From Dehalococcoidia bacterium (GTDB lineage: Bacteria > Chloroflexota > Dehalococcoidia > Bin125), in contig JAJDWB010000015.1 of assembly GCA_022825855.1 (NCBI GenBank), positions 1 through 64,000 on the forward strand: a DNA stretch of 64,000 bases. Reading direction: 5' to 3'. The number at the start of each line of letters is the position of its first letter. Position 1 is the first letter of the stretch. Position numbers and translations under genes: made by a program. This document shows, piece after piece, positions 1 through 64,000 of this stretch. Below the pieces are notes generated by a model that was not told the origin of the DNA, ran no database searches, and saw only the letters and a program-made list of their open reading frames with translations.

Positions 1-903
1 CAGACGGGCGACTACGGCGTCGCGACCGGTTCGCAGACCGTGACGATTCCGACGAGCGGCAGATATACGCTCACGATTGCAACATCGGACGATTCGGTAG
101 ACGAAGCGGACGGCTCGGTCACGGTGACGGTGAACACCGGCTCGGGCTACACCGTGTCCACCACTGCAGGTTCGGCCAACGTTGCCGTGGCTGACGATGA
201 CGCCGAACCGCCAGCGACGCCGGAGGTGAGCATCAGCGGAGGTTCGGGCATCACTGAGGGCGGGAACGCCAGCTTTACCCTGACTGCCAATCCGGTGCCG
301 GCGTCGGCGCTGTCGGTCAGCGTTGCGGTGTCGCAGACGGGCGACTACGGCGTCGCGACCGGTTCGCAGACCGTGACGATTCCGACGAGCGGCAGCGCGA
401 CGCTGACCGTCGCCACGACGAATGATAGCGCTGACGAAGCCGACGGCTCGGTCACTGCCACGGTGAGCGCCGGGCAGGGCTACACCGTGTCCAGCAGTGC
501 CGGGGCGGCCACCGTGGCTGTGGCTGACGACGACATCCCGGCGAGTGGGGTCACCGCCTCCATCTCCGATGCGTCTGCCAACGAGAGCGACGGCACTGTC
601 GCCTTCACCGTTACGCTGTCGAAGGCGGCGGCGCACGAGATTCGTGTTAGGTGGGATACCGATTTTCATTTCGGCGCAGCGTATCCGCCCTACCCGGCCT
701 ACTGGTGGGATGACTACTGGATCACGGATGGTGATCATTGGTTCGTCTTCGCCCCCGGCGAGACTAGCAAGACGGGACAGGTGAATATCGAAGACGACAA
801 CTTGGTCGAGTCAACGGAGGTCTTCCTGGTACGTCTACTGGAAGCCAGCGGCGCGAGTATCGCCGACGAGGAGGGCGTGATGACGATCATCGACAACGAC
901 TGA
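1..903 (+). CDS. Calx-beta repeat surface protein, 3' end (5' end outside window)
   Basis: The open frame runs from the first base to the TGA at 901-903, so the true start is upstream. It shows two complete Calx-beta units, each with a QTGDYGVATGSQTVTIP strand, a NDS/DDSxDEADGSVT strand and a closing VAVADDD, followed by a divergent last unit rich in Trp and Tyr (PYPAYWWDDYW) ending FxVRLLEASGASIADEEGVM. Calx-beta domains bind calcium and occur in adhesins and other exported proteins. I infer an extracellular role. The DNA of the first units is nearly identical to the repeats at 27.05-27.6 kb in the 1833-residue paralogue, which points to recent duplication or gene conversion. Confidence 0.85.
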   Translation, partial: QTGDYGVATGSQTVTIPTSGRYTLTIATSDDSVDEADGSVTVTVNTGSGYTVSTTAGSANVAVADDDAEPPATPEVSISGGSGITEGGNASFTLTANPVPASALSVSVAVSQTGDYGVATGSQTVTIPTSGSATLTVATTNDSADEADGSVTATVSAGQGYTVSSSAGAATVAVADDDIPASGVTASISDASANESDGTVAFTVTLSKAAAHEIRVRWDTDFHFGAAYPPYPAYWWDDYWITDGDHWFVFAPGETSKTGQVNIEDDNLVESTEVFLVRLLEASGASIADEEGVMTIIDND

Positions 904-1486
904 CCGACTGGGAAGAGTTGCTCGCAGCCATGACAGAGACCGCAGTACATGGAGCCGGGATACCGCAGCAATGGCGATGTCCCCCTCCTTCCAGTTACCC
1001 ACCGGCAGCGGCAAGGCCCGACTGCTGTTAGCGGCCGAGCGACCTGTCGAGAGCCGAACCACCGTCTCCGGGGAGGCTGGTGTTGCGGACACGACGAAAT
1101 GCCGGACACATGGAGGGAGCGGGGAACTCCGCCGCAACAGCGATGTCCCCTGCATCCGTCTACCAGGCCGCCCCGCGAGCCTGCACTCCTGCTCCCGTTC
1201 GAGCGCCCAGTCGAAGACTGGGAGCGTAGTGCCTCGCGCCGGGTGAGACCCTGGACGGCCGCGTCTCCTCATCCGCCATAAACTCCGCCCACGAGAGGCC
1301 CCGTGTCGGAGGGAGCGAGCTTGGCATCGACTAGGTGTCTGCTCGGGCGTGGCGAGTGGACGTCGAGCGCCGGGGGCATCGTCTTGCGCGTGCTCACGGA
1401 CTGTATTGATCGCTCTAAAGTCAGGCCACTTGGGGCCAGGCCCCAACCTGTAATCGACGGGTGCAAATGCCGGTCGGGAGAGACGG
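904..1486. other. Intergenic tract resembling the region after 28077
   Basis: No convincing gene. The first 60 bases align by eye with the bases after the other Calx-beta gene at 28078-28140 (shared CTCGCAG, GACCGC and ACATGGA blocks). A unit starting CATGGAG and ending GCGATGTCCCC occurs twice, near 948-988 and 1108-1152, so the tract has also been duplicated internally. The helicase relic at 1170-1240 lies inside it. Confidence 0.5.
1170..1240 (-). pseudogene. Relic of the SNF2 helicase C-terminus
   Basis: The minus strand encodes VFDWALEREQ at 1189-1218. The intact helicase at 28167-30527 ends with LFDWALEREQ a few residues before its stop. The relic lies convergent to, and just beyond, a Calx-beta gene, exactly as the intact copy does. 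Only about 15-20 codons are recognisable. The match is short, but the shared gene order makes chance unlikely. Confidence 0.5.
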
Positions 1487-1630
1487 ATGCTCGGAGTGAT
1501 GGACATCTACGCGCTGCGGCGCAAGGTGTTGGTCGAGGGCAAGAGTCAACGCAGCGTGGCCCGAGAGATGGGCCTGGCGCGGGACACGGTGCGCCGCTAC
1601 CTGGCAACGCCGACGCTCGAGCGGCAACAG
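1487..1630 (+). pseudogene. istA: IS21-type istA transposase N-terminal relic
   Basis: The first ~45 codons read MDIYALRRKVLVEGKSQRSV then AREMGLARDTVRRYLA. This is the IstA helix-turn-helix that binds IS21 ends. The catalytic DDE domain is absent. The frame runs out of homology near 1630 and abuts the solute-binding-protein pseudogene in a different frame. It is a fragment left by deletion or rearrangement. An istB relic lies at 4690-5000 on the other strand but is not clearly from the same copy. Confidence 0.65.
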
Positions 1631-1659
1631 CGGCGGCGATCGAGTCCAGTGCTGAATCA

Positions 1660-2225
1660 CGTCCTTGCTCGCCACGGCGGCGCTCCTGCCGTTGCTCCTC
1701 TCGTGCGGCGGCGACATCGTCATCGCCACCGTGGTCGACTACCACACCTTCGACTTCGTCAACGACGAGGGCAAGATCGACGGCCTCGAGCGCGAACTGG
1801 GCGACGAGCTGTGCCCGTGCGCCAGCCTGAAGTGCGAGTGGATCCTGCACGAGTGCGACACGCTCATCCCGCACCTGGTCGAGGAGCAATTCGATGTCAT
1901 CATCGCCGGCATGAGCATCACCGCCGAACGCGACGAGTTAATCGACTTTGCGGGCCCGTGCTACCCGCCACGCCCCTCCATGTACCTGGCCCGCACAGGT
2001 CCGAGTGACGAAGCTCGCCGAGCATGCCGGGTGGCTCGAGGCGGTCGGCCCGTCGCCGCGGCTCGACCAGGGCCTCTGCATGGGCGTCCGCACGGGCAGC
2101 GATCTCCTGGCCGCCTTCAACGACGCCCTCGATTCGATCAAGGCCGACGGGGCGCTGAACGCACTGATCCGCAGGTGGCCGGGGGCAGACGCGGCGACGT
2201 TCGGGCGGCAACTGGCAGCGGGGCT
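1660..2225 (+). pseudogene. Amino-acid-type ABC substrate-binding protein, internally deleted copy
   Basis: This is a paralogue of the intact lipoprotein at 7605-8342. It keeps the lipobox region (LLPLLLSC), the block FDVIIAGMSITAERDELIDF and then, in another frame, VTKLAEHAGWLEAVGPSPRL and the C-terminal block ending GADAATF. About 70 residues in the middle, including the part matching IFSDYLTEQGIAFTPLEGVV in the intact copy, are missing, and the two halves are in different frames (change near 2005). It is not functional. It may have donated or received sequence from the 7.6 kb gene. Confidence 0.75.
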
Positions 2226-2279
2226 CGGGGAGAGGTCCCGGAGTCCAGGCCCGCGGGCCCTGCCGCCGGTCGCGTACTG

Positions 2280-2640
2280 GTAGATGAAGATGTCGGGCGG
2301 GCTCTAGAGGGCCTGCACCTCGTCTGCCGTCATCACGGGCGTGTCCTGATCGAAGAAGAGCAGGGAGGCCGGGCGCTCCGAGGGCGGGGTGAGCACCCAG
2401 CGTTCCTAGCCGTCGACCTTGATGCGCGGCAGGCCGAAGCCCTCCATGTCGATCGCGAACTCAACCTCGGGGTGGTCCTCGACGGCGTCGCGGTCCAGAA
2501 GCATCCAGTCCGTGAACTGGTGCTTCATCAGCACCTTAGACGGCAGGCCCTCCTCGCGCACGAGCATGACGAGCTCGCGCTGGACCACGTCGACCGGCTC
2601 GTCCGTAATCGAGCCGATGGCGAACCCCGTCCTCACGCCG
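2280..2640 (-). pseudogene. Conserved hypothetical protein relic
   Basis: Read on the minus strand, 2636-2406 gives a good-looking segment with EEGLPSKVLMKHQFTDWMLL and a terminal GLPRIKVDG. After a stop the same frame continues with FFDQDTPVMTADEVQAL, another stop and SPPDIFIYQ. The block LPSKVLMKHQFT recalls a conserved family of exported hypothetical proteins, but I cannot name a function. Two in-frame stops and no start make this a decayed gene. IS5 insertion followed at 2776. Confidence 0.5.
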
Positions 2641-2775
2641 AGCTGCTCCGTCGCGAACTCCCGTCAAGGGCGACGTGCACGAACAGCTCGCGCAGGAGGG
2701 CGCTAGCAGCGGCATCTCGGACAATGGGTCGCTCCAGCCGATCTGGCGTCGAGGAAGAGCAGTGGGCCGTGCTAG

Positions 2776-3637
2776 GGCGTGTTCACTCTAAGCGGCACTG
2801 GTGACAGAGTGATTCGACGGTCTGGCGGCCGGGGTCAACGATGCTCATGCAACTGACCGACGCACACTGGGCGCGGATCGCGCCGCTGATGCCGACCCCG
2901 CGCGGCAACTGCAAGCTGGCCAGCCGCCAGGTGCTCGAAGGCTGGCTCTTCGTCACCAAGGAGGGTTGCAGTTGGCGCGCCTTGCCCGAACGCTACGGCC
3001 GCTGGCACACGGTCTACATGCGCGGCCGGCGCTGGATCGACAAGGGCGTGCTGGAGCGCGTCTTCGCCGAGCTGCAGCGCCACGAACTGGAGACGCAACT
3101 CGAACGACGCGAGCCGGACCGTCCCGTTCGCGTTTCGATCGACAGCACGATCGTGAAGGTGCATCAGGACGGGACGGGGGCGCGGATCAAAAGGGGCGCC
3201 AAGCGATCGGCCGCTCGCGCGGAGGCCTGACGACCAAGCTGCACGCCCTGGTGCTGGATGATCAGCTGCCGTTGCTCATGACCCTGACGCCGGGCCACTG
3301 GGGCGATGCGCCCTGGGGACGCCGGCTGCTGGAGCCGTTCGGTCCCGTATCTGGTCCGTCGCAGCTGATCGCCGACCGTGCCTACGAGGGCGATGCGATG
3401 CGCGCGCTGGCCGCCGAACTCGGCTGGGAGTTGGTTACGCCGCCGTAGTCGAACCGCCTCAAGCCCTGGCCCTTGGACCGCGAGGCCTACCGCGCCCGCA
3501 ATGCGATCGAGCGCTGTTTCGGATGGATCAAACGGATGCGCGGCATCGTCGCCAGATATCACAAGCTCGCCCGCAACTACCTCAACCAGATTCTCCTCGT
3601 CTGCATCCACTTCATGACGAAATAGAGTGAACAGGCC
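2776..3637 (+). mobile_element. IS5-family (IS427-like) insertion sequence with CTAG duplication
   Basis: The ends are imperfect 14-bp inverted repeats, GGCGTGTTCACTCT at 2776-2789 and AGAGTGAACAGGCC at 3624-3637, with one mismatch. Both sides carry CTAG (2772-2775 and 3638-3641), the target duplication typical of this group. The element is 862 bp, which is a normal length, and contains a single transposase reading region in two frames. The transposase stop codon TAG at 3623-3625 overlaps the right inverted repeat, a common arrangement in this family. Confidence 0.85.
2841..3625 (+). pseudogene. IS5-family DDE transposase, frameshift plus one in-frame stop
   Basis: The first frame (2841-3230) covers the N-terminal domain, WRALPERYGRWHTVY and the first catalytic Asp in SIDSTIVKVHQDG. 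The second frame takes over near 3190-3205 with KGRQAIGRSRGGLTTKLHAL, carries the second Asp in IADRAYEGD, and the Glu in RNAIERCFGWIKRMRG. IS427-group elements normally make the full enzyme by programmed slippage, and the run AAAAGGGG at 3188-3195 is a plausible slip site. A TAG at 3446-3448 between the second Asp and the Glu interrupts the second frame, so this copy is probably inactive. Confidence 0.8.
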
Positions 3638-4138
3638 CTAGTGCGCTTGACTTCGGCGTGATGGGCTCGAGCGCCTAGCCAGGACATGACGCAGTGATGG
3701 CTCGCGTAGGCAGGCTAAAGCCAGTTTAGGCGCCCGGGCCTGCTGATCCCCTTTTGTCAATCTGGCGGGGTTCTCTCGGCTGTCGATTCGCCGAACAGCG
3801 ACATCAAGGGACGGCCAGTTTTGAGCCAGATTCTGGAACTGCTCGTGGTCCGCTTCGACGTAGAGATCGACGAGGCGGCCCTCGTCCGTCGAGGAGTCGC
3901 AGTATCGCAATACCTCGCGTACGAGGGTAGCTCGTATCTTATCAAGCGTCCGTTCGGTCTGATCGCCATGGCTATGGCCGGGGTGGTGCCATCGTTGATC
4001 ATTTGGGTAACGGACGACCCAAGACCAGGAGCGGCTGGTGTCGGAGTACGGAATGGCGTCGTATGCAAGGAATGCGACCCATGCGCCGTTGCGTGGGTGC
4101 TGTGCGCGGCTGACGTTGATCTTTTGCTTTGAATGCAC
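3638..4138 (-). CDS. Hypothetical protein, possibly decayed
   Basis: A 166-codon frame that ends inside the CTAG duplication of the adjacent insertion sequence. The middle (PYSDTSRSWSWVVRYPNDQR, then RLVDLYVEADHEQFQNLAQ) has protein-like composition. The last ~40 residues look like non-coding translation, so the true C-terminus may be lost. I recognise no family. It lies downstream of, and on the same strand as, the small gene at 4229-4432. Confidence 0.3.
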   Translation of the reverse strand: MHSKQKINVSRAQHPRNGAWVAFLAYDAIPYSDTSRSWSWVVRYPNDQRWHHPGHSHGDQTERTLDKIRATLVREVLRYCDSSTDEGRLVDLYVEADHEQFQNLAQNWPSLDVAVRRIDSRENPARLTKGDQQARAPKLALACLREPSLRHVLARRSSPSRRSQAH

Positions 4139-4228
4139 CTTCCCGATACGTCTCGGACTCGAGTGAGCGAAACCAGAGCGCAGTATCAGTGCTCAGCGCA
4201 GTCGCCCTGTGCAGAGATCCTGGTGATC

Positions 4229-4432
4229 TCAGCCACCGAGCAACTCGCTGCGTAGCTGGCCGTACAGCTCTGGGTAGTCGTCTTTGACCCCGAGCAGCGT
4301 GTCCCGCAGCGGCGCAACGGAGTCGTCGAAATGCCTGCTCTGGTTCCGGCTTCGCTCGGCTTCTCGCTCAACGTACCAGTCGACCGCGATCGAAAGTCGC
4401 ACCACGTGCTCTGTCACGTCTCTATCCGTCAT
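4229..4432 (-). CDS. Small hypothetical protein (67 aa)
   Basis: Starts ATG with MTDRDVTEHVVRLSIAVDWY and ends YPELYGQLRSELLGG. The charged, helix-forming composition looks genuine, but no family is recognisable. It may form a pair with the frame at 3638-4138 about 90 bases downstream. Confidence 0.4.
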   Translation of the reverse strand: MTDRDVTEHVVRLSIAVDWYVEREAERSRNQSRHFDDSVAPLRDTLLGVKDDYPELYGQLRSELLGG

Positions 4433-4689
4433 CGCTCAGGTTCCATTTCTCAGAGTGTCTCCGCTGCGATCAAGTATATTCGCCGCTCAGCTGGCGATCT
4501 TGGGCCCAAATCATGTCACGCAACACCAGTGCTACAACCGGACCAGGTACATCACCTGCGTAGCCCGGCGGCTGGAAACGCAGACGGCCATCCGCTCGGA
4601 ATGGGTCGAGCAAGTAGCAGGACAGGCGGTGTCTCAGGCAGTCTGGCCATGTTGACGGTGGCGGCTTCGATGTCGAGCGCGCGAGCGGA

Positions 4690-5000
4690 GTGTCGATAGC
4701 CAGGGTCTTTTGACCACCCATGGCCACAGTCACTTGACCAGGTGAGCCGCCGGTAGATGGTTGGGTGTCAGTCTGAGGTTGGTGGGTCAAACAGCTCCTT
4801 CTGTTCGAGAAGGGCGCGGCACGGTGAGAGCCGTTGGCGATAGCTCTCGCCTTCGATGACCATCTGGTAGCTGGCGTTAGCCAAGCGCTGGGAGACGCTG
4901 TTGCCGAGGATCGGGTCGCCGAACAGGCCGAGCCATTCTTCGACCGAGCGTTTGGAGGTGATCACGAAGCTGGCCGATGGGTGGCGGGCGATGACGTCCG
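4690..5000 (-). pseudogene. istB: IS21 right end with istB C-terminal relic
   Basis: The minus strand reads ARHPSASFVITSKRSVEEWL, then GDPILGNSVSQRLANASY and VIEGESYRQR. This is the end of the IstB AAA+ helper ATPase (family consensus ITSNKSFxEW then IxGESYR). The Walker motifs are absent; homology starts abruptly near 5000. Beyond the stop at 4768, bases 4690-4750 carry GGTCAAGTGACTG and GGTGGTCAAAAG, like the non-coding terminal repeats of IS21 elements. It is a dead fragment. Confidence 0.65.
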
Positions 5001-5099
5001 TAGCGGCGACTCCCGCCGCCGCCCGACCGGTTTCAGGGCAGGAGGAAACCTGACGTTGACGACTTCGATGTTGGAGGCCATCCGCGGGTGCAGCGGGCG

Positions 5100-5440
5100 C
5101 GGGCGACTCGCTGGCCTAACCCTGTACGCCCTCTTCTCCAACGCGTACATCAACGTCGTCGGTCCCGTCACCGACACCTAGCGGGACGTTCTGGCCAAAA
5201 TCTACGACATGTACGGCCATGCGCGAGGGCAGCCCACAATCGGCCCAGAACACCCAGGAGTTCGCCGGTAGCTTCGGCGTCTTCGGCCCGCCCGACTACT
5301 GCGTCCAATGCCTGGGAGCACTGATCGACCTGGGAGATACCCGCTTCTACATCGCCGGCACAACTCTCGATCCCAGCCACCCCAACTCAGAATGCAGCGA
5401 ACGCTTCGTCGCCGAGGTAATGCCGCAACTCAGCCGTTAG
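5100..5440 (+). pseudogene. Hypothetical exported or metal-binding protein relic
   Basis: One frame gives LTLYALFSNAYINVVGPVTD, a stop at 5179-5181, then RDVLAKIYDMYGHAR. A second frame (5219-5440) continues FAGSFGVFGPPDYCVQCLGA and ends EVMPQLSR. The pieces read like one protein broken by a nonsense codon and a frameshift. The family is unknown. The end touches the oppositely oriented oxidoreductase gene. Confidence 0.35.
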
Positions 5441-6402
5441 TGCGTGATCACCAGCTTGCCCTTGACCTCGCCCGTGTCGAAGTGGCGCAGCGCATCCGGC
5501 ACGTCCTCGAGTGAGTAGGTGCGCTCAATGGCCGGAGTGATGTCACCGGCGGCGACCCGATCCCCGACCCACATAAGGTCGTCGCGATCGAATGTGTGGG
5601 TCCGGATTGTGTAAGTTCGCCTATCGATGCGGGTCGCGATCGGAGCGACCAGGCCGAAGTAGACGATTCGCAACACTGGCCCGCCGGTCATGACGTAGAC
5701 GCCGTCTGGCGCCAGCGCGCGCCGGACATCTAGGAGGCCGCGATGCGAGGAAACATCGAGGATCAGGTCGTAGCGGTCACTAGTCCGCGTGTAATCCTCG
5801 CGCTGGTAATCGATCACGATGTCTGCGCCGAGCGACCGGAGCATCTCCAGCTTTCCGCCGCGGTCGACGCAGGTGACCTGCGCGCCCAGATGCTTGGCGA
5901 TCTGTAGCGCGATCGTCCCGGCAGCGCCGCCCCCGCCATTGATCAGGACGCGATCGCCGGGGCGATCCGGCCATCGCTCGCGCAAGCAGTGCAGCGCTAG
6001 CAGACCGCTCTGCGGCAGCGTCGCGGCGTCCTCGAAGCTGACATCGGCTGGCTTGTGCGCCATCGAGTCCGCTCGACCGACGGCATACTCGGCGAAGCCG
6101 CCCCAACCACTGGTGCTCAGGTCGCCAAAGACCTCATCTCGTGGGTTGAACTCGGTCACGCCGGGTCCGACCGCTTCAACGACCCCCGCAATCTCGGATC
6201 CGAGGATCCGATGCTGAGGTCGAAACGCACCGAACATCAGACGCTCGAAGAGCATGCCATGCACCAGATGCCAGTCCCACGAGTTGACCGCACTGGCGAC
6301 GACGCGAATCAGAATCTCGCCCGGGCCCGGAGCCGGCTGGTCGATTGCCTCAAGGCGCAGTTGGTCGGCGGAGCCGTAGCGGTCGTAGACGATGGCTTTC
6401 AC
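5437..6402 (-). CDS. Zinc-free MDR-family NAD(P)-dependent oxidoreductase
   Basis: The 321-residue product has the medium-chain dehydrogenase/quinone reductase layout. The GroES-like N-terminal half carries LGSEIAGVVEAVGPGV. The Rossmann half has DRVLINGGGGAAGTIALQIA as the dinucleotide-binding loop near residue 150 and a C-terminal ending GEVKGKLVITH. The structural and catalytic zinc cysteines of classical alcohol dehydrogenases are not visible, which fits the quinone-reductase-like branch. The full length matches the family (about 310-340). It probably reduces an enone or quinone with NAD(P)H; the substrate cannot be told from sequence. It stands alone, with decayed DNA on both sides. Confidence 0.9.
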   Translation of the reverse strand: MKAIVYDRYGSADQLRLEAIDQPAPGPGEILIRVVASAVNSWDWHLVHGMLFERLMFGAFRPQHRILGSEIAGVVEAVGPGVTEFNPRDEVFGDLSTSGWGGFAEYAVGRADSMAHKPADVSFEDAATLPQSGLLALHCLRERWPDRPGDRVLINGGGGAAGTIALQIAKHLGAQVTCVDRGGKLEMLRSLGADIVIDYQREDYTRTSDRYDLILDVSSHRGLLDVRRALAPDGVYVMTGGPVLRIVYFGLVAPIATRIDRRTYTIRTHTFDRDDLMWVGDRVAAGDITPAIERTYSLEDVPDALRHFDTGEVKGKLVITH

Positions 6403-7604
6403 GAGTTGTTGTCCAGCGTCGGTTGATCGAGAAACCGGAGGCGTAAGTCGGTCATTGCTGCAGGCCGCTCGTGCTGGATCCGATGGCCCGCGCCGTCGAA
6501 TAGGTGATGCCCAACAGCCTGGTGGCAGCCACCTTCATCTGATCAAGCCCACCAAACCTCCTAGAGCCAAGAGCATTTGAGTTGACATTCGTGCTGGGGT
6601 TCTGAATCAGAGTCCAGGCAGATGGATGTCGACCGCCTACTCGGGCCCGATTACTGAGTCTCGCCATGGTGTGAGTGTAATCGAGATAGATTCATGTTTA
6701 GGCAGACGATTTCTGGCTTAGGGGCCTGTTGACATTCACGAGCGAGCGTGGGAGAACCGCGCCCGCAAATCGCTAGTGGAGCGCGATCAAGAGCGACAAC
6801 CGAAAGCAGTGAATCGCTGCGGGCGGGTTCCATCGCGCAGCCTATGCGCGGATCCGTTCATCCCCCATATCGCAGGGCTTGTCCAGATAATGGCCAGCTG
6901 CTTCGGCAGAGGCGAAGCAAGCTCGCCATACTGCTCCAGCCACACGTGACGGACGCGAAGCATTGAAGCGTTGACAGAGAGGGTTTGGGCTGCCGGTCCC
7001 CCTTCCCGGCGTTTCAAGCGGGTCGGTCATGCGTGGCAACAGACCAAATCCGTGCCTGAAGGGGGCGACCATCAGCTACACAGTATCTGTTGACGTGTTC
7101 GCAACGTTCCTCGGCGGGGAAGCAATCACCCTTGTCATCTACTTCGTGTTGGGGATTGTCTACTCCACTCCGGCGGCTGTCAGACCGCGATGTCTTCAAA
7201 GCCACCAATCGCAAACAACTCATCAGGCGGCCTGCCTCGCCAATGAGTCGGCCGTAGACCGAGGTGACGCGCCGAGGCGGGAATCCAGAACGGTCGGCCA
7301 ACAGGTTGATGAAGTTTCGCCGGGTGAGGCTGGGGTTCGGCGAATTAGTGGAACTGAATGAGTCGTCACGACGTCTGCATGACTCCATTCAGAGAACAGC
7401 TTGAGAGTTCCACGACCGAAGAGAGACAACGATCGCCAGGAGTCAGCGCGAGATCCGCTGCCGCCGCCTCGCTACGCCTGCATTCGCCCAGGCAAGCGAC
7501 GCCGAGTGGATTGCCCGGCTGCAACTCCGCCCCGTGTCGGGCCTGTCCGCATGTTGAGCGTTCGCGCTGTTGGCGTTTCTTGTACTCCCGCAGCCCACTC
7601 CCGA
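6403..7604. other. 1.2-kb tract without a convincing gene
   Basis: All frames are short and none has a clear start with ribosome site plus recognisable domain. A sequence like an insertion-sequence end, GGGCCTGTTGACATTCAC, occurs at 6722-6739 and shares GGGCCTGTT with the right end of the IS5 element at 3.6 kb. No partner end was found. Plus-strand 7098-7180 could encode one hydrophobic helix (LGGEAITLVIYFVLGIVY), but the surrounding frame looks random. Confidence 0.4.
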
Positions 7605-8342
7605 TTACTCGAACGTTGCCGCGTCCGCACCGAGCCACTTGCGGATGAGCTCGTTCAGAGTTCCGTCGGCCTTCATCGAGTCGAGCGCGTCGTTGAAGGT
7701 GCCCAAGAGGTCACTGCCGCTGCGGACGCCGATTCCGAGGCCCTGGTCAAGCCGCAACGAGGGGCCGACGGCCTCGAGCTGCCCAGCATGCTCGGCAAGC
7801 TTCGCGACACCGTAGCCGTGGTCCACAAGCACGGCGTCCACGTCGCCGGAGAGCACGGCTGAGGCCGCGTCGACGACTCCTTCGAGCGGTGTGAACGCGA
7901 TGCCTTGCTCCGTCAGGTAGTCGGAGAAGATGGTGTTGGCCGTGGTGCCGAGGGTTCCCTCCAACGCCTGATCACCCGCACCTGTCCGTGCCAGGTACAT
8001 GGAAGGCCGCGGCGGATAGTAGGGGCCCGCGAAGTCGATCAACTCGTCGCGTTCGGCGGTGATGCTCATGCCGGCGATGATGACATCGAACTGGTCTTCG
8101 ATCAGCTGGGGAATGAGCGTTTCCCACTCGTGCAGGATCCACTCGCACCGCAGGCCAGCGCGCTGGCACAGTTCGTCGCCAATATCGCGTTCGAGCCCGT
8201 CAATCTCGCCGTCGTCGTTGATGAAGTCGAAGGGGTGATAGTCGCCCACGGTGGCGATGACCACCGTGTCGGAGCCGTTGCACGACAGGAGCAGCGGCAG
8301 AAGTGCCACCGTGATGAACAGGGCAACGAGTGGCCTCAGCAT
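7605..8342 (-). CDS. ABC transporter substrate-binding lipoprotein, polar amino-acid type (SBP family 3)
   Basis: The 245-residue product opens with a lipoprotein signal (ALFITVALLPLLLSC, Cys21 being the lipidated residue). The mature domain begins TVVIATVGDYHPFDFINDDG, the classic start of solute-binding family 3, and includes DVIIAGMSITAERDELIDF, the ligand-binding ASP/aromatic region PYYPPRPSMYLAR, and the closing block FNDALDSMKADGTLNELIRK. The protein would sit on the outer face of the cytoplasmic membrane and deliver an amino acid or similar polar molecule to an ABC permease. No permease or ATPase gene is adjacent. A deleted paralogue lies at 1660-2225. Confidence 0.9.
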   Translation of the reverse strand: MLRPLVALFITVALLPLLLSCNGSDTVVIATVGDYHPFDFINDDGEIDGLERDIGDELCQRAGLRCEWILHEWETLIPQLIEDQFDVIIAGMSITAERDELIDFAGPYYPPRPSMYLARTGAGDQALEGTLGTTANTIFSDYLTEQGIAFTPLEGVVDAASAVLSGDVDAVLVDHGYGVAKLAEHAGQLEAVGPSLRLDQGLGIGVRSGSDLLGTFNDALDSMKADGTLNELIRKWLGADAATFE

Positions 8343-8449
8343 GTAGTCTCCGGCGAGCGACAGAGGACCGCTTGACTGCCAATGATACGGCGCTACGGTT
8401 CAGGAGCTCTGCGGGACCGGGAAGCGCGAGTGCAGTCCGCCGCCTCAGA

Positions 8450-10174
8450 TCAGCGCCGCCACTCGGCGATGTTCCAGAGCTCGCTGTCCCAGGCGTTGAA
8501 CCGGACGCCCTTGAGCGAGTCGAGATGAGCGGAGACCGCGCCGCGGCTGACCAGTGGAATCTGCACGTAGCTGCGTACGAGCAGGTCATTGAGCTGCTTG
8601 ACTAGCGCCTCGCGCTCGGCGCCGAGCGGCAGACCGGGCAGCTCGGCGAACGCGAGATCGTACTCGGGGTTGCAGGCGCGGGCAACGTTGCCGCCCACCC
8701 ATAGCGTCTCGCCCACAGCGATCTGGTTGCATCGCTGATCGGCGAGGTGGCGCTCTGGTTCAATCCCACCACCTGTCGTGAACATCTGCACATCCGCGAA
8801 GAAGCGTCGGTAGGAGGCGTCGGCGTGCTCGATCGGATCGCCGCCGAAGTACACGCTGGCGTCAAAATCGAGCAGCTCCGTCGCGATTCCAATCTCACGC
8901 CACCAGTCCCTGACCAGCGCCTGCGTCGCCTGACGAATCGCATTGGTCGAGGTGACGAAGCTGACCCGCAGGGACACGCCCTGATACTCCCGGATGCCGT
9001 CGCCGTCAGCGTCGACAATCCCATGCTCATCGAGTAGACGCTGGGCGCCGGCAACATCCTGCGCCAGGCACTCATTGTTCGCGCCTGACGTATAGTGCGG
9101 CGGTCCCGCAACCAGGTCGCACTCGGGCCGTCCGGCAAAGCCGTACAGCTCCGCGATCTGGCCGCGGTCGATCGCCATCGACATCGCTTGGCGCAGCGGC
9201 AGGAAGCTGAGGAATGGGTGAGGGTTCGTTCCGTCGAGGTATTCGGAGCGGTCCTCGCCCAGCGAGGGATCCGAGTTGGCTTGATTGAGCACGAGCCGCT
9301 CGACCAGGTCGGCGAAGGTGGACACCACACGGCCGCGCCCGTTCGCTTCCAGTTCAGCGAGCAGGGACGGCTCGATCTGCAAGTTCCAGGCGTAGTCCGC
9401 CTCGCCGCGACCGAGCACGGCGCGCGCGGCCGCTTCGGCGCTGCCGCCACCCCGCAGGATCACCCGATCGAAGTAGGGCCGGTCGCCCCGATAGTGCGGA
9501 TTGCGCTCGTAGATCGCCTCACTGTCGGCGGCGAACGAGACGATTCGGTAGGGTCCGGTGCCGAGCGGCGACTGATTCTGATCGACACAGCCGACGGCGG
9601 CTGCGCCAACGCAGTCCTCGAACTGTGAACGGCTGATGATTGGCTGGCTGCCGCCCACGAAGGCACGATAGGGGTACGGCGTGGGCGCCTCAAAGTGGAT
9701 GCGCACTGTGTGTTCGTCGAGCGCCTCCACGGAGCGGATGCCGGCGAAGGCCTCCGCAGCGGTGCAACCTGTCTCCGTATCACTGCAGTAACGCCAGGTG
9801 AAAACCACGTCGGCGGCGGTCAGATCGCTGCCGTCCGACCACTTCACGTCTTGTTGCAGACTCCAAGTAATGGAGCGCAGGTCGGCGGCGACTCCACCGT
9901 TGTCGAGCGTCGGAATCGTCTCGGCCAGGGCGGGTACGAGCACACCGTCCGGGTCGTAGTGAGCGAGCGGCTCGAGGGTGATCGCGCCAGCGTCTCGATC
10001 TTTGGTCCCACCCGACAGATACGGTCCCGGCAGCGTGGGCGCTTGCCAGTAGAGGATGGTCAGCGTCCGCTCATCTCCGCCGCAGGAGAGCAGCAGCCAG
10101 ACCGCCAATAGCGGCAAGGCCGCCATGAGCGCCAGTCGCCGCATCCGGCTGCTGCAGGATGGGTGATCGATCAT
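8450..10174 (-). CDS. ABC transporter substrate-binding lipoprotein, peptide/nickel type (SBP family 5)
   Basis: The 574-residue product has a lipoprotein signal (LPLLAVWLLLSC) followed by LTILYWQAPTLPGPYLSGG. Family 5 hallmarks are visible: LVPALAETIP, WSLQQDVKWSDGSDLTAADV then VFTWRY, the GTGPYRIVSF loop, ERNPHYRG, LRQAMSMAIDRGQIAELYG, and the late block RDWWREIGIATELLDFD. Length suits the family (500-600). It would capture oligopeptides, glycans or another bulky solute. It lies 108 bases upstream of the family 3 lipoprotein on the same strand but lacks permease neighbours, so it may supply transporters encoded elsewhere. An alternative start at the second Met (MRRLALM) is possible. Confidence 0.92.
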   Translation of the reverse strand: MIDHPSCSSRMRRLALMAALPLLAVWLLLSCGGDERTLTILYWQAPTLPGPYLSGGTKDRDAGAITLEPLAHYDPDGVLVPALAETIPTLDNGGVAADLRSITWSLQQDVKWSDGSDLTAADVVFTWRYCSDTETGCTAAEAFAGIRSVEALDEHTVRIHFEAPTPYPYRAFVGGSQPIISRSQFEDCVGAAAVGCVDQNQSPLGTGPYRIVSFAADSEAIYERNPHYRGDRPYFDRVILRGGGSAEAAARAVLGRGEADYAWNLQIEPSLLAELEANGRGRVVSTFADLVERLVLNQANSDPSLGEDRSEYLDGTNPHPFLSFLPLRQAMSMAIDRGQIAELYGFAGRPECDLVAGPPHYTSGANNECLAQDVAGAQRLLDEHGIVDADGDGIREYQGVSLRVSFVTSTNAIRQATQALVRDWWREIGIATELLDFDASVYFGGDPIEHADASYRRFFADVQMFTTGGGIEPERHLADQRCNQIAVGETLWVGGNVARACNPEYDLAFAELPGLPLGAEREALVKQLNDLLVRSYVQIPLVSRGAVSAHLDSLKGVRFNAWDSELWNIAEWRR

Positions 10175-10266
10175 CCTGTCCAGACTATCCGGCTCAGAGT
10201 CGATTGAGGCGAACGCACCTGCGGTCGCTCAGGCAGGCCGCGGACTGCGAGATGCGGGAGCCGCGC

Positions 10267-11490
10267 TTATGTACCTGCCGGACCAGCGAGCACAATCGGC
10301 TCTCCCAACGCGGCCAGTCCCATCGATTGCCGCAACTCGCCCGTCTTCCAGGCCATGACGTTGCCGCCGGTCAAGTCGCGGTAGAGCCGCTCGATCGGGG
10401 CGCCCTTGACGAACGCGTGGGCGCCGGTGATCGACATGCCCAGTTTCGCGACCTCTTCCGCCATTCGGCGGAGGTGGTGCGTGACGCGGACCTGCATGTG
10501 GAGGAACGCCTGGCGGTCGCTGTACGGCGTCTCCACCTGCTCAAGCGCGTGCGCCAACATCACCTCGCCAGAGCCGATCCAGCCATCCATCTCGCCGAGC
10601 TCCATCTGCGCCCAGGCCTGTTTGTCGCGAGTCTCCGCCGATCCACCGAGCGGGGTGCCGGCGACCGCCAGGTAACCCCGCCGCTTGCGCAGGTAGGGGA
10701 CGGTCTCGTCGAACATCGCCTTGGCGTTGCCGAGCCAGATGGCCAGAATGCCGAGCGCTGGATACGCGCGACGTTGCCATTGCGCCATCGGCATCATCTG
10801 CTGTCCCACCTCGATCATTGACACCGGCACGACGAAGCAATCCGCTCGTGGAACACGCAGATCTTCGATCACGATGTCGTTCGAGGCGGTCGAGCGCAGT
10901 CCCATCGCATTCCAGTTGCCACGATTGGTGACCGCTGGGTCGCTCAGTTCAGGGAAGGCGATCATGAGCTCATTCTCGGGCTCTTTCTCGATCAGGCCGC
11001 CGACAAAGACGAAGCGGGCGTTGTCCGATCCCGATCCGAAGCCGCCACGGCCGGAGATGACCAGATCACTGCCGTCCTCGACCCCGCGGAAGCCGGTGGT
11101 GGCGTTATCGAGCTCGCGCGAGGGCACGCTGCCGGGTCCGCAGATCCAGTCTCCCGAGGCGCAGGCCTGCAGGACCTGGTCGCGCCGGGGAAAGGCCGGT
11201 AGCGCGTTTGCGAATGCGGCGATCAGCAGGTGCATGTTGACCACGACCGCTGTCGAGGCATCGCCATAGGCAATCTCCTCGATCACCTTCAGCAGCGTCG
11301 CCCCGCTCGCCTCGAGCCCACCGAATGCCTCTGGCAGCAGCAATCCGGGAATGCCCAACTCGGAGAGCTCCACGTAGTTTTCGCGTGGCAGCATGCCGCT
11401 CGCATCCGCCTCTTCAGCGCGCTCGCGAAACGGCCCGCGAGCAAGTTCGCGAACCTGCTCGATCAACTGGTTCGACTGTTCTGGATTCAT
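10267..11490 (-). CDS. Acyl-CoA dehydrogenase-family flavoprotein
   Basis: The 407-residue product has the three-part acyl-CoA dehydrogenase fold: a helical N-terminal part (ELGIPGLLLPEAFGGLEASG), a middle beta domain (the GLRSTASNDIVIEDLRVP stretch) and a helical C-terminal part ending LYRDLTGGNVMAWKTGELRQ. The enzyme binds FAD and either removes hydrogens alpha-beta to an acyl-CoA or, in the related flavin monooxygenase branch, hydroxylates aromatics with a separate reductase. I cannot place the catalytic Glu with confidence, so the second role is open. It shares strand and region with the FAD monooxygenase upstream (95 bases away), which supports a joint catabolic job. Confidence 0.88.
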   Translation of the reverse strand: MNPEQSNQLIEQVRELARGPFRERAEEADASGMLPRENYVELSELGIPGLLLPEAFGGLEASGATLLKVIEEIAYGDASTAVVVNMHLLIAAFANALPAFPRRDQVLQACASGDWICGPGSVPSRELDNATTGFRGVEDGSDLVISGRGGFGSGSDNARFVFVGGLIEKEPENELMIAFPELSDPAVTNRGNWNAMGLRSTASNDIVIEDLRVPRADCFVVPVSMIEVGQQMMPMAQWQRRAYPALGILAIWLGNAKAMFDETVPYLRKRRGYLAVAGTPLGGSAETRDKQAWAQMELGEMDGWIGSGEVMLAHALEQVETPYSDRQAFLHMQVRVTHHLRRMAEEVAKLGMSITGAHAFVKGAPIERLYRDLTGGNVMAWKTGELRQSMGLAALGEPIVLAGPAGT

Positions 11491-11585
11491 GGCCCACCCT
11501 GATCATGGCGCGCGACGCAATCTGCGTTGCCAAGATCAGCGTATCAACGGGCAGACGAGACGTTCGTTGCCGCGTCCAAGCACTG

Positions 11586-13205
11586 TCAGGAGAGCGGCAG
11601 AAATCGCGCCAACAGCTCCTCAGGCGCTCGCGAGTCGGACTTGGTCGTATGCGTCGCGATCACGCCGTCGGGACGGACCACGACGGCCTCAGACTCCGCA
11701 TACGGAGTGTTCACGGCGTGCCGCATCTGCTCGATGCGAATGGGGAAGCCGCTCTGACGGTAGCCGTTGACCGCTGACTGCCAGCCGTCGTGCTCGCCCT
11801 GGCAGAGCATGACCACATACTCCGCCCCAAACCAGTCGAGTGTGGAGACCCTGCGGTGCGGATCGAGCCAGGCGTGCGGCGCGCGGCGCCCGCCGCGCAC
11901 AACCGGGATGAAGTCGCGGTGCTCGTTCTCAACGTGGGGCGGCGGGTCCCGATCGACCTGGCAGAGGTCGGACCGGTACTCGTAGCCCATGATCATGCCC
12001 TCGTAGCTGCCGTACTGGTGGCAATTGATCTCGGCCTGGGCCATGTCGCCGCCGGTCCGGTACGCCTGCCCGATCGCGGCGGCCAGGTTGGCGTTTTCGA
12101 TGCTCAGCCGCACGCGCCGCTCAGCGATCGGGCGGTGCTCCTGCTCGTAGGTGTCGAGCAACGAGGCGGGCGAGTGTCCCTGCAGCACGTAGGCGAGCTT
12201 CCAGCAGAGGTTGTGTGCGCCCGAGAATCCGGTGTTGCTGCCCATCCCGCCGGTGGGAATGAAGGCGTGCGCCGCGTCGCCCGCGAGAAAGACGCGGCCA
12301 TCGGAGAAACGCTCGGACAGTCCGGCGATGAAGTTCCAGGGGCGGATGCTGACCACCTCGAGGTCGAGCTCCGATTCGTCCACGCCGACGGCCTCGACGA
12401 TGTAGTCGTGCGCCTCTTGCATGGTCAGGTCGCCGCGATTGGGGTCCCAGCCTGGGAGCTGGACGCGCCAGCGCGTGGCGCCGTCCATCGGCTGATAGAC
12501 GCCCATGCCGTAGGAGGTGAAGATGAACATCAGGCCGCCCATGCGGTTGCCGACCCAGCGTGAGAGGTCGGCGTGGAAGAGGATGTCCTGGAGATAGAAG
12601 TTGAAGCTGTTTTCGTCCAGCGGGCAGCCGATCTGTTCTCGGGTCGCGCTGTGCACGCCGTCGGCGGCGATCACGTACTCGGCGCGGATCGGCTCGCCAT
12701 CCCGGGTCTCGCGATCGATCAGCGTAACCGAGCAGCCCTCGGCGTCCTGCGTGAGGTGTTCGGCGCTCGTGTAGAAGCGGACGTCGGCCGGCGCGCGCTC
12801 CCGCGCCGCCTGCCAGAGCGTTTCCTCGATCATGTCCTGCGCACCCATCACCGGGATGCTGGGGCTGTACTCGGCCGGGGCCATCTGGAACGACTCGGTC
12901 GGTACGGACGCGACATCCTTGCCGGCCAGGCTTTCGATCCAGCGATTTTGCCGGGTCCAGAGATCGCCGATGCCGGTCGCTTCTACGTCGTGATGCACGC
13001 CGAAGCGCCGCAGCAGCTCCAGCGTGCGGCGGTCGTAGAGCCGGGCACGCGGGTGGTCGCTCGTGTGCGGTCGCCGGTCAACGAGGATGTGCTCGACTCC
13101 GAGGCTGGACAGCAAGAGCGACGACGTCAACCCGATGAGGCTACCGCCGATCACCAAGACCTGAGTCTCACGCATCGCACGCCATCCAATCGCCTCGACC
13201 GTCAA
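11586..13205 (-). CDS. FAD-dependent aromatic monooxygenase (PheA/TfdB/RdmE type)
   Basis: The 539-residue product starts its FAD domain with TQVLVIGGSLIGLTSSLLLS (dinucleotide fold, residues ~14-33) and an acidic-end strand ILVDRRPHTS. The substrate domain includes YVIAADGVHSATRE (DG motif). The second FAD motif GRVFLAGDAAHAFIPTGG is followed by NTGFSGAHNLCWKL. The C-terminal ~150 residues resemble the thioredoxin-like domain of phenol hydroxylases. These enzymes add one oxygen to phenolic or polyketide rings using NAD(P)H. The Met at residue 11 is an equally good start. Neighbours (acyl-CoA dehydrogenase-like enzyme, MMPL pump, P450) suggest oxidation of a hydrophobic aromatic or polyketide. 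Confidence 0.9.
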   Translation of the reverse strand: MTVEAIGWRAMRETQVLVIGGSLIGLTSSLLLSSLGVEHILVDRRPHTSDHPRARLYDRRTLELLRRFGVHHDVEATGIGDLWTRQNRWIESLAGKDVASVPTESFQMAPAEYSPSIPVMGAQDMIEETLWQAARERAPADVRFYTSAEHLTQDAEGCSVTLIDRETRDGEPIRAEYVIAADGVHSATREQIGCPLDENSFNFYLQDILFHADLSRWVGNRMGGLMFIFTSYGMGVYQPMDGATRWRVQLPGWDPNRGDLTMQEAHDYIVEAVGVDESELDLEVVSIRPWNFIAGLSERFSDGRVFLAGDAAHAFIPTGGMGSNTGFSGAHNLCWKLAYVLQGHSPASLLDTYEQEHRPIAERRVRLSIENANLAAAIGQAYRTGGDMAQAEINCHQYGSYEGMIMGYEYRSDLCQVDRDPPPHVENEHRDFIPVVRGGRRAPHAWLDPHRRVSTLDWFGAEYVVMLCQGEHDGWQSAVNGYRQSGFPIRIEQMRHAVNTPYAESEAVVVRPDGVIATHTTKSDSRAPEELLARFLPLS

Positions 13206-13241
13206 GCCTACCCAATGTGAGGCGCGCTCGGGTTGGATCGC

Positions 13242-15682
13242 CTACTCACCGAGTACCTCGGCCGCGCGCCGTGCGGCGCTGCGCAGGCGGTGATTCTGGT
13301 AGGCGCCCCAGAGGATCATCGTCGGCGGGACAACGACGATGGCGGCGATCAGCGCGTAGGCGATCGTAATCGCGGTGACCAGACCGAACTGCTGGAACGG
13401 CGTCAACGTGGAGAAGACGAGCACGCCGAATCCGAGCGCCGTGGTCAGCGCTGAGCCGAGCAACGCGGAGCCAGTCGTGCCCAGCGTCGTCCGAGCGGCC
13501 TGCTCCGGATCCCCGGTATGCAGGAACTCCTCCTCGTAGCGATGAATGACGTGGATCGTGTAGTCGACGCCGATGCCGATCGAGAGCGCCGTGATCAGCG
13601 CCGTGATTACGTTGTACGGAATCCCGGCCAGCGACATCGTGCCGAGCACGCAGGCGAGCACCAACACGATCGGAAATACGGCGATGAAGCCGAGCTCGGG
13701 CCGGCCGTCGGCAATCCAGAAGAACAGCGTGAGGATGACCAGCGCCGCGATCACCGTGGTCGCAATTGCGGCAGTTTGACTACCGGTCATCGCGGCCACG
13801 ACCTCGAGCCCAATGATCTCGCCCGAGGTGGCGGTCAGTTCCGCGTCGTCGCCGTACCAGAGCGCATCGATGTCTTCCACCATCCGACCGGCGCGCTCCT
13901 GGTCGCGTGTCAGCGCGTCGAAGCGAATCAGCATCGTGTCGATTCCGTCAGGATCGTCGACCAGCACTTGGCCGAAGGCGACGGGGTCGAGTTCCTCGAC
14001 GCGGTCGATGATCGACTGCACGTCGTTGGGGTCGAGGCGGAACTGGTTGGCCGCTGCCGCCATCTCGGCGAGCTCGGCGTCGTAGCGGTCCTCCGGCGTG
14101 CCGTCGTCCGTCACCCAGTCGTTGAAGAGGACTCCAAACGAGGATGAGATTCCGCCGACCACGCCTTCGGGACGACGGAGATCATCGTCGAAGGCGCCGG
14201 TGAAATCGAAGATGTTGCGGAGCGTGCGGTCGTCGGTGAGCTCGGCCTCAATCACCACCTGCACCGCATCGGTCGAGCCACCAAAGGCGGCGTCGAGCGT
14301 CTCGACGTCGCGGACGCCATCGCTGCCGCGCGGCAGGAAGTCGCGCGAGTCGAACTCGGTGCTGATGTCGGTCGCGGCGATGCCCAGGATCACCGTAATC
14401 ACGGCGATCACGATGAGGAACGGAGCCGGGCGTCGGGCGAGCAGCCCGCCGAGCGCTTCAACCGCCGGTCCGACGCCGGGGATCGCCCCGGAAACGGGCT
14501 TCGCTTCGCCGAGCCTGCCGCTGTCCTCTCGACGGCCGTCGATCAGCGCTCTCGCCGAGGAGAGCAGCGCCAGCATCACGATCAGGCCGGCAGCGACTCC
14601 GACAGCCGCGACGATACCGAAGTCGCCGTTCGCGGGAATCGGCGAGGAGACGTTGGTGAGGAAGGAGACAATCGTCGTCACAGCCGCGAGCGAGAGCGGT
14701 AAGAGCACGGAGCGCAGGCTGATTCTCGCCGCTGAGCGGGCCTTCGCGCCCTCGCTGCGCGATTCGCGATAGAGGCCAATGGTCTGGATTGCGTAGTCGA
14801 CGACGAGGCCGATCAGCATCACCGGGACCATCGTCGTCATCGTATTGGGCGCGCCGATCAGGCCGAGTCCGTTGGGGCCCGCCACCCTTGCGCGCCGATC
14901 ACCCAGACGATTGTGAGAATCAGGCCGATCACCGACAGGGCCAGGTCGAGCAGCGAGCGGGTGAAGGCCAGGATCAGCAGCCCGATCACGGCCAGCGCGA
15001 TGACAATGATGATCGTCATCTGGGTGCCGGTCGCGCGTTCGGTCTCTTCTGCGGTGGTCGCCTCGGAGAGTCCGCTGCCCTCGAGCGGACCCGGCGTGTC
15101 GACCGCGATGGCGCGGATCAGCAGCTGGGCTTCCTCAAGCGTCTCTTCGTCGTCGACCTTGTCGCCATCCCGAGCGCCATCCTGGAAGAGGCGCACGTTG
15201 GCGATCGCGACGATCGTGCCGTCGACGTCAGCGCTGATCAGTCGATCCAGCGGCAGTTGCGCCGCCGCGGCATCGATCCGCGGCTGCGAGAGCGAAGCGA
15301 AGTCGTTGGTCTCGAGCGCGAGCCCGAGCGGGATGGTCGGTGAGACCACGCCGCCGGGCACGAGGAACGGCGCCACCAGGGAGTCGGTCACGACCGAGTC
15401 GATGACCTGCTGAATCTGCGCCAGGCCGTCGGGCGTGAGCGTCTCGCCTCGAAACAGCAACGTGACGGAGATCGTGTCCTGTGAGCTGCCGAAGAGGTTC
15501 TCGATCGTCTCGGTGGCGACGGTGACGTCGCTGTCTTCGGGCAGGAAGACGGAGTTGTCGGCCTGGTCGGCTATCTGCGTGATGCCCGCGCCCAGGAACA
15601 CCGTGACCGCAAGCAAGGCAACAAGCGTGAGCACAGGTTTGACCGTGAACAACCAGCTGAGACCGTCCAGGACTCTCGACAT
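13242..15682 (-). pseudogene. MMPL/RND-family exporter, single frameshift near 14870
   Basis: Two frames cover one protein of about 815 residues. The upstream frame (14858-15682) holds the first transmembrane helix, a periplasmic loop with PEDSDVTVATETIENLFGSS and helices up to IVWVIGAQGW. The downstream frame resumes with AGPNGLGLIGAPNTMTTMVP and VMLIGLVVDYAI, then a second periplasmic loop and helices ending with the IGIGVDYTIHVIHRYEEE block. Two repeats of five to six helices, each with a GxxVDY motif, define the hydrophobe/amphiphile RND family that exports lipids and hopanoids. The switch lies in GGGTGGCGGG; it could be a sequencing error, since both halves are otherwise intact. Confidence 0.82.
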
Positions 15683-15834
15683 GTCGGGCTCCCTTTGTCA
15701 CAACTCCAAGAGCAAGAGGCTGCACTGTCGGCAGACTTGGCCGCTCAGCTTGTTCCGTCTGTCCGCTTCGCGGCCAGATCAGTTAGTACGCTGAGGAACA
15801 ACCGGCAAGCGTTGCGGCCGCTCAGGAGATCAAG

Positions 15835-17118
15835 ATGGCAACTCCCTTCGACACCCCGCCTCAATCCCTGGACGAGGTCAACATCACCTCACCCGACGGC
15901 TACGCCTTGAGCGGATACCCGCACAGCCACTGGGCGTACCTGCGTCAGCACGCGCCGGCATTTCGCTACCAGGCGAGCGACGAGGAGCTCGAACCGTTCT
16001 GGGCGATCACGAAGTGGGAGGACATCCAGCGCATCTCCCGCGATCCGCAGACGTTCTCCAATAAGACGGACATCGTCTTGCGGCTCGGTCAGCTCGCGGA
16101 GGGCGGCGCGGCGCCGCAAACGCACCATCTGCTGGACATGGATCCGCCGGAACACGCGCAGTACCGAGCGCTCGTCAACCGGCGTTTCACCACGAGGGGC
16201 TTGTCCATGCTCGAGGAGCGCATCGATGAGGTGGCCGGCGAGGTGGTCGATCGGGCAGCGCGCCAGATCGTCGACGAGGTCGCCCGGCGCGGTGAGTGCG
16301 AGGTCGTCGCGGAGATTTCGAACCTCTTGCCGCTGGTCACCATCTGCGAACTGCTCGGCGTGCCCCGCGAACGGGAGGGCGACATGATCCAGTGGGTCAA
16401 CGAGATGGTCGGCTCAGGCGATCCCGAGTACCAGCGAGGCCGCACCCAGCAGGAGACGTTGGCCGCGGCCTCGCAGGCGTTGCTCGGCTTCTTCATGCAG
16501 CTGTCGCAGCAGAAACGAGAACAACCGACCGACGACCTGCTCACGACCCTGGTGCAGTCGGAGATCGATGGCGCCCCGCTGAGCCCGCTCGATCTGCTCT
16601 CCTATTGCTACCTGTTGATCATCGCCGGTAACGAAACGACCCGAAACACGATCTCGGGCGGTCTCATGGCCCTGATCGAGCATCCAGAACAGATGGCGTT
16701 GCTGCGCGCGGACCGATCACTCATGGATACCGCGGTGGAGGAGATCCTGCGCTGGGTCTCACCGGTGATTCACTTTGCCCGGGTCGTGACCGAAGACGTC
16801 GAAGTCGGCGGCCAGCTGATTCCCGCGGGTGAGAAGGTGGTCATGTTCTACCCCTCGGCGAATCGAGATGAGGACATCTTCGACGATCCCTTCAGGTTCG
16901 ACATCACCCGCACGCCGAACGATCATCTCGCCTTTGGCGGGTTTGGCGAGCACTACTGCCTCGGCGCCAACCTGGCCCGCTTGCAGCTGCGGACCATGTT
17001 CGGGCACATCCTCGATCGATTGGATGAGATCGAGCTGAACGGCGACATCGAACGACTACGCTCCGGCTTCGTCGGTGGGGTCAAGCGTCTGCCGATTCGC
17101 TACCTCGCTGACGGCTAA
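15835..17118 (+). CDS. Cytochrome P450 (bacterial class I type)
   Basis: The 427-residue product shows all P450 landmarks: the I-helix AGNETTRNTISGG near residue 265, the K-helix Glu-x-x-Arg in EEILRWVSP near 303, and the haem loop FGGFGEHYCLGANLA with Cys375 as haem ligand. HHLLDMDPPEHAQYRALV is the typical N-terminal C-helix region. It binds haem and, with a ferredoxin and reductase encoded elsewhere, hydroxylates a hydrophobic substrate. The I-helix has Asn-Glu-Thr-Thr in place of the more common Asp/Glu-Thr order, as in many sterol- or fatty-acid-type bacterial P450s. It is divergent from the MMPL gene across 152 bases, which probably carries both promoters. Confidence 0.95.
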   Translation: MATPFDTPPQSLDEVNITSPDGYALSGYPHSHWAYLRQHAPAFRYQASDEELEPFWAITKWEDIQRISRDPQTFSNKTDIVLRLGQLAEGGAAPQTHHLLDMDPPEHAQYRALVNRRFTTRGLSMLEERIDEVAGEVVDRAARQIVDEVARRGECEVVAEISNLLPLVTICELLGVPREREGDMIQWVNEMVGSGDPEYQRGRTQQETLAAASQALLGFFMQLSQQKREQPTDDLLTTLVQSEIDGAPLSPLDLLSYCYLLIIAGNETTRNTISGGLMALIEHPEQMALLRADRSLMDTAVEEILRWVSPVIHFARVVTEDVEVGGQLIPAGEKVVMFYPSANRDEDIFDDPFRFDITRTPNDHLAFGGFGEHYCLGANLARLQLRTMFGHILDRLDEIELNGDIERLRSGFVGGVKRLPIRYLADG

Positions 17119-17184
17119 CGGCGACTGGCGCACCGTTCGCCGATCCAATCTGCTCGGGAATCATCCGCACGTCTCAGCAACATC

Positions 17185-17937
17185 TCAGTTTGGCGGATCC
17201 CGTTCCTGCATGCGTTCCAGCGCTTCGCGTAGCTCACGAACTTCTTGCCTGAGCGCGGCAGAGTCCGTGTGCTCGGGTTCGCCGTGCCGTGTGAGCATCG
17301 AAGCGAGATTGGCCGTGAGTGCGGCGAATAATCCGATGCCGCCCAGCATGAGCACGTAGGCCAGCGCGCGACCTGCTGGCGTGACCGGCACGACATCGCC
17401 GTAACCCACCGTTGTCACGGTGGCGACCGACCACCACAAGGCGTCGCCAAACGAGTCAATCTGGGAGCCGTGCCCTTGCTCGAGCGTGGTCACGATCGTC
17501 GCGATCAGCAGGACGAGTCCAACCGCGTAGGCAGCCAGAAAGTCGATGTGCGCGAAGCGGACTCGACGTCCGTAGGCATGAGAACCGACCAGGAGGATGA
17601 GTGGGACCCTGAGCGGGCGGGCGACGGGAGCCAGAGCGGCCAGTAGATCGAACCAGTTGCGCCGCAGATATCGTGCTCGCTGCGGCGCTAGCGCGATCCT
17701 GACGGCCAGCTCCACCACGAAGATCGCCCAAGACACGCCGTACAGCGCGATCGCGGTCGAACGCGACACCGGACCAGAATCCCACACGAAGATCCCAGCG
17801 ATCAGCGGAACCATCGCCGCCGAGAGGATCATCAGCGGCACTTCAGTCGCACGCTCGATCTTGCCAAGCAACAGGCTGCGGCGTTCGAGCGATACGGAAG
17901 TGATTTCCTCGTGCTTCATCAAGCCCATGATGATCAT
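17185..17937 (-). CDS. Six-helix type potassium channel
   Basis: The 250-residue product has hydrophobic segments at about 35-52, 62-82, 95-118, 133-150 and 190-212, with the pore loop between the last two. The pore reads WWSVATVTTVGYGDVVPVTP, with the K+ selectivity filter TVGYG at residues 176-180. The C-terminal ~35 residues are charged and probably coiled (LRQEVRELREALERMQ), as expected for tetramer assembly. The voltage-sensor arginine ladder is weak (RARYLRRNWFDLLAAL). It should form a membrane K+ pore; gating is unknown. The stop is 67 bases from the convergent P450 stop. Confidence 0.9.
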   Translation of the reverse strand: MIIMGLMKHEEITSVSLERRSLLLGKIERATEVPLMILSAAMVPLIAGIFVWDSGPVSRSTAIALYGVSWAIFVVELAVRIALAPQRARYLRRNWFDLLAALAPVARPLRVPLILLVGSHAYGRRVRFAHIDFLAAYAVGLVLLIATIVTTLEQGHGSQIDSFGDALWWSVATVTTVGYGDVVPVTPAGRALAYVLMLGGIGLFAALTANLASMLTRHGEPEHTDSAALRQEVRELREALERMQERDPPN

Positions 17938-18003
17938 CAGCCCGCGGGGCGGCGCGCCATTTGAGTCGCAGCCGCAGAGAACATCGCCTGGTGAAGACGA
18001 GCG

Positions 18004-19050
18004 CTACCGTCTCGATGGCAGTGAGATCATCGTGCCATCGACGCCCAGCGTGATCTGCCCGCTGAAGGCGTCGCTGGTCCGCCGAAGAAACTGCCGTTCG
18101 AGCGTGGGCAGCAACAGCAACGGGGCGATGTGGTAGAGCAGCAACTGTCCGACGTCCGCTTCCGCGGCGGTCTCGGCAGCTTCTTCCGGCGTGGTGTGGT
18201 AGGAGATGATGTCGCGGGCGCCTTGCGCCGCCCGATCGTTCCCGGCAGCCTCAGCTGCGTTGGCAATCCATTCGGTTAAGCGGAAGTCGAGCGCTTCATG
18301 TACGAGCAGGTCGACTCCGCGGGCGTAGCCAATCAAATTGGCGGACTTGGTCGTGTCACCACTGATCACGATCGAGCGGTCGCGATAATCGATTCGATAG
18401 CCCACGGCCTCGGCAACGGGTTCGTGCGAGACCAAGAACGCGCGGACCCGGACGCCGTCTTCAGTCTCGATGATGGTCTGCGACTCGCCCTCCGCCGGGA
18501 GCGGAAACGGTACCGGGTCGAGGCCGCCGCCGCTCGCCGGCGTGAAGTCAGGCCCGTGGTGCGCGACGCGGTAACTGATATCGGCCGCGTAGGCGCGATT
18601 GAATCCGTCGGTCACCTCGCTGACCACCGGCGGGCCGTGCACGGGCAACGGATGCTCAGCGCCCGAATTGACCCAACGCAGGATGCCGAGCTCACCGAGT
18701 CCGTCGATGTGGTCGGAGTGGACATGGGTCAGGAAGACGGCCTCGACGCGTCCGATGTTCACGCCGAAGCGGGTGAGGTTTCGCGCCCCGTTGGTGCCGG
18801 CGTCGAACACGTACAGGTGGCGGCCCGCCTGAATCGCCACACAGGGACCGGAGCGCCTGATGTCGGCTAGCGGGCTGCCCGCGCCGCAGAGCAGCAGGTG
18901 GAGGCCATCAGGCAGATCGCCAAGGGTGTCGCGGGTCATCGCGGCCGCGACGGCTCGTTCGACCACCCGCTTGGTCATGCGCTCGGGCAGGAGCGAGGCG
19001 AGCCTGGACGCCAATAGCCGCGCAATCATGGCCAGGGCGATTCGCCTCAT
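18004..19050 (-). CDS. Metallo-beta-lactamase-fold hydrolase (RNase Z/arylsulfatase-like)
   Basis: I chose the ATG at 19048-19050 because AGGAG lies 6 bases upstream; a longer frame to 19242 lacks homology. The 348-residue product has the metal-binding motif FLTHVHSDHIDGLGELG (His109, His111, Asp113, His114), VLDAG-like VFDAGTNGARNL upstream, ISGDTTKSANLIGYARGVD with the third metal Asp, and HTTPEEAAETAAEADVGQ with a late His. This is the layout of the RNase Z-like branch that cleaves phosphodiesters or sulfate esters. A hydrophobic start (RLLASRLASLL) may anchor it to the membrane. The specific substrate is not predictable. Confidence 0.87.
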   Translation of the reverse strand: MRRIALAMIARLLASRLASLLPERMTKRVVERAVAAAMTRDTLGDLPDGLHLLLCGAGSPLADIRRSGPCVAIQAGRHLYVFDAGTNGARNLTRFGVNIGRVEAVFLTHVHSDHIDGLGELGILRWVNSGAEHPLPVHGPPVVSEVTDGFNRAYAADISYRVAHHGPDFTPASGGGLDPVPFPLPAEGESQTIIETEDGVRVRAFLVSHEPVAEAVGYRIDYRDRSIVISGDTTKSANLIGYARGVDLLVHEALDFRLTEWIANAAEAAGNDRAAQGARDIISYHTTPEEAAETAAEADVGQLLLYHIAPLLLLPTLERQFLRRTSDAFSGQITLGVDGTMISLPSRR

Positions 19051-20179
19051 GCTGCTCTCCTGCGAACGAACCAGGCCAACTCTCGTTTCGCCGCATTCAT
19101 GCGCACTGGGCCTCGTCGGATCGAGCTTCGGAGGTCCAGCCCGCCCTCGGCACGGCAAGGTTACCAGTAGGAACGGGCATCGGCGTGCAGATGAGGGAGG
19201 ATCCTCCATGTCAGGAGGTGCCGATCTCTTGTAGCCAAGCACTGCGCTCCGACGAACATGGCCTGCTCAAGCGCCACCATATCCGTCAGCGATGAGAGGC
19301 GACACGGGCCGTATGAGCCGATGATGTCTGCCACTGTGTATCCGGGGACCATCCAACTGAAGCGACAACCGGCCCGCGACCCGATCGGTCGACCTCCCGT
19401 CTCTTGGTCGGTCGAATCTGCCCCCGCTCGTTATCCTTGCGTTCGTTCTCATTGCACTGCCACCCTATGCGCAACGCGAATCACACAATCGAGTTCGGCC
19501 GCGCGGTTGGTGGCCGGGAACGCGGCCGCTGACAACCGTACCGGTGCCCATGTCACGCCGGACCTCTGAGTCAGCGCTGAAGCGCCCGCCTGGCGAAGAT
19601 CCCGGCCAATCGCCGACTCCAGCGATAATCGAGCGGGGCAACGAACAACAATGCCGCGCCGAGACGCAGCGACACGATGAAGGTCGTCCTCGTGTAGCCG
19701 ACCGCGCCGCCACTGTCCCCGTCGCTGAGCACCTCCAATCCCAGCCCAACGCGCGTCGTTCTCAATATCGAGGGGGAAGATCACCTGTCGCCCGGGCTGC
19801 GCATAGGACGCTCGTAGAGCGCTCACTCTCGCCACGTCCGGCCTCGTCTGCTCCGGCTAGACGAGCGTACGCGTCCTGAACTCTGGATTGCATTCGACTC
19901 GAAATCGCGAACTTGAGCGACAGGTTCGGGATCCTGTCTGGTTCCTCTCTCTTGGCCGACTGCGTGATGGTCTTGCCACTGCGCATGCTGGTGTGTCTCG
20001 CCTTGCTCAACAGAAAGGTCAGTCTCAGTCTTGTGAATGGGCGGTTTTGGCCATGACCCCTGGGGAGCTGCAACTCAGTCGGCATGCTTGAGGCTGACGG
20101 TGTACTCGGCGAGGCCCTCGATGACAGAGCGTCGGGCTGCGAAGGTCCCGGTCCGATCCGAAGAAATCGACGTTCGCTG
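19051..20179. other. Decayed intergenic tract
   Basis: No convincing gene. A minus-strand stretch at 19571-19765 ends FVAPLDYRWSRRLAGIFARR and looks like the tail of a small membrane protein. Another at 19161-19352 reads VPGYTVADIIGSYGPCR. Neither has a start with ribosome site or an intact partner. Base composition drifts toward AT at 19.87-20.04 kb. Confidence 0.4.
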
Positions 20180-20590
20180 CTACTCTTCCTCGATGCACTC
20201 GAGCGCCACCCTGGTCGGCAGCCAGCCCGCCCAGACCTCCTCCGACGCGCGCGCCGCTTCGGCGGTGTACGGCGTCAAGGTGGCGTCCTGCACGTCGCCG
20301 AACGCGATCAGCACACGCTTCCAGTTCTCGCCGTATCCGGGTGGGTTGTCCTTGTTCGCGTCGTAGTAGGACCGAACCGTGTTGAGCAGGACCTGCGAGA
20401 CGCACACCGACTGCGGGTCGTCGTCCGCCACCGCGACCGTGGCCGCGCCCTGCGTCGCCGAGACGGTGTACTTCGCGCCCGGGCTCAGGGCGACCGTGAC
20501 GGAACCGTCCGCCTGGTCCGTGGCGTTGTCGGTGGTGGCGATGCTGAGCGTCGCCGTGCCGCTGGGGCCGATCGTGACCGACCGCGCCTC
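20180..20590 (-). pseudogene. Calx-beta protein C-terminal relic, joined to a helicase fragment
   Basis: The frame carries SVTIGPSGTATLSIATTDN, ADGSVTVALSPGAKYTVSA and VAVADDD, one Calx-beta unit. It is followed by a C-terminal domain YYDANKDNPPGYGENWKRVL with ALECIEEE before the stop. That helical domain has a counterpart inside the 1833-residue protein (WNRVLAALGEDTG, ARTIKQQFDN). There is no start. Upstream the same strand switches abruptly, at about 20575-20600, into DNA homologous to the SNF2 helicase gene, giving a chimeric frame that cannot be functional. Confidence 0.7.
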
Positions 20591-20935
20591 GGCCGTCCAC
20601 GGGGCGTCCCGCAGCGGGGGCAGGTGTGACGCTTGCGATCCAGCTGCTTGTGCGAGACCGGCACGACTTCCGGGTCCACGATCTGCGCCGTGCAGTTGGG
20701 GCAAGCCGGAGTCATGACGAACTCGCCGGTCTCCGCGTCGCGGACGGGATGGCCGTTCTCGTCCTTCAGTCGGCGCATCCAGTAGGCGGCACGGAAGCGG
20801 TAACCCAGCTTGGCCCTTGAGTGCGACATGACCGCGCATTAGGGTCTAGGACCTTCTTGATGCGGGAGCGCCTAGAGGTCGGTGATGATGTCGGCGATGG
20901 CTACCTTCGCCCGCGGGGAGACGCTGGCGATCAGG
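20575..20935 (-). pseudogene. SNF2 helicase zinc-ribbon region relic
   Basis: The minus-strand frame starting at 20829 reads MSHSRAKLGYRFRAAYWMRR and TGEFVMTPACPNCTAQIVD, then DRKRHTCPRCGTP. The intact helicase (28167-30527) has MSHSRAKLGHRFRPAYWMRR and CSDCTAQIVD in the same order. DNA similarity extends upstream to about 20935 but with stops and indels (the stretch matching ISDLEALRHQEGPGPQYVV is broken). The helicase motor motifs are absent. Confidence 0.75.
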
Positions 20936-21091
20936 TCCTCGGGTTCAAGCACCGTCTGGCTGATTGGAGTCTCGCTCTCCGCGACGGCGGGACCGGCGCG
21001 CTGCGCTGGCAATGACGGATTGTAGGAAGCGGTATGGGCGAAAATGCTCCCGTCCTGTTGCTGTCTGGCAGGGTCAGCGCACGGGGCCAGC

Positions 21092-21913
21092 TCAGGGGCG
21101 GACAGCCGTAGCCTGGCTGAAGGCCATGGCGGCCAGCGCGCCGGGATCATGACGCCACTCCTCTAGGCAGCGTCGGATGGACAGATTCATCTGTTCCGTG
21201 ATCGCCCCGTAAGCCTCGGCGGCGTTCACAATGCCCTCCGGCTCCAGAAGAATGTGTTCGACGACGGCGTGAAAGAACTCCCGCTCCTCTGGCGTGTCAT
21301 AGATCTCGTAGGAAAGGGTCATCACGACGTCCGCGAACCCGGCACGAATCAGCCGCCCCTTGATATCCCGGGCAATGCTCGGACTGCCTCCGTCCGCGCC
21401 CACCACGTCAACGAACATCTCAATCGTACGCTGCATCATCCCCAACTCAGGATGGCCGAAGCAGGACTCCGGGATCAGGTCCCGGCAGGCAATCAGGCCA
21501 CCCGGCCTCAGCACCCGGCGGGCCTCCTCCAGCGCCCGGTCAACGTCGCAGATGTGCAGCAGCACGCCACCAAAATGCAGCACGTCAAAGGAGCCGTCCC
21601 GAAAGGGCAAGTCTAGCGCGTCGCCCACCTGAAACTGCGTGTTCGCCACACCCCGTCGGGCCGCCGTCTCCCTAGCCAGGTCCACCTGAGACGGCTCTAG
21701 GTCAATCCCTACCAGCTCTCCCTGCGCCACCGCCTCGGCCAGCTGGGACGACAGGAATCCTCCACCGCAGCCTACGTCCAGGAGCCGCTGGCCGGGAGCC
21801 AATTGGGGGACCAGGAAGTTCAGGCTGGGTTGCTGGGCAAAGCGGGCTTGGGCACGGATGTACTCTGGGCGGTAACCCATGGTGTACACCGAGTCCTCTA
21901 CGCCGTCTAACAT
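21092..21913 (-). CDS. Class I SAM-dependent methyltransferase
   Basis: The 273-residue product has motif I LLDVGCGGGFLSSQLA (residues ~45-60), an acidic strand VGIDLEPSQVDLAR, motif QVGDALDLPFRDGSFDVLHF and post-motif RVLRPGGLIACRDLIP. This is the UbiE/COQ5-like fold that methylates small molecules. The C-terminal half is mainly helical and probably forms the substrate pocket. It is encoded downstream of the MarR gene on the same strand, with a long palindrome between them, so MarR may control it. The substrate is unknown. Confidence 0.92.
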   Translation of the reverse strand: MLDGVEDSVYTMGYRPEYIRAQARFAQQPSLNFLVPQLAPGQRLLDVGCGGGFLSSQLAEAVAQGELVGIDLEPSQVDLARETAARRGVANTQFQVGDALDLPFRDGSFDVLHFGGVLLHICDVDRALEEARRVLRPGGLIACRDLIPESCFGHPELGMMQRTIEMFVDVVGADGGSPSIARDIKGRLIRAGFADVVMTLSYEIYDTPEEREFFHAVVEHILLEPEGIVNAAEAYGAITEQMNLSIRRCLEEWRHDPGALAAMAFSQATAVRP

Positions 21914-21958
21914 CTCTCGTAGCCTCCTCGCTTCACTGTAAATTGCTGTAAATGCATA

Positions 21959-21986
21959 GCTGACCGACAGCGCGCTGTCGGTCAGC
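21959..21986. promoter_or_regulatory. Perfect 28-bp palindrome between marR-type gene and methyltransferase gene
   Basis: The half-site GCTGACCGACAGCG at 21959-21972 is followed directly by its exact reverse complement. It lies between the MarR stop (21999) and the methyltransferase start (21913). A rho-independent terminator is less likely because there is no loop and no T-run directly after it on the minus strand. A dimeric-regulator operator, perhaps for the MarR protein, is the simplest reading. Confidence 0.55.
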
Positions 21987-21998
21987 GCATTGTCAAGG

Positions 21999-22406
21999 CT
22001 ACCGCGCGTTCACCGTCATCGCCTCGAGGATCTGTATGGCGTCCTGTAACCGTTCGGGCGGTATTCCTCGGGTCAACCTCCCTTCCAGCTCCTGCTGGGT
22101 CTGCTGAAGCTCCCCTATCAGTTCGGTGCCGGTCGCGGTGACAGAAAGTGACACGGTCCGCCGGTCCGTCCGCGAGCGTTTCCGGGACAACAGCCCCCGC
22201 TCGTAGAGGCGCTGCACCGTTCGGCTGATCAGCGACTGCTCCAGGACGATGTGGCGACTGAGCGTCGTTGCTGTCATGGGACCCCTCTCCAGCAGAAGCA
22301 CGAGCACCCGGTACTGCGCGGGTGTGAGCCCGCTGGGACGCAGGGCGTCCGCCAACTGTCGCTCGATCAGGGCGCCCAAGTCGGCGAGCGTCCAGCTAGT
22401 CAGCAT
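21999..22406 (-). CDS. MarR-family transcriptional regulator
   Basis: I start at the ATG at 22404-22406 (MLTSWTLADLGALIERQLAD); the frame is open to 22685 but the extra part has no homology. The 135-residue product has the MarR winged helix: LTPAQYRVLVLLLERGPMTA, LSRHIVLEQSLISRTVQRLY as recognition helix, and the wing RGLLSRKRSRTDRRTVSL. MarR dimers bind palindromes and release on ligand. Divergent from the giant Calx-beta gene (169 bases) and upstream of the methyltransferase, it could control both. Confidence 0.9.
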   Translation of the reverse strand: MLTSWTLADLGALIERQLADALRPSGLTPAQYRVLVLLLERGPMTATTLSRHIVLEQSLISRTVQRLYERGLLSRKRSRTDRRTVSLSVTATGTELIGELQQTQQELEGRLTRGIPPERLQDAIQILEAMTVNAR

Positions 22407-22575
22407 GTCTTCAGATCTCTTCCGAGTACACGTTCGAACAAAACGGCAACTCGCTTCACCCTGGCCGGCAATGGCCTCGGTGGCACGCGATGCTAGGCGA
22501 TTATAGCGCTCGCCATTAGGTGTGATACCATCCGTTGCTGTGCCAATTGTTCCCAGCACATAGGAGTGGTGTATC

Positions 22576-25500
22576 TTGCACAGCCTCGCCAAGTACTTCC
22601 CTGCCCGCTTCCTGCGCAAGGGCGTGAGAGCGGGCGCAATCCGCCCGGTCGGACTGGCAATTCTGGCTATCGCCCTGCTCGGCATTGAGGCCCTGGCCGC
22701 CAGTGTGCTGTTGCCGCAGGCGGCAAATGCGAGCGACCCGCCTGGACCCTGCGATGACGGCTACGTCGCCCCGACTCCGGTCGCGGTGGCGGTGACCGGC
22801 GTTCCCATCGAGGTCGCTTCGACCACCGCTGACTATTTTGTGTTGTACATCCGTTATGGTGGCGGCATCGATCTGCCTATCTCGGTGACGCTCGGCGAGG
22901 CGGGAACCACCACACTCACGGACCGACTGCGGCCGCTGGCGGCCAACCGGTATCGCGTGGAGAAGTACGCGGTGGCCCATCCCGCTGACATTGACGGCGA
23001 CTGTATCGACGACCTCACTGAACTTGCCGACATGGGCACTCACCATCCCCTGAATCCAGCACAACTCTCCGACTCCAACCTCGGCATGGTCGCCTTGCCA
23101 TCTCACGATGAGTTCGAGACCCTGTCCTTTACCGGGCTGTCCCGCCCGATACCTGGTCATTATCTGAATGATGTGCAATACGTCAAGTTCTGGATTGTGG
23201 ACACGACGACCGCTCGTCCCAGCCTCTATCTGATGAACACCAACACGACATACTGGCATCAAGACTTCGCCGAGAAGGTGGGCGTTCCCAACCGCGATGG
23301 TGTGCAAGGCGAGATCATATTCCACCCCAACGTGAGTGCCCCTGATGGGTCGTTGGGGCATTACAGCTTCAGTGCATCCCTGTCGCATCGCGGGATCTTT
23401 TGGTTCCATCGGGCAGAGCGCGTCAACGAGATTCTAGCTACGGCCTTGCCGTTCATCGATAACAATCTTGCTTACTATCCGCCGACTGCATTCGTCGACT
23501 TCTACGAAACGGAGAAGGAAGAATATGCAGCCTCTCGGGTCAATGTTCTGTTGGAGGAGGATATCCTCCCCGACATTGACTTCATTCCCCTCAATCAAGC
23601 TGAGGGCTACGGACGGCTGCGATTGATGGAGGATGACGACCGACCCAGTCCCTACGATGTGGCGATATACACCAGCTTGCCCAACGACCTGCCTCGCGTG
23701 GCCGGAACGATCACCACGGTGCCGCAGACGCCGCTCTCCCACGTCAATCTGCGAGCAATTCAGAACAATCTGCCCAATGCGTTCATCCGCGACGTGCTCA
23801 AAGATGAAGCGATCAAGCCGATCATTGGCAAATACGTGTATTACGCCGTGACCGGCAAGGGCTACACCATCCGCGAGGCGACCAAGAAGGAAGTGGACGA
23901 CCACCACGAGAGCTTGCGTCCCCAGAGCGCCCAAACCCTGCAAAGCGACTTGACAGTCACAACAATCGCCTCGTTGGCGGATGTCGACTTCGATGACTGG
24001 ACCGCCTTCGGCGTCAAGGCGGCCAACGTGGCCGAGCTCACAACGCTCTCGCTGCCCGATGGCACGACGCCCGTCGGCTACGCGGTGCCCTTCTACTTCT
24101 ACGATCAATTCATGAAGCAGGCGACCATCGCCAAGGAAACCATCCTTGGCAAGAAGAAAGCACCTGACGAGGAGAAGGTTACCCTTGCGGCCGGGACCAC
24201 GCTCGCCTCTGCAGTCACGCAGATGCTGGCGCATCCGTACTTCCAGACGGATGCCGACATTCAGGAAGAGATGCTGGACGACTTGCGGGATGCTATCAAG
24301 GACGCGGCGACACCTCAGTTCATCATCGACGCCCTGACTGATATGCACGCCGAGTACCCGGATGGACAGTCCCTACGCTACCGGTCCAGCACCAACAACG
24401 AGGACCTGCCGAACTTCAACGGTGCCGGCCTGTACAGCTCCAAGACTCAGGATCCAGACGAGACCACCGACGAAGGCATCGATAAGTCGATCAAGAGCGT
24501 CTGGGCCAGCCTGTGGAATCATCGCGCATTCCTGGAGCGCGATTTCCATCGGATTGACCACACGACCGTGTACATGGGCGTCCTCGTACACCCGAACTAC
24601 TCGGACGAACTGGTCAACGGCGTCGCGGTCAGCTACGACCCCGTCACCTTCCAGGACAACGCCTACTACGTTAACTCGCAGATGGGCGAGGACCTGGTCA
24701 CCAATCCCGAGGCCTACTCCCAGCCCGAGCAACTGCTGCTGGGGGCCACCGGTGCCGCCACGGTGCTGTCTCGCTCCAATCTGGCGACTTCAGAGCAGCT
24801 CCTGATGAGCGACGCCCAGATGCAACAACTACGCAGCAACCTGGAGACCATCCACAACCACTTCAAAACTCTGTACGGAGTACAGGATGGCGAGGACTTC
24901 GCCATTGAGATTGAGTTCAAGATTACCGCGGCGAACAAATTGGCGATCAAGCAGGCACGACCGTGGATCTTCGCCCAACCGTTGGAACTGACGCCCACGG
25001 TGACGATCGCCTTGAGTTCAGCCCAGGTCTCTGAGGACGCCAAGCTGGAGCTGACAGTAACCCGTAGCGGCGGTGTGTTATCGGTGCCCCTCACGGTCGA
25101 TCTGACCTGGAGCGAAACGGGCTCCATGCTCAAGGCCGCCAAGCCGGCCACGGTGACGATCCCGATCAATCAGGCGACGACGACCATCAGCGTGCCGATC
25201 GCCAACGACCAGGAAGATGAGCATGACAGCATCATCAGTGTGAGCATCGCTGCCAACGCCAGCTACGCCATCGGCACTCCCGGTTCGGCGTCCGCCACTG
25301 TGACTGATGATGACCTGACCCAGATCTCAGTGCGCGCTGACGCCGAAACGGTGACGGAGGGATCGACAGCAGATTTCACTTTCAAGAGATCCGGCAGCGT
25401 ATTGGGGCAGCCCCTGACCGTGGATGTTACGGTTACTGACAGCGGGAGTCGGCTGACGGGCATCTTGCCCGCCTCAGTAACGTTCCCCGCCAACAGTGCG

Positions 25501-28077
25501 ACGACGAGCGTGTCGCTGGCGACCGCTGACGACGAGGTCATTACTCACCAGAGCGTGGTCACCGTTCAGATTGACGCCGGCAGCGGATACGGCATCGCTG
25601 GTGCTGGGTCGGCGAAGGTCACGGTGCAGGACGACGAAGTGCCGGGACCCATATTGCTGTTTCCCGCTGACCACGCCGTCAGCGATGGCACAGTCTACGT
25701 GGTCGCATTGAACACCAGCAGAAGTACCAGAAACGGCTTGAGGTTCTCGATCGACGGGCCCGACACCGGCGCATTCACCCTGTACGGAAGTGCCGAACTC
25801 CTGGTGTTCAATGAGCATGGGTACGACCCGCCGGGTGACGCCAATCAAGATGGCGTCTATGAGATAGATTTCGTGGCGGAGAACAGCTTCGACGGCCGCG
25901 TCGGCACAACGAAGGTGCGCATGCGTTTCACTGTCACCAACGCCGAGCTGATCGCCCTGGCGGAGCAACAATGGGATCAGACGAACCCAGAGCAGCGCGC
26001 CGCACTCTTACCAAATGTGCATACATCGCGGCTGCGGCACGCATACGCCAACCTACCGACTGATGTGCAGGCCATGGCGCTGCGGCTCGCGCGGCAACAG
26101 CAATTCCAATCGCCCGGCCCCACGGTCAGCATTGCAGCAGACAGCGACATCAGTGAGGGCGGCAGCGCTGTCTTCACCGTCACCGCCGACCCTGCGCCTG
26201 CCGCGGACCTGGATGTCACCGTGAGCGTGTCCCAGACCGGCGACTTCGGCGTCTCAACCGGCTCGCAGACCGTAACGATCCCGACCAGCGGCAGCGCGAC
26301 GCTGACTCTGTCGACCTCGGACGACTCGGTCGACGAGGCCGACGGCTCGGTGATAGTCGCCGTGAACCGAGGCCATGGCTACCTGGTGTCTTGGGCGGCA
26401 GAGGAGGCAACGGTGGCGGTGGCCGACGACGATGCTGCCCCTCCCACAACCACGCCTGAAATCAGCATCACCGCCGGTTCCGGCATCATTGAGGGCGGCG
26501 TCGCGACGTTCACGATCAGCGCCAATCCCGCACCGGCTGCCGCGCTCTCGGTTGCTGTTGCGGTATCGCAGACGGGCGACGTTGGGGTCACGCCGGGTTC
26601 ACAGACGGTGACCATTCCCACCAGCGGCAGCTACACGCTGAGCGTCGCCACCGTGAATGACAACGTGGACGAGGCCGATGGCTCGGTGACTGTCACGGTG
26701 GCTAGCGGCCAGGACTACACCGTGTCCAGCACGGCAGGTTCGGCCGCGGTTGCCGTGGCGGATGATGACGATCCGCCGCAAACCTGTACGCCGAACCTGC
26801 CAGCGGACGCCATCACCGTGTCAGACGTGAAGACCTGGCGCGGCGATTACTCGCACGCCGCCCACGTGTCGCGCTGGAACCGCGTCCTCGCGGCGCTCGG
26901 CGAGGATACGGGCGAATCGGCGATGTCGGCGGACGACGCTCGGACCATCAAGCAGCAGTTCGACAACTCGCGCTGGGGCCGCACCGTCCGCACGCTGGAC
27001 GCAATGGAGCAGTGCGCCGATTCAACCGATACAACCGAACCGCCAGCCACGCCGGAGGTGAGCATCAGCGGAGGTTCGGGCATCACTGAGGGCGGGAACG
27101 CCAGCTTTACCCTGACTGCCAATCCTGCGCCCGTCGCCGCGCTGTCGGTCACCGTTGCGGTGTCGCAGACGGGCGACTACGGCGTCGCAACCGGTTCGCA
27201 GACCGTGACGATTCCGACGAGCGGCAGCTATACGCTCACGGTCGCCACGACCAACGACGCAGTCGACGAAGTGGACGGCTCGGTCACGGTGACGGTGGAC
27301 ACCGGCTCGGGCTACACCGTGTCCACCACTGCGGGTTCGGCCAACGTTGCCGTGGCTGACGATGACGCCGCGCCGCCCGCGACGCCGGTGATCAGCATCA
27401 CCGCTGGGGGCAGCGTCACCGAGGGCGTGAATGCCAGCTTCACGGTGACCGCCGACCCTGCGCCGGCGTCGGCGCTGTCGGTCACCATTGCGGTGTCGCA
27501 GACGGGCGACTTCGGCGTCGCGACCGGTTCGCAGACGGTGACGATCCCGACCAGCGGCAGCTACACGCTCACGATTGCAACATCGGACGATTCGGTCGAC
27601 GAAGTGGACGGCTCGGTCACGGTGACGGTGAACTCTGGCACGGGTTACGATGTGTCGTCAACCGCTGGCAGCGCAACCGTCGCAGTCTCGGATGACGATG
27701 ATCCGCCGCCACCCCCGCCTGTTGTAAACACGACGCCGACGCTCTCGATTGGTGATGGGTCGGCGACCGAAGGCGGCGCCATCACGTTCACGGTGACCTT
27801 GAGTCCCTCGAGTAGTCAGTACGTGTGGGTACATTACTACGCCCGTCCCAGCTACGGGGCAGCGGCGTCGGCGACCTATGCGGACTTTGAGCAGACGTAC
27901 GGTCTGCTCGCGTTCAATCCGGGCGAGACGTCGAAGACGATCACGGTGGCGCTGACCGACGATGGTGTCGTCGAAGGAGACGAGACGTTTGTCGTCGTCC
28001 TCTACAACGCCTACGGGGCGGGTCAGCCGAAGATCGGCGATGTGGAGGCGGTCGGCACGATCATCGACAACGACTGA
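22576..28077 (+). CDS. Giant secreted protein: PEP-synthase/PPDK-like module plus Calx-beta repeats
   Basis: The 1833-residue product starts at TTG (22576), 9 bases after AGGAG. A signal peptide covers about residues 1-50 (GLAILAIALLGIEALAASVL). Residues ~60-330 are unassigned. TPLSHVNLRAIQNNLPNA (His389) resembles the swivelling phospho-His domain of PEP-utilising enzymes. Residues ~470-820 match the PPDK/PEP-synthase nucleotide-binding domain (WTAFGVKAANVAELTTL, SLRYRSSTNNEDLPNFNGAG, SVWASLWNHRAF). From ~805 to the end there are about seven Calx-beta units, one cadherin-like unit (~1025-1140) with a calcium-loop-like DANQDGVYEIDF, and a small helical domain (~1415-1480). The role is unknown. 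The catalytic half of such enzymes is cytoplasmic, so its export is odd. Confidence 0.9.
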   Translation: MHSLAKYFPARFLRKGVRAGAIRPVGLAILAIALLGIEALAASVLLPQAANASDPPGPCDDGYVAPTPVAVAVTGVPIEVASTTADYFVLYIRYGGGIDLPISVTLGEAGTTTLTDRLRPLAANRYRVEKYAVAHPADIDGDCIDDLTELADMGTHHPLNPAQLSDSNLGMVALPSHDEFETLSFTGLSRPIPGHYLNDVQYVKFWIVDTTTARPSLYLMNTNTTYWHQDFAEKVGVPNRDGVQGEIIFHPNVSAPDGSLGHYSFSASLSHRGIFWFHRAERVNEILATALPFIDNNLAYYPPTAFVDFYETEKEEYAASRVNVLLEEDILPDIDFIPLNQAEGYGRLRLMEDDDRPSPYDVAIYTSLPNDLPRVAGTITTVPQTPLSHVNLRAIQNNLPNAFIRDVLKDEAIKPIIGKYVYYAVTGKGYTIREATKKEVDDHHESLRPQSAQTLQSDLTVTTIASLADVDFDDWTAFGVKAANVAELTTLSLPDGTTPVGYAVPFYFYDQFMKQATIAKETILGKKKAPDEEKVTLAAGTTLASAVTQMLAHPYFQTDADIQEEMLDDLRDAIKDAATPQFIIDALTDMHAEYPDGQSLRYRSSTNNEDLPNFNGAGLYSSKTQDPDETTDEGIDKSIKSVWASLWNHRAFLERDFHRIDHTTVYMGVLVHPNYSDELVNGVAVSYDPVTFQDNAYYVNSQMGEDLVTNPEAYSQPEQLLLGATGAATVLSRSNLATSEQLLMSDAQMQQLRSNLETIHNHFKTLYGVQDGEDFAIEIEFKITAANKLAIKQARPWIFAQPLELTPTVTIALSSAQVSEDAKLELTVTRSGGVLSVPLTVDLTWSETGSMLKAAKPATVTIPINQATTTISVPIANDQEDEHDSIISVSIAANASYAIGTPGSASATVTDDDLTQISVRADAETVTEGSTADFTFKRSGSVLGQPLTVDVTVTDSGSRLTGILPASVTFPANSATTSVSLATADDEVITHQSVVTVQIDAGSGYGIAGAGSAKVTVQDDEVPGPILLFPADHAVSDGTVYVVALNTSRSTRNGLRFSIDGPDTGAFTLYGSAELLVFNEHGYDPPGDANQDGVYEIDFVAENSFDGRVGTTKVRMRFTVTNAELIALAEQQWDQTNPEQRAALLPNVHTSRLRHAYANLPTDVQAMALRLARQQQFQSPGPTVSIAADSDISEGGSAVFTVTADPAPAADLDVTVSVSQTGDFGVSTGSQTVTIPTSGSATLTLSTSDDSVDEADGSVIVAVNRGHGYLVSWAAEEATVAVADDDAAPPTTTPEISITAGSGIIEGGVATFTISANPAPAAALSVAVAVSQTGDVGVTPGSQTVTIPTSGSYTLSVATVNDNVDEADGSVTVTVASGQDYTVSSTAGSAAVAVADDDDPPQTCTPNLPADAITVSDVKTWRGDYSHAAHVSRWNRVLAALGEDTGESAMSADDARTIKQQFDNSRWGRTVRTLDAMEQCADSTDTTEPPATPEVSISGGSGITEGGNASFTLTANPAPVAALSVTVAVSQTGDYGVATGSQTVTIPTSGSYTLTVATTNDAVDEVDGSVTVTVDTGSGYTVSTTAGSANVAVADDDAAPPATPVISITAGGSVTEGVNASFTVTADPAPASALSVTIAVSQTGDFGVATGSQTVTIPTSGSYTLTIATSDDSVDEVDGSVTVTVNSGTGYDVSSTAGSATVAVSDDDDPPPPPPVVNTTPTLSIGDGSATEGGAITFTVTLSPSSSQYVWVHYYARPSYGAAASATYADFEQTYGLLAFNPGETSKTITVALTDDGVVEGDETFVVVLYNAYGAGQPKIGDVEAVGTIIDND

Positions 28078-28125
28078 TTGAGCGGGTCGAGTCTCTCGCA
28101 GGCACGAAAAAAGACCGCGACACAT

Positions 28126-28164
28126 GGAAGGGGGAGGTCGTCGATACGACGACCTCCCCCTTCC
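28126..28164. terminator. Perfect hairpin between convergent genes
   Basis: An 18-bp arm (28126-28143, GGAAGGGGGAGGTCGTCG) is followed by a 3-base loop and its exact reverse complement to 28164. It sits between the stops of the Calx-beta gene (28077) and the SNF2 helicase (28167). On the minus strand a six-T run follows about 14 bases after the stem, so termination is most plausible for the helicase transcript; it could also protect the plus transcript. Confidence 0.75.
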
Positions 28165-28166
28165 CG

Positions 28167-30527
28167 TCAGCCGCCAGCAGCCGCGAGTCCGGCCTGTTGC
28201 TCGCGCTCCAGCGCCCAGTCGAAGAGCGACGGCCCAGTCTGTCCGGAGCGCCGCCCACCGCGCTTGGGTTGCTCGTCCAACTCGGTCAGGAACTCGGCCC
28301 AGCTGAACAGCGTGGACTGTTCCTGATGCTCCGAGGAGTGATGCCCGCCACAGGGAACGAGCGCAGCGGCCGCGGGCTCCGCCCCCGAGGGCAGCGCGAC
28401 GATCGGGGCCGGTTGCGGCTCGATCCCCTGCCAGTCGTCGTCGACCAGCAGCTGGTCAGCCTGGGCCGCGATCTCCTGCGCTTCCCGGAAGATGTCCTCG
28501 ACCGGCGCATCGTCTGCGTCGCCCGAGACGAGCTTGCGGGCCAGGGCCATCATCAGGTCGTCGCCCGTGTCGCCGTAGCCGGCCAGGCCGTCCTCGGGCA
28601 GCTCGCCCTCGACCGCGAGCGACGACTGCAGCTTCTGCGCGACCAGCTTGAGCGCGTCCGCCTGTAGCGTCGAGCGGTAGGCCATGAACACGACCTTGAC
28701 CGGCCGGGTCTGACCGATCCGCCAGCTGCGGCGCGAAGCCTGGCGCATCGTGTAGACCGAATAGTCAGTTTCATACCAACACACGGTCTCGAAAGCGATC
28801 AGGTCGAGCCCGGTCTGGACCAGCCGTGGGTGGCAGATCAGCACGTCAATGCCGTCCTCGACGCGCTTGGCGACCCAGGCCTCGCGCTGCTTGGGTTCGA
28901 CCCGGTCGGCCTTCATCACCGCAGCGCGGAAGCCGTGCCGCTCCAGCATGGCCGAGAGCCGGCCGGTGATGTCGCGCGTGCCGGTGTGGGTCGCGTAGAC
29001 CAGCACCCGCCGACCAGCGAGGCGTTCCTGCGCCACCAGGTCGATCAGCTGCTGCTCCTTCGGGTAGACGCGCTCCTCGTCCAGGGGCGGCAGCTGCACG
29101 ATCAGCTCGCCCGAGTCGGGGTCGAAGACGGTCTCGCCCCGGGTGCAGCCCTCGGGATAGGCCAGGAGCGAATGCAGGTAGGTCGAGAGCAGCCGCTGCG
29201 AGCCGCGTTCGAGCGCAACCAGCAACGCCCGCTTGAGCTGGAGCGCGAGGTGCTGGTAGGCCGAGGCCTGCGAGAACCCGTGCAGGTTGGGCTCGTCGTC
29301 CAGCCTCGCCACCTGGATCTGCTCCTCGTAAGGCGGCAGACCCGAAGCCACATCACTCAACTTGAGGAAGAGCGAGTGGCCGATGATGTGGAACAGCGCT
29401 CCGGGCGCGAGGCCCGGCCGCTCCTTGACCTGGTTGCGGTAGCTCTTGCGCCGCGAGACGGAGCCGTCCTCGGTTGGGTCGTCGGGGTCGCGGTCGTGGC
29501 GCACGGACTGCTCCAGGAAGCCGTAGCGCTGGACCCACTTGCTCTCCTCGGAGCGCCCGAACTCGGAACGGATTTCCGGGGAGAACCGGTAGAGCAGGTG
29601 GAAGAGCGTACTCGCGTACCCTCCCATTAGGGTTCCACTCAGGGCCAGCGACTTGCCGCAGGCGTCGGCCAGGATGCCGGCGGAGAGGCCCTGGGCCGAA
29701 CCTCTCCCCTTGTGCTCGTGAACCTCGTCGACGACCAGCAGGTCGAAGTAGCCGCGCATGTGGTTCTTGACGTAGTCGGCCAGCGGGTACTTGCGCGGAC
29801 CCTGCCCCGGCGCCCGTCGAGCCATGAGCCCGGCGTTGTAGTCGGTCGTCACGGTCTGGACCGGACGGGCCTCCGCCGTCCACAGGGGCGTGCCGCACTT
29901 TGGGCAGCTGTGTCGCTTGCGGTCCAACAGCTTGTGCGAGACGGGGACGCCTTCGGCGTCCACGATCTGCGCCGTGCAGTCGGAGCAGGCCGGGGTCATG
30001 ACAAACTCGCCGGTCTCCGCGTCGCGCACGGGATGGCCGTCCTCGTCCTTGAGCCTGCGCATCCAGTAGGCGGGACGGAAGCGGTGACCGAGCTTGGCCC
30101 GTGAGTGCGACATGACCACGTACTGTGGTCCCGGACCTTCTTGGTGGCGCAGCGCCTCGAGGTCGCTGATGCTGTCCGCGATGGCCGTGCGGACCAGGGG
30201 CAGCGTCTCCTCGATCTCGCGCTTCCACTTGCCCACGAGATGGGGCGGGCACAATACGAGCACGCGGCGGAAGCCGGCCAGTTGCGCGGCGGCGATGCCG
30301 ATGAACGTCTTGCCGACGCCCATCTCGCCGACCACGGTGGTGCCGCGCTGCTCGGTCAGGCTCAGCGCGGCCCCGCGGATGGCGGTCTCCTGGGCGCCCA
30401 TCGGCCGGCGCTTGAGCGGCGGCAGCGGGCGGTCGTCCTCGGCCGGACGGTAGCGGGGTGGATAGCTGTGGACGATCCGCTTCGTGATCGCCTCGCGGTA
30501 GGTGTCGATGAACTCAGAGAGGTTCAC
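28167..30527 (-). CDS. SNF2-type DEAD/H helicase with inserted zinc ribbon
   Basis: I start at GTG 30525-30527 (VNLSEFIDTYREAITKRIVH) because GAGGAGG lies 10 bases upstream and it overlaps the previous stop by 4 bases. The 786-residue product has Walker A GEMGVGKTFIGIAAAQ (residues 67-74), LVLCPPHLVGKWKREIE, a four-Cys insertion (CSDC ~177, CPKC ~210), the DEVHEHKG box (~268), LSGTLMGGYAST, and the second RecA half ending RQASRRSWRIGQTRPVKVVF. This is the SWI2/SNF2 translocase layout. It is the last gene of the minus-strand island operon, beside a DNA methyltransferase gene. It probably remodels protein-DNA complexes or acts in defence or replication of the element. Confidence 0.9.
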   Translation of the reverse strand: MNLSEFIDTYREAITKRIVHSYPPRYRPAEDDRPLPPLKRRPMGAQETAIRGAALSLTEQRGTTVVGEMGVGKTFIGIAAAQLAGFRRVLVLCPPHLVGKWKREIEETLPLVRTAIADSISDLEALRHQEGPGPQYVVMSHSRAKLGHRFRPAYWMRRLKDEDGHPVRDAETGEFVMTPACSDCTAQIVDAEGVPVSHKLLDRKRHSCPKCGTPLWTAEARPVQTVTTDYNAGLMARRAPGQGPRKYPLADYVKNHMRGYFDLLVVDEVHEHKGRGSAQGLSAGILADACGKSLALSGTLMGGYASTLFHLLYRFSPEIRSEFGRSEESKWVQRYGFLEQSVRHDRDPDDPTEDGSVSRRKSYRNQVKERPGLAPGALFHIIGHSLFLKLSDVASGLPPYEEQIQVARLDDEPNLHGFSQASAYQHLALQLKRALLVALERGSQRLLSTYLHSLLAYPEGCTRGETVFDPDSGELIVQLPPLDEERVYPKEQQLIDLVAQERLAGRRVLVYATHTGTRDITGRLSAMLERHGFRAAVMKADRVEPKQREAWVAKRVEDGIDVLICHPRLVQTGLDLIAFETVCWYETDYSVYTMRQASRRSWRIGQTRPVKVVFMAYRSTLQADALKLVAQKLQSSLAVEGELPEDGLAGYGDTGDDLMMALARKLVSGDADDAPVEDIFREAQEIAAQADQLLVDDDWQGIEPQPAPIVALPSGAEPAAAALVPCGGHHSSEHQEQSTLFSWAEFLTELDEQPKRGGRRSGQTGPSLFDWALEREQQAGLAAAGG

Positions 30528-30721
30528 GGGGTCGGTTCCTCCTCGATGTGGGCCCGGGCGTCCTTGACGCAGGCGGACAGTTCGTCGTATTCGTCTCGGC
30601 TGAGACCGCAGCGGCACCACCAGCTGTAGCTGCGGCCGGCGGTCTCGTTGCCGTGTTCGTCGATGGCTGTGAGTTCCTCGAAGAAGATCTCGCAGCTCTT
30701 GTCGTTGCTCCAGGGGTCCAT
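30524..30721 (-). CDS. Small Cys-pair protein, tandem paralogue A
   Basis: The 65-residue product begins MDPWSNDKSCEIFFEELTA and ends CVKDARAHIEEEPTP. It shares the pattern PWxND-C-IxF-DEHGN-Y-W-C-CG-DEY-L-CV-DAR-HIE with the next gene upstream, so the two arose by tandem duplication. Cys residues in the WWCRCG and SACVKD segments could bind zinc. The stop overlaps the helicase GTG by four bases, implying coupled translation. Function unknown. Confidence 0.75.
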   Translation of the reverse strand: MDPWSNDKSCEIFFEELTAIDEHGNETAGRSYSWWCRCGLSRDEYDELSACVKDARAHIEEEPTP

Positions 30722-30727
30722 GGCTGG

Positions 30728-30916
30728 TTACACCTCGATGTGGCGGCGGGCGTCGCGGACGCAATCGTCAAGCGACTCGTACTCGTCGTGGTCGCGCCCG
30801 CAACTGGCGCAGTGGTAGCGGTAGGTCGAGGGCGCGGCGTCGTTGTCGTGCTCGTCAACGGGCGTGATCCGGTCGAAGTAGATGTGGCAGCCCAGGTCGT
30901 TGAGCCAGGGGTTCAT
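30728..30916 (-). CDS. Small Cys-pair protein, tandem paralogue B
   Basis: The 62-residue product (MNPWLNDLGCHIYFDRITPV start, RDARRHIEV end) is the paralogue of the downstream 65-residue protein. It has HCASCGRDHDEYESLDDCV, a likely zinc site. Only six bases separate it from the next gene. Function unknown. Confidence 0.75.
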   Translation of the reverse strand: MNPWLNDLGCHIYFDRITPVDEHDNDAAPSTYRYHCASCGRDHDEYESLDDCVRDARRHIEV

Positions 30917-30975
30917 GGTTGGGGTTCCGTTCTAGCCCGACCCGCTCTCCAGGGGCGGGTCGGGCGGAGTGGGGG

Positions 30976-31167
30976 TTAGGCCGCGAGCGCGAGCGTGAGC
31001 TGCCGCTCCGGGGCGGGAGCGTCGAGATGCTCGGCCAGGAGCCGCGCGAAGTTGCGGTCTTCACAGTCGTCCATGTGGAGCTGTTCGAGCTCGAACAGCG
31101 CGCTCAGGACCTGACCGATCGTGACGGTGGCGTTGAGGTCCGGCAGGCCGGACGAGGGTTCAGGCAT
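30976..31167 (-). CDS. Small hypothetical acidic protein (63 aa)
   Basis: Starts MPEPSSGLPDLNATVTIGQV and ends RQLTLALAA, with a helical LSALFELEQLHMDDCEDRNF centre. The ATG overlaps the upstream stop by 8 bases (31160-31167). No family recognised. Confidence 0.65.
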   Translation of the reverse strand: MPEPSSGLPDLNATVTIGQVLSALFELEQLHMDDCEDRNFARLLAEHLDAPAPERQLTLALAA

Positions 31168-31426
31168 GGCTGACCAGCCAGACCCGATCGTCGGGCTGCC
31201 AGTCGACCAGTTCGACCCGGTCGTCGGGCTGCCAATCGGTCAACGGAGCGCGCTCGTCGCGCTCCCGCTCGAAGATCGGATACTCGCGCTCGCGGACGCC
31301 GCGAGCGTCCTGGCGGGCGCAGGTCGCGCACTGGTTGAGCGGCGTCGCCTCGGCCTCGGGCGTGTAGGTCTGGTCCTCGACCTCGTAGGTCTCGCGGCAG
31401 AAGCCGCACTGGGTAGTCTGGGTCAT
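31160..31426 (-). CDS. Small zinc-ribbon-like protein with internal repeat
   Basis: I start at ATG 31424-31426 (MTQTTQCGFCRETYEVEDQT); the frame is open further up but without homology. The 88-residue product has two Cys pairs (CGFC, CATC) like a treble-clef zinc ribbon, and a C-terminal direct repeat, DWQPDDRVELV then DWQPDDRVWLV. The coding DNA of the repeat is also nearly identical (31180-31245), suggesting recent duplication. Function unknown. Confidence 0.65.
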   Translation of the reverse strand: MTQTTQCGFCRETYEVEDQTYTPEAEATPLNQCATCARQDARGVREREYPIFERERDERAPLTDWQPDDRVELVDWQPDDRVWLVSHA

Positions 31427-31488
31427 GTCAGGTTCTCTCAATCTGACTAGAGCGGACGAGGGGTGCATCCCTTGTCCGCTCGCTTGGT

Positions 31489-31818
31489 TCAGTCGGCGCA
31501 GTCGCAGGGGCCGGGCAGAACGAGCGACTGCTCGATGGCACCGCAGTGACTGCGTTCCCAGCGGGTGAACCCGTGCTGGTAGAACTGCCGCCAAGTCTGC
31601 GGCCGCTCTCGCTCGGCCGCCGGGTCGGGCGGCTGCTTGGTCGAGCGGTCCTCGTCCGTGATCTGTTCCGCGCTCTGCGGCGTGTGCTGCGCCATGAAGC
31701 CGCAGCCGCCGCAGGGCGCCTGGACGACCTCGGTCTCGTGGTAGCGGTAGTCGAAGTACTCGGCGGACGAGCGGCGGCCGCAGTGGTCGCAGGCGTAGTG
31801 AATCCTCAGTCGGGGCAT
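31489..31818 (-). CDS. Zinc-ribbon hypothetical protein (109 aa)
   Basis: Starts MPRLRIHYACDHCGRRSSAE and carries APCGGCG, giving a CxxC-x23-CxxC zinc ribbon in the first 40 residues. The rest is polar, with WRQFYQHGFTRWERSHCG and a final PGPCDCAD. It lies within the minus-strand run of small island genes. Function unknown; a DNA- or RNA-binding accessory protein is possible. Confidence 0.65.
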   Translation of the reverse strand: MPRLRIHYACDHCGRRSSAEYFDYRYHETEVVQAPCGGCGFMAQHTPQSAEQITDEDRSTKQPPDPAAERERPQTWRQFYQHGFTRWERSHCGAIEQSLVLPGPCDCAD

Positions 31819-31926
31819 GGTCGGTCTCCGTTTCCGGTGTGGGCGGTGGGTGGTGGCGATGCGCGTCCGCCCGGCCGCGCTTGAGTCGCGAGCCTGGCTC
31901 GCTGCTGTTCAGTTGGTTCCGGTCTG

Positions 31927-32958
31927 CTACGCCTCGATCCGTTCGATCCGTCCCGAGTCGAGGTCGAGCGCGACCACGCTGGTCTTGAGCTGCTCGCGGT
32001 AGGTGTCGTGCGTCTCGCCTTCCTGGACCAGCACCATCTCCTTGGTCGTGCGGCCCTTGACCAGCACGCGTGATTCCGGGGTCTCCAGTTCGAGGTTGTC
32101 GAGGAAGCCGGCCGCGACGAGCATCGCCAGGTGGCCCTTGCGCAGCGGCATCAAGGGGCGCGTGCTCTGGTCCGACGGCGGCCAGAACGCGTCGGTGATC
32201 TCGTCCTGGGTCCAGAGCCCGCGGGCGCGGGCTTCGGCGACCGCTTTGCGGAAGTCGATCACCCGGGTCGTGAACATCGCCGCGCCGGGCGGCGAGTGGC
32301 GCACGTCGTAGACGGGTCTGAGATTGGAGCGCAAGGACGGCAGGTCCTCGATGCTCGCGAGCAGCGCGTTCATCGCCCGCGCGTCGGGGCTGGGATGCTC
32401 CTTGCGCTCGCCCAGGACCACGACCTGGTCGAACAGTTCGCTCTCCGGCTCGGGGAAGGCCCAGGCCTGGACCTCTCCGTAGCTGGTCGTCAGGAAGCGC
32501 GCCGACCTCGCGATCTGGGCTCTCGGGATGATGTAGACCAGCACTCCGCCGGGTTCGAGGTAGCGCGTGCAGTGGGTGAGGAAAGAGTGCTCGACCCGCT
32601 TCTCCTCCTGGTCGTGGTCGTAGGGCGGGTTGAGCCAGAGCAGGTTGAACGTGCGGTTGGCGATCGAGCAGCGGAAGAGGTCGCTCGACAGCACGTGGTC
32701 GAGCTGCTCCGCCGCCTGTTGCGCTCGCTCCGAGTGCAGTTCCACGCCGTAGGTCTCGACCGCGACGCTGCGACCCATCGAGTCGGCCAGCTGGCGCAGG
32801 GCGTCGCCCGGTCCGCAGCAGGGGTCGAGCAGGCGCATCACGTTGCCGCGATTGGCCCGGCCCCAGACGGGGTAGGGCGCGAGCAGCGCGCGGATCAGGT
32901 CGACTACGCGCGGCGGAGTGGGGTAGAACCCGCCCTTGATTTGGCCTGCGAGTCTCAT
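31927..32958 (-). CDS. DNA adenine-type methyltransferase (DUF6094-like)
   Basis: I start at ATG 32956-32958, which overlaps the upstream stop (ATGA) and follows GGAAAGGAAG. The 343-residue product opens GGFYPTPPRVVDLIRALLAP, then motif I LLDPCCGPGDALRQLA (residues 44-50) and motif IV LLWLNPPYD (110-113), the signature of N6-adenine methyltransferases. Later, EPGGVLVYIIPRAQIARSAR is the following strand-helix. The architecture matches plasmid- and phage-borne orphan methyltransferases. It may modify the element's own DNA against host restriction. Its N-terminus is tightly packed with four small genes upstream. Confidence 0.88.
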   Translation of the reverse strand: MRLAGQIKGGFYPTPPRVVDLIRALLAPYPVWGRANRGNVMRLLDPCCGPGDALRQLADSMGRSVAVETYGVELHSERAQQAAEQLDHVLSSDLFRCSIANRTFNLLWLNPPYDHDQEEKRVEHSFLTHCTRYLEPGGVLVYIIPRAQIARSARFLTTSYGEVQAWAFPEPESELFDQVVVLGERKEHPSPDARAMNALLASIEDLPSLRSNLRPVYDVRHSPPGAAMFTTRVIDFRKAVAEARARGLWTQDEITDAFWPPSDQSTRPLMPLRKGHLAMLVAAGFLDNLELETPESRVLVKGRTTKEMVLVQEGETHDTYREQLKTSVVALDLDSGRIERIEA

Positions 32959-33140
32959 TCGGTGTCTTCCTTTCCGTGGTCGTCGGCCTCGACGAGGCCG
33001 AGCAGGTGGTCTTCGAGGTCTTCCGCGATCTGGGCGATCTGCCAGCTGGCTTCGTCCGATTGAAGCCACCAACCGGCCGTTTCGTCCGGACCGCGTTTGA
33101 CGGTGACGATGATCTGGTCCTCGTCCGAGGGCGCGCTCAT
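32955..33140 (-). CDS. Small acidic hypothetical protein (61 aa)
   Basis: Starts MSAPSDEDQIIVTVKRGPDE and ends LVEADDHGKEDTE. It overlaps both neighbours by four bases, so translation is probably coupled to the methyltransferase. Strong negative charge could mean DNA mimicry, but that is a guess. Confidence 0.65.
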   Translation of the reverse strand: MSAPSDEDQIIVTVKRGPDETAGWWLQSDEASWQIAQIAEDLEDHLLGLVEADDHGKEDTE

Positions 33141-33328
33141 TCGTCGTCCTCCCCGTACTGCGCCAGCAGGTGGAGCAGGTGGTCGTGGATGTCTTCGTGG
33201 AAGCTCCCCTCGATCTCAGAGGCGTCTTCGGCGAGGTCGAAGCTGTAGATCGCGGTGATCTCCTCCCCGCAGATCTCGTCCTCGCCGGCGTGGGTCTCGA
33301 CCGTGACGGTCACGAATCGGTGGCTCAT
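33137..33328 (-). CDS. Small acidic hypothetical protein (63 aa)
   Basis: Starts MSHRFVTVTVETHAGEDEIC and ends LLAQYGEDDE. It overlaps the next gene by four bases on each side. No recognisable family; composition and size resemble the 61-residue neighbour. Confidence 0.65.
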   Translation of the reverse strand: MSHRFVTVTVETHAGEDEICGEEITAIYSFDLAEDASEIEGSFHEDIHDHLLHLLAQYGEDDE

Positions 33329-33975
33329 GCCGCCGCTCCGTTCAGTTCGCGCGGCAGCTTCAGGGCCCCGTACCTGACGGCGGCCGAGAGCTCCATCTCC
33401 AGCTGCTCGGGGGCGTGGTAGCAGTACCAGGCGTGGAGGCCTTCGGACTTCAGCGGCCGGATCGCTTCGCTCTCCAGGCCCTGCTTCCAGAGCCAGTCGG
33501 CCCAGCTGCGGTGCAGGGGCAGCTCGGTGCGCTGGTTGAGGAAGCGCCAGTGAAGCTCGGGCGCCTGCTCCGGGTCCGGGGTCAGCAGGAGGAAGGCGTC
33601 GCGCTCGAACGAGAGCTCGGCCATCTGCGTGAACACCATGGCGTGCCAGGCACCGGCTTGCGGCAGCCGCGCGAGCTTGGTCTTCCAGGTGCCGATCGAG
33701 CCCTCGGGGATCTGGCAGCGTTCGTAGCCGCCCTCGTGCACGTCGTCCGCCGCGCCTTTGATCAGGAAGGCGAGGCTGGGCGGCGAGTTGAGCAGCGCCG
33801 CCCAGATCGCCTTGAGCGAGGTCTGGGCGCCGACCATCGAGACGAACCAGAGCTCGTTCTGCTCGGGGTCGGAGGCGAAGGCGTCGCAGGTGGCGGAGAA
33901 GCCGCCCGCAGTGATCGTGTAGAGCTGGGTCGTTTGGCCGTCTCCCGAAGGAGGCGTGGTTAGGGTGTCGAGCAT
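33325..33975 (-). CDS. Hypothetical protein (216 aa) of the island operon
   Basis: The ATG at 33973-33975 follows GAAAGGAACG. The product begins MLDTLTTPPSGDGQTTQLYT and includes LWFVSMVGAQTSLKAIWAAL, AWHAMVFTQMAELSFERDAF and a C-terminal YCYHAPEQLEMELSAAV. It is soluble, mixed alpha/beta by composition. I do not recognise a domain. Its position between radC and the small methyltransferase-linked genes marks it as an accessory function of the mobile element. Confidence 0.75.
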   Translation of the reverse strand: MLDTLTTPPSGDGQTTQLYTITAGGFSATCDAFASDPEQNELWFVSMVGAQTSLKAIWAALLNSPPSLAFLIKGAADDVHEGGYERCQIPEGSIGTWKTKLARLPQAGAWHAMVFTQMAELSFERDAFLLLTPDPEQAPELHWRFLNQRTELPLHRSWADWLWKQGLESEAIRPLKSEGLHAWYCYHAPEQLEMELSAAVRYGALKLPRELNGAAA

Positions 33976-34018
33976 GGCTCGTTCCTTTCGTTGATGGCGG
34001 TGTCGGGTTGAGTGGGGG

Positions 34019-36947
34019 TTAGTCGATCAGGCCCTGCTCCGTGATTGAGACCCAGTCGTCTTCGCCGATCACGACGTGGTCGAGCAGTTCGATGCCGAGC
34101 AGCCGACCGACTTCGGCCAGGTCCTTGGTCAACTTGATGTCGTCGCGGCTGGGCTCGGGGTCGCATTGAGTAGGGACGGCGCCGCCGATGGCCGGATTAC
34201 TCCGGCTGGTTTGCGCCATCCCTCTCACCGAACCGGACGTGCGCCTTTCAGCGCATCCGGCTCTCCATCAGATGGTTCTTCGTTGCTGAGACGGTGTACG
34301 GCTTGGTGGCACGGTCGGCACAGCGTGACCAGGTCTTGCAGCGCGTGCGACTTGAGGCCCTTGGCGTGGTGGACTTGGAGATTGCTCCCTGTTCCGCACG
34401 CTTGGCAGCGGAAGTCGTCGCGCAGCTTGGCCTGGAGCTTTCGCTCATGGAGGTCCAGTGGGCCATCCTGGTTGCGGTTGGTCGCTCCCACGGTCACGCT
34501 GTAGATGCGTTCGTCCGGGCCTTGCGCGCCCCGGTTGTCGTCCTCGACTGCCTGCGCGCCGTCAGGCAGATAGGGGTGCGGGAAGCCCGCTTTGCCCTTC
34601 TGCCGGTAGCGCTCGCGCGCCAGTTCTTGGCGCGTGGGCAGCCATTGGTAGGCCTCGATGGCGCGGTCGCCGTGTGCGGCGACGGCGTACCAGCGGGTCC
34701 GACCGTGGAGGACTCGGGTCTTCTGGCGGATGAGCTGGCCTTTGTGGCTCCCCTTGTGCTTCTTCAGCAGCCAGGAGAGGTAGCGGTGCCAGGCGTAGCG
34801 CGTGACCTCCTCGATGTCCATCACGAGGCTGGTGTACCGGTAGTACTCGGCCCAGCCGCGGATGATGGCGTTGAGGCTGGTCAGGCGGCTATGCTCGTCC
34901 ATCCAGGTCCAGTTGCGCTTGGTCAGGTCCTTGATTTTGCGCTTCACTCGCGCGGTGGCCTCGGCCGTTGGACGCAGGTGCACCACCCATCGGCCGCTGA
35001 CGTGCTTGCGCTGGACGTGGAAGCCCAGGAACTCGAAGCCGTCGTTGACGTGGGTGATGACCGTCTTCTCGGTCGAGAGCGTGAGTTTCAGCTCGCCTTC
35101 AAGGAACTGGCGGATGTCCGCCAGGGTCGCCTGGACTTCGGCCTTGGACGCGTTGCTGACGACGACGAAGTCGTCGGCGTAGCGCACCATCCGATAGTTG
35201 CCCAGGACTGCTTTCCGGCGTCGCTGGCGCGCATAGGGAGTGAGCTCCCAGCGCTCCGTCGCCCAACGATCGAACTCGTTGAGGTAGACGTTGGCGAGCA
35301 GGGGCGAGATGATGCCGCCCTGCGGCACACCGGCGTCGGTGCGCGCGAACAGGCGGCCTTCCATCACGCCCGCCTTGAGGAACTTCCAGACCAGGTCGAG
35401 TAGGTCGCGGTCCGCCAGGCGACGGCGCAGCAGCTTTATCAGCGTCCGGTGATGGACGGTGTCGAAGTAGCTCTGCAGGTCGCCCTCGATCACGTAGAAG
35501 TGCTTGACGTTGCTGTTGAACAGCGGCATCAGGACCGCGATAGCGTCCATCGTGCGGCGGCCCTTGCGGAACCCGTACGAGTGCGGCTCGAAGTCCGACT
35601 CGTAGATTGGGTCCAGGATCGCTCGGAGCGCCTCTTGCACGATGCGGTCCCGCAGGGCGGGGATGCCCAGCGGGCGTTGTTTGCCGTTGGCTTTGGGTAT
35701 GTAGACCCGGCGGACCGGTTGCGGCTTGTACGTCTTGCGTTTCAGCTGACCGATGAGCGCGCTCATCTGGCGCTCGTAGTCGTTGCGGAACGCGTCGCGC
35801 GTCGTGCCGTCCACTCCGTCGGTCTGGCTACCCGGTCGTGCCAGTACTCGTTCAGCCGCCGCGTGCATCCAACAGTCCCAGTGCAACAGGCTGTACAGGT
35901 TCGAGAACCTGTGTCGGGGATGCTGCGTGGCCGTCTCTGCTAAGAACTGCTGCTTTTCGGCCATCTTTGTCGGGTTCATACGTCCTTCCTCCGGCGTAGT
36001 TTGCGTTCGTTCTGCACTGCATCTGACTGCCCCCCTTCGCCGTGTGGCCGGCTTTCCCGGCCTCGGACTACTACGGGGGCTCTGTCCCACGCCCGGCATT
36101 AGCCGCAAGCTGGCCGACTCCCTCCGGGGAGGGAGAACCGGACGTGGTTCCCAAGTTCACGTAGGTTGCGTCGCCGCGTCGTCGTAGGTCCTGTCTGTAC
36201 GCCTGGCCCGGCTCGTTGCCGGGCTCGTCATCGGGGAGCCGCCGGTTGTGTGAAGAGTGCGGCGCTCCTGCCCATCCGAGACTGTCCCCGCCCCAGCGAG
36301 ACAGGGACTCCGATGACTCCACCCTGGCCCTACCGTCGGGGGGTGGTTCAACCTTCGACGCGTCTATCGACAGTTTCTTGTGTGACCGTAACGACGCTCT
36401 GGCTAGCAGCGCGCGGCGTAGTAGGGTGACCGCCGCCACATTGTCGGGGAGGCTTCAGACAGGGTTCCGCTTCGGGTCCCCCTGCCTGCTCCCCTAGCCA
36501 CCGGCCCACTCTTGGCCGGGTTCCACGACTGGAACGTTCAACCTACGCGCTTCTTGGCGCACCGGAAGGATGGTTGTGCACCACGACGATGTGCGGGACG
36601 GCTTCGACAATCGCGGGGCGGAAGACTTCGGCCGGTCGGACCAGTGCCGCATATCCGTTGCCCTGGTAGATCGTGCGCTGGCCGACGACTCTGTTCTTGC
36701 GGTCGAGCAAGAGCACCCGGACCTGTTCCTGGGCCAGACGGCTCATCTCCTCGCCCAGGAGGTCGTAGACCGTCCGGGGCCGGTAGATGATGAGCATGTC
36801 CTCGGGTCGCTCGGGCCGCGCCTCGACCTCGTAGCGCACGGCCAGTTCGCTCAGCAGGCTGAAGTTGCGGCGCAGGGCATCGAGCAGCGCCTGTCGTTCT
36901 TCGTCGTCCGTGGAGGGGATCAGGGCGAGTTGGGTTGGGGTGGTCAT
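34019..36947 (-). CDS. radC: RadC-like JAB protein, interrupted by a group II intron
   Basis: The exons are 36947-36563 and 34164-34019. Joined, they give 531 bases, exactly 177 codons (176 residues). The N-terminal part starts MTTPTQLALIPSTDDEERQA. The JAB motif VVVHNHPSG is split inside the Gly129 codon, and exon 2 continues DPEPSRDDIKLTKDLAEVGR to the stop. That restores the family signature HNHPSGDPxPSxDD with metal-binding His124, His126 and the downstream Asp. ATG follows GAAGGAG. Plasmid RadC/anti-restriction family members are often island-borne; the biochemical role is uncertain. Without splicing the protein would end shortly after the motif. Confidence 0.88.
34173..34263 (-). ncRNA. 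Group II intron domains V and VI
   Basis: Domain V is the 34-base stretch 34263-34230, starting GAGCCGGAUGCGCU, with a GAAA tetraloop and closing ACGUCCGGUUC; its AGC catalytic triad is present. Domain VI follows at 34222-34173 with pairing arms GGGAUGGCGC and GCGCCGUCCC, where the branch-point adenosine would bulge. Both helices pair fully by eye. Confidence 0.9.
34225..35979 (-). CDS. ltrA: Group II intron reverse transcriptase/maturase with HNH endonuclease
   Basis: I start at ATG 35977-35979 (MNPTKMAEKQQFLAETATQH) since GGAGGAAGG lies 5 bases upstream. The 584-residue product has the RT fingers-palm: PKANGKQRPLGIPALRDRIV, EPHSYGFRKGRRTMDAI, QGGIISPLLANVYLNEFD and the catalytic YADD at 267-270. 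The maturase X domain has LNAIIRGWAEYYRY. The C-terminus has an HNH-type site (CQACG, LQVHHAKGL, CRPCHQAVH). The stop codon lies in domain V, so the last codons double as ribozyme sequence. It would assist splicing and copy the intron into new sites. Confidence 0.95.
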   Translation of the reverse strand: MNPTKMAEKQQFLAETATQHPRHRFSNLYSLLHWDCWMHAAAERVLARPGSQTDGVDGTTRDAFRNDYERQMSALIGQLKRKTYKPQPVRRVYIPKANGKQRPLGIPALRDRIVQEALRAILDPIYESDFEPHSYGFRKGRRTMDAIAVLMPLFNSNVKHFYVIEGDLQSYFDTVHHRTLIKLLRRRLADRDLLDLVWKFLKAGVMEGRLFARTDAGVPQGGIISPLLANVYLNEFDRWATERWELTPYARQRRRKAVLGNYRMVRYADDFVVVSNASKAEVQATLADIRQFLEGELKLTLSTEKTVITHVNDGFEFLGFHVQRKHVSGRWVVHLRPTAEATARVKRKIKDLTKRNWTWMDEHSRLTSLNAIIRGWAEYYRYTSLVMDIEEVTRYAWHRYLSWLLKKHKGSHKGQLIRQKTRVLHGRTRWYAVAAHGDRAIEAYQWLPTRQELARERYRQKGKAGFPHPYLPDGAQAVEDDNRGAQGPDERIYSVTVGATNRNQDGPLDLHERKLQAKLRDDFRCQACGTGSNLQVHHAKGLKSHALQDLVTLCRPCHQAVHRLSNEEPSDGEPDALKGARPVR

Positions 36948-36983
36948 TGGTTGCTCCTTCCGTTGGTGAGCGGGAACGAATGC

Positions 36984-37014
36984 GGGGCCGCGACCCATGA
37001 GGGAGCGCGGCCCC
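36984..37014. repeat. Intergenic hairpin, copy 1
   Basis: Arms GGGGCCGCG (36984-36992) and CGCGGCCCC (37006-37014) flank a short loop containing a GAGGGA core. It lies between the radC start and the first ssb stop. The same arms recur in copy 2, so this is a repeated element rather than a chance stem. Confidence 0.7.
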
Positions 37015-37054
37015 GGAGTGCGCCTCCGTGGAGGCGTCGGTGACTCGGAGGTGA

Positions 37055-37426
37055 CTAGAAGGGCTGGTCGCCATCCGCCGGGCGGCTGCCGTTGCCGCTC
37101 GAGGAGCCCAGGAAGATCACCTCGTGGGCATGGACCTCGGCGCGGCTGCGGCGTTCGCCGGAGTCGGCCTCCCAGCTGTGCTGGTTGAGCCTGCCCGAGA
37201 CGTAGACCCGCTCGCCCTTGCGGACGTACTGGGCGACGGCCTCGGCCTGCTTGTCCCAGCAGACGACGGTGTGCCAGTCGGTCTGGCTCTCCGCCGACTC
37301 GTCGCGGCTGCGGCGGTCGGTGGCCAGCCGCAGCTGGACGACGGCGGTCCCGTTCTGGGTCGTGCGCAACTCGGGGTCGGCTCCGACCCGGCCCAGCAGT
37401 TCGACTCGGTTGATCGTGCGTGACAT
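37055..37426 (-). CDS. ssb: Single-stranded DNA-binding protein, copy 1
   Basis: The 123-residue product is an OB-fold SSB: MSRTINRVELLGRVGADPEL, then TQNGTAVVQLRLATDRR, DWHTVVCWDKQAEAVAQYV and RKGERVYVSGRLNQHSWEA. The C-terminus is GDQPF, close to the acidic DxxF tail that recruits partner proteins in bacterial SSBs. It coats single-stranded DNA during element replication or transfer. It is the tandem duplicate of the gene at 37562-37927 and is divided from it by a hairpin repeat. The start follows AAGGAGC. Confidence 0.93.
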   Translation of the reverse strand: MSRTINRVELLGRVGADPELRTTQNGTAVVQLRLATDRRSRDESAESQTDWHTVVCWDKQAEAVAQYVRKGERVYVSGRLNQHSWEADSGERRSRAEVHAHEVIFLGSSSGNGSRPADGDQPF

Positions 37427-37490
37427 CGGTAGTGCTCCTTTCAGAGAGCAGGTGTGTTGGCGCGGAACGCCCGCGCCGGTTAAACGAGGC

Positions 37491-37521
37491 GGGGCCGCGT
37501 CCCGTGAGGGAGCGCGGCCCC
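37491..37521. repeat. Intergenic hairpin, copy 2
   Basis: Arms GGGGCCGCG (37491-37499) and CGCGGCCCC (37513-37521) with loop TCCCGTGAGGGAG. Arms are identical to copy 1 at 36984-37014, and the loops are similar. It lies between the two ssb genes; this spacing matches duplication of an ssb-plus-hairpin unit. Confidence 0.7.
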
Positions 37522-37561
37522 GTGGTGCGCCCGTCGTGCGGGCGTCGTGGCTCGATTTGGG

Positions 37562-37927
37562 CTAGAAGGGTTGGTCTCCCTCACTCTCTCGGCTGCCGTT
37601 GCCGTTCGAGGAACCCAGGAAGATCACCTCGGAGGCGTGGACCTCGGTGCGGCTGCGGCGTTCGCCGGAGTCGGTCTCCCAGCTGTGGTGATTGAGGCGG
37701 CCCGCGACGTAGACCCGCTCGCCCTTCTGGACGTACTGGGCGACCGCTTCGGCCTGCTTGTCCCAGCAGACGACGGTGTGCCAGTCGGTCTGCGAGTCCT
37801 CGTTCCCGTTCCGGCGGTCGGTCGCCAGCCGCAGCTGGACGACGGCGGTGCCGTTCTGGGTCGTGCGCAGCTCGGGGTCAGTCCCGACCCGGCCCAGCAG
37901 TTCGACTCGGTTGATCGTGCGTGACAT
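37562..37927 (-). CDS. ssb: Single-stranded DNA-binding protein, copy 2
   Basis: The 121-residue product differs from copy 1 mainly in the linker after DRR (NGNED for SRDESAE) and the tail (ESEGDQPF). The fold motifs are identical in order: INRVELLGRVGTDPEL, TDWHTVVCWDKQAEAVAQ and GERVYVAGRLNHHSWE. The start follows AGGAGCAAC. Two SSBs side by side could give paralogues tuned to different steps, or dosage. Confidence 0.93.
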   Translation of the reverse strand: MSRTINRVELLGRVGTDPELRTTQNGTAVVQLRLATDRRNGNEDSQTDWHTVVCWDKQAEAVAQYVQKGERVYVAGRLNHHSWETDSGERRSRTEVHASEVIFLGSSNGNGSRESEGDQPF

Positions 37928-37994
37928 TGGAAGTTGCTCCTTTCAGAGAGCGTGTGCGCCGGCGCGGAACACCCGTGCCGGCATGTGGAAATGA

Positions 37995-38053
37995 GCGAGG
38001 CCACCGTCCGATAGGAGGAAGGCGGCCTCGCCTGCCCCGCACTTGATGCGGGG
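37995..38053. repeat. Intergenic hairpins upstream of ssb copy 2
   Basis: Two stems lie in the gap between the nuclease stop (38097) and the ssb start: GCGAGGCC/GGCCTCGC (37995-38002 with 38024-38031), and CCCCGC/GCGGGG (38035-38040 with 38048-38053). They resemble the hairpins in the neighbouring gaps in position, though arms differ. They may tune mRNA stability or read-through in the operon. Confidence 0.55.
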
Positions 38054-38096
38054 TGATGCGCCCGTCTCGCGGGCGTCGATCGGGTAGGATGGCGGC

Positions 38097-39209
38097 TCAG
38101 CTGACGCGGACGTACTCCGACACTTGCTCGGTCACGATCTCGGCCCGCTGTTCGTGGTCGAGCAGCGCGTTGAGCCGTTTGTGGTCGACCGAGTAACGCC
38201 GGCTCGCGACCATCCCGACCGTGCGGGTCTTGGCCGAACCCTCCAACCTGGCCTTGGATTCTCCTTTCGTTTGGAGCCATCGCTGGAGGGTCTTGAGCGC
38301 CGTGCGCTTGTCCTGTTCGGACGCCTTGTTCTGCGACTGCGCCTGCTCGTAGTCGCGCAGCGCCGTTTGCGCCGCTTCGTCCGTGACCGGCTCACCCGGT
38401 TCCGCGTCCGTCTCATCCTCAAGCGCAGCCGCTTCTCCGGGCTGGCACAGGTTGAGGTAGGGGCAGCGCTTGCACTTCCAGTCGGCGGCAGTGAAGTCGC
38501 GCTCTGGCAGAGCATCCGGATCGGGGCCGTCAGCCTCGTAGTGGTCGGCGAGCACGGCTATTCGCTGTCCAGCTTCCCGCCAGGCGCGTTCGGCCCGTGA
38601 CGCTGGAATCACTTCGTGATCCCAGCGCCGGGCGCCGGTGTCGAGGGTCGCGATCACGACGTCGCGGACCTCGCCGAACAGGCCCAGCGAGTAGCAGGCC
38701 GCCTGGGCGACCGACTCGGGGTGGCTGCGCTCGGCCCCCAGCGTCCGCCAGCGCTTGAACGCTTCGGGACCTCGCGTCTTGATCTCGATCACGAGTTCAT
38801 CGCCTGCGTCGGCCGGCTCCTCCGCACCGAACAGGAACTGCTCGACGGCGGCGACCGCTCCGCCCTCAGGCGGCAGGTAGCCGGTCGCATCGGGATGGCC
38901 GGTCACCGTGAGCCGCTCGGAGACCTCGACCGTGACCGACTGGGACCGGTCGCGGTCGGCGGCTGAGACCCGCCAGCCGTCGCGCTGCATGGCCCGGACG
39001 ACGACCGGTTCGAGCGCGTTGCCCGCTTCGAGCAGGGTCAGCGAGTCGGGCTCGGGCGGGTTGGTCGCGGGTCGTTCGGTCGCCGCGTACCAGAGCGCGC
39101 GGCGGCACTGGCCCAGGGCCGAGGCGCGGATGTCGAGCCGGCCGTCCTGGAAGCGGGCGGCGGGCCGAGTGTAGGCGTCGCGCTGAGGCGTGTGGGTTTC
39201 GGTGGTCAT
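38097..39209 (-). CDS. Cas4/RecB-like PD-(D/E)XK nuclease with Fe-S-type cysteines
   Basis: The 370-residue product has the Cas4-like order: an N-terminal Cys in LGQCRRALWY (Cys35), GHPDATGY (Asp107), ELVIEIKTRG (Glu142, Lys144), QAACY (Gln169), and a Cys trio CKRCPYLNLC (Cys246, Cys249, Cys255). Together these give a nuclease core with a probable 4Fe-4S cluster, used to resect DNA ends. The C-terminal ~110 residues add a charged helical region (DKRTALKTLQRWLQTKG) that is not part of the standard core. It lies beside Rad52-like, SSB and primase genes, pointing to recombination-dependent replication. Start follows GGAGGAACATCC. Confidence 0.88.
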   Translation of the reverse strand: MTTETHTPQRDAYTRPAARFQDGRLDIRASALGQCRRALWYAATERPATNPPEPDSLTLLEAGNALEPVVVRAMQRDGWRVSAADRDRSQSVTVEVSERLTVTGHPDATGYLPPEGGAVAAVEQFLFGAEEPADAGDELVIEIKTRGPEAFKRWRTLGAERSHPESVAQAACYSLGLFGEVRDVVIATLDTGARRWDHEVIPASRAERAWREAGQRIAVLADHYEADGPDPDALPERDFTAADWKCKRCPYLNLCQPGEAAALEDETDAEPGEPVTDEAAQTALRDYEQAQSQNKASEQDKRTALKTLQRWLQTKGESKARLEGSAKTRTVGMVASRRYSVDHKRLNALLDHEQRAEIVTEQVSEYVRVS

Positions 39210-39293
39210 GGATGTTCCTCCTGTAGAGAGGAGCGGGGCCGCCTGCAGTGTGGCGAGGTGGACCCGCTCGCTGAGTTGGGTTCGAGAGCGGCC

Positions 39294-40199
39294 TTAGCCG
39301 GCTGCCGACTGTTGCGCCTGGGCGAGCTTGTCGGAGGCCGAGGCGATCAGCGGGTTGAGTTCGGCCGGGCCGAGCTCGTCCAGTTCGCGGCCGGTCTTGT
39401 TGCGCACCGCCGAGCGGACCTGGTCTTCCGTGAACCCCTGCTGGACGCTCAGCTCCACGAGCTGCTCGCGCAGGTTTCGGGCGTCGCGCTCGTCGTCCGG
39501 CTCCAGCTGAGACTCGCGTTGCACGACGCGTCGCTGCTGCCGTGGCGGGCTCTCGCGTTCGGCGGTCGGCTGCTGCTGCCGCTGCGGAGCGGACTCCGGC
39601 TCGCGATTGCTGCGGGCGTGGCTCGGCGGGTCTCCATAGAGCCCGTTGCCGAAGCGGTCGCCGAAGCTGCGCAGGGCGCGCTTGAGCGCGTCGGTGACGG
39701 CTCCTTTGTAGGCGGTCTCGTGGCTGTCGGGCGACTCGTCCGCGACGGGCTGGAACCCCACGTCGGTGCGCGAAGGCGCGCCCGGCACGGTGACCCGCAC
39801 GACTGCCGAATACGCCGCCGTGCGCGTCACTTCGCCGGTGCGCGAGTCGGTCTGCTCGATCTGCCGCAGCGTCACGTCGCCGACCAGCTCAAACCCCCAG
39901 CCGCCATAGCCGAAGATGCGGTTGGCCTGGTCGATCGCCGTGTGGCCCTCGATGTAGTCGAACTTGCGCCCGCCGCGCCCCTTGCGCTGCGAGACCAGCT
40001 GGGGGTCCAGGGGCTGCGCCAGCGCCTCCGCGACGCGGGGCGCCAGCGCGTCCCAGTGCAGCGCCTCGACCGAGGCTGGGGCGGGGTCGCGCTCAATCGG
40101 GCTGGGCGAGGACGTTCGCGGGCGGGTGCCGTTCTCATTCCTGCGAGCCGCCGTCGCGATTCCATTGCCATTGCGGTGGTTTCCGTTACCGTTGTTCAT
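39294..40199 (-). CDS. Rad52/Rad22-family single-strand annealing protein
   Basis: I start at ATG 40197-40199 (MNNGNGNHRNGNG...) because AGGAG lies 6 bases upstream. The 301-residue product has a low-complexity N-terminus, then GRGGRKFDYIEGHTAIDQAN, IFGYGGWGFE and HETAYKGAVTDALKRALRSF with GDRFGNGLYG, the Rad52/Rad22 core. The C-terminal half is Gln/Arg/Glu rich and ends in a helical domain (TEDQVRSAVRNKTGREL). The protein pairs complementary single strands. Such annealases are typical of phages and conjugative elements. Confidence 0.92.
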   Translation of the reverse strand: MNNGNGNHRNGNGIATAARRNENGTRPRTSSPSPIERDPAPASVEALHWDALAPRVAEALAQPLDPQLVSQRKGRGGRKFDYIEGHTAIDQANRIFGYGGWGFELVGDVTLRQIEQTDSRTGEVTRTAAYSAVVRVTVPGAPSRTDVGFQPVADESPDSHETAYKGAVTDALKRALRSFGDRFGNGLYGDPPSHARSNREPESAPQRQQQPTAERESPPRQQRRVVQRESQLEPDDERDARNLREQLVELSVQQGFTEDQVRSAVRNKTGRELDELGPAELNPLIASASDKLAQAQQSAAG

Positions 40200-40370
40200 C
40201 TCAAGCTCCTGTTTCGTTGTGGTGTCGGGTTGGGTGCGGTTGCCCGGTTCGACAACCGTGAAGCCGTGCCGAAGCACGGTCAGCCAGGGGCCATAGGCAG
40301 GCCTTCCGTTTCGTTGGGTGGGTGGGGTGGTTGAGTGGAGGCGGGACGAGTCCTGCCCTGGTGGTCGCTG

Positions 40371-41417
40371 TCAGTGGGCGGGCCGGGCCGCTCGCCTGAG
40401 CAGGTCGAGGAAGACCGCGCGGCCCTCCGGGCACCGGCCCAGCTCGGCCACATCGGAGATGCCCGGGGGCAGGCTCACGAGCCGGGTCCGGTGTGCGCCG
40501 AGCAGGCCGGCGAGGTCGGACGCCGCCCCGCGTCTGGCCTTGTCGGCGTCGAAGGCGAGGAAGACGCGGGACTGGTCCTGTAGGGAGGAAGCCAGCCTGT
40601 CCATCCCCTGGGTTCCGAGCGCGGCCACGGCGGGCAGACCCCAGCCGGCCAGCACGAGCCAGTCGAACAGGCCCTCGGCGACGACGATCCAGGGCGACGC
40701 CGCGGGCAGCCGCGAGAGTCCGAGCACCGGCTTGGCTCCCGGCAGCGCCTGGAAGCGCGGTCTCGCCTGGAGATGGATCGCCCGCCCGGCGAGCCAGTTG
40801 ACGCGGCCCGCCGCAAGGTCGGGGACGACGATCATCCCGCGGAAGCGCTCGCGGCCCTCGGAGACCAGGCTGCCGGCGAGGACGCGCCGTCCGTCGAAGC
40901 CCGCGTCCGTCAACCACGAGTGCAGCCCGTGCCCGCTCGAGTAGCCCAGCCCCAGGCGCCGCGCGGCCTCCGCCGAGATCCCCCGAGAAGCGAGGTAGGC
41001 CTGGGCCGGCTCGCAGAGTTGCAGTTGCCGCGCGTAGCAGCGCATCGCCGCCGTCAGCAGAGCCGTGTCGCGCACGGCCACCGGCTCCGGCGCCTCCGAC
41101 GTGAAAGGCGGAGGGGCCGGCGTCGTAGGTGTCTCAGGCGAGGCCTCCAGACGGCGGATCGCCTCGGGCAGATCGACGCCGTCCGTGCGCTGGATGAAGT
41201 CGAGCACGTCGCCGCCCAGGCCGCAGCCGAAGCAGTAGAACCGCTGCGTGTCGGCGTAGACGGTAAAGCTGCCCTCGGTCTCCTCGTGGAACGGGCAGAG
41301 GCCCTGTCGCACCCGGCCCCGTCCGCGCAGTTGGACACCCGCCGCCTCGACCACATCGCCGAGCGGATGGCGGCGCTTGAGCGCCGCGATGTCGACGTTG
41401 ACGTGCGCGGTCGTCAT
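40371..41417 (-). CDS. DnaG-type primase, short form (CHC2 zinc finger plus Toprim)
   Basis: I start at ATG 41415-41417 (MTTAHVNVDIAALKRRHPLG), which overlaps the upstream stop (ATGA). The 348-residue product has a CHC2 zinc finger, CPFHEETEGSFTVY then FYCFGCG (Cys41, His44, Cys62, Cys65), the family insertion SRGISAEAARRLGLGY, and a Toprim-like segment WIVVAEGLFDWLVLAGWG with AFDADKARRGAASD. The chromosomal primase is about 600 residues, so this is a compact element-borne version without the helicase-binding tail. It would prime replication of the island or plasmid. Confidence 0.9.
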   Translation of the reverse strand: MTTAHVNVDIAALKRRHPLGDVVEAAGVQLRGRGRVRQGLCPFHEETEGSFTVYADTQRFYCFGCGLGGDVLDFIQRTDGVDLPEAIRRLEASPETPTTPAPPPFTSEAPEPVAVRDTALLTAAMRCYARQLQLCEPAQAYLASRGISAEAARRLGLGYSSGHGLHSWLTDAGFDGRRVLAGSLVSEGRERFRGMIVVPDLAAGRVNWLAGRAIHLQARPRFQALPGAKPVLGLSRLPAASPWIVVAEGLFDWLVLAGWGLPAVAALGTQGMDRLASSLQDQSRVFLAFDADKARRGAASDLAGLLGAHRTRLVSLPPGISDVAELGRCPEGRAVFLDLLRRAARPAH

Positions 41418-41872
41418 GAGGCCCGCCGCCCGCTCATCGGCTGCAGTCCCCGCAGGCTGCGGCGCGAGACCAGCCTGCCCGGTCGCCAACGCATGCCGAA
41501 AGCGGCGCGGACTTCGAGCGTTCCCTCGTCGAGCGGGGTCAGGACGGCGGCCCGTCCCGTGCCCTGGCGATAGAGCCGGGCGTCGGCGGCGCCGAAACGC
41601 CGCCGGGCTAGGTCGAGGAACTCGGCGTAAGTCCAGCGGACCTCGCCAGCGGTCGCCCCTGTCAGGTCCAGCTCGGCGAAGATGGCGAGCGCCTGGTCGA
41701 GCTCGCGGTCCTGTCGGAGGCGGCGCGCCTCATGAATGGCTCGTGCCGGGGAGGTACGGGCGGGGACGGCGGAGTCGAAGCCGAAGATGGCGTCGATCAG
41801 CCGGTCGACCAGTTCCTCCAGCGTCGGGCTGGGATGGGTCGAGATAGCGGCCGCGGTGGATGCTGCAGTCAT
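41414..41872 (-). CDS. Hypothetical protein coupled to the primase (152 aa)
   Basis: Starts MTAASTAAAISTHPSPTLEE. The middle, IHEARRLRQDRELDQALAIF then YAEFLDLARRRFGAADARLY, resembles a TPR-like helical pair. The end is basic. The stop overlaps the primase start by four bases, so the two are probably translated together. No firm family. Confidence 0.7.
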   Translation of the reverse strand: MTAASTAAAISTHPSPTLEELVDRLIDAIFGFDSAVPARTSPARAIHEARRLRQDRELDQALAIFAELDLTGATAGEVRWTYAEFLDLARRRFGAADARLYRQGTGRAAVLTPLDEGTLEVRAAFGMRWRPGRLVSRRSLRGLQPMSGRRAS

Positions 41873-41996
41873 GGTGGTCTCCTTTCGCTTTGGACGTGTG
41901 ACTGCGTCTCTGCGTTGGTGCGGTTGCCCTGGGGCAAACAGGAAGGGCAGCCTCCGAAGAGACGACCCGATGGGCGGGGTGTCCGGGGTCGCGGAC

Positions 41997-42521
41997 TCAG
42001 CGTTTGCGGGCCGTCTTCGCGAGCGCGACGCTCCGATTGAGCAAGACGCGCCGGAGGAGCCAGGCGGTCCAGCAGAGTCCGACGGCGTTGAGCGCGATCA
42101 CCTGCAGGTCGAAACCCAGCAGGATCGGCAGGGCCGCCGCCGCGATCAGAGCGACGAGCACCGGGCCGATGATCGGTTGGGTGGGCCGCCGCTTGACAGG
42201 CCGGGCAGCGAGTGAGCCACTGCCTCGCGCATCGGCGTAAGCCGACCAGATCGACTGGCCGGTCAGTTCCTCAAGCCGTCGGACAATGCGTTCCCGCGAG
42301 CACCGGCCGCTGTGGCAGCACACGTCAATCGCGCCGCCGTCGGGCCGCTGGCGGAACGACAGTCGGTGGTCGAGCGAGTCATGGCAAACGGCAGCGGTCT
42401 GAAACCAGCCACGCTCGAAGCGGACCCGCTGCGCCAGCCGCTGGGCGATCTCCCAGGCGTCGGGCCCGGTGTAGTGCCGCGTCGCGGCGTTGGAGGTGGG
42501 CAGGTTGGTGCTGGCTCTCAT
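41997..42521 (-). CDS. CHC2-like zinc-finger protein with two C-terminal membrane helices
   Basis: I start at ATG 42519-42521 (MRASTNLPTSNAATRHYTGP) since AAAGGAG lies 8 bases upstream. The 174-residue product has AAVCHDSLDHRLSFRQRPDG, IDVCCHSGRCSRERIVRRLE and LTGQSIW, like the zinc finger of mobile-element primases, but no Toprim or polymerase part. Residues ~125-165 form two hydrophobic stretches (VLVALIAAAALPILLGFDLQ and NAVGLCWTAWLL) ending with a basic tail. A membrane-tethered single-stranded-DNA or template-binding role is possible. It is the first gene of the minus operon. Confidence 0.65.
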   Translation of the reverse strand: MRASTNLPTSNAATRHYTGPDAWEIAQRLAQRVRFERGWFQTAAVCHDSLDHRLSFRQRPDGGAIDVCCHSGRCSRERIVRRLEELTGQSIWSAYADARGSGSLAARPVKRRPTQPIIGPVLVALIAAAALPILLGFDLQVIALNAVGLCWTAWLLRRVLLNRSVALAKTARKR

Positions 42522-43272
42522 CGGTGGGACTCCTTTCTGTGGCGTCAGTGAGTGACGAGAGGCTGGGTGGCGGAACTGAACGTCGTTGTGGATAAGTGGA
42601 GACCGACGTCGGCATCCGCGACGCAGGTCCGCGCAGTCGGTGGTTGGAACTGGGGTGAGGAGGGTGGATAGACGCACTTCGCCTGCGGTCGGATGCAGGA
42701 CACTCAGGGGCGACGAGTGCGGGAAAGAGGGAGGCGCGCGCCGTCAGCAGGCCGTTGGAGCCAGGTGGGCGAACGCGCGCGGATACGAGGCGACCGAGCT
42801 GCCCGGTTGGGGAGCTCGATCAGGGGCGAAACCTACGGTCAATGGGGCACTCCGCCCTCTTCATGACCGCGATGCCGGTTCCTGCGATATCAGGTCGCGC
42901 GTCGGTAGAGCAGAACTCAACCCCTCGGCCGACCTCGCGCCACAGGAGTGCGCGGTTGTCCCAATCTTGAGCAAGACCGTTGGGAGAGCGGAACTCAATC
43001 GCCAGGTCAGGCTCGGGTCTGGGACGACACCCGCCAGTGTTCTGAGGAGGAACCGCTGGCTGAAACCGAAAACCACAGTCATTAGACACGGATGCGAGGC
43101 AGTTGACCATGACGCTGGCGTCCGATTTGGCCGGGCGTCGACGGACAAGTGTTCCAGAATATGCAGTTCGGCTCTCAGGGTCGCAGCCTGACTGAGGAAC
43201 AGGCCCGACACCGACGAAGCGTTCTAGCCTGACGTTGCCTCGGTCTGCTGCGGGTCGGTCGAAGGGAACATC
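42522..43272. other. 750-bp intergenic control region with repeats
   Basis: No convincing gene. It separates the minus-strand operon from the small plus-strand membrane gene. It contains repeated AGAGCxGAACTCA-like sites (separate entry). A promoter for the minus operon should lie here, but I cannot fix a -10/-35 pair. Confidence 0.5.
42908..43176. promoter_or_regulatory. Repeated GAGCxGAACTCA-type sites
   Basis: GAGCAGAACTCAA occurs at 42908-42920, GAGCGGAACTCAA at 42986-42998, and an inverted partial copy, GCAGTTCGGCTCTC, at 43163-43176. The first two are 78 bases apart, about seven helical turns. They could be operators or origin iterons. The third copy is weaker. Confidence 0.4.
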
Positions 43273-43602
43273 ATGGCCGGGCAGGTACTGGTCACGGTCG
43301 GCTTGGCGCTGGATATCGTCGGCGTCGCACTGCTGCTCGCCGGGCCGCGGGTACGCCCTCGCGGCAGCTTTCTTGCGCTGGAGAGCAGCGGCACTGAGGA
43401 GCTGTCCGGACTGCGTCGCGTGTGGTCAAGGCTCGGTGCCTTTGGCCTTCCGATCGTCACCGTCGGTTTCGCGCTCCAGATCTTCGGCACCTGGGCGTCC
43501 GATCTCGATCCGGGTTGGCTCGTGGGTATCATCGCCACTGCGATTTCGCTGGTCTTCATCGCCGCTTACGTGATCGTGCGCCAGTTGCCCTCGGGCGACT
43601 GA
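43273..43602 (+). CDS. Small three-helix membrane protein
   Basis: The 109-residue product has hydrophobic helices at about 4-24 (LVTVGLALDIVGVALLLAG), 52-72 (LGAFGLPIVTVGFALQIFGT) and 80-100 (LVGIIATAISLVFIAAYVIV). ATG follows GAAGGGAAC. No family recognised. It stands alone between the two island operons. Confidence 0.7.
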   Translation: MAGQVLVTVGLALDIVGVALLLAGPRVRPRGSFLALESSGTEELSGLRRVWSRLGAFGLPIVTVGFALQIFGTWASDLDPGWLVGIIATAISLVFIAAYVIVRQLPSGD

Positions 43603-43711
43603 CCCAAGTGGTCGTTCGGGGAGCGACCAGGTCGCACTGCCTGGGCTCGGCACCTTCGTTGCGTGGGTCCGGACAAGCAGTCGAAGTCTGTGGGGCTGAC
43701 GCGGAACGCGC

Positions 43712-44551
43712 CTATCCCCGCAAACCCAGCGTCAACAGTCGCACGGCCCAGCGGCGCAGACGGGCTCGCCGCAACTCGCGTCGGCGCTGCGTGATGTGCT
43801 GGCGTTGCTGGTAGAGCCACCTGGACCGCGGTCCCTCGGCCAGGGGGTAATGGGCGGGCGGCATCGTCAGCCCGTGTTCCTCGACCACGGCCAGCTCCAG
43901 TTCCAGCATCCGCAGGTGCGCCCGGTACCCGTCCAGACTGCCCCAGTGCGCCTTGAACAATCCGCGCTGCTCGCGCCAGTCGGCGACCAGGGGCCAGGCG
44001 TCGCCGAAGTTGCGCTCGTCGTCCTCGGCGGGTTGGGTCGTGACCAGCTCGCGGAAGGAGCGAGGCGGGAAGAAGCGAGGTGGCTGCGAGAGAGCAGTAG
44101 CAGCATCGGCGTCATCGCCCTGTGCAACAACGGGTTCGGAAGTGGGCGCGGCGAGATGACCAGCAAGTTGCCGCTCCAGGCCCTGTAGGCGGTCCTCCAC
44201 CGCCAGGAGCCGGCGCTTGAGCTCGTCGTCGGACGGGTTGGGGAACTCAGTATCGTCGCCCTGCTCCAGCTCGGCGACCCGTGTCTCCAGCGCCGCCAGC
44301 CGCCGTCTGAGGCGGCCGGACATCACGGCGGGGTCGCGACTGGCCTCCGCTTCGAGCGCCTCGCCCAGCTTGCGGCTGAGCTGGCCCGACCCGACAGCTC
44401 GCCTCAGGGTGCGCTCGCTCACATCCAGCCGGCGGGCAACGGCATCCCGGCCGTCAGCCTCGATCAGGTCCTGTAGGAACCCGACCAGGCGCCGATCCGT
44501 CTGCATAGCCTCTTCTGACACCGGCGCCTGAGCGCCATTCGCTCCTGACAT
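43712..44551 (-). CDS. HTH and coiled-coil DNA-binding protein (KfrA-like layout)
   Basis: The 279-residue product has a helix-turn-helix near the start (DAVARRLDVSERTLRRAVGS), a coiled coil (RRLAALETRVAELEQ, KRRLLAVEDRLQGLERQLAG), a linker and a basic tail (RRRELRRARLRRWAVRLL). It resembles plasmid regulators with an N-terminal HTH and long coiled coil. It faces the repeat region upstream of the transfer operon (44595-44724), so it may bind there. Specific family assignment is not possible from sequence alone. Confidence 0.7.
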   Translation of the reverse strand: MSGANGAQAPVSEEAMQTDRRLVGFLQDLIEADGRDAVARRLDVSERTLRRAVGSGQLSRKLGEALEAEASRDPAVMSGRLRRRLAALETRVAELEQGDDTEFPNPSDDELKRRLLAVEDRLQGLERQLAGHLAAPTSEPVVAQGDDADAATALSQPPRFFPPRSFRELVTTQPAEDDERNFGDAWPLVADWREQRGLFKAHWGSLDGYRAHLRMLELELAVVEEHGLTMPPAHYPLAEGPRSRWLYQQRQHITQRRRELRRARLRRWAVRLLTLGLRG

Positions 44552-44594
44552 ACGCGTCCTTTCGACGTCAAACGTACCCGAATGGCTGTGCTGA

Positions 44595-44724
44595 GTTGGA
44601 CAACACGGGCCGGTTTGTCCAACCAGCCGCGGAAATAGCCCATCCGCCCACGGCGACTCGGCTGAACCCCGTTTGTCCAGCGTTCGCCCGGTAAAACACA
44701 GGGTCTGAGCCCGTTCTGTCCAAC
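44595..44724. promoter_or_regulatory. TTTGTCCAAC direct and inverted repeats before the transfer operon
   Basis: An inverted pair, GTTGGACAA (44595-44603) and TTGTCCAAC (44615-44623), is followed by TTTGTCCAG (44672-44680) and TCTGTCCAAC (44715-44724). The sites fill the divergent gap between the HTH/coiled-coil gene and the transfer operon. They look like operators, or iterons of a replication or transfer origin. Confidence 0.55.
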
Positions 44725-44906
44725 CGCACCAAGGCTCAGATTCCTGTACACCCCCCGAACCTCGAATCGCCGATCTGTAACGGCGGGCACTGACGCCGGC
44801 GCCGGTGTCATGCGCGACATGACGCGCGCGCCCTGTTCACGGCGGCTGCCTCCGGACACACTTTCCATTGCCAATACAGAACGCACGTTCCTTGAAGGGA
44901 TGAGCC

Positions 44907-45524
44907 GTGACAGCCCTCTCACCGATCAGCGCCTGGAGACGCCGGACGCTCGCAGCCGTCGCGCTGTTGCTCGCCGTGGTTGGTTCAGCATCTGCCCTCT
45001 GGCCGACCGCGCTGGCCCAGGTGCCGCCGCCCGTGCAGCCGCTGGTGATCGTCAACGACGACGAGGAGCAGCCGTTCATTGAGCGCAAGAAGCACGGCGA
45101 GTTTCGGGCCCGGCCGATCTTCTCCGAGCGGCTCTCGCGGCTGACCTACGGGATCCTGGACGCGGATTCGGGCGAGTGGTTGACGGCGATCTACCGGGTC
45201 TCGGGCGGCGAGGACGAGCGCGACGAGGGCTGGGAGTACGACTTCGATTATCCGGCGCTGGATGAGCAGCCGGAGCTCGACCCCGAGCGGACGTACCTCT
45301 TGGTGATTGCCGCTCAGGCGGTCGGGCATCCGACGCCGACGACCTTCTACGTCACGATTCCCGAGCACCAACCGGGCGGCATCTTCAACAAGATCCTGGG
45401 CGCGCTCGATCCCAGCCGCTGGGCGCGGGCGGCGGCGGTCTGGGTGATCGAAGGCGTGCATGGGGTGCTCTGCGGGGTCCTGGAACAGTTCGCCGGCGTC
45501 GGCCTCGAGCAGTGCGAGAGGTAG
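44907..45524 (+). CDS. Secreted protein with amphipathic C-terminus, first gene of the transfer operon
   Basis: Starts at GTG 44907, after GAAGGGA. The 205-residue product has a Tat/Sec-like signal (RRRTLAAVALLLAVVGSASA), a beta-rich middle (LTYGILDADSGEWLTAIYRV, RTYLLVIAAQAVGHPTPTTF) and a hydrophobic end (AAVWVIEGVHGVLCGVLEQF). The C-terminal stretch resembles the N-terminus of actinobacterial TrbL-neighbour proteins. Six bases separate it from the TrbL-like gene. It is likely an exported accessory of the secretion channel; no family is certain. Confidence 0.75.
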   Translation: MTALSPISAWRRRTLAAVALLLAVVGSASALWPTALAQVPPPVQPLVIVNDDEEQPFIERKKHGEFRARPIFSERLSRLTYGILDADSGEWLTAIYRVSGGEDERDEGWEYDFDYPALDEQPELDPERTYLLVIAAQAVGHPTPTTFYVTIPEHQPGGIFNKILGALDPSRWARAAAVWVIEGVHGVLCGVLEQFAGVGLEQCER

Positions 45525-45530
45525 GCCCGG

Positions 45531-46508
45531 ATGTCCGACATCATCACCGGTACGCCCGCGGGATTGACCTACGAGCACGCGCTCGTGCAAGAGGCCTGGC
45601 TCGCGGTCTGGATCGTCACCTCTGCCGCGTTGGCCCTGATCATCGGCTGGATCGGCGTCTCGCTGATCCTCGAGGAGCCGCTAGGCGGCCGCGGCTCGGG
45701 CTGGCGCGAGCTGATTCCGAGGCTGCTATTGGGCGTGGTCGCCGCGGCCGCGTCGCTCTGGTGGTGCGCCCTGGTCATCGACTTGGCGCACGCCGTCTCC
45801 GGCTTCATCGCCGCGACCTTGGAGGTCACGCCTGAAGACCTGCTGCTGGCGCCCGTCAACACGCTGCTCACCGCAGTCAAGTCCGGCTCGGTCGGGATCG
45901 CCCTCTTGCTGGCGCTGATTTACCTGATCTACGCGGTCTTCTGCCTCTACCTCTTGCTGCAGATGGTGCTGCGGCTGGCCTTGATCGACCTGCTCTTGGC
46001 GCTGGCGCCGGCGGCGATGGGTCTCTGGATCCTCCCGCAGACGGCGGGCTGGAGCCGCCAATGGCTGCGCACCTTCGCCACCACCGTGGCCCAGCAGGCG
46101 GTGCAACTCATAGCGCTGGCGCTGGGCATCGGCTTCCTCGCCGAGCTGGCCGAGATTCAGCCGTTCGAACCGGCCCGCGACCTCGTCTGGAAGCTGCTCA
46201 TGGCGGTCGGCTTCGTCTACCTGGCGACCCGCGTGCCGGGCCTGCTGGGCAACGCCAACCCGTTCGACTCCTGGCTGCAGACGCTCTACTTCGCCTTCTC
46301 CTTGCCGATCAACGCGGCGCGCTCGGCGGGCGCCTTCGCCGCTTACGGCGGCGTCGGTTCCGCTTCGCGATCAGTCGCCAGCGGGCAAGGAACCGCCGTC
46401 GCCGCCGCGACGGTCGGCGCGTCTCACGCAGCCAGCACGGTCAACGGCCCAAGCGGCAACAGCGAGACCGAGGCCTCGGGCCGCGGCCTGCGCAGCCAGA
46501 ACGAGTGA
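45531..46508 (+). CDS. TrbL/VirB6-like conjugation membrane protein
   Basis: The 325-residue product has about seven hydrophobic helices between residues 20 and 270 (AALALIIGWIGVSLIL, LLALIYLIYAVFCLYLLLQM, VAQQAVQLIALALGIGFLAE), with the central LIDLLLALAPAAMGLWILPQ block typical of TrbL. The C-terminus is low-complexity and Ser/Thr rich. VirB6 proteins form the inner-membrane channel that passes DNA to the pilus base. It is followed by VirB2-like and VirB3-like genes, the normal order. Confidence 0.85.
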   Translation: MSDIITGTPAGLTYEHALVQEAWLAVWIVTSAALALIIGWIGVSLILEEPLGGRGSGWRELIPRLLLGVVAAAASLWWCALVIDLAHAVSGFIAATLEVTPEDLLLAPVNTLLTAVKSGSVGIALLLALIYLIYAVFCLYLLLQMVLRLALIDLLLALAPAAMGLWILPQTAGWSRQWLRTFATTVAQQAVQLIALALGIGFLAELAEIQPFEPARDLVWKLLMAVGFVYLATRVPGLLGNANPFDSWLQTLYFAFSLPINAARSAGAFAAYGGVGSASRSVASGQGTAVAAATVGASHAASTVNGPSGNSETEASGRGLRSQNE

Positions 46509-46598
46509 GGGGAGGGAGAGCGATGTGCTGAGCGGCAACTGCATCTCGCTTGGGATGCCACACACCACATCCAGTCAACGCAGAAAGGAACACCACTC

Positions 46599-46910
46599 AT
46601 GGGTGACTTGATTCAGACCATCTCCAACCTCGTCGGCATCTTGCTCGGCGTGGTCGGCGCGATCGGCGTCGGCTATTTCGTCTTCGGCGCCTACCAGTAC
46701 CTGACCGCCTCGGGTGCGCCGCACCAGATGGAGCGCGGCAAGACGGCGATGCTCACGGCGCTCGCCGGGATCGTGCTCGCGATGGTCGCCTTCGGCGTGG
46801 TCGAGCTCGTGATCGACGCCGTCGTCAACCCCAGCATCGACGTGGGCGCGCCGCCCGACCCCTCAGGCGGCAACAGCGGCGACGGCACGCCTCCCGCTGA
46901 CGGCGGCTAA
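46599..46910 (+). CDS. VirB2/TrbC-like small membrane subunit
   Basis: The 103-residue product has two hydrophobic helices separated by a short basic loop: VGILLGVVGAIGVGYFVFGA, then GKTAMLTALAGIVLAMVAFG. The acidic Gly-rich C-terminus is GGNSGDGTPPADGG. The size and layout match pilin subunits or VirB2-like proteins of Gram-positive-type T4SS. There is no cleavable signal peptide, so the pilin function is inferred. ATG follows AGAAAGGAAC. Confidence 0.7.
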   Translation: MGDLIQTISNLVGILLGVVGAIGVGYFVFGAYQYLTASGAPHQMERGKTAMLTALAGIVLAMVAFGVVELVIDAVVNPSIDVGAPPDPSGGNSGDGTPPADGG

Positions 46911-46949
46911 GCCGTCGTCCAGATTCCACCTCTGGAAAGGAGGTAACCC

Positions 46950-48554
46950 GTGCACGAACACGAAGTGCCGACCCACGTGCAGGCCGAAGACCGGGTGCTC
47001 TTGTGGTTCACGTTTCCGCAGCTGATCGCGCTCGCCGTCGCAGCGGCGCTCGGCTACGGCGTCTACCACTACGCGCCAGTCGGTCCAGAGCCGGTGCGGA
47101 TCATGCTCGGCTTGGGCGTGGCGCTGACCGGCGTCGCCCTGGTAGCGGGCAAGGTCAGGGGACGGCCCCTGCCCGCCGTCCTGGCCGACCTGCTCAAGTT
47201 CGGTCTGGGCGCGAGCCGGTTCGCGGGACCCATCTCGCAGCTCGCCCGCGCAGAGCCGCCGGTTCCGCCCGCGCCGCCCGGCGTGGCTCAGCAACCGGCG
47301 AGCAAGCCCAAGCGGCGTTCCCGCACGCGCGGCGAGCGCATGCCGCGGGCGCCGCTGGGCTGGTTTCGGAAACGCAACCAGCAGCGTGTCCGGGGCCAGA
47401 TCGATCACGCCCGTCGGACCCTCGCCAAGTCCCTGCGCGGCCAGCGTTTCCAGCGCTGGTCCGCGGGGCTGGGCGCGGCCGCGGTCGTGGCGGCGCTCTC
47501 GGTCGTCACCTGCACGCCGCGCGGGATCGTGGCCCAGGAGCCGACCGCAGCGCCGCGACTGCCTGAGGAGATCGAGTTTGAGCCGGGGCCCTTGATCGAC
47601 GGCCGCCGGCTCTACATCGAGCGGCTCGTGATCACGCCCACCGAGGCGACCGTCGTGCTCAGAGCGGCGGCCGACCTCGAAGTTGACGTCCGGGCCTTTG
47701 GCGGCGTTCAGGGCAGGAGCTTGGTCGCGAGCCGATCGGTTGCGCTGCATGAGGGCGAGCGTTCCACCCAGCGGCTGCCGCTGAGCGGCGCCGAGCCGTC
47801 GTTCACCTTCGCCTGGTTGGATGAGCACCTCGAGGGCGGCGCGCTGACGCTCTCGGCCGATCAGCTGCCCCATCCGCTGCCGGCGGTCGAGGGCGATCTC
47901 TGCGACCTGCAACTGACCTCGCTTGAGTGGCGGCCCAGCCAGATTCGCGGCGCGGTGTCGTCAGTGTGCGTCGCCTCGATCGATGAGCAGGTTCGGCTGC
48001 AAACTGTGGCCGGCCACGTCAACCAGACCGAGACGGTTGTCTTGAGCAGCGACGTGAGATCGCTCAGCGGCGCGCTGCAGGTCTCAGTGGGAAGCCGTCA
48101 GACGAGCGTCCCGCTCGTCGCGGACGGAACGACGCGTTTCCAACTCACGCTTGAGTCCGGCGCTGGGATACAAGATGTCGCGCTCAGCGCGAACGTCACG
48201 GCCCAGCTGAACATCCCCCTGCCCGACCTGGTCCAGCTGACGTATCACCCCGCGCGGACCGAGGCGTTCAGCGAAACGGTCTCGTTCCCGATCCCGGATA
48301 CGGAAGAGGTCGCATCACAGACCGTGACCTTCACGGTCACCCATCCGGCGCACGTGTGCGCGGCGATGGTCGCCCGCTCGCCGCTGACCAAGTCGCGCGA
48401 GGAGCGCCTCACGCTCACAACCGTGATCGCGAGCGACGACCCGTATGCAGCGCTGGTCGCGCCCGAGCGGCCGCCCACTGCCTCCACTCAGACGCGGGTT
48501 CCTGAGGACGAGCTCTCACAGCTGTTCGCGCAGCTCGGATGGGAGCTGAACTGA
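46950..48554 (+). CDS. PrgI/VirB3-like inner-membrane protein with large extracellular domain
   Basis: Starts at GTG 46950 with AAAGGAGG six bases upstream. The 534-residue product begins HEHEVPTHVQAEDRVLLWFT and has two N-terminal helices (PQLIALAVAAALGYGVYHYA, RIMLGLGVALTGVALVAG), as in PrgI/VirB3. A linker and a third helix (AAAVVAALSVVTC) lead to a ~340-residue beta-rich region, residues ~190-534. Normal PrgI is about 100-150 residues, so this is a fusion or a new architecture. It sits before the VirB4 gene, where VirB3 normally lies. Confidence 0.75.
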   Translation: MHEHEVPTHVQAEDRVLLWFTFPQLIALAVAAALGYGVYHYAPVGPEPVRIMLGLGVALTGVALVAGKVRGRPLPAVLADLLKFGLGASRFAGPISQLARAEPPVPPAPPGVAQQPASKPKRRSRTRGERMPRAPLGWFRKRNQQRVRGQIDHARRTLAKSLRGQRFQRWSAGLGAAAVVAALSVVTCTPRGIVAQEPTAAPRLPEEIEFEPGPLIDGRRLYIERLVITPTEATVVLRAAADLEVDVRAFGGVQGRSLVASRSVALHEGERSTQRLPLSGAEPSFTFAWLDEHLEGGALTLSADQLPHPLPAVEGDLCDLQLTSLEWRPSQIRGAVSSVCVASIDEQVRLQTVAGHVNQTETVVLSSDVRSLSGALQVSVGSRQTSVPLVADGTTRFQLTLESGAGIQDVALSANVTAQLNIPLPDLVQLTYHPARTEAFSETVSFPIPDTEEVASQTVTFTVTHPAHVCAAMVARSPLTKSREERLTLTTVIASDDPYAALVAPERPPTASTQTRVPEDELSQLFAQLGWELN

Positions 48555-48865
48555 TGCGCCGCCTGCTACTGGTGCTGCCACTGACGGTGGTTGCGCTTGC
48601 GACCAGCGCCGCGAAGCCCGAAGAGCAGGCGATGCTCGACGCCTTCGACACGGCGCTCACCGCCGTCGCCGTGGCCGCCTCCGGGCTGGCCCTGTCCGGG
48701 CTGGTTTGGGCCGGCTTCCTGCTGATGGCCGACGGCGCATCCGAGCGCGGCGGACGGGCGCGCGGCGCGGTCTTCATGACCGTCCTCGGGCTCGCCCTCG
48801 CGCTCTCGGCTAAGGGCCTGGCCGCCCTGATCGCCTCAGGCGCGATCCCGATTCCGATCCCCTGA
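48554..48865 (+). CDS. Second VirB2-like small membrane subunit
   Basis: I start at ATG 48554, which overlaps the preceding TGA (TGATG) and follows GGGAG; an earlier in-frame ATG exists at 48539. The ~103-residue product has a signal-like start (RRLLLVLPLTVVALATSA) and two hydrophobic helices (TAVAVAASGLALSGLVWAGF and AVFMTVLGLALALSAKG). The layout matches VirB2/pilin-type subunits. Two such small subunits in one operon suggest a heteromeric pilus or one pilin and one channel part. Confidence 0.7.
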   Translation: MRRLLLVLPLTVVALATSAAKPEEQAMLDAFDTALTAVAVAASGLALSGLVWAGFLLMADGASERGGRARGAVFMTVLGLALALSAKGLAALIASGAIPIPIP

Positions 48866-48881
48866 CCGAACGGAGCTCACC

Positions 48882-51113
48882 ATGCGAAACCGTCTCAATG
48901 TCTCAGTACGGAAGACCAACAGCGAAGCTGAGCATTCCGCGCCGAAGCCGCCGCCCGAGTTGCCGCTCTGCTTCATGCTCTCGCACCTTGAGCCGGAAGG
49001 CCCGGTGCGGCTGGACGGGCTCAAGCTGTCGATCATCGAGCTCGTCGGCCTGGAACTGGACGAGGCCAAGCTGGGCGCGTTCGCGGGCGCGCTCAACGCC
49101 TGCGATTTCCCCTTGCAGCTGCTGGTGCGCCAGCATCCGCCCAATCTGGCTCGCCTGCGGCGCGAACTGCAAGCCGCGCAACCTGACAACTTGCCGGAGC
49201 GCACGCGCGAGGCGGCCGACTCAGCGCGCCGCCTGCTTGCGGAGCTGGAGTCGCGGCTGGGCATCCTCGACCGGCGCTTCTACGCGATCTCCGAACGCGA
49301 ACATGCCGCCGAGCTGCGCGGTGTACTCAGCCGGTCCGGCCTGACGCTGCAACCCCTCAGGGACGAGCCACTCAGGCGGCTCGTGATCGCGGCGGCGCTG
49401 GGCGGCACCCCGACCGAGCGCGACCCCGACGAAGCGGCCGAAGTCACGATCAAACGCGCCGAGTTCGAGCTCGACCAGGACCTGCAGCGCTCGCTGCACC
49501 TGGTCAAGTGGCCGCGCTCGCTGGCGCCCGGCTTCCTGCAGCAGCTGATGTCGACCGGCGCGCCGATGGATCTGTCCCTGCACCTGGGACCGATTCCCGC
49601 AGCGCAGGCCGCACGCCAACTCGAGTGGCAGAAGGTCCGCTTCGAGTCGGCCCGTTCGCTCTCCATGAGACGCGGGAAGACGCTTTCGCCCGAGGCTGAA
49701 ATCGCCCTGGAGGACGTGTCGCGGCTGCGCGACGACATCCAGCGCGGACGCGAGCGGCTCTTCCACGCCTCGCTCGCGATCACCCTGCACGCCCAGGACC
49801 CCGAAGCCCTGGATGAGCTGACCCAGCGCGCCTCGGCCCACTTCGCGGCATCGCTCGGCCAGGTCGATCCGCTGCCCTTCCGTCAGCGCGAGGGCAAGCT
49901 CTCGACCATGCCGCTGGCGCTCAACGCGGTCGCCGCCTGGCGCACCCTCGACACCTCAACGGTGGCCCGCTGCTTCCCCTTTTCGCCGCCTGACCTGGAC
50001 ACCCGCTCGGGCGCGCTCGTGGGCATCGACCTCCGGGCCCGCGCGCCGGTCGTCTACGACCCCTGGGACGGCACGCACCTCAACGCCAACACGGCGGTCC
50101 TGGCGCGTTCCGGCTCGGGCAAGTCGTTCGCGACCAAGCTAGGCGTGCTGCGCGGCGTCTCGCGCGGAGTCGTCGCCTACGTGATCGACCCCGAAGGCGA
50201 GTACGCCGACCTGGCCCGCGCCTCGGGCGGCCGCGTGTTCTCGCCCGGCGTGCCCGGTCAGGGCATGAACCCGTTCGTAATCGACCGCGCCGACCCCGAG
50301 GAACTGCTGCAGCGGATCGGTTCGCTCAGGCGGTTGATCGAAGTGATGGTCGGCGAGCGGCTCTCGGCGGAGCGCCGCGCCGCGCTCGATCACGCGCTGG
50401 CCAGTTACTACGCAACTCCGAGGGCGGGTTCAGGCTTCCGCGACTTCTACCGCTTCCTCGAATCGGACGACCCGGAGTCGCTGGCCAAGCTCTTGCGACC
50501 GTTTGAGTCGGGCAGCCTCAAGCATCTGCTCTCCGACGACGGCGACGACCTGCTCAAGCATGAGGCGCTGATCACCGTCTTCGACCTGCATCTCTTGGAA
50601 CCGGAACTCAGACCCGCCGCGGCGATGGTCTGCACCGAGACGGTCTGGTCCGCCGCCGCGCGCGACCCGCGTCCGCGCCTCCTCGTGGTCGACGAGGTCT
50701 GGTCGATCATGCAGCACCCAGAGGGCGCCGCGTTCATGGTCTCGATGGCCAAGCGGGCGCGCAAGCACCGGCTCGGCCTGCAGTTCATCACCCAGGACGT
50801 GCAGGACCTCTTGTCCGAAGACACCAGCCGAACGATCACCGGTCATTCCGGCCGGGCGCTGCTGCAGAACGCCGCGTTCAAGCTCCTGCTCCAGCAAGAC
50901 GCCGCCGCGATCGCCACGGTCGGCGACGCCTTCGACCTGCCCGAGGATCTGCAGCGCTGGCTGCTCTCCTGCCCGCGCGGCGACGGTCTGCTGCTCGCCC
51001 AGGGCCAGCGCTTCCCGATCCGGATCGAGGCCACGCCCGAGGAAACGGATCTAATCGACTGGCGTCCCGGCCAGCAAACACAACCCAACCAACAGAACGG
51101 AACCCCTTCGTGA
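48882..51113 (+). CDS. VirB4-family conjugation ATPase
   Basis: The 743-residue product has the Walker A SGSGKS (Lys414) after TVLARSG, YVIDPEGEYADLARASGGRV, ERLSAERRAALDHALASYYA, and Walker B LLVVDEVWSIMQH (~598). The closing block is QFITQDVQDLLSEDTSR. The N-terminal half is a mostly helical domain. VirB4 powers pilus assembly and substrate passage. It follows the VirB2/VirB3-like genes and shares a 4-base overlap with the coupling-protein gene, a standard order. Confidence 0.93.
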   Translation: MRNRLNVSVRKTNSEAEHSAPKPPPELPLCFMLSHLEPEGPVRLDGLKLSIIELVGLELDEAKLGAFAGALNACDFPLQLLVRQHPPNLARLRRELQAAQPDNLPERTREAADSARRLLAELESRLGILDRRFYAISEREHAAELRGVLSRSGLTLQPLRDEPLRRLVIAAALGGTPTERDPDEAAEVTIKRAEFELDQDLQRSLHLVKWPRSLAPGFLQQLMSTGAPMDLSLHLGPIPAAQAARQLEWQKVRFESARSLSMRRGKTLSPEAEIALEDVSRLRDDIQRGRERLFHASLAITLHAQDPEALDELTQRASAHFAASLGQVDPLPFRQREGKLSTMPLALNAVAAWRTLDTSTVARCFPFSPPDLDTRSGALVGIDLRARAPVVYDPWDGTHLNANTAVLARSGSGKSFATKLGVLRGVSRGVVAYVIDPEGEYADLARASGGRVFSPGVPGQGMNPFVIDRADPEELLQRIGSLRRLIEVMVGERLSAERRAALDHALASYYATPRAGSGFRDFYRFLESDDPESLAKLLRPFESGSLKHLLSDDGDDLLKHEALITVFDLHLLEPELRPAAAMVCTETVWSAAARDPRPRLLVVDEVWSIMQHPEGAAFMVSMAKRARKHRLGLQFITQDVQDLLSEDTSRTITGHSGRALLQNAAFKLLLQQDAAAIATVGDAFDLPEDLQRWLLSCPRGDGLLLAQGQRFPIRIEATPEETDLIDWRPGQQTQPNQQNGTPS

Positions 51114-53647
51114 AACTCAATCCACTCCATCTCCTCCGCCGCGAGCCGCCCGAGCCCGTGCTCTTAGCGGTGAAGCCGCCGCGCTCGGGCCAGCGCACCC
51201 TGCTCGGAGTCGAGAACCTGCTCCAGGCCCTGGCCGGGAGCGAGCCCTTTGCGCTGGAACTCGCCTCGGGCCGCGAGGGCGTGCGGCTGCTGGTGCGCAG
51301 CCGCTCAGAAACGCTCGTGCGCGGACAGATCGGCTCACACTATCCCCAGGCGCGGATCGAGGAGCTGCCTCGAGAGTGGGATCCGCTGCACGTGCGCGAT
51401 CGTGAAGATGTCTGGTCGATGACGCTCAGAGCGTCCGGGCCCGAGTACCTGCCGCTGCGCATGTTCAGCGACCGTGACCTGCTCGACCCCGGCTCCGACC
51501 CGCTCTTGGCCCCGATCGGCGCGCTCACGGGGCTCGAGCCGGGCGAGCGGATCGTGGCCCGACTGCGCCTGCATCCGCTGCCTGCGGACTGGTCGCGTCC
51601 CTACCAGGCGCTGACGCAGCCGCCTGAGCAGCCGGCGCCCGCTCCCAGCGGCGGGTACCAGTCCAGGAACGGGCCCGAGCCGTTCGCGCTGGCCGTCCTC
51701 GGGCTGGCGGGCTTGGGCGCCTTCCAGGGCTACACCTGGTTTGAGGCGGGCGAGATCTGGAGCCTGACCGCGCTCTGCGCCGGCGTCGCCGGCCTACTGA
51801 TCGGAGGGACCTGGCTGCGCCGGCGCTGGCAACGCTCGCGTCAGCGGATCATCGATCCGCAGCTGGTCAAGGAGAAGATCTACCGGGCCGCGTTCGCGGC
51901 CGACCTGGAGCTGATCGCCGTCCTGCCCGAGGGGACTCCCTCGGAGCGCGCCCGGCAGCTGCTCGAACGGGTTGCCACCGCCTACCGTCACTACGACCAT
52001 CCGCAGGGCGCGGAGTTCGTCGCTGCTGAACCGGTCAAGCTGCCGGCGTTCAAAGCGCGCCTGGCGCCGCGCCCCGCGAGACTGTTCGCGAGGCGCAGCG
52101 TGCTCGGCGTGCGCGAGGCGGCCGCGCTCTGGCATCCGCCCGGCGCCCTTGACGAGACGCACGAACTGGCCCGCGCCGGGGCGAAGTCGCTGCCGCCGCC
52201 GACGGACGCGCTGCGCCAAGACGCCCTGGTCGGCGACTCCACCGGCGACGATCCGCGCCCGATCCACTTCCCCCGCGACCTCACCCGCCGCCACCACCTC
52301 TATGTAGCCAGAACGCGGATGGGGAAGTCGACCTTGATGCGGCACCTGGTTGCGCACAAGCTGAACGAGAAGGCCGCCGGCCGCGACCGCGACGCGATCG
52401 TGATCGTCGACCCGCACGCCGATCTCACCGCAGCGATCCTGGAGCAGACGCCCGAGTCGCTCGCCGACCAGGTCCGCCTGATCGACCTCGCCGACGAGCG
52501 CGGCGCGGTCGGGATCAACCTGCTCGATGCGCACGTGTTCACGGACCGCGACCGGACCGCCGACGCCGTGGTCCGGGTCGCCCGAGGGCTGTGGGAGCAG
52601 TGGGGTCCGCGCATGCAGTCGATCCTCGAGCAGACCGTGAAGACGCTGCACGAGGCCAACAGCCACCCGCTGACCGAACGCGACCAGCAGCACACGATCC
52701 TGGACGGTCTGCGGCTGCTCGGCGACGACCTGTTCCGGGCGGGTGTGCTGTCGCGCGTCAGCGACTCCTACCTGCTCGACTGGTGGGCGCGCGACTTCGG
52801 CGGCTGGCGCAAGGAGTACCGCGCCGAAGCGCTGGCGCCGGTCCAGACGCGGCTCAACTACTACGCCTCCTCGAAGCGCGCGCGAGCGATCCTGGGTCAA
52901 TCCCGCTCCACCATCGACCTCCGCCAAACGATCCTCGACGGCGGCATCCTGCTCGTCTCAACGGCGCAGGGCTCGGTCGGACGCGACGTCGCGGCCCTGG
53001 TCGGCGCTTCGCTGCTCAACCTGGTCGACTCCGTGATCCGCGAACAAGAGCGCGTCCCGCAGGCCGACCGCCGCGGCGCGCTGGTGGTCGTCGATGAGAT
53101 GCAGACGATCCCCGGCGTGCCGTTCGAGTCGATGCTCTCCGAGCTGGGCAAGTACGGCGCCTCGTTCGTGCTGGCGACGCAGAGCCTGGCCAAGCTGGAC
53201 GACCTCTCGCCCACGATGAAGCACACGCTGTTGGCCAACACCGGCTGCCTCTGCGTCTTCCAGGTCTCAGGCGCGGACGCCCGCGAACTGGTCTGGGAGC
53301 TGGGCAAGGAGCGGCTCACAGAGGAGGACCTGGTTGGACAGCCGGCGCATCACTGCTACGTGCGGGCCTCGGTTGGCGCTCAGCGCCTGCCCGCGTTCTC
53401 GATGACCGTGCGCAAGCCCGAGCCGGGCGATCCCGAACTGGCCCAACGCATCCGCGAGGGCGCTCGGGCCTATACCACCAACGCCGAGCAGCTGGCCGCG
53501 CAGCAGGCCGAGCGCCAACGCCAAGTTGAACGGTTCCAGCAGGAGCTTGCCGCCGCAACCGAGCAGACTGCCGCCGCTGCGGCCGAGCCGAAGCCCAAGT
53601 CGAAACCGAAGCGCGTGCGCAGCCGGCGCATGGAGCGATCCGCGTGA
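51110..53647 (+). CDS. TraD/TraG-like coupling ATPase (HerA/DUF87 superfamily)
   Basis: GTG 51110 overlaps the VirB4 stop (GTGA). The 845-residue product has two helices at ~200-247 (AVLGLAGLGAFQGYTWFEAG, CAGVAGLLIGGTWL). Walker A is ARTRMGKST (Lys406), with Ala in place of the usual first Gly, which is allowed by the consensus. Then VIVDPHADLTAAILEQTPES, ARDFGGWRKEYRAEALAPV and Walker B ALVVVDEMQTIPG (~658), followed by FVLATQSLAKLD. This family couples DNA to the T4SS channel. The C-terminus is Gln/Lys/Arg rich. A decayed copy of its end lies at 61.0-61.4 kb. Confidence 0.9.
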   Translation: MKLNPLHLLRREPPEPVLLAVKPPRSGQRTLLGVENLLQALAGSEPFALELASGREGVRLLVRSRSETLVRGQIGSHYPQARIEELPREWDPLHVRDREDVWSMTLRASGPEYLPLRMFSDRDLLDPGSDPLLAPIGALTGLEPGERIVARLRLHPLPADWSRPYQALTQPPEQPAPAPSGGYQSRNGPEPFALAVLGLAGLGAFQGYTWFEAGEIWSLTALCAGVAGLLIGGTWLRRRWQRSRQRIIDPQLVKEKIYRAAFAADLELIAVLPEGTPSERARQLLERVATAYRHYDHPQGAEFVAAEPVKLPAFKARLAPRPARLFARRSVLGVREAAALWHPPGALDETHELARAGAKSLPPPTDALRQDALVGDSTGDDPRPIHFPRDLTRRHHLYVARTRMGKSTLMRHLVAHKLNEKAAGRDRDAIVIVDPHADLTAAILEQTPESLADQVRLIDLADERGAVGINLLDAHVFTDRDRTADAVVRVARGLWEQWGPRMQSILEQTVKTLHEANSHPLTERDQQHTILDGLRLLGDDLFRAGVLSRVSDSYLLDWWARDFGGWRKEYRAEALAPVQTRLNYYASSKRARAILGQSRSTIDLRQTILDGGILLVSTAQGSVGRDVAALVGASLLNLVDSVIREQERVPQADRRGALVVVDEMQTIPGVPFESMLSELGKYGASFVLATQSLAKLDDLSPTMKHTLLANTGCLCVFQVSGADARELVWELGKERLTEEDLVGQPAHHCYVRASVGAQRLPAFSMTVRKPEPGDPELAQRIREGARAYTTNAEQLAAQQAERQRQVERFQQELAAATEQTAAAAAEPKPKSKPKRVRSRRMERSA

Positions 53648-55260
53648 GTCCGCTCAGCGCCCAGACCGACCTGTTCCGTCAGCTGGCTCAGACTCCGCTT
53701 GCGGACCGCAGCGAACTCGCCGCGCTCAGCGGCTGGTCGCCCTCCGCGATCTACGGCCGCATCGCCCGGCTCGAGCGAGCGGGACTGGTGGAGCACGTGA
53801 TCCACGCCTCGCCCTCGACGCCGGCTACGAGGCGCTACTGCCTCAGCGCCGCCGGCGTCCGCTCGTTCGCCGAGGATTCCGGCATCGGCTTGCGCCGAGC
53901 GCTGGCCCAACACCCGGTCTCGAACGAGTGGCGGCGGCTCCTGTTCCAGCGGCTCGACACCGCCGCTCTCCTCTACCGCATCGCCGTCGAGATCTGCGAG
54001 TCGGAGTATCCGCTGTGCTTTCGCTGGTACCGGGCGCAGCCGCTGGACGCGGCGGTGGAGCTGCCCGACGGACGCCGGATTGGGCTCGCCCGGATCGGCC
54101 GCACGGCCGACCGCACCGCGCTCGCCAAGCGGCTCGGCCGACTCGCTGATTCCGTCGGAGGCGGCGCGGCGCTGATCATCCTGCCCGATCAAGTACGGCT
54201 CAGGCACGCGCGCCGCATCCTGCGCGGTTCAGCGACGCTGGCCTTCCTCAGCCTGGAGGCGCAGGTCGCGCACGCCGACCCCGGAGCCGCGCCCTGGTGG
54301 ATCGCGTCCGCAAACGCTCGCCTCAGCCTCGCAGAAGCGCTGAGGCATGCACCCGCTTCGTCCGCGTCGATCATCGAAGCTCCGCTGGCGAGGCTCTCGA
54401 TGCCTCGGCCGCTCGGGCGGTCGGAGGCGCCGGCGCTCACTCGCAGCGAACAGCGGTCGCTCGACCTGATCGGCGACTGGCCCTGGCTGCGGCCCGCCCA
54501 TCTCGCCGATCTGCTCAACTGCAGCCCGCGCCGCAGCCGGCAGGCGCTGAGCCGGCTGCGGCGTCTCGATCTCGTGGTTCGGCGGGTTGCCGCCGGGCAG
54601 CCGCGTCTGGCGCTGTCCGACGCCGGGCTCTCGCGGCTCGCCCGCCGCGACCGAGGCTCGGTCGCGATCGCCAGACGGCGCTGGAGCGTGGAGTCGGTGG
54701 AGCGTTCCACGCCCTCATCCTGGCGGGACGTGATCGGAGCCCGTTCGCGCCAGCTGCTGCGCCATCTCGCTCACACCGAATCGGTGCACCGGTTCGTCGC
54801 CCAGCTGGCCAAGCAGGCGACCGCAGCGGGGTGCGTCCATTTCCAGCTGGACCCGCCACAGCGCGCCTCGCGCTACTTTCGGCTTGACGGCGTCGTCCGC
54901 TCGATCCATCCAGACGCGTTCGCGTCACTCTGCGCCGATCGCGAGGTGCGGGCGTTCTTCTTGGAGTACGAGCGGCGCGCCGACCGCCCCGCCATGATGC
55001 GCGACCGGCTCGCGCCCTACCTCCGCTACTTCTCGACCCGCCGGCCGCTTGAGGATCACGGGGTCATCCCCTCGGTCCTGGTCGTCTTCGAGCACGACCT
55101 GACCGCTCACCACTTTCTGAACTTCGCCGAGCGGGAGATCGCCCGACGCGGTGTCGACGCTCCGCTCCTGGTCTCGAGTCGGCCCGCGCTGGAGCGGTTG
55201 GGCCCGCTAGGCGGAGCCTGGAGCATCCCGGGCGGACGCTCCAGGATCTCGCTGGTCTGA
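53644..55260 (+). CDS. Replication-relaxation family winged-helix protein
   Basis: GTG 53644 overlaps the coupling-protein stop (GTGA). The 538-residue product has an N-terminal winged helix (SELAALSGWSPSAIYGRIAR, GLVEHVIHASPSTPATRRYC) and a second one (LRPAHLADLLNCSPRRSRQA). The C-terminal part has FQLDPPQRASRYFRLDGVV, RAFFLEYERRAD and the ending GGAWSIPGG. This matches proteins called replication-relaxation that take the place of a relaxase in several Gram-positive and Chloroflexota elements. It may bind oriT or the replication origin. A decayed copy lies at 61.4-62.2 kb. Confidence 0.8.
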   Translation: MSPLSAQTDLFRQLAQTPLADRSELAALSGWSPSAIYGRIARLERAGLVEHVIHASPSTPATRRYCLSAAGVRSFAEDSGIGLRRALAQHPVSNEWRRLLFQRLDTAALLYRIAVEICESEYPLCFRWYRAQPLDAAVELPDGRRIGLARIGRTADRTALAKRLGRLADSVGGGAALIILPDQVRLRHARRILRGSATLAFLSLEAQVAHADPGAAPWWIASANARLSLAEALRHAPASSASIIEAPLARLSMPRPLGRSEAPALTRSEQRSLDLIGDWPWLRPAHLADLLNCSPRRSRQALSRLRRLDLVVRRVAAGQPRLALSDAGLSRLARRDRGSVAIARRRWSVESVERSTPSSWRDVIGARSRQLLRHLAHTESVHRFVAQLAKQATAAGCVHFQLDPPQRASRYFRLDGVVRSIHPDAFASLCADREVRAFFLEYERRADRPAMMRDRLAPYLRYFSTRRPLEDHGVIPSVLVVFEHDLTAHHFLNFAEREIARRGVDAPLLVSSRPALERLGPLGGAWSIPGGRSRISLV

Positions 55261-55266
55261 GATCGG

Positions 55267-55644
55267 TCACGAAGCCCGGCGCTCATGTCCGCCCAACTCG
55301 CATTCTCGGTCTGAGGCGCCGTGCCGTTCCGCTCCGGCGAGTCGCTCCCAGATGTCTCGATTGAAGAGCAGCGCCTGACGAGGGTCCCAGGGTTGGGCGC
55401 TGTCCAGCAAACAGTCCAGCGCGTCGTGTTCGGCGGCGAAGTCGAGCAGGATCAGGAGATGAGCGGCATCCGGCTTCGCGCCCGCCCGCCAGCGGTGCAC
55501 GGCCCGCAGGTTGAGTCCCGCCGCTTCCGCGAGCGCTCGCCAGTTCGCTCCCAGTGCTGACCGCAGCCGCTCCAGCCGGCAGGGAAAGTCGTCCGGAAAG
55601 CCGCTTCGAAGCGGAGCGGGACATGGCGGGTCCGCGCTCATCAC
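55267..55644 (-). CDS. HTH DNA-binding protein, third gene of small regulatory operon
   Basis: The 125-residue product has a XRE-like HTH: FPCRLERLRSALGANWRALA then AEAAGLNLRAVHRWRAGAK. The C-terminus (QALLFNRDIWERLAGAERHG) is unassigned. Its ATG overlaps the upstream stop (4 bases). It is convergent with the replication-relaxation gene (6 bases from its stop). Likely a small transcriptional regulator of element maintenance or transfer. Confidence 0.75.
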   Translation of the reverse strand: MMSADPPCPAPLRSGFPDDFPCRLERLRSALGANWRALAEAAGLNLRAVHRWRAGAKPDAAHLLILLDFAAEHDALDCLLDSAQPWDPRQALLFNRDIWERLAGAERHGASDRECELGGHERRAS

Positions 55645-55934
55645 TTACCGTCCAGTCGCCGCTCTGGGCCCGCTTCCTCGCCCAGCAAATCGGCCAGGCC
55701 GCCCGGCACCGACGCAGCCAGCCGCGCCAGCGCGAGCATCGAGCCGCCCGAGGGCGACGCTCCACGCCGCCAGCGCAGCAGCTGGCGCGTGTCCACGCCG
55801 AGCGCGGCGGCCATCCCGTCCCAGGTCAGCCCGCTGCGGTCCTTGAGCCGCAGGAGGCGCTGGGGGAAGTTGCCGGGTATCCGGGCTTGACCTGCGATCG
55901 GTCCGGGCTGCGTCGCTTCCCTGCTTCGGCTCAT
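55641..55934 (-). CDS. XRE-type HTH regulator, second gene of small operon
   Basis: I start at ATG 55932-55934 (MSRSREATQPGPIAGQARIP) because AAGGAA lies 7-8 bases upstream; the frame is open further. The 97-residue product has FPQRLLRLKDRSGLTWDGMA then AAALGVDTRQLLRWRRGASP, an XRE helix-turn-helix. It overlaps both neighbours by four bases. It resembles the next gene's HTH, so the two may be old duplicates. Confidence 0.8.
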   Translation of the reverse strand: MSRSREATQPGPIAGQARIPGNFPQRLLRLKDRSGLTWDGMAAALGVDTRQLLRWRRGASPSGGSMLALARLAASVPGGLADLLGEEAGPERRLDGK

Positions 55935-56113
55935 CTGCACGTTCCTTCCGCCTGGCCGACGGCGTGCTCCGCGCCAGCTCCGTCCGCGGGCGCGGCGGGC
56001 TCCCGCTCGGCGGCCCGCTGTTCCAGGTGGCGCCGCGCGATCATCCGCGCCAGAAGGCGCAGACCGTCGCGCAGCGCCCGTTGCTCTGCTTCGGTCATCT
56101 CCGCTGGATGCAT
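55931..56113 (-). CDS. Small helical protein (60 aa), first gene of small operon
   Basis: Starts MHPAEMTEAEQRALRDGLRL, with LARMIARRHLEQRAAERE after it. The stop overlaps the next ATG by four bases. No family known; its length and helix content suit a small antitoxin or co-regulator. An AT-rich promoter region lies 100-130 bases upstream. Confidence 0.6.
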   Translation of the reverse strand: MHPAEMTEAEQRALRDGLRLLARMIARRHLEQRAAEREPAAPADGAGAEHAVGQAEGTCR

Positions 56114-56212
56114 GACGTCCCGTTCTCCAACGAACTCGTGGCTGAGGCTGTAGTCGGAGCAGGTGGGTCATGGCGCACGCCCTATCGGAAACTGTGTTCT
56201 ATTACGATTGTC

Positions 56213-56241
56213 AGAATATGGGTGGCAACGGTGTTTTGCAA
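56213..56241 (-). promoter_or_regulatory. Candidate sigma-70-type promoter for the 56.1-55.3 kb operon
   Basis: On the minus strand TTGCAA (56241-56236) and TATTCT (56218-56213) are 17 bases apart, close to the -35/-10 consensus. The surrounding 150 bases are clearly more AT-rich than the rest of the window. The first gene starts 100 bases downstream. Confidence 0.5.
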
Positions 56242-56303
56242 TGCCCGACAGAAGACAAAACAGATTATGTGGACAAGCCAACAGAGGGAAGCGGCCCCGG
56301 CGC

Positions 56304-57065
56304 TCAGTCCTGGCTGCGACCCGCGATCAAGGGACCGATCTCCCGCTCGCGCACATCCCGGAACGCCCGCTCCTTGAGCGACTCCACATCCGGCACCGAC
56401 ACCTCGCCCTTGAAACGACCGCTGGCCGCGTCTCCCCAGGTGATCGCCCCAGCCTCGGCCAGCTCCGCCAGTCCCGCCGCCACCGCCGAGCGCGACATCG
56501 TCGTCAGCCGCCCGATGTCCTTCTGCCTCATCGCGATGGTCCGATCCCCGCCGAAGTCCAGGTCGTCCAGCGCCAGCCGCGAGACCAGCGCTGCCGCCAC
56601 CCGCGCCGATGGACTGCCGTTCGTCGCCAGCGACACCCAGTAGAATCGCGACAGCCGGCGCATCAGCAGCTCGTGCATTCGCTCGCGCACGGACGGTATC
56701 CGCTCGACGACCCGCGTCATCACGCCGATCGGAATGCCGACCACGACCGCCTCGTCGACCGCCGAGTAGCTGCCCACCCAGCGCTCGGCATCCATCAGCA
56801 ACTCGTGAATCCCAACCAGGAACGGCGCCGCCAGCTCCGAGTGCGGGAACTGCCACGGCGCCAGCGTCCCGTGCTGGACGAAGTAGAGCTGCGTGAAGGC
56901 GCTGCCCGACGCGATGAGCGGGGTCTCCGACGACGGTTCGGCGACTCGCAGCTGAAGCGGCAGCCCGGTCTCAATCAGCACCGCCTCAAGGGCCTCCGGC
57001 GCGACGCCCTCAAAGTCGAGGCAGCGCGCCAGCGTCTGAGCGAGTCCCTCGATCTGAATGGGCAT
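56304..57065 (-). CDS. Crp/Fnr-family transcriptional regulator
   Basis: I start at ATG 57063-57065 (MPIQIEGLAQTLARCLDFEG) because AGGAGG lies 9-10 bases upstream. The 253-residue product has a cNMP-binding-like beta-roll (YFVQHGTLAPWQFPHSELAA, then VVVGIPIGVMTRVVERIPSV) and a C-terminal winged helix: TIAMRQKDIGRLTTMSRSAV, AAGLAELAEAGAITWG. No cysteine cluster for Fe-S is visible, so it is not an FNR oxygen sensor. Effector unknown. It lies upstream of the small regulatory operon on the same strand. Confidence 0.88.
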   Translation of the reverse strand: MPIQIEGLAQTLARCLDFEGVAPEALEAVLIETGLPLQLRVAEPSSETPLIASGSAFTQLYFVQHGTLAPWQFPHSELAAPFLVGIHELLMDAERWVGSYSAVDEAVVVGIPIGVMTRVVERIPSVRERMHELLMRRLSRFYWVSLATNGSPSARVAAALVSRLALDDLDFGGDRTIAMRQKDIGRLTTMSRSAVAAGLAELAEAGAITWGDAASGRFKGEVSVPDVESLKERAFRDVREREIGPLIAGRSQD

Positions 57066-57332
57066 CGCCGCCGTTCCTCCTGTCGGCTGACAACCGCATT
57101 GTAGATTTGACGGCATGGCCTATGCCTTCCATCCGCAGATCTGTGCCATGCCTCTTGGCCAGCGGGATGTGGGTTGATTCTGCAACGCAGTCACCGCCTA
57201 CGAACATGCCATGACCTGCAGCGCGAAGGCCAACGCCGCCGCGCCTGAGGCCGCGACCGCGCACAGGACGTGGGCCAGGAGGCTCGAAAACAGCGAGCGG
57301 CAGGGCCACGGCTTCGGCGTCTCGTTCGAGCG

Positions 57333-57746
57333 ATTGGTTTCGCAGCAGCGCCGCGAATCTGGCTTCTTCGAAGTCTCGGTCGTAGGCGAGGGCCTCGGCG
57401 ATCCCGCGTCCCTCCATGACGGGGACGCTCGCGCCGTCGGTCAGGCTCCAGCATTGGTTTGGTCGATCGGCATAGCGCCGAGCGGCGGCGCGGAACTGCT
57501 CGGTCGTTGGCGGGATGATCTCCGTTTGCGGATCCTGCTGCAATCGCAACACGAGCTTGAGCGCCGCGCGGCGGGCAGTCCCTCCGCGGCGCGACATCTG
57601 TTTGACACCTCAACCAGCACCATGTCGGTCGTCACAACTGTGTCGTCCGCCAACTCCACCGCCATGGCTTGGGCGGGGCGATGCACTCGGTCGCGTGGCT
57701 GCAGCAACGCGATCCAGTAGCCGGCGTCGGCAAAGACCGTGCGCAC
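57333..57746 (-). pseudogene. vapC: VapC-type PIN toxin, frameshifted
   Basis: Starts GTG 57746 with RTVFADAGYWIALLQPRDRV, the PIN acidic start (Asp in FADAG), then VVTTDMVLVEVSN with the second acidic residue. Near 57590 the coding switches frame to ALKLVLRLQQDPQTEIIPPT and SLTDGASVPVMEGRGIAEAL with AYDRDFEEARFAAL, the end of the PIN fold. The frame change disables the ribonuclease unless sequencing is at fault. It follows an antitoxin relic. Confidence 0.7.
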
Positions 57747-57749
57747 CAA

Positions 57750-58052
57750 CCCGCTTCCTTGGGGTGGCCGTAGAGGTAGTGCTTCTTGTAGTGCCCATTG
57801 TTGCGGACGCAGTCGGCTGGATGTTCCCCCCAACTGGTCGGGAGGGAACTCGCGATGGATTTCCTCGATGATATCGAGAATGCGAGGCTTGTGCGAGTGC
57901 GCCGGCGACGGTGAGGCTGGCGCCGGAGCATCAGCCGCAGCGGCGCTGGCGGGCACGTTCACCGTGACCGCGCAGCCCTCCGGCAGATCGACCGGCTCCG
58001 ACGGCGTGATCACGCCATTCGAGTAACGGGCGCGGAGGTTCTGGCCGATCAA
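57750..58052 (-). pseudogene. DUF104-type antitoxin, frameshifted
   Basis: Starts ATG at 58052 with LRARYSNGVITPSEPVDLPE, the beta-strand start of DUF104/AF2212-like antitoxins. It continues ILDIIEEIHREFPPDQLGGT, then the frame shifts near 57830 to NNGHYKKHYLYGHPKEAG, which is the usual C-terminal toxin-binding end. It pairs with the PIN gene that follows directly. Both genes are broken. Confidence 0.7.
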
Positions 58053-58064
58053 GGCGAGGCTCCA

Positions 58065-58265
58065 CTAAGAGCAGCGTGCCGGCGTTTCGACGCTCTTGAC
58101 GCCGACGGTGATCTCGCTGCCGCCGGCCGAGGACATTGAGGCCTCGGCGCTCGCGGTCTCGATCTTCTGCGAGGAGGCGTAGGACATCCAGGGTTTGACC
58201 TTCACCCATTGGCCGTCCCAGCCCTACCAGAGCTCGCCCATCTGAATCAGCTGCGGTTCCGTCAT
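58065..58265 (-). pseudogene. Small hypothetical gene with an in-frame stop
   Basis: The frame 58265-58065 is exactly 67 codons. It starts MTEPQLIQMGELW, has a TAG at codon 14, then GWDGQWVKVKPWMSYASSQK and ends VKSVETPARCS. AAGGAG precedes the ATG. The length, ribosome site and composition say gene; the stop says dead. It lies near phage-tail-like relics on the same strand and may belong with them. Confidence 0.55.
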
Positions 58266-58415
58266 CTCAGGTCTCCTTCAGCTGGTGGTCCGGGGCCGGG
58301 GTCGCACATGCTTGCCGGGGAGAATGGGCATCGGCCTCGTCCCCCGCGCCGACCATGCTGCTAGCCTGTCGCGGCCTGCCAACGGTAGAAGGACCAACGG
58401 GAGAAGGAGAATCCG

Positions 58416-58787
58416 ATGGTTTCTCTACGGTACTCGCGCGTGGACGTCGACCAGGCGATCGAGGAACACGGCGCGTGGCTGTGCCTAGGGGCGGACGAGG
58501 AAATCGTCTTCGCCAGCAAGACGCGCCGCGACTTGATCATCTTCAGCAACGCCAGGCTGGTCGTGACGGACACGCAGGGACGGATGCGCAAGAAGACGAG
58601 CTACGACTCGATCCCGTTTACGTCGATCGGCCGATGGTCGATCGAGAGCAAGCGCGGCTGGCTGGACGGCGCGGACCTGAAGATCTGGCTCGGCCACAGC
58701 GCCGAGCCCCTGCTCGACATCGAACTGACCGGCGATTCGGACGGCCAGACGGTCGGCCAGTGGCTCTCGGAGAGCATCCTCTTCTGA
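58416..58787 (+). CDS. Bacterial PH-domain protein
   Basis: The 123-residue product reads VDQAIEEHGAWLCLGADEEI, LIIFSNARLVVTDTQGRMRK, KTSYDSIPFTSIGRWSIESK and ends QWLSESILF. The beta-strand pattern with the Ser-Phe-Ile-Ser/Arg-Trp start of strand 4 is that of the bacterial PH (bPH) domain family. Its ATG follows GGAGAAGGAG. Such proteins are cytoplasmic and their ligands are usually unknown. It stands alone between decayed genes and may be a passenger of the island. Confidence 0.7.
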   Translation: MVSLRYSRVDVDQAIEEHGAWLCLGADEEIVFASKTRRDLIIFSNARLVVTDTQGRMRKKTSYDSIPFTSIGRWSIESKRGWLDGADLKIWLGHSAEPLLDIELTGDSDGQTVGQWLSESILF

Positions 58788-58788
58788 C

Positions 58789-58866
58789 TCACCAGCCGGT
58801 CCTGCCGCTGGTGACCTCGGCCTGGAAGCGGTCTCGTGCGGTGCCGGCGTTGCTGCGCACGTGGGT
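58789..58866 (-). pseudogene. Phage-tail-like protein, C-terminal relic
   Basis: The minus strand ends VRSNAGTARDRFQAEVTSGR then TGW and stop. The relic at 60209-60729 ends LRSDTTARNRFQAEVTNGVN with AW and stop. The two are clearly copies of the same C-terminus. Everything upstream is missing here. Confidence 0.6.
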
Positions 58867-58937
58867 CGGCGGCGACGCTCCGGTAGAGTGAATAGCGCGC
58901 CCGGAGGAGGCGGGTCAGTCTTGATCGAGGGGTGCTC

Positions 58938-59702
58938 ATGCCGGAAAGGACATACGGATTGTCGATCAAGGGCGAGTTGTCCCTCGCCGAGTCGGCCAAG
59001 GCGCTGTCCAGTTTCAGTGACCTCCTTGACGCCATCGCGCATGAAGAGGGTCCCGACAACACTGTGGCTTGGAGACCAGAGGCGCTGTCCGTGGGCAGCA
59101 TTGATATCTCGGCGAAGGGAGCATCCGATAGTCTCGACTTGCTGGACAGGATCGACCAGCAATATCTGGACGTCGGGACATCAATCGGGAGCCCGAATGG
59201 ACGAGAGTTCTCTGCACCGGTTACCCGTGCCGCTCAAGCCCTCCTCGACATCAACCGCAGCAACCGTGTCTCCATTCGGTTCAGCTCGCAATCTGGCATG
59301 GTGACGGTCGGAGATCTGAGCCTGTGGCCAGCCGAAGAACCGAAGGTGCCCCCTACCTTCTCCGAAGGCAGTGTGGAGGGGGTTGTTGAGACGGCATCAA
59401 TTCATGACGGGTTCTGGTTCACGCTCTTCGATTCGCTCAATGGTCTAGCGGTCAGGTGTTACTACAGCAAGAGCCTTCAGGAACAGGTGAGGAGCGTCTG
59501 GGGAAAGCGGGCGGTCATCAGCGGGGTGATCCAGCGCGAGGCGCTATCCGGCCGACCACTAGCCATCCGTGACATCGAGATCGCGGAGTTGATCGAGGAC
59601 ACGCCCGCTGGCGCATACCGCCGGGCGCGGGGGGTCGTCCCGAGGTCGGCAGCTGCTAGCCAACCGGAGGTTGCAATTCGACGAGCCCGCAATGCCGACT
59701 AA
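58938..59702 (+). CDS. Hypothetical protein, probable antitoxin partner of the next PIN gene
   Basis: I start at ATG 58938 because GAGGGG lies 6 bases upstream; GTG 58932 is also possible. The 254-residue product begins PERTYGLSIKGELSLAESAK and has SVEGVVETASIHDGFWFTLF, RCYYSKSLQEQVRSVWGKRA and a basic end (YRRARGVVPRSAAASQPEVA). It overlaps the PIN gene by 11 bases. I do not recognise a standard antitoxin DNA-binding domain; the overlap and size suggest a partner function. Confidence 0.65.
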   Translation: MPERTYGLSIKGELSLAESAKALSSFSDLLDAIAHEEGPDNTVAWRPEALSVGSIDISAKGASDSLDLLDRIDQQYLDVGTSIGSPNGREFSAPVTRAAQALLDINRSNRVSIRFSSQSGMVTVGDLSLWPAEEPKVPPTFSEGSVEGVVETASIHDGFWFTLFDSLNGLAVRCYYSKSLQEQVRSVWGKRAVISGVIQREALSGRPLAIRDIEIAELIEDTPAGAYRRARGVVPRSAAASQPEVAIRRARNAD

Positions 59703-60177
59703 TCGGAAGCGGATCTATTGGGACGCATCTGCCTTCATCTCCTATTTCAATGGAGTCGAAGACCGCCTACCCACTCTCGACGCCCTGTTGGATGATGCCC
59801 GAGCCGAAGAGATTCTCATTGTGACATCGGTTGTCAGCATCGCCGAGGTGGTCTACAGCGTCGACGAAGAAGGGCAGAAGCTACTCACCGACGAGTCGTT
59901 TGGGGTCATCGACCTTCTGCTCCACGATAGGAAGATCGTCGGCTTGGTGGAAGTGAGTCCGGCGATCGCTAGCGCCGCCCGCAATCTCATACGGGATGGA
60001 CTCGCTTCCGGCCGACCGCTCACGCCGATGGACGCGCTGCATCTCGCCACAGCACAGCTACTGGAACCGGCACCTGCGGAGATTCACACTTACGACGAAG
60101 AGTGGCTCGCGTGGGGGGACTTCCTCAACATTCCGGTCGTGAAACCCCGCACTGAGTCCCCGCGACTTCTCCCCTAG
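59692..60177 (+). CDS. PIN-domain nuclease
   Basis: I start at ATG 59692 (MPTNRKRIYWDASAFISYFN), translationally coupled to the upstream stop. The 161-residue product has the acidic PIN residues: Asp in YWDASAF, Glu in SIAEVVYSVDEEG, Asp in PLTPMDALHLATAQLLEPAP and Asp in HTYDEEWLAWG. VapC-like ribonucleases cut RNA in toxin-antitoxin systems. The neighbour gene encodes an unusual, large partner. Confidence 0.85.
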   Translation: MPTNRKRIYWDASAFISYFNGVEDRLPTLDALLDDARAEEILIVTSVVSIAEVVYSVDEEGQKLLTDESFGVIDLLLHDRKIVGLVEVSPAIASAARNLIRDGLASGRPLTPMDALHLATAQLLEPAPAEIHTYDEEWLAWGDFLNIPVVKPRTESPRLLP

Positions 60178-60208
60178 CATCTCCGTCGCCTCGATCGGTT
60201 GCCCGGTC

Positions 60209-60729
60209 CTACCAAGCGTTGACGCCGTTGGTGACTTCGGCCTGAAACCGGTTTCGGGCGGTGGTGTCGCTCCGCAAGCGCCCGCTCAAATCGAGCGTGT
60301 GCTGTTTCTTTTCGGCGGGGAGGAGGTCTGGCGTCTCGAAGTAGCGGACGCAGTGGTCGAGGCGCAGGCGCGGAGATTGTTGCCCGAGCCGACCGAGGCC
60401 TCGAATCGGATGAAGCGCAGGTCGCCGTTCTCGAAGTGGCCGTTCTCGATGTTGGCAGCCCCGTCTTGGTCCAGGACGATGTTGACGGTGCCGGGTAAGC
60501 GCGAGCGGCACCAGCCGCTCGTGTCCGGTTTCTTGCGGCCCTGGGGGTTGTAGGCGGGATCGAGGCCGGGGCCGTAGTCGAGCTGGAACGAGCGGATCCC
60601 GCCGACCTCGGTGGTAACGAGCGTGGCCCAGGTGTCGTCGACGTAGAGCTTGAAGGTCGCGACCGCAATTGCGGTGCGATCGATTGCGGTGCGATCGATC
60701 GAAGAGACGGCGACGGGGTTCCTACGCAC
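60209..60729 (-). pseudogene. Phage-tail-like protein, frameshifted
   Basis: One frame (60729 downward) has VATFKLYVDDTWATLVTTEV, GGIRSFQLDYGPGLDPAYNP and ENGHFENGDLRFIRFEASVG. Near 60400 the coding continues in another frame with LDHCVRYFETPDLLPAEKKQ and ends RNRFQAEVTNGVNAW. The beta-rich composition and WCRSRLPGTVNIVLDQDG resemble phage structural tail proteins. It is a broken gene; the other copy's end lies at 58789-58866. Confidence 0.55.
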
Positions 60730-61029
60730 GCGCGGGGATAGACCGGAGCGTCATGCTTCTCTGTCTCCCTAATGCTTGGAAGGTGTCGTGCGAGGGACGA
60801 TTCCCCGGGCTTGCGGTGAGGCAGTGCCACGCGTCTAGACAGTCCGGGAGCTAGCCGTGCAGCCTATGGCTGCACCGCTACCTCACGAGGACATTGACCC
60901 TGACCCATCCTCTGACCCAGCAGACAGGGACTGGATTGGGGTCGGTGGCTCGTCGCCTGTTCGACACGATCGTCCTGATCCACGCCAGACGACTTGAACC
61001 GGGCGGAGAGCGGAAGCAAGGCCACAGTA
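60730..61029. other. 300-bp tract without a recognised gene
   Basis: Nothing recognisable on either strand; it carries no start with a ribosome site. It separates the tail-like relic from the coupling-protein relic. Confidence 0.4.
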
Positions 61030-61403
61030 CTGGAGTCGCTGGCGCAGACGCGCGCGAACTGCTGTGGGAGCTGGGCCGCCAGCGGATCTCGGAAGGCGAC
61101 CTCGTGCTCCAGCCGCGCCACCACTGCTACGTCGGCGCATCGGTCCGCGCGAACAACCTGCCGGCGTTCTCGATGACGGTGCGCAAGCCGGACCTCGGTG
61201 ATCCGGATCGGGCGTAGCAGATCCGCCAGGAGACGGCGTCCTGCTTGACTTCGGCCGAGGGCATCGAGTATCGACTGGCCTAACGCCGCAAGCGGGCCAA
61301 GCAGTTCGCCGCTGAGGCCGAACAGGCCCAGGAACAGGCGGAGACGCCCGACGATGCGCCGCCCAAGAAGAAACGCAATAGGCCGCGCACAAAGGCCGTC
61401 CGA
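61030..61403 (+). pseudogene. Second copy of the coupling-ATPase C-terminus, decayed
   Basis: The plus strand reads AGADARELLWELGRQRISEG, LQPRHHCYVGASVRANNLPA and FSMTVRKPDLGD, then stops, then a Lys/Arg-rich stretch (PPKKKRNRPRTKAV). The intact gene at 51110-53647 ends SGADARELVWELGKERLTEE, PAHHCYVRASVGAQRLPA, FSMTVRKPEPGD and a similar basic tail. The Walker motifs are missing and there are two in-frame stops after the aligned part. Confidence 0.75.
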
Positions 61404-62230
61404 GTGAGCCGGATCGGCCGGACGTGTCGGCGCTCTTCTGCTGCCCGCGCAGCGCGATGTGCCACCCCGTTCGAAGCTCTGGAACCGGAGCGGGACGCCG
61501 CCTGTATGACAACGGACGCGGAGACACGGCGCAGTCTCGACTGTCGATGCCGATCCAGCCTGCGGGAGGCGCCGGTCCTGGTTTCAAGACCAAGCGAGGT
61601 CGCACCCGCCAGCCATCCGGCGGACTGGGGGTTGCCTGCCTCCTCGGACAGTGCAACATGCGCGTGCTTGAGTTGCTGGCCGACTGGTCCTGGCATGCTG
61701 CTCGATCATCTGGTCGCGCTGCCGTTGCGTCATCTCACCCGCACCGGAGCCATGCGCGGCTTACTGGCGGCGCTGGCCGAGGGGGCTCTCTCGAATGGCT
61801 GGGAACAAAGTCAGCTCGATCCGCTCCACCGAGCCTCGCGCTAGTTCTTCCTAGATGGCAAAGGTCTGTTCGATCCCGCCCGACGCCTTCCGCGTGCTTC
61901 ACCGCGATGGCCGCGACCAGCCATTCTTCCTCAATGGGAGGACCACCTAGTCCGCGTCTCGATCATGACGGCTCGAAACGCTCCCTACCCGCGCCAACAC
62001 GGTACGCGGCGGCCTAAGGATGACCAAAGAGCGCACCCGCTCGAACTGATCAAGTTCGATGATTCCCTTGCGGTTGATCGGCTACTGCGGGTGGTTCGAC
62101 AGGACCCGGGGAGCAGCCGTTACAACCTCCCGGTCCACCTCACCGACCATCGCACGCTGGTCCGCGACGGCCCAGTATGCACCGTTTGCCCCACCGCGAA
62201 ACGAGATAGCTCAGGGTCGGAATTCGCCGA
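61404..62230 (+). pseudogene. Second copy of the replication-relaxation gene, decayed
   Basis: Begins GTGAGCCGG at 61404, right after the coupling relic, as in the intact locus. The frames then break up, but NGWEQSQLDPLHRASR, FFLDGKGLFDP and PDAFRVLHRDGRDQPFFLNG correspond to FQLDPPQRASRYFRLDGVV, IHPDAF and RAFFLEYERR in the intact protein (53644-55260). Several stops make it dead. Confidence 0.6.
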
Positions 62231-62549
62231 GCCCAGACCGGCAGCCTGAAATCGAGTCCATTCAAGCCGTTCCGACGGTCACAGGATCGAGGGGAGACTC
62301 AGCAGCGAAGCAGATGAGTGGTGCGGCCTGTCGATCCGGCTCTTTCGCTGTTCTCCCGGTTGCCAAAAGCGCGCTGAGCGCTCATGACTCGGCCGAGCAA
62401 CATAACCAAGTTCGGCTACTCTGCAGTCCTAAGGCCGAAGCTGTCCCCAGACAGGACTCTCGCTGGACCGGCGGCGGTCTAGCCGCTGGGAGATGGGACG
62501 GTCTGGTTTGCGTCGATTCCTTTTGGAACGAGCCTGACGGAGAATACGA
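62231..62549. other. Leader region of the restriction-modification genes
   Basis: No gene seen. It should hold the promoter of the methyltransferase. No controller (C-protein) gene is present in it. Confidence 0.4.
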
Positions 62550-63494
62550 GTGAACGACGACCAAACCGTCTTCGAGGCCAAACAGGTCGCAGAGTTCAGC
62601 TCGCCCGGTACCCGACTCGCGACCAGCCTTCGCAGCTCTTACAGGCGCATCGACGACTTCGAGCGCTCGCGTTTCGACGACATCTGCCAATCAACGCTCC
62701 TGTGCGGAGACGCAGAACAAGCGCTTCAGACCCTGCCCGAGAAGTCAGTGCAAACGGTTTTGACATCGCCGCCCTATTGGTCGCTGCGAGACTACGGCGT
62801 CGCCGAACAGATCGGCAGAGACGACAGCCTGGACGCCTACGTCTGCAGCATTGTCTCCGCACTCGAGCAGGTGAAACGCGTGCTGCGCGACGACGGCACC
62901 GTCTGGCTCAACGTGGGCGATTCCTATACCTCCGGCAACCGCCGCTTCCGTGCGTCCGATCGCAAGAACCGGGCGCGCGCCATGAGCGTCCGCCCGCCGA
63001 CACCCGAGGGGCTCAAGCCGAAGGATCTGATTGGAGTGCCCTGGCGCTTGGCGCTCGCGCTTCAGGACGCCGGCTGGTGGGTCCGGGCGGAAGTGATCTG
63101 GTCCAAGCCGAATGCACACCCGGAGTCGGTTCGCGATCGCCCGACCAAGGCTCACGAAACGATTTTCTTGCTCTCAAAGTCCCAAGACTACTACGACATC
63201 GACGCCGTGAAGGGTCCGCGAGGCAGGCGACTGCGCAGCGTCTGGGAGATTCCGACCGAGCCGGTGCAGCGCCCCAACGGAGACACGGACGATCATCCAG
63301 CAATGATGCCGCTCTCCCTGGCGCGGCGATGTATCGCAATCACCACTCAAACGGGCAGCGTCGTCCTTGACCCGTACGCAGGCTCCGGAACCACGCTCCT
63401 GGCTGCGGACGAATTGAACCGTAGGTGGGTGGGGATTGAGTTGAAGCGCGCCTTCGTGGACCTGATCGAGCGAAGACTGGCGGGCGCGTGCTGA
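62550..63494 (+). CDS. Site-specific DNA methyltransferase, N4-cytosine type
   Basis: GTG 62550 follows GGAG. The 314-residue product has motif IV TSPPYWSLRDYG (residues 72-83) before motif I VVLDPYAGSGTTLLAA (~272), the circular-permuted beta order. SPPYW favours N4-cytosine methylation. Between them: VKRVLRDDGTVWLNVGDSY, WSKPNAHPESVRDRPTKAHE. It resembles the methyltransferases of SmaI/XmaI (CCCGGG) systems; the exact target is inference. The next gene overlaps it by 7 bases and is a broken endonuclease. Confidence 0.92.
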   Translation: MNDDQTVFEAKQVAEFSSPGTRLATSLRSSYRRIDDFERSRFDDICQSTLLCGDAEQALQTLPEKSVQTVLTSPPYWSLRDYGVAEQIGRDDSLDAYVCSIVSALEQVKRVLRDDGTVWLNVGDSYTSGNRRFRASDRKNRARAMSVRPPTPEGLKPKDLIGVPWRLALALQDAGWWVRAEVIWSKPNAHPESVRDRPTKAHETIFLLSKSQDYYDIDAVKGPRGRRLRSVWEIPTEPVQRPNGDTDDHPAMMPLSLARRCIAITTQTGSVVLDPYAGSGTTLLAADELNRRWVGIELKRAFVDLIERRLAGAC

Positions 63495-64000
63495 CGCTGG
63501 AAGAACTCAAGGCCAGGCTTGAGACGTTCTCGCCTGTGCAGATCGAGTTCGTCGCCCAGGTCGTTGACTCGTTGTCCGATGCACCAGAGGCGGAGATCAA
63601 TGCGCCCGGCACCTGGCTCACTGAGCAGCCGGACTGGATCGAGTATTTCGGGTTGCCGCTTTCGGTTCACCACAGCGCGACTACTGCTCCGCTCGGTCTC
63701 AAGTCTTTCGAATCAGTCTTCCAGAACGCCTGCGAACACATCGGCTGGCGGGTGGAAACGCCGGAGTCGGCCACCCCTCGCTTCCTGGACCTCGCCGTCT
63801 ATCCAGGTGACGAGCCTGTGCGGTGACTCTCGCTCAAATCAACCGCCGCCAGGAGACTGTCGCCTACGTTCCTGCACATCTCCAAACTGACCGAAGCGGC
63901 TTGGATTCAAGACGTCAGGTCTGCCAGAGATCGGCGTCAGCGCCCGCAGGCACTCTTTCGCGAGTACCAGGAGCATGTGACCCAGATCGTCATGCTGCGC
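63488..64000 (+). pseudogene. Restriction endonuclease with in-frame TGA (cut by window end)
   Basis: GTG 63488 overlaps the methyltransferase stop. The first part is MLTLEELKARLETFSPVQIE, and it reaches YPGDEPVR before TGA (63824-63826). The same frame then continues LSLKSTAARRLSPTFLHISK, LTEAAWIQDVRSARDRRQ and FREYQEHVTQIVMLR up to the window end. LSLKST fits the E-x-K core of the XcyI/Cfr9I-like endonucleases. The stop falls just before the catalytic Lys, so only a dead N-terminus would be made unless the stop is read through or is an assembly error. Confidence 0.7.

Follow-up and report, generated by a model that had tools for sequence, protein, structure and literature searches.

Three surface-protein and helicase loci in a Dehalococcoidia contig as one present and probably two or more former edges of a conjugative element family

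Results

The DNA analyzed here is a stretch of 64,000 nucleotides (the window), which corresponds to positions 1-64000 of contig C11 of genome G000 (2.8 Mb, 22 contigs). A preliminary description made from the letters alone had reported related surface-protein and helicase sequences at three loci, and a self-comparison of the window recovered every one of these similarities. The features of the three loci and of the surrounding integrative conjugative element (ICE) are listed in Table 1.

Table 1. Positions of the features discussed in the text, in window coordinates.
Feature	Position	Strand	Content or evidence
3' part of Calx-beta surface-protein gene, cut by contig start (locus 1)	1-903	+	Pfam Calx-beta
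Decayed helicase C-terminus, hairpin and spacer, twice in succession (locus 1)	930-1240	-	Alignment to locus 3
Segment collinear with L011/G010:C6 and G009:C9, ~95%	6788-20586		SBP, ACAD, MMPL, P450, ion channel, MBL
3' end of P0005-type surface-protein gene, joined to helicase relic (locus 2)	20180-20590	-	L011 match
Helicase relic, codons 184-293, interrupted by stops and a frameshift, from another ICE copy (locus 2)	20576-20931	-	DNA match to helicase
Giant secreted-looking surface protein, 1833 aa (locus 3)	22576-28077	+	Pfam PPDK_N 4e-21, Calx-beta 2e-19
14-bp stem-loop and T-rich block, directly past helicase stop codon (locus 3)	28081-28169	-	Conserved across ICE copies
ICE core common to window and G010:C6	28096-57782		DUF6094 methyltransferase, TrbL, PrgI, VirB4-like, coupling protein, Replic_Relax
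SNF2/ResIII-type helicase of ICE backbone, 865 aa as ORF (locus 3)	28167-30764	-	Pfam helicase domains; likely start codon 30527

Locus 3 holds the only intact pair, which the preliminary description had delimited as convergent genes at 22576-30527. The Calx-beta gene (+) and the helicase gene (-) do converge, with 89 bp between them, and the proposed GTG start of the helicase at 30527 is supported by the conserved helicase start VNLSEFIDTYREAI. The surface protein consists of an N-terminal signal-like segment, a PPDK_N ATP-grasp domain (478-796), tandem Ig-like repeats and a C-terminal Calx-beta domain, which scores 70.3 bits against PF03160, while the partial gene at 1-903 scores 39.8 bits, both over the curated cut-off of 27. 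The N-terminal half of the protein has a 57% homologue in G014:C23, with no helicase match nearby. The stem-loop behind the helicase gene shows compensatory changes at 5 of its 14 pairs when 15 loci are compared. DNA conservation between ICE copies stops at 28096-28131, just past this hairpin, and the content beyond it varies from copy to copy.

The helicase family is present in G000 and in 12 of 14 further genomes of the genus (partial copies counted), and in 47 of 393 genomes sampled across the class. Its nearest relatives are found in Dehalococcoidia/Chloroflexi MAGs, which we take to be mostly sponge-associated bins. An assignment to the SNF2 helicases of defence systems (DISARM DrmD, ZorD, DpdE) was rejected, as the family scores lie far under the respective cut-offs (DrmD, 21.7 against 610 bits; DpdE, 17.7 against 500; SCO1167 family, 36.9 against 1200) and PADLOC gave weak matches only.

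Upstream of the helicase, the window's element carries VirB4/TraG P-loop, TrwB/TraG-D_C, TrbL, PrgI and Replic_Relax (candidate relaxase) genes, and is classed as an ICE by its T4SS ATPase, coupling protein and relaxase-like gene. The helicase is conserved together with the DUF6094 methyltransferase and, across relatives, with T4SS genes; it is a backbone gene of the whole ICE. A comparison with G010:C6 showed collinearity at 6.8-20.6 kb (95%) and at 28.1-57.8 kb (89%), while the DNA of the slot between these two stretches differs. The pair of locus 3 sits where the conserved ICE core ends on one side; the preliminary description had suspected the edge of the conjugative element.

Several further features were observed in and around the element. 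A group II intron maturase gene (RVT_1, GIIM) lies inside the ICE at 34225-36108 (-) and was found at the same place in L020 only, among the relatives examined. A tandem direct repeat of ~500 bp (85% identical) at 36982-37981 is doubled in relatives too, and 1673-2203 and 7610-8313 hold an SBP_bac_3 gene with a broken, inverted copy. Past the window, at 64785-70400 of the same contig (L059), a Cas9 of 1039 aa (TIGR01865, E 5e-158) is encoded beside a CRISPR array with the 36-bp repeat AGTTTAGTCGGTCAGGGAATGGTCGGCCGCCAAAAC, apparently within the ICE and between the T4SS genes and the integrase.

The integrase of the relatives is a large serine recombinase (Resolvase, Recombinase, Zn_ribbon), whose nearest curated model is CcrB, with a score below the cut-off of that model. 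Its 3' end abuts or overlaps tRNA-Ala(CGC), tRNA-Ala(GGC), tRNA-Arg(TCG) or tRNA-Glu, and an integrase at one end of the element and at a defined site was found in G010 (C6 and C10), G001 (C41) and G009. Contig C12 of G000 starts with an integrase at tRNA-Ala(GGC), and the ICE of the window therefore probably sits at this tRNA gene, C12 and C11 being separate in the assembly. Several contigs of relatives end at the 3' end of tRNA-Ala or within ~130 bp of it, as expected where insertions vary. A search for an attL on the helicase side with the core TGGTGGA found none in the window or in G010:C6, nor was this core found on the side of the remnants described below; a shorter core is possible. Gene order around tRNA-Ala(GGC) proved to be rearranged when ICE-free sites were compared. 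In G003:C25 (77120-80235, L190), two serine recombinase genes lie tail to tail, ~48 bp apart, around a TCCACCA core, an arrangement that resembles a tandem ICE junction but has no tRNA gene.

Surface-protein genes lie between helicase and integrase in two relatives. The single contig G001:C41 reads relaxase-VirD4-VirB4-TrbL, followed further on by DUF6094-helicase-1856-aa Ig-repeat protein-serine recombinase-tRNA-Arg, and in G003:C25 a 3013-aa adhesin separates helicase and integrase. In G010, and probably in the window as well, the integrase stands at the opposite linear end. Both layouts can be read as one circular order, which would run helicase, adhesin slot, integrase/att, cargo, T4SS.

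The slot after the helicase is occupied by very different proteins. In addition to the 1833-aa protein of the window, we found a Big_9/Cadherin_5 protein in L013, a protein with 22 fn3 matches in L021, a He_PIG protein in L014, the 1856-aa protein with Ig-like repeats in L117, two fn3 proteins in L121 and P0005 in L011, so that the occupants comprise Calx-beta, fn3, Big_9/Cadherin_5 and SWM/Big_5 types or no adhesin. Matches among the slot proteins are limited to the Calx-type repeats and one tandem pair. The gene is convergent to the helicase, as in the window, in L013, L014 and L021, and convergent pairs of a giant surface-protein gene and the helicase, which the preliminary description had proposed to look for, thus do occur in other genomes. 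Helicase ends without an adjoining adhesin are seen in L010, L015, L016, L020 and L023, and outside the genus the slot mostly holds other cargo, so that the adhesin preference is not class-wide. Judging by their domains, the slot proteins presumably act as adhesins.

Of 16 helicase ends, 7 have a giant adhesin-like ORF at a distance of up to 4 kb, as against 7 positives among 125 control windows (Fisher P 1.3e-4). This P value is indicative: the counting rule of fixed length plus composition was adopted after a looser rule had proved noisy, G001 alone contributes three of the seven positive helicase ends, and the control windows are non-random, their seven positives representing two adhesin genes only, both near tRNA-Ala(CGC). 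A detector based on composition alone (odds ratio 3.7-6.4, P 0.03-0.001) was dropped because GAPDH and other proteins passed it. For the Calx-type loci alone, counted by hand, a Poisson estimate gives 0.07 expected against 5 seen. Flanking adhesins differ between ICE copies with cores that are 80-90% identical. As the slot proteins are for the most part unrelated, the surface protein is a replaceable occupant of a variable slot, and probably exchangeable cargo.

At locus 1, the Calx-beta 3' end and the convergent helicase relic that had been proposed for 1-1240 were both confirmed, and the relic resolved into two decayed helicase ends at about 930-1060 and 1080-1240. Positions 1-466 match 27166-27631 with 85% identity, and 859-1054 match 28033-28227 with 69.7% identity (E 3e-13). 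The latter match runs across the Calx stop codon and through the spacer into the helicase C-terminus, so that the non-coding DNA of loci 1 and 3 aligns as had been claimed. Locus 1 is probably another dead element edge beside a Calx-beta gene. Relics of helicase ends also occur in L016, L023, G001:C32 and G011:C451, and that of L016 is closer to the helicases of L013/L021 (80.5%) than to its own neighbour helicase (76.6%). An older element is also indicated on the other side of the window's element, where 61035-61230 holds a relic of the 3' part of the coupling-protein gene (73% identity to 53264-53459).

Locus 2 had been described as a same-strand chimera of the helicase zinc region and the Calx-beta end. 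This description holds at the DNA level only, and the presumed Calx-beta part belongs to another gene. Positions 20576-20901 match 29859-30185 with 85% identity (E 4e-101), and the real stretch scores 366 bits, whereas no shuffled copy of the locus exceeds 32 bits. The helicase frame is interrupted by a one-base frameshift and two stops; the 219-aa ORF at this place reads the helicase DNA in another frame. A working helicase-adhesin fusion was rejected on these grounds. No PF03160 match was detected in the locus 2 ORF alone; its adhesin part resembles P0005 of L011 (74% of amino acids) and not the 3' end of the window's Calx-beta gene.

The origin of this joint is suggested by L011 (JAJEJC010000009.1), where an intact arrangement is found on one strand: helicase (10001-12562, +), P0006 (407 aa), P0005 (1554 aa, +), MBL and P450. 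The end of P0005 and the following MBL gene (18940-22562 of L011) correspond to 20586-16975 of the window with 92.7% DNA identity, while the L011 helicase corresponds to 20586-20901 with 86.8%. Since both matches meet at window position 20586 and share no more than a few bases at the junction, locus 2 is a deletion joint inside an older, L011-like same-strand arrangement and did not arise from a move of the convergent pair. Relative to L011, a deletion of ~8 kb fused the middle of the older helicase (codon ~293) to the last ~300 bp of the adhesin gene. The relic is 86.8% identical to the L012/L011 helicases and 85.5% to the window's own helicase; a recent duplication of the latter was rejected, since other copies are at least as close to the relic as this helicase is.

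Discussion

The preliminary description had inferred that surface-protein and helicase genes move or recombine as a unit. The association is indeed non-random and recurs; the existence of a mobile pair, by comparison, does not follow, as the partner of the helicase is exchangeable. A two-gene cassette moving alone would account for the homologous junction of Calx stop, spacer and helicase end at loci 1 and 3, but the helicase has the ICE core upstream wherever a contig extends that far, its partner is unrelated in other copies and sometimes lies on the same strand (L011, L117, L121), and the pair showed neither cassette ends nor a recombinase of its own. Such a cassette is very improbable, and we rejected it because the partners are not conserved. 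Just as improbable is that locus 2 and the other relics are artefacts of assembly or binning caused by repetitive Calx-beta and helicase sequences. The window does begin at a contig end within Calx repeats, in which the contigs of relatives break as well; the locus 2 relic, on the other hand, differs from each helicase copy found by 13% or more and so cannot be a misplaced piece of any of them, and synteny with independently assembled MAGs continues up to the junction.

A more serious alternative, although we regard it as unlikely, is that the adhesins are chromosomal and that the ICE, or recombination between ICE copies, lands beside adhesin-rich hypervariable regions, so that helicase and adhesin become neighbours through insertion preference and not as cargo. 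Adhesin genes near FADox/MMPL and ACAD in G007:C166 with no helicase nearby, a 4858-aa adhesin at tRNA-Ala(CGC) of G000 without an ICE, and a P0005-type adhesin that adjoins MBL in both G009 and G010 are in line with it. Against it stand the order helicase-adhesin-integrase in G001:C41 and G003:C25, and flanking adhesins that vary beside ICE cores of 80-90% identity.

We consider it probable that the three loci represent edges of a single ICE family with an adhesin cargo slot and layered remnants, one edge being present-day and at least two being former ones. The conserved core (T4SS, DUF6094 methyltransferase, helicase) would end past the stem-loop after the helicase stop codon, with a variable cargo slot beyond it on the integrase/attachment side that in this genus often receives a giant tandem-Ig, Calx-beta or fn3 surface protein. 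The elements would integrate at tRNA 3' ends by means of the large serine recombinase, and repeated integration at one locus would leave remnants of older elements decaying on the side away from the tRNA gene. Locus 2 is probably one such remnant and locus 1 another former edge. That relics often resemble other ICE lineages is in keeping with a build-up of successive elements at a single site (ICE/CIME accretion); the layering would arise by site-specific accretion. The following observations count against this reading: no attL was found on the helicase side of the window's ICE, so that its Calx gene may lie outside the element; several helicase ends have no adhesin beside them; the homology of locus 1 is weak (70%); and MBL/P450 lie beside the ICE at tRNA-Ala(CGC) in G010, while in G000 they seem to be linked to tRNA-Ala(GGC), so that a rearrangement is needed.

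SXT/R391 and other ICEs have hot spots in which the cargo varies while its place at the border of the conserved backbone is fixed. The elements described here share this design, but their slot is frequently taken by one giant Ig-like surface protein and not by resistance or metabolic genes. At loci 1 and 2, as in L016 and L023, a decayed element lacking conjugation and recombination modules stands in tandem with an ICE, as is typical of a CIME. In streptococcal ICEs, tandem accretion at the target gene yields the order CIME-ICE-target (PMC7563491). As in that system, the remnants have no conjugation or recombination genes and are found at the ICE flank that faces away from the target gene, and recombination between related elements reshuffles them. 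In contrast to the streptococcal elements (PMC7563491), those described here use a large serine recombinase and tRNA targets, occur in Chloroflexota, and leave remnants recognised by helicase ends and not by att sites.

Robbins et al. (2021; PMC8163846) describe cadherin and fibronectin-III attachment genes as enriched in sponge symbionts and laterally transferred, potentially via mobile elements; the portion of the article cited here does not name the vehicle of transfer. The surface-domain classes and the sponge-associated bacteria of that portion resemble ours, while the genes reported here lie in or at a conjugative element and at a repeatable place. The helicase 3' end with its hairpin, and serine recombinase genes at tRNA 3' ends, can serve as markers for finding more such elements. 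It is conceivable, and tentatively suggested by our data, that sponge-symbiont Chloroflexota share a widespread conjugative element through which strains swap giant animal-like adhesion proteins in a slot between the helicase and the integrase side. If so, the element would serve, within the sponge microbiome, as a vehicle for functions of attachment to hosts or neighbours. As a candidate for spreading adhesion-type genes among sponge-dwelling bacteria, the locus offers a specific and testable vehicle for attachment genes and also shows old copies decaying in place.
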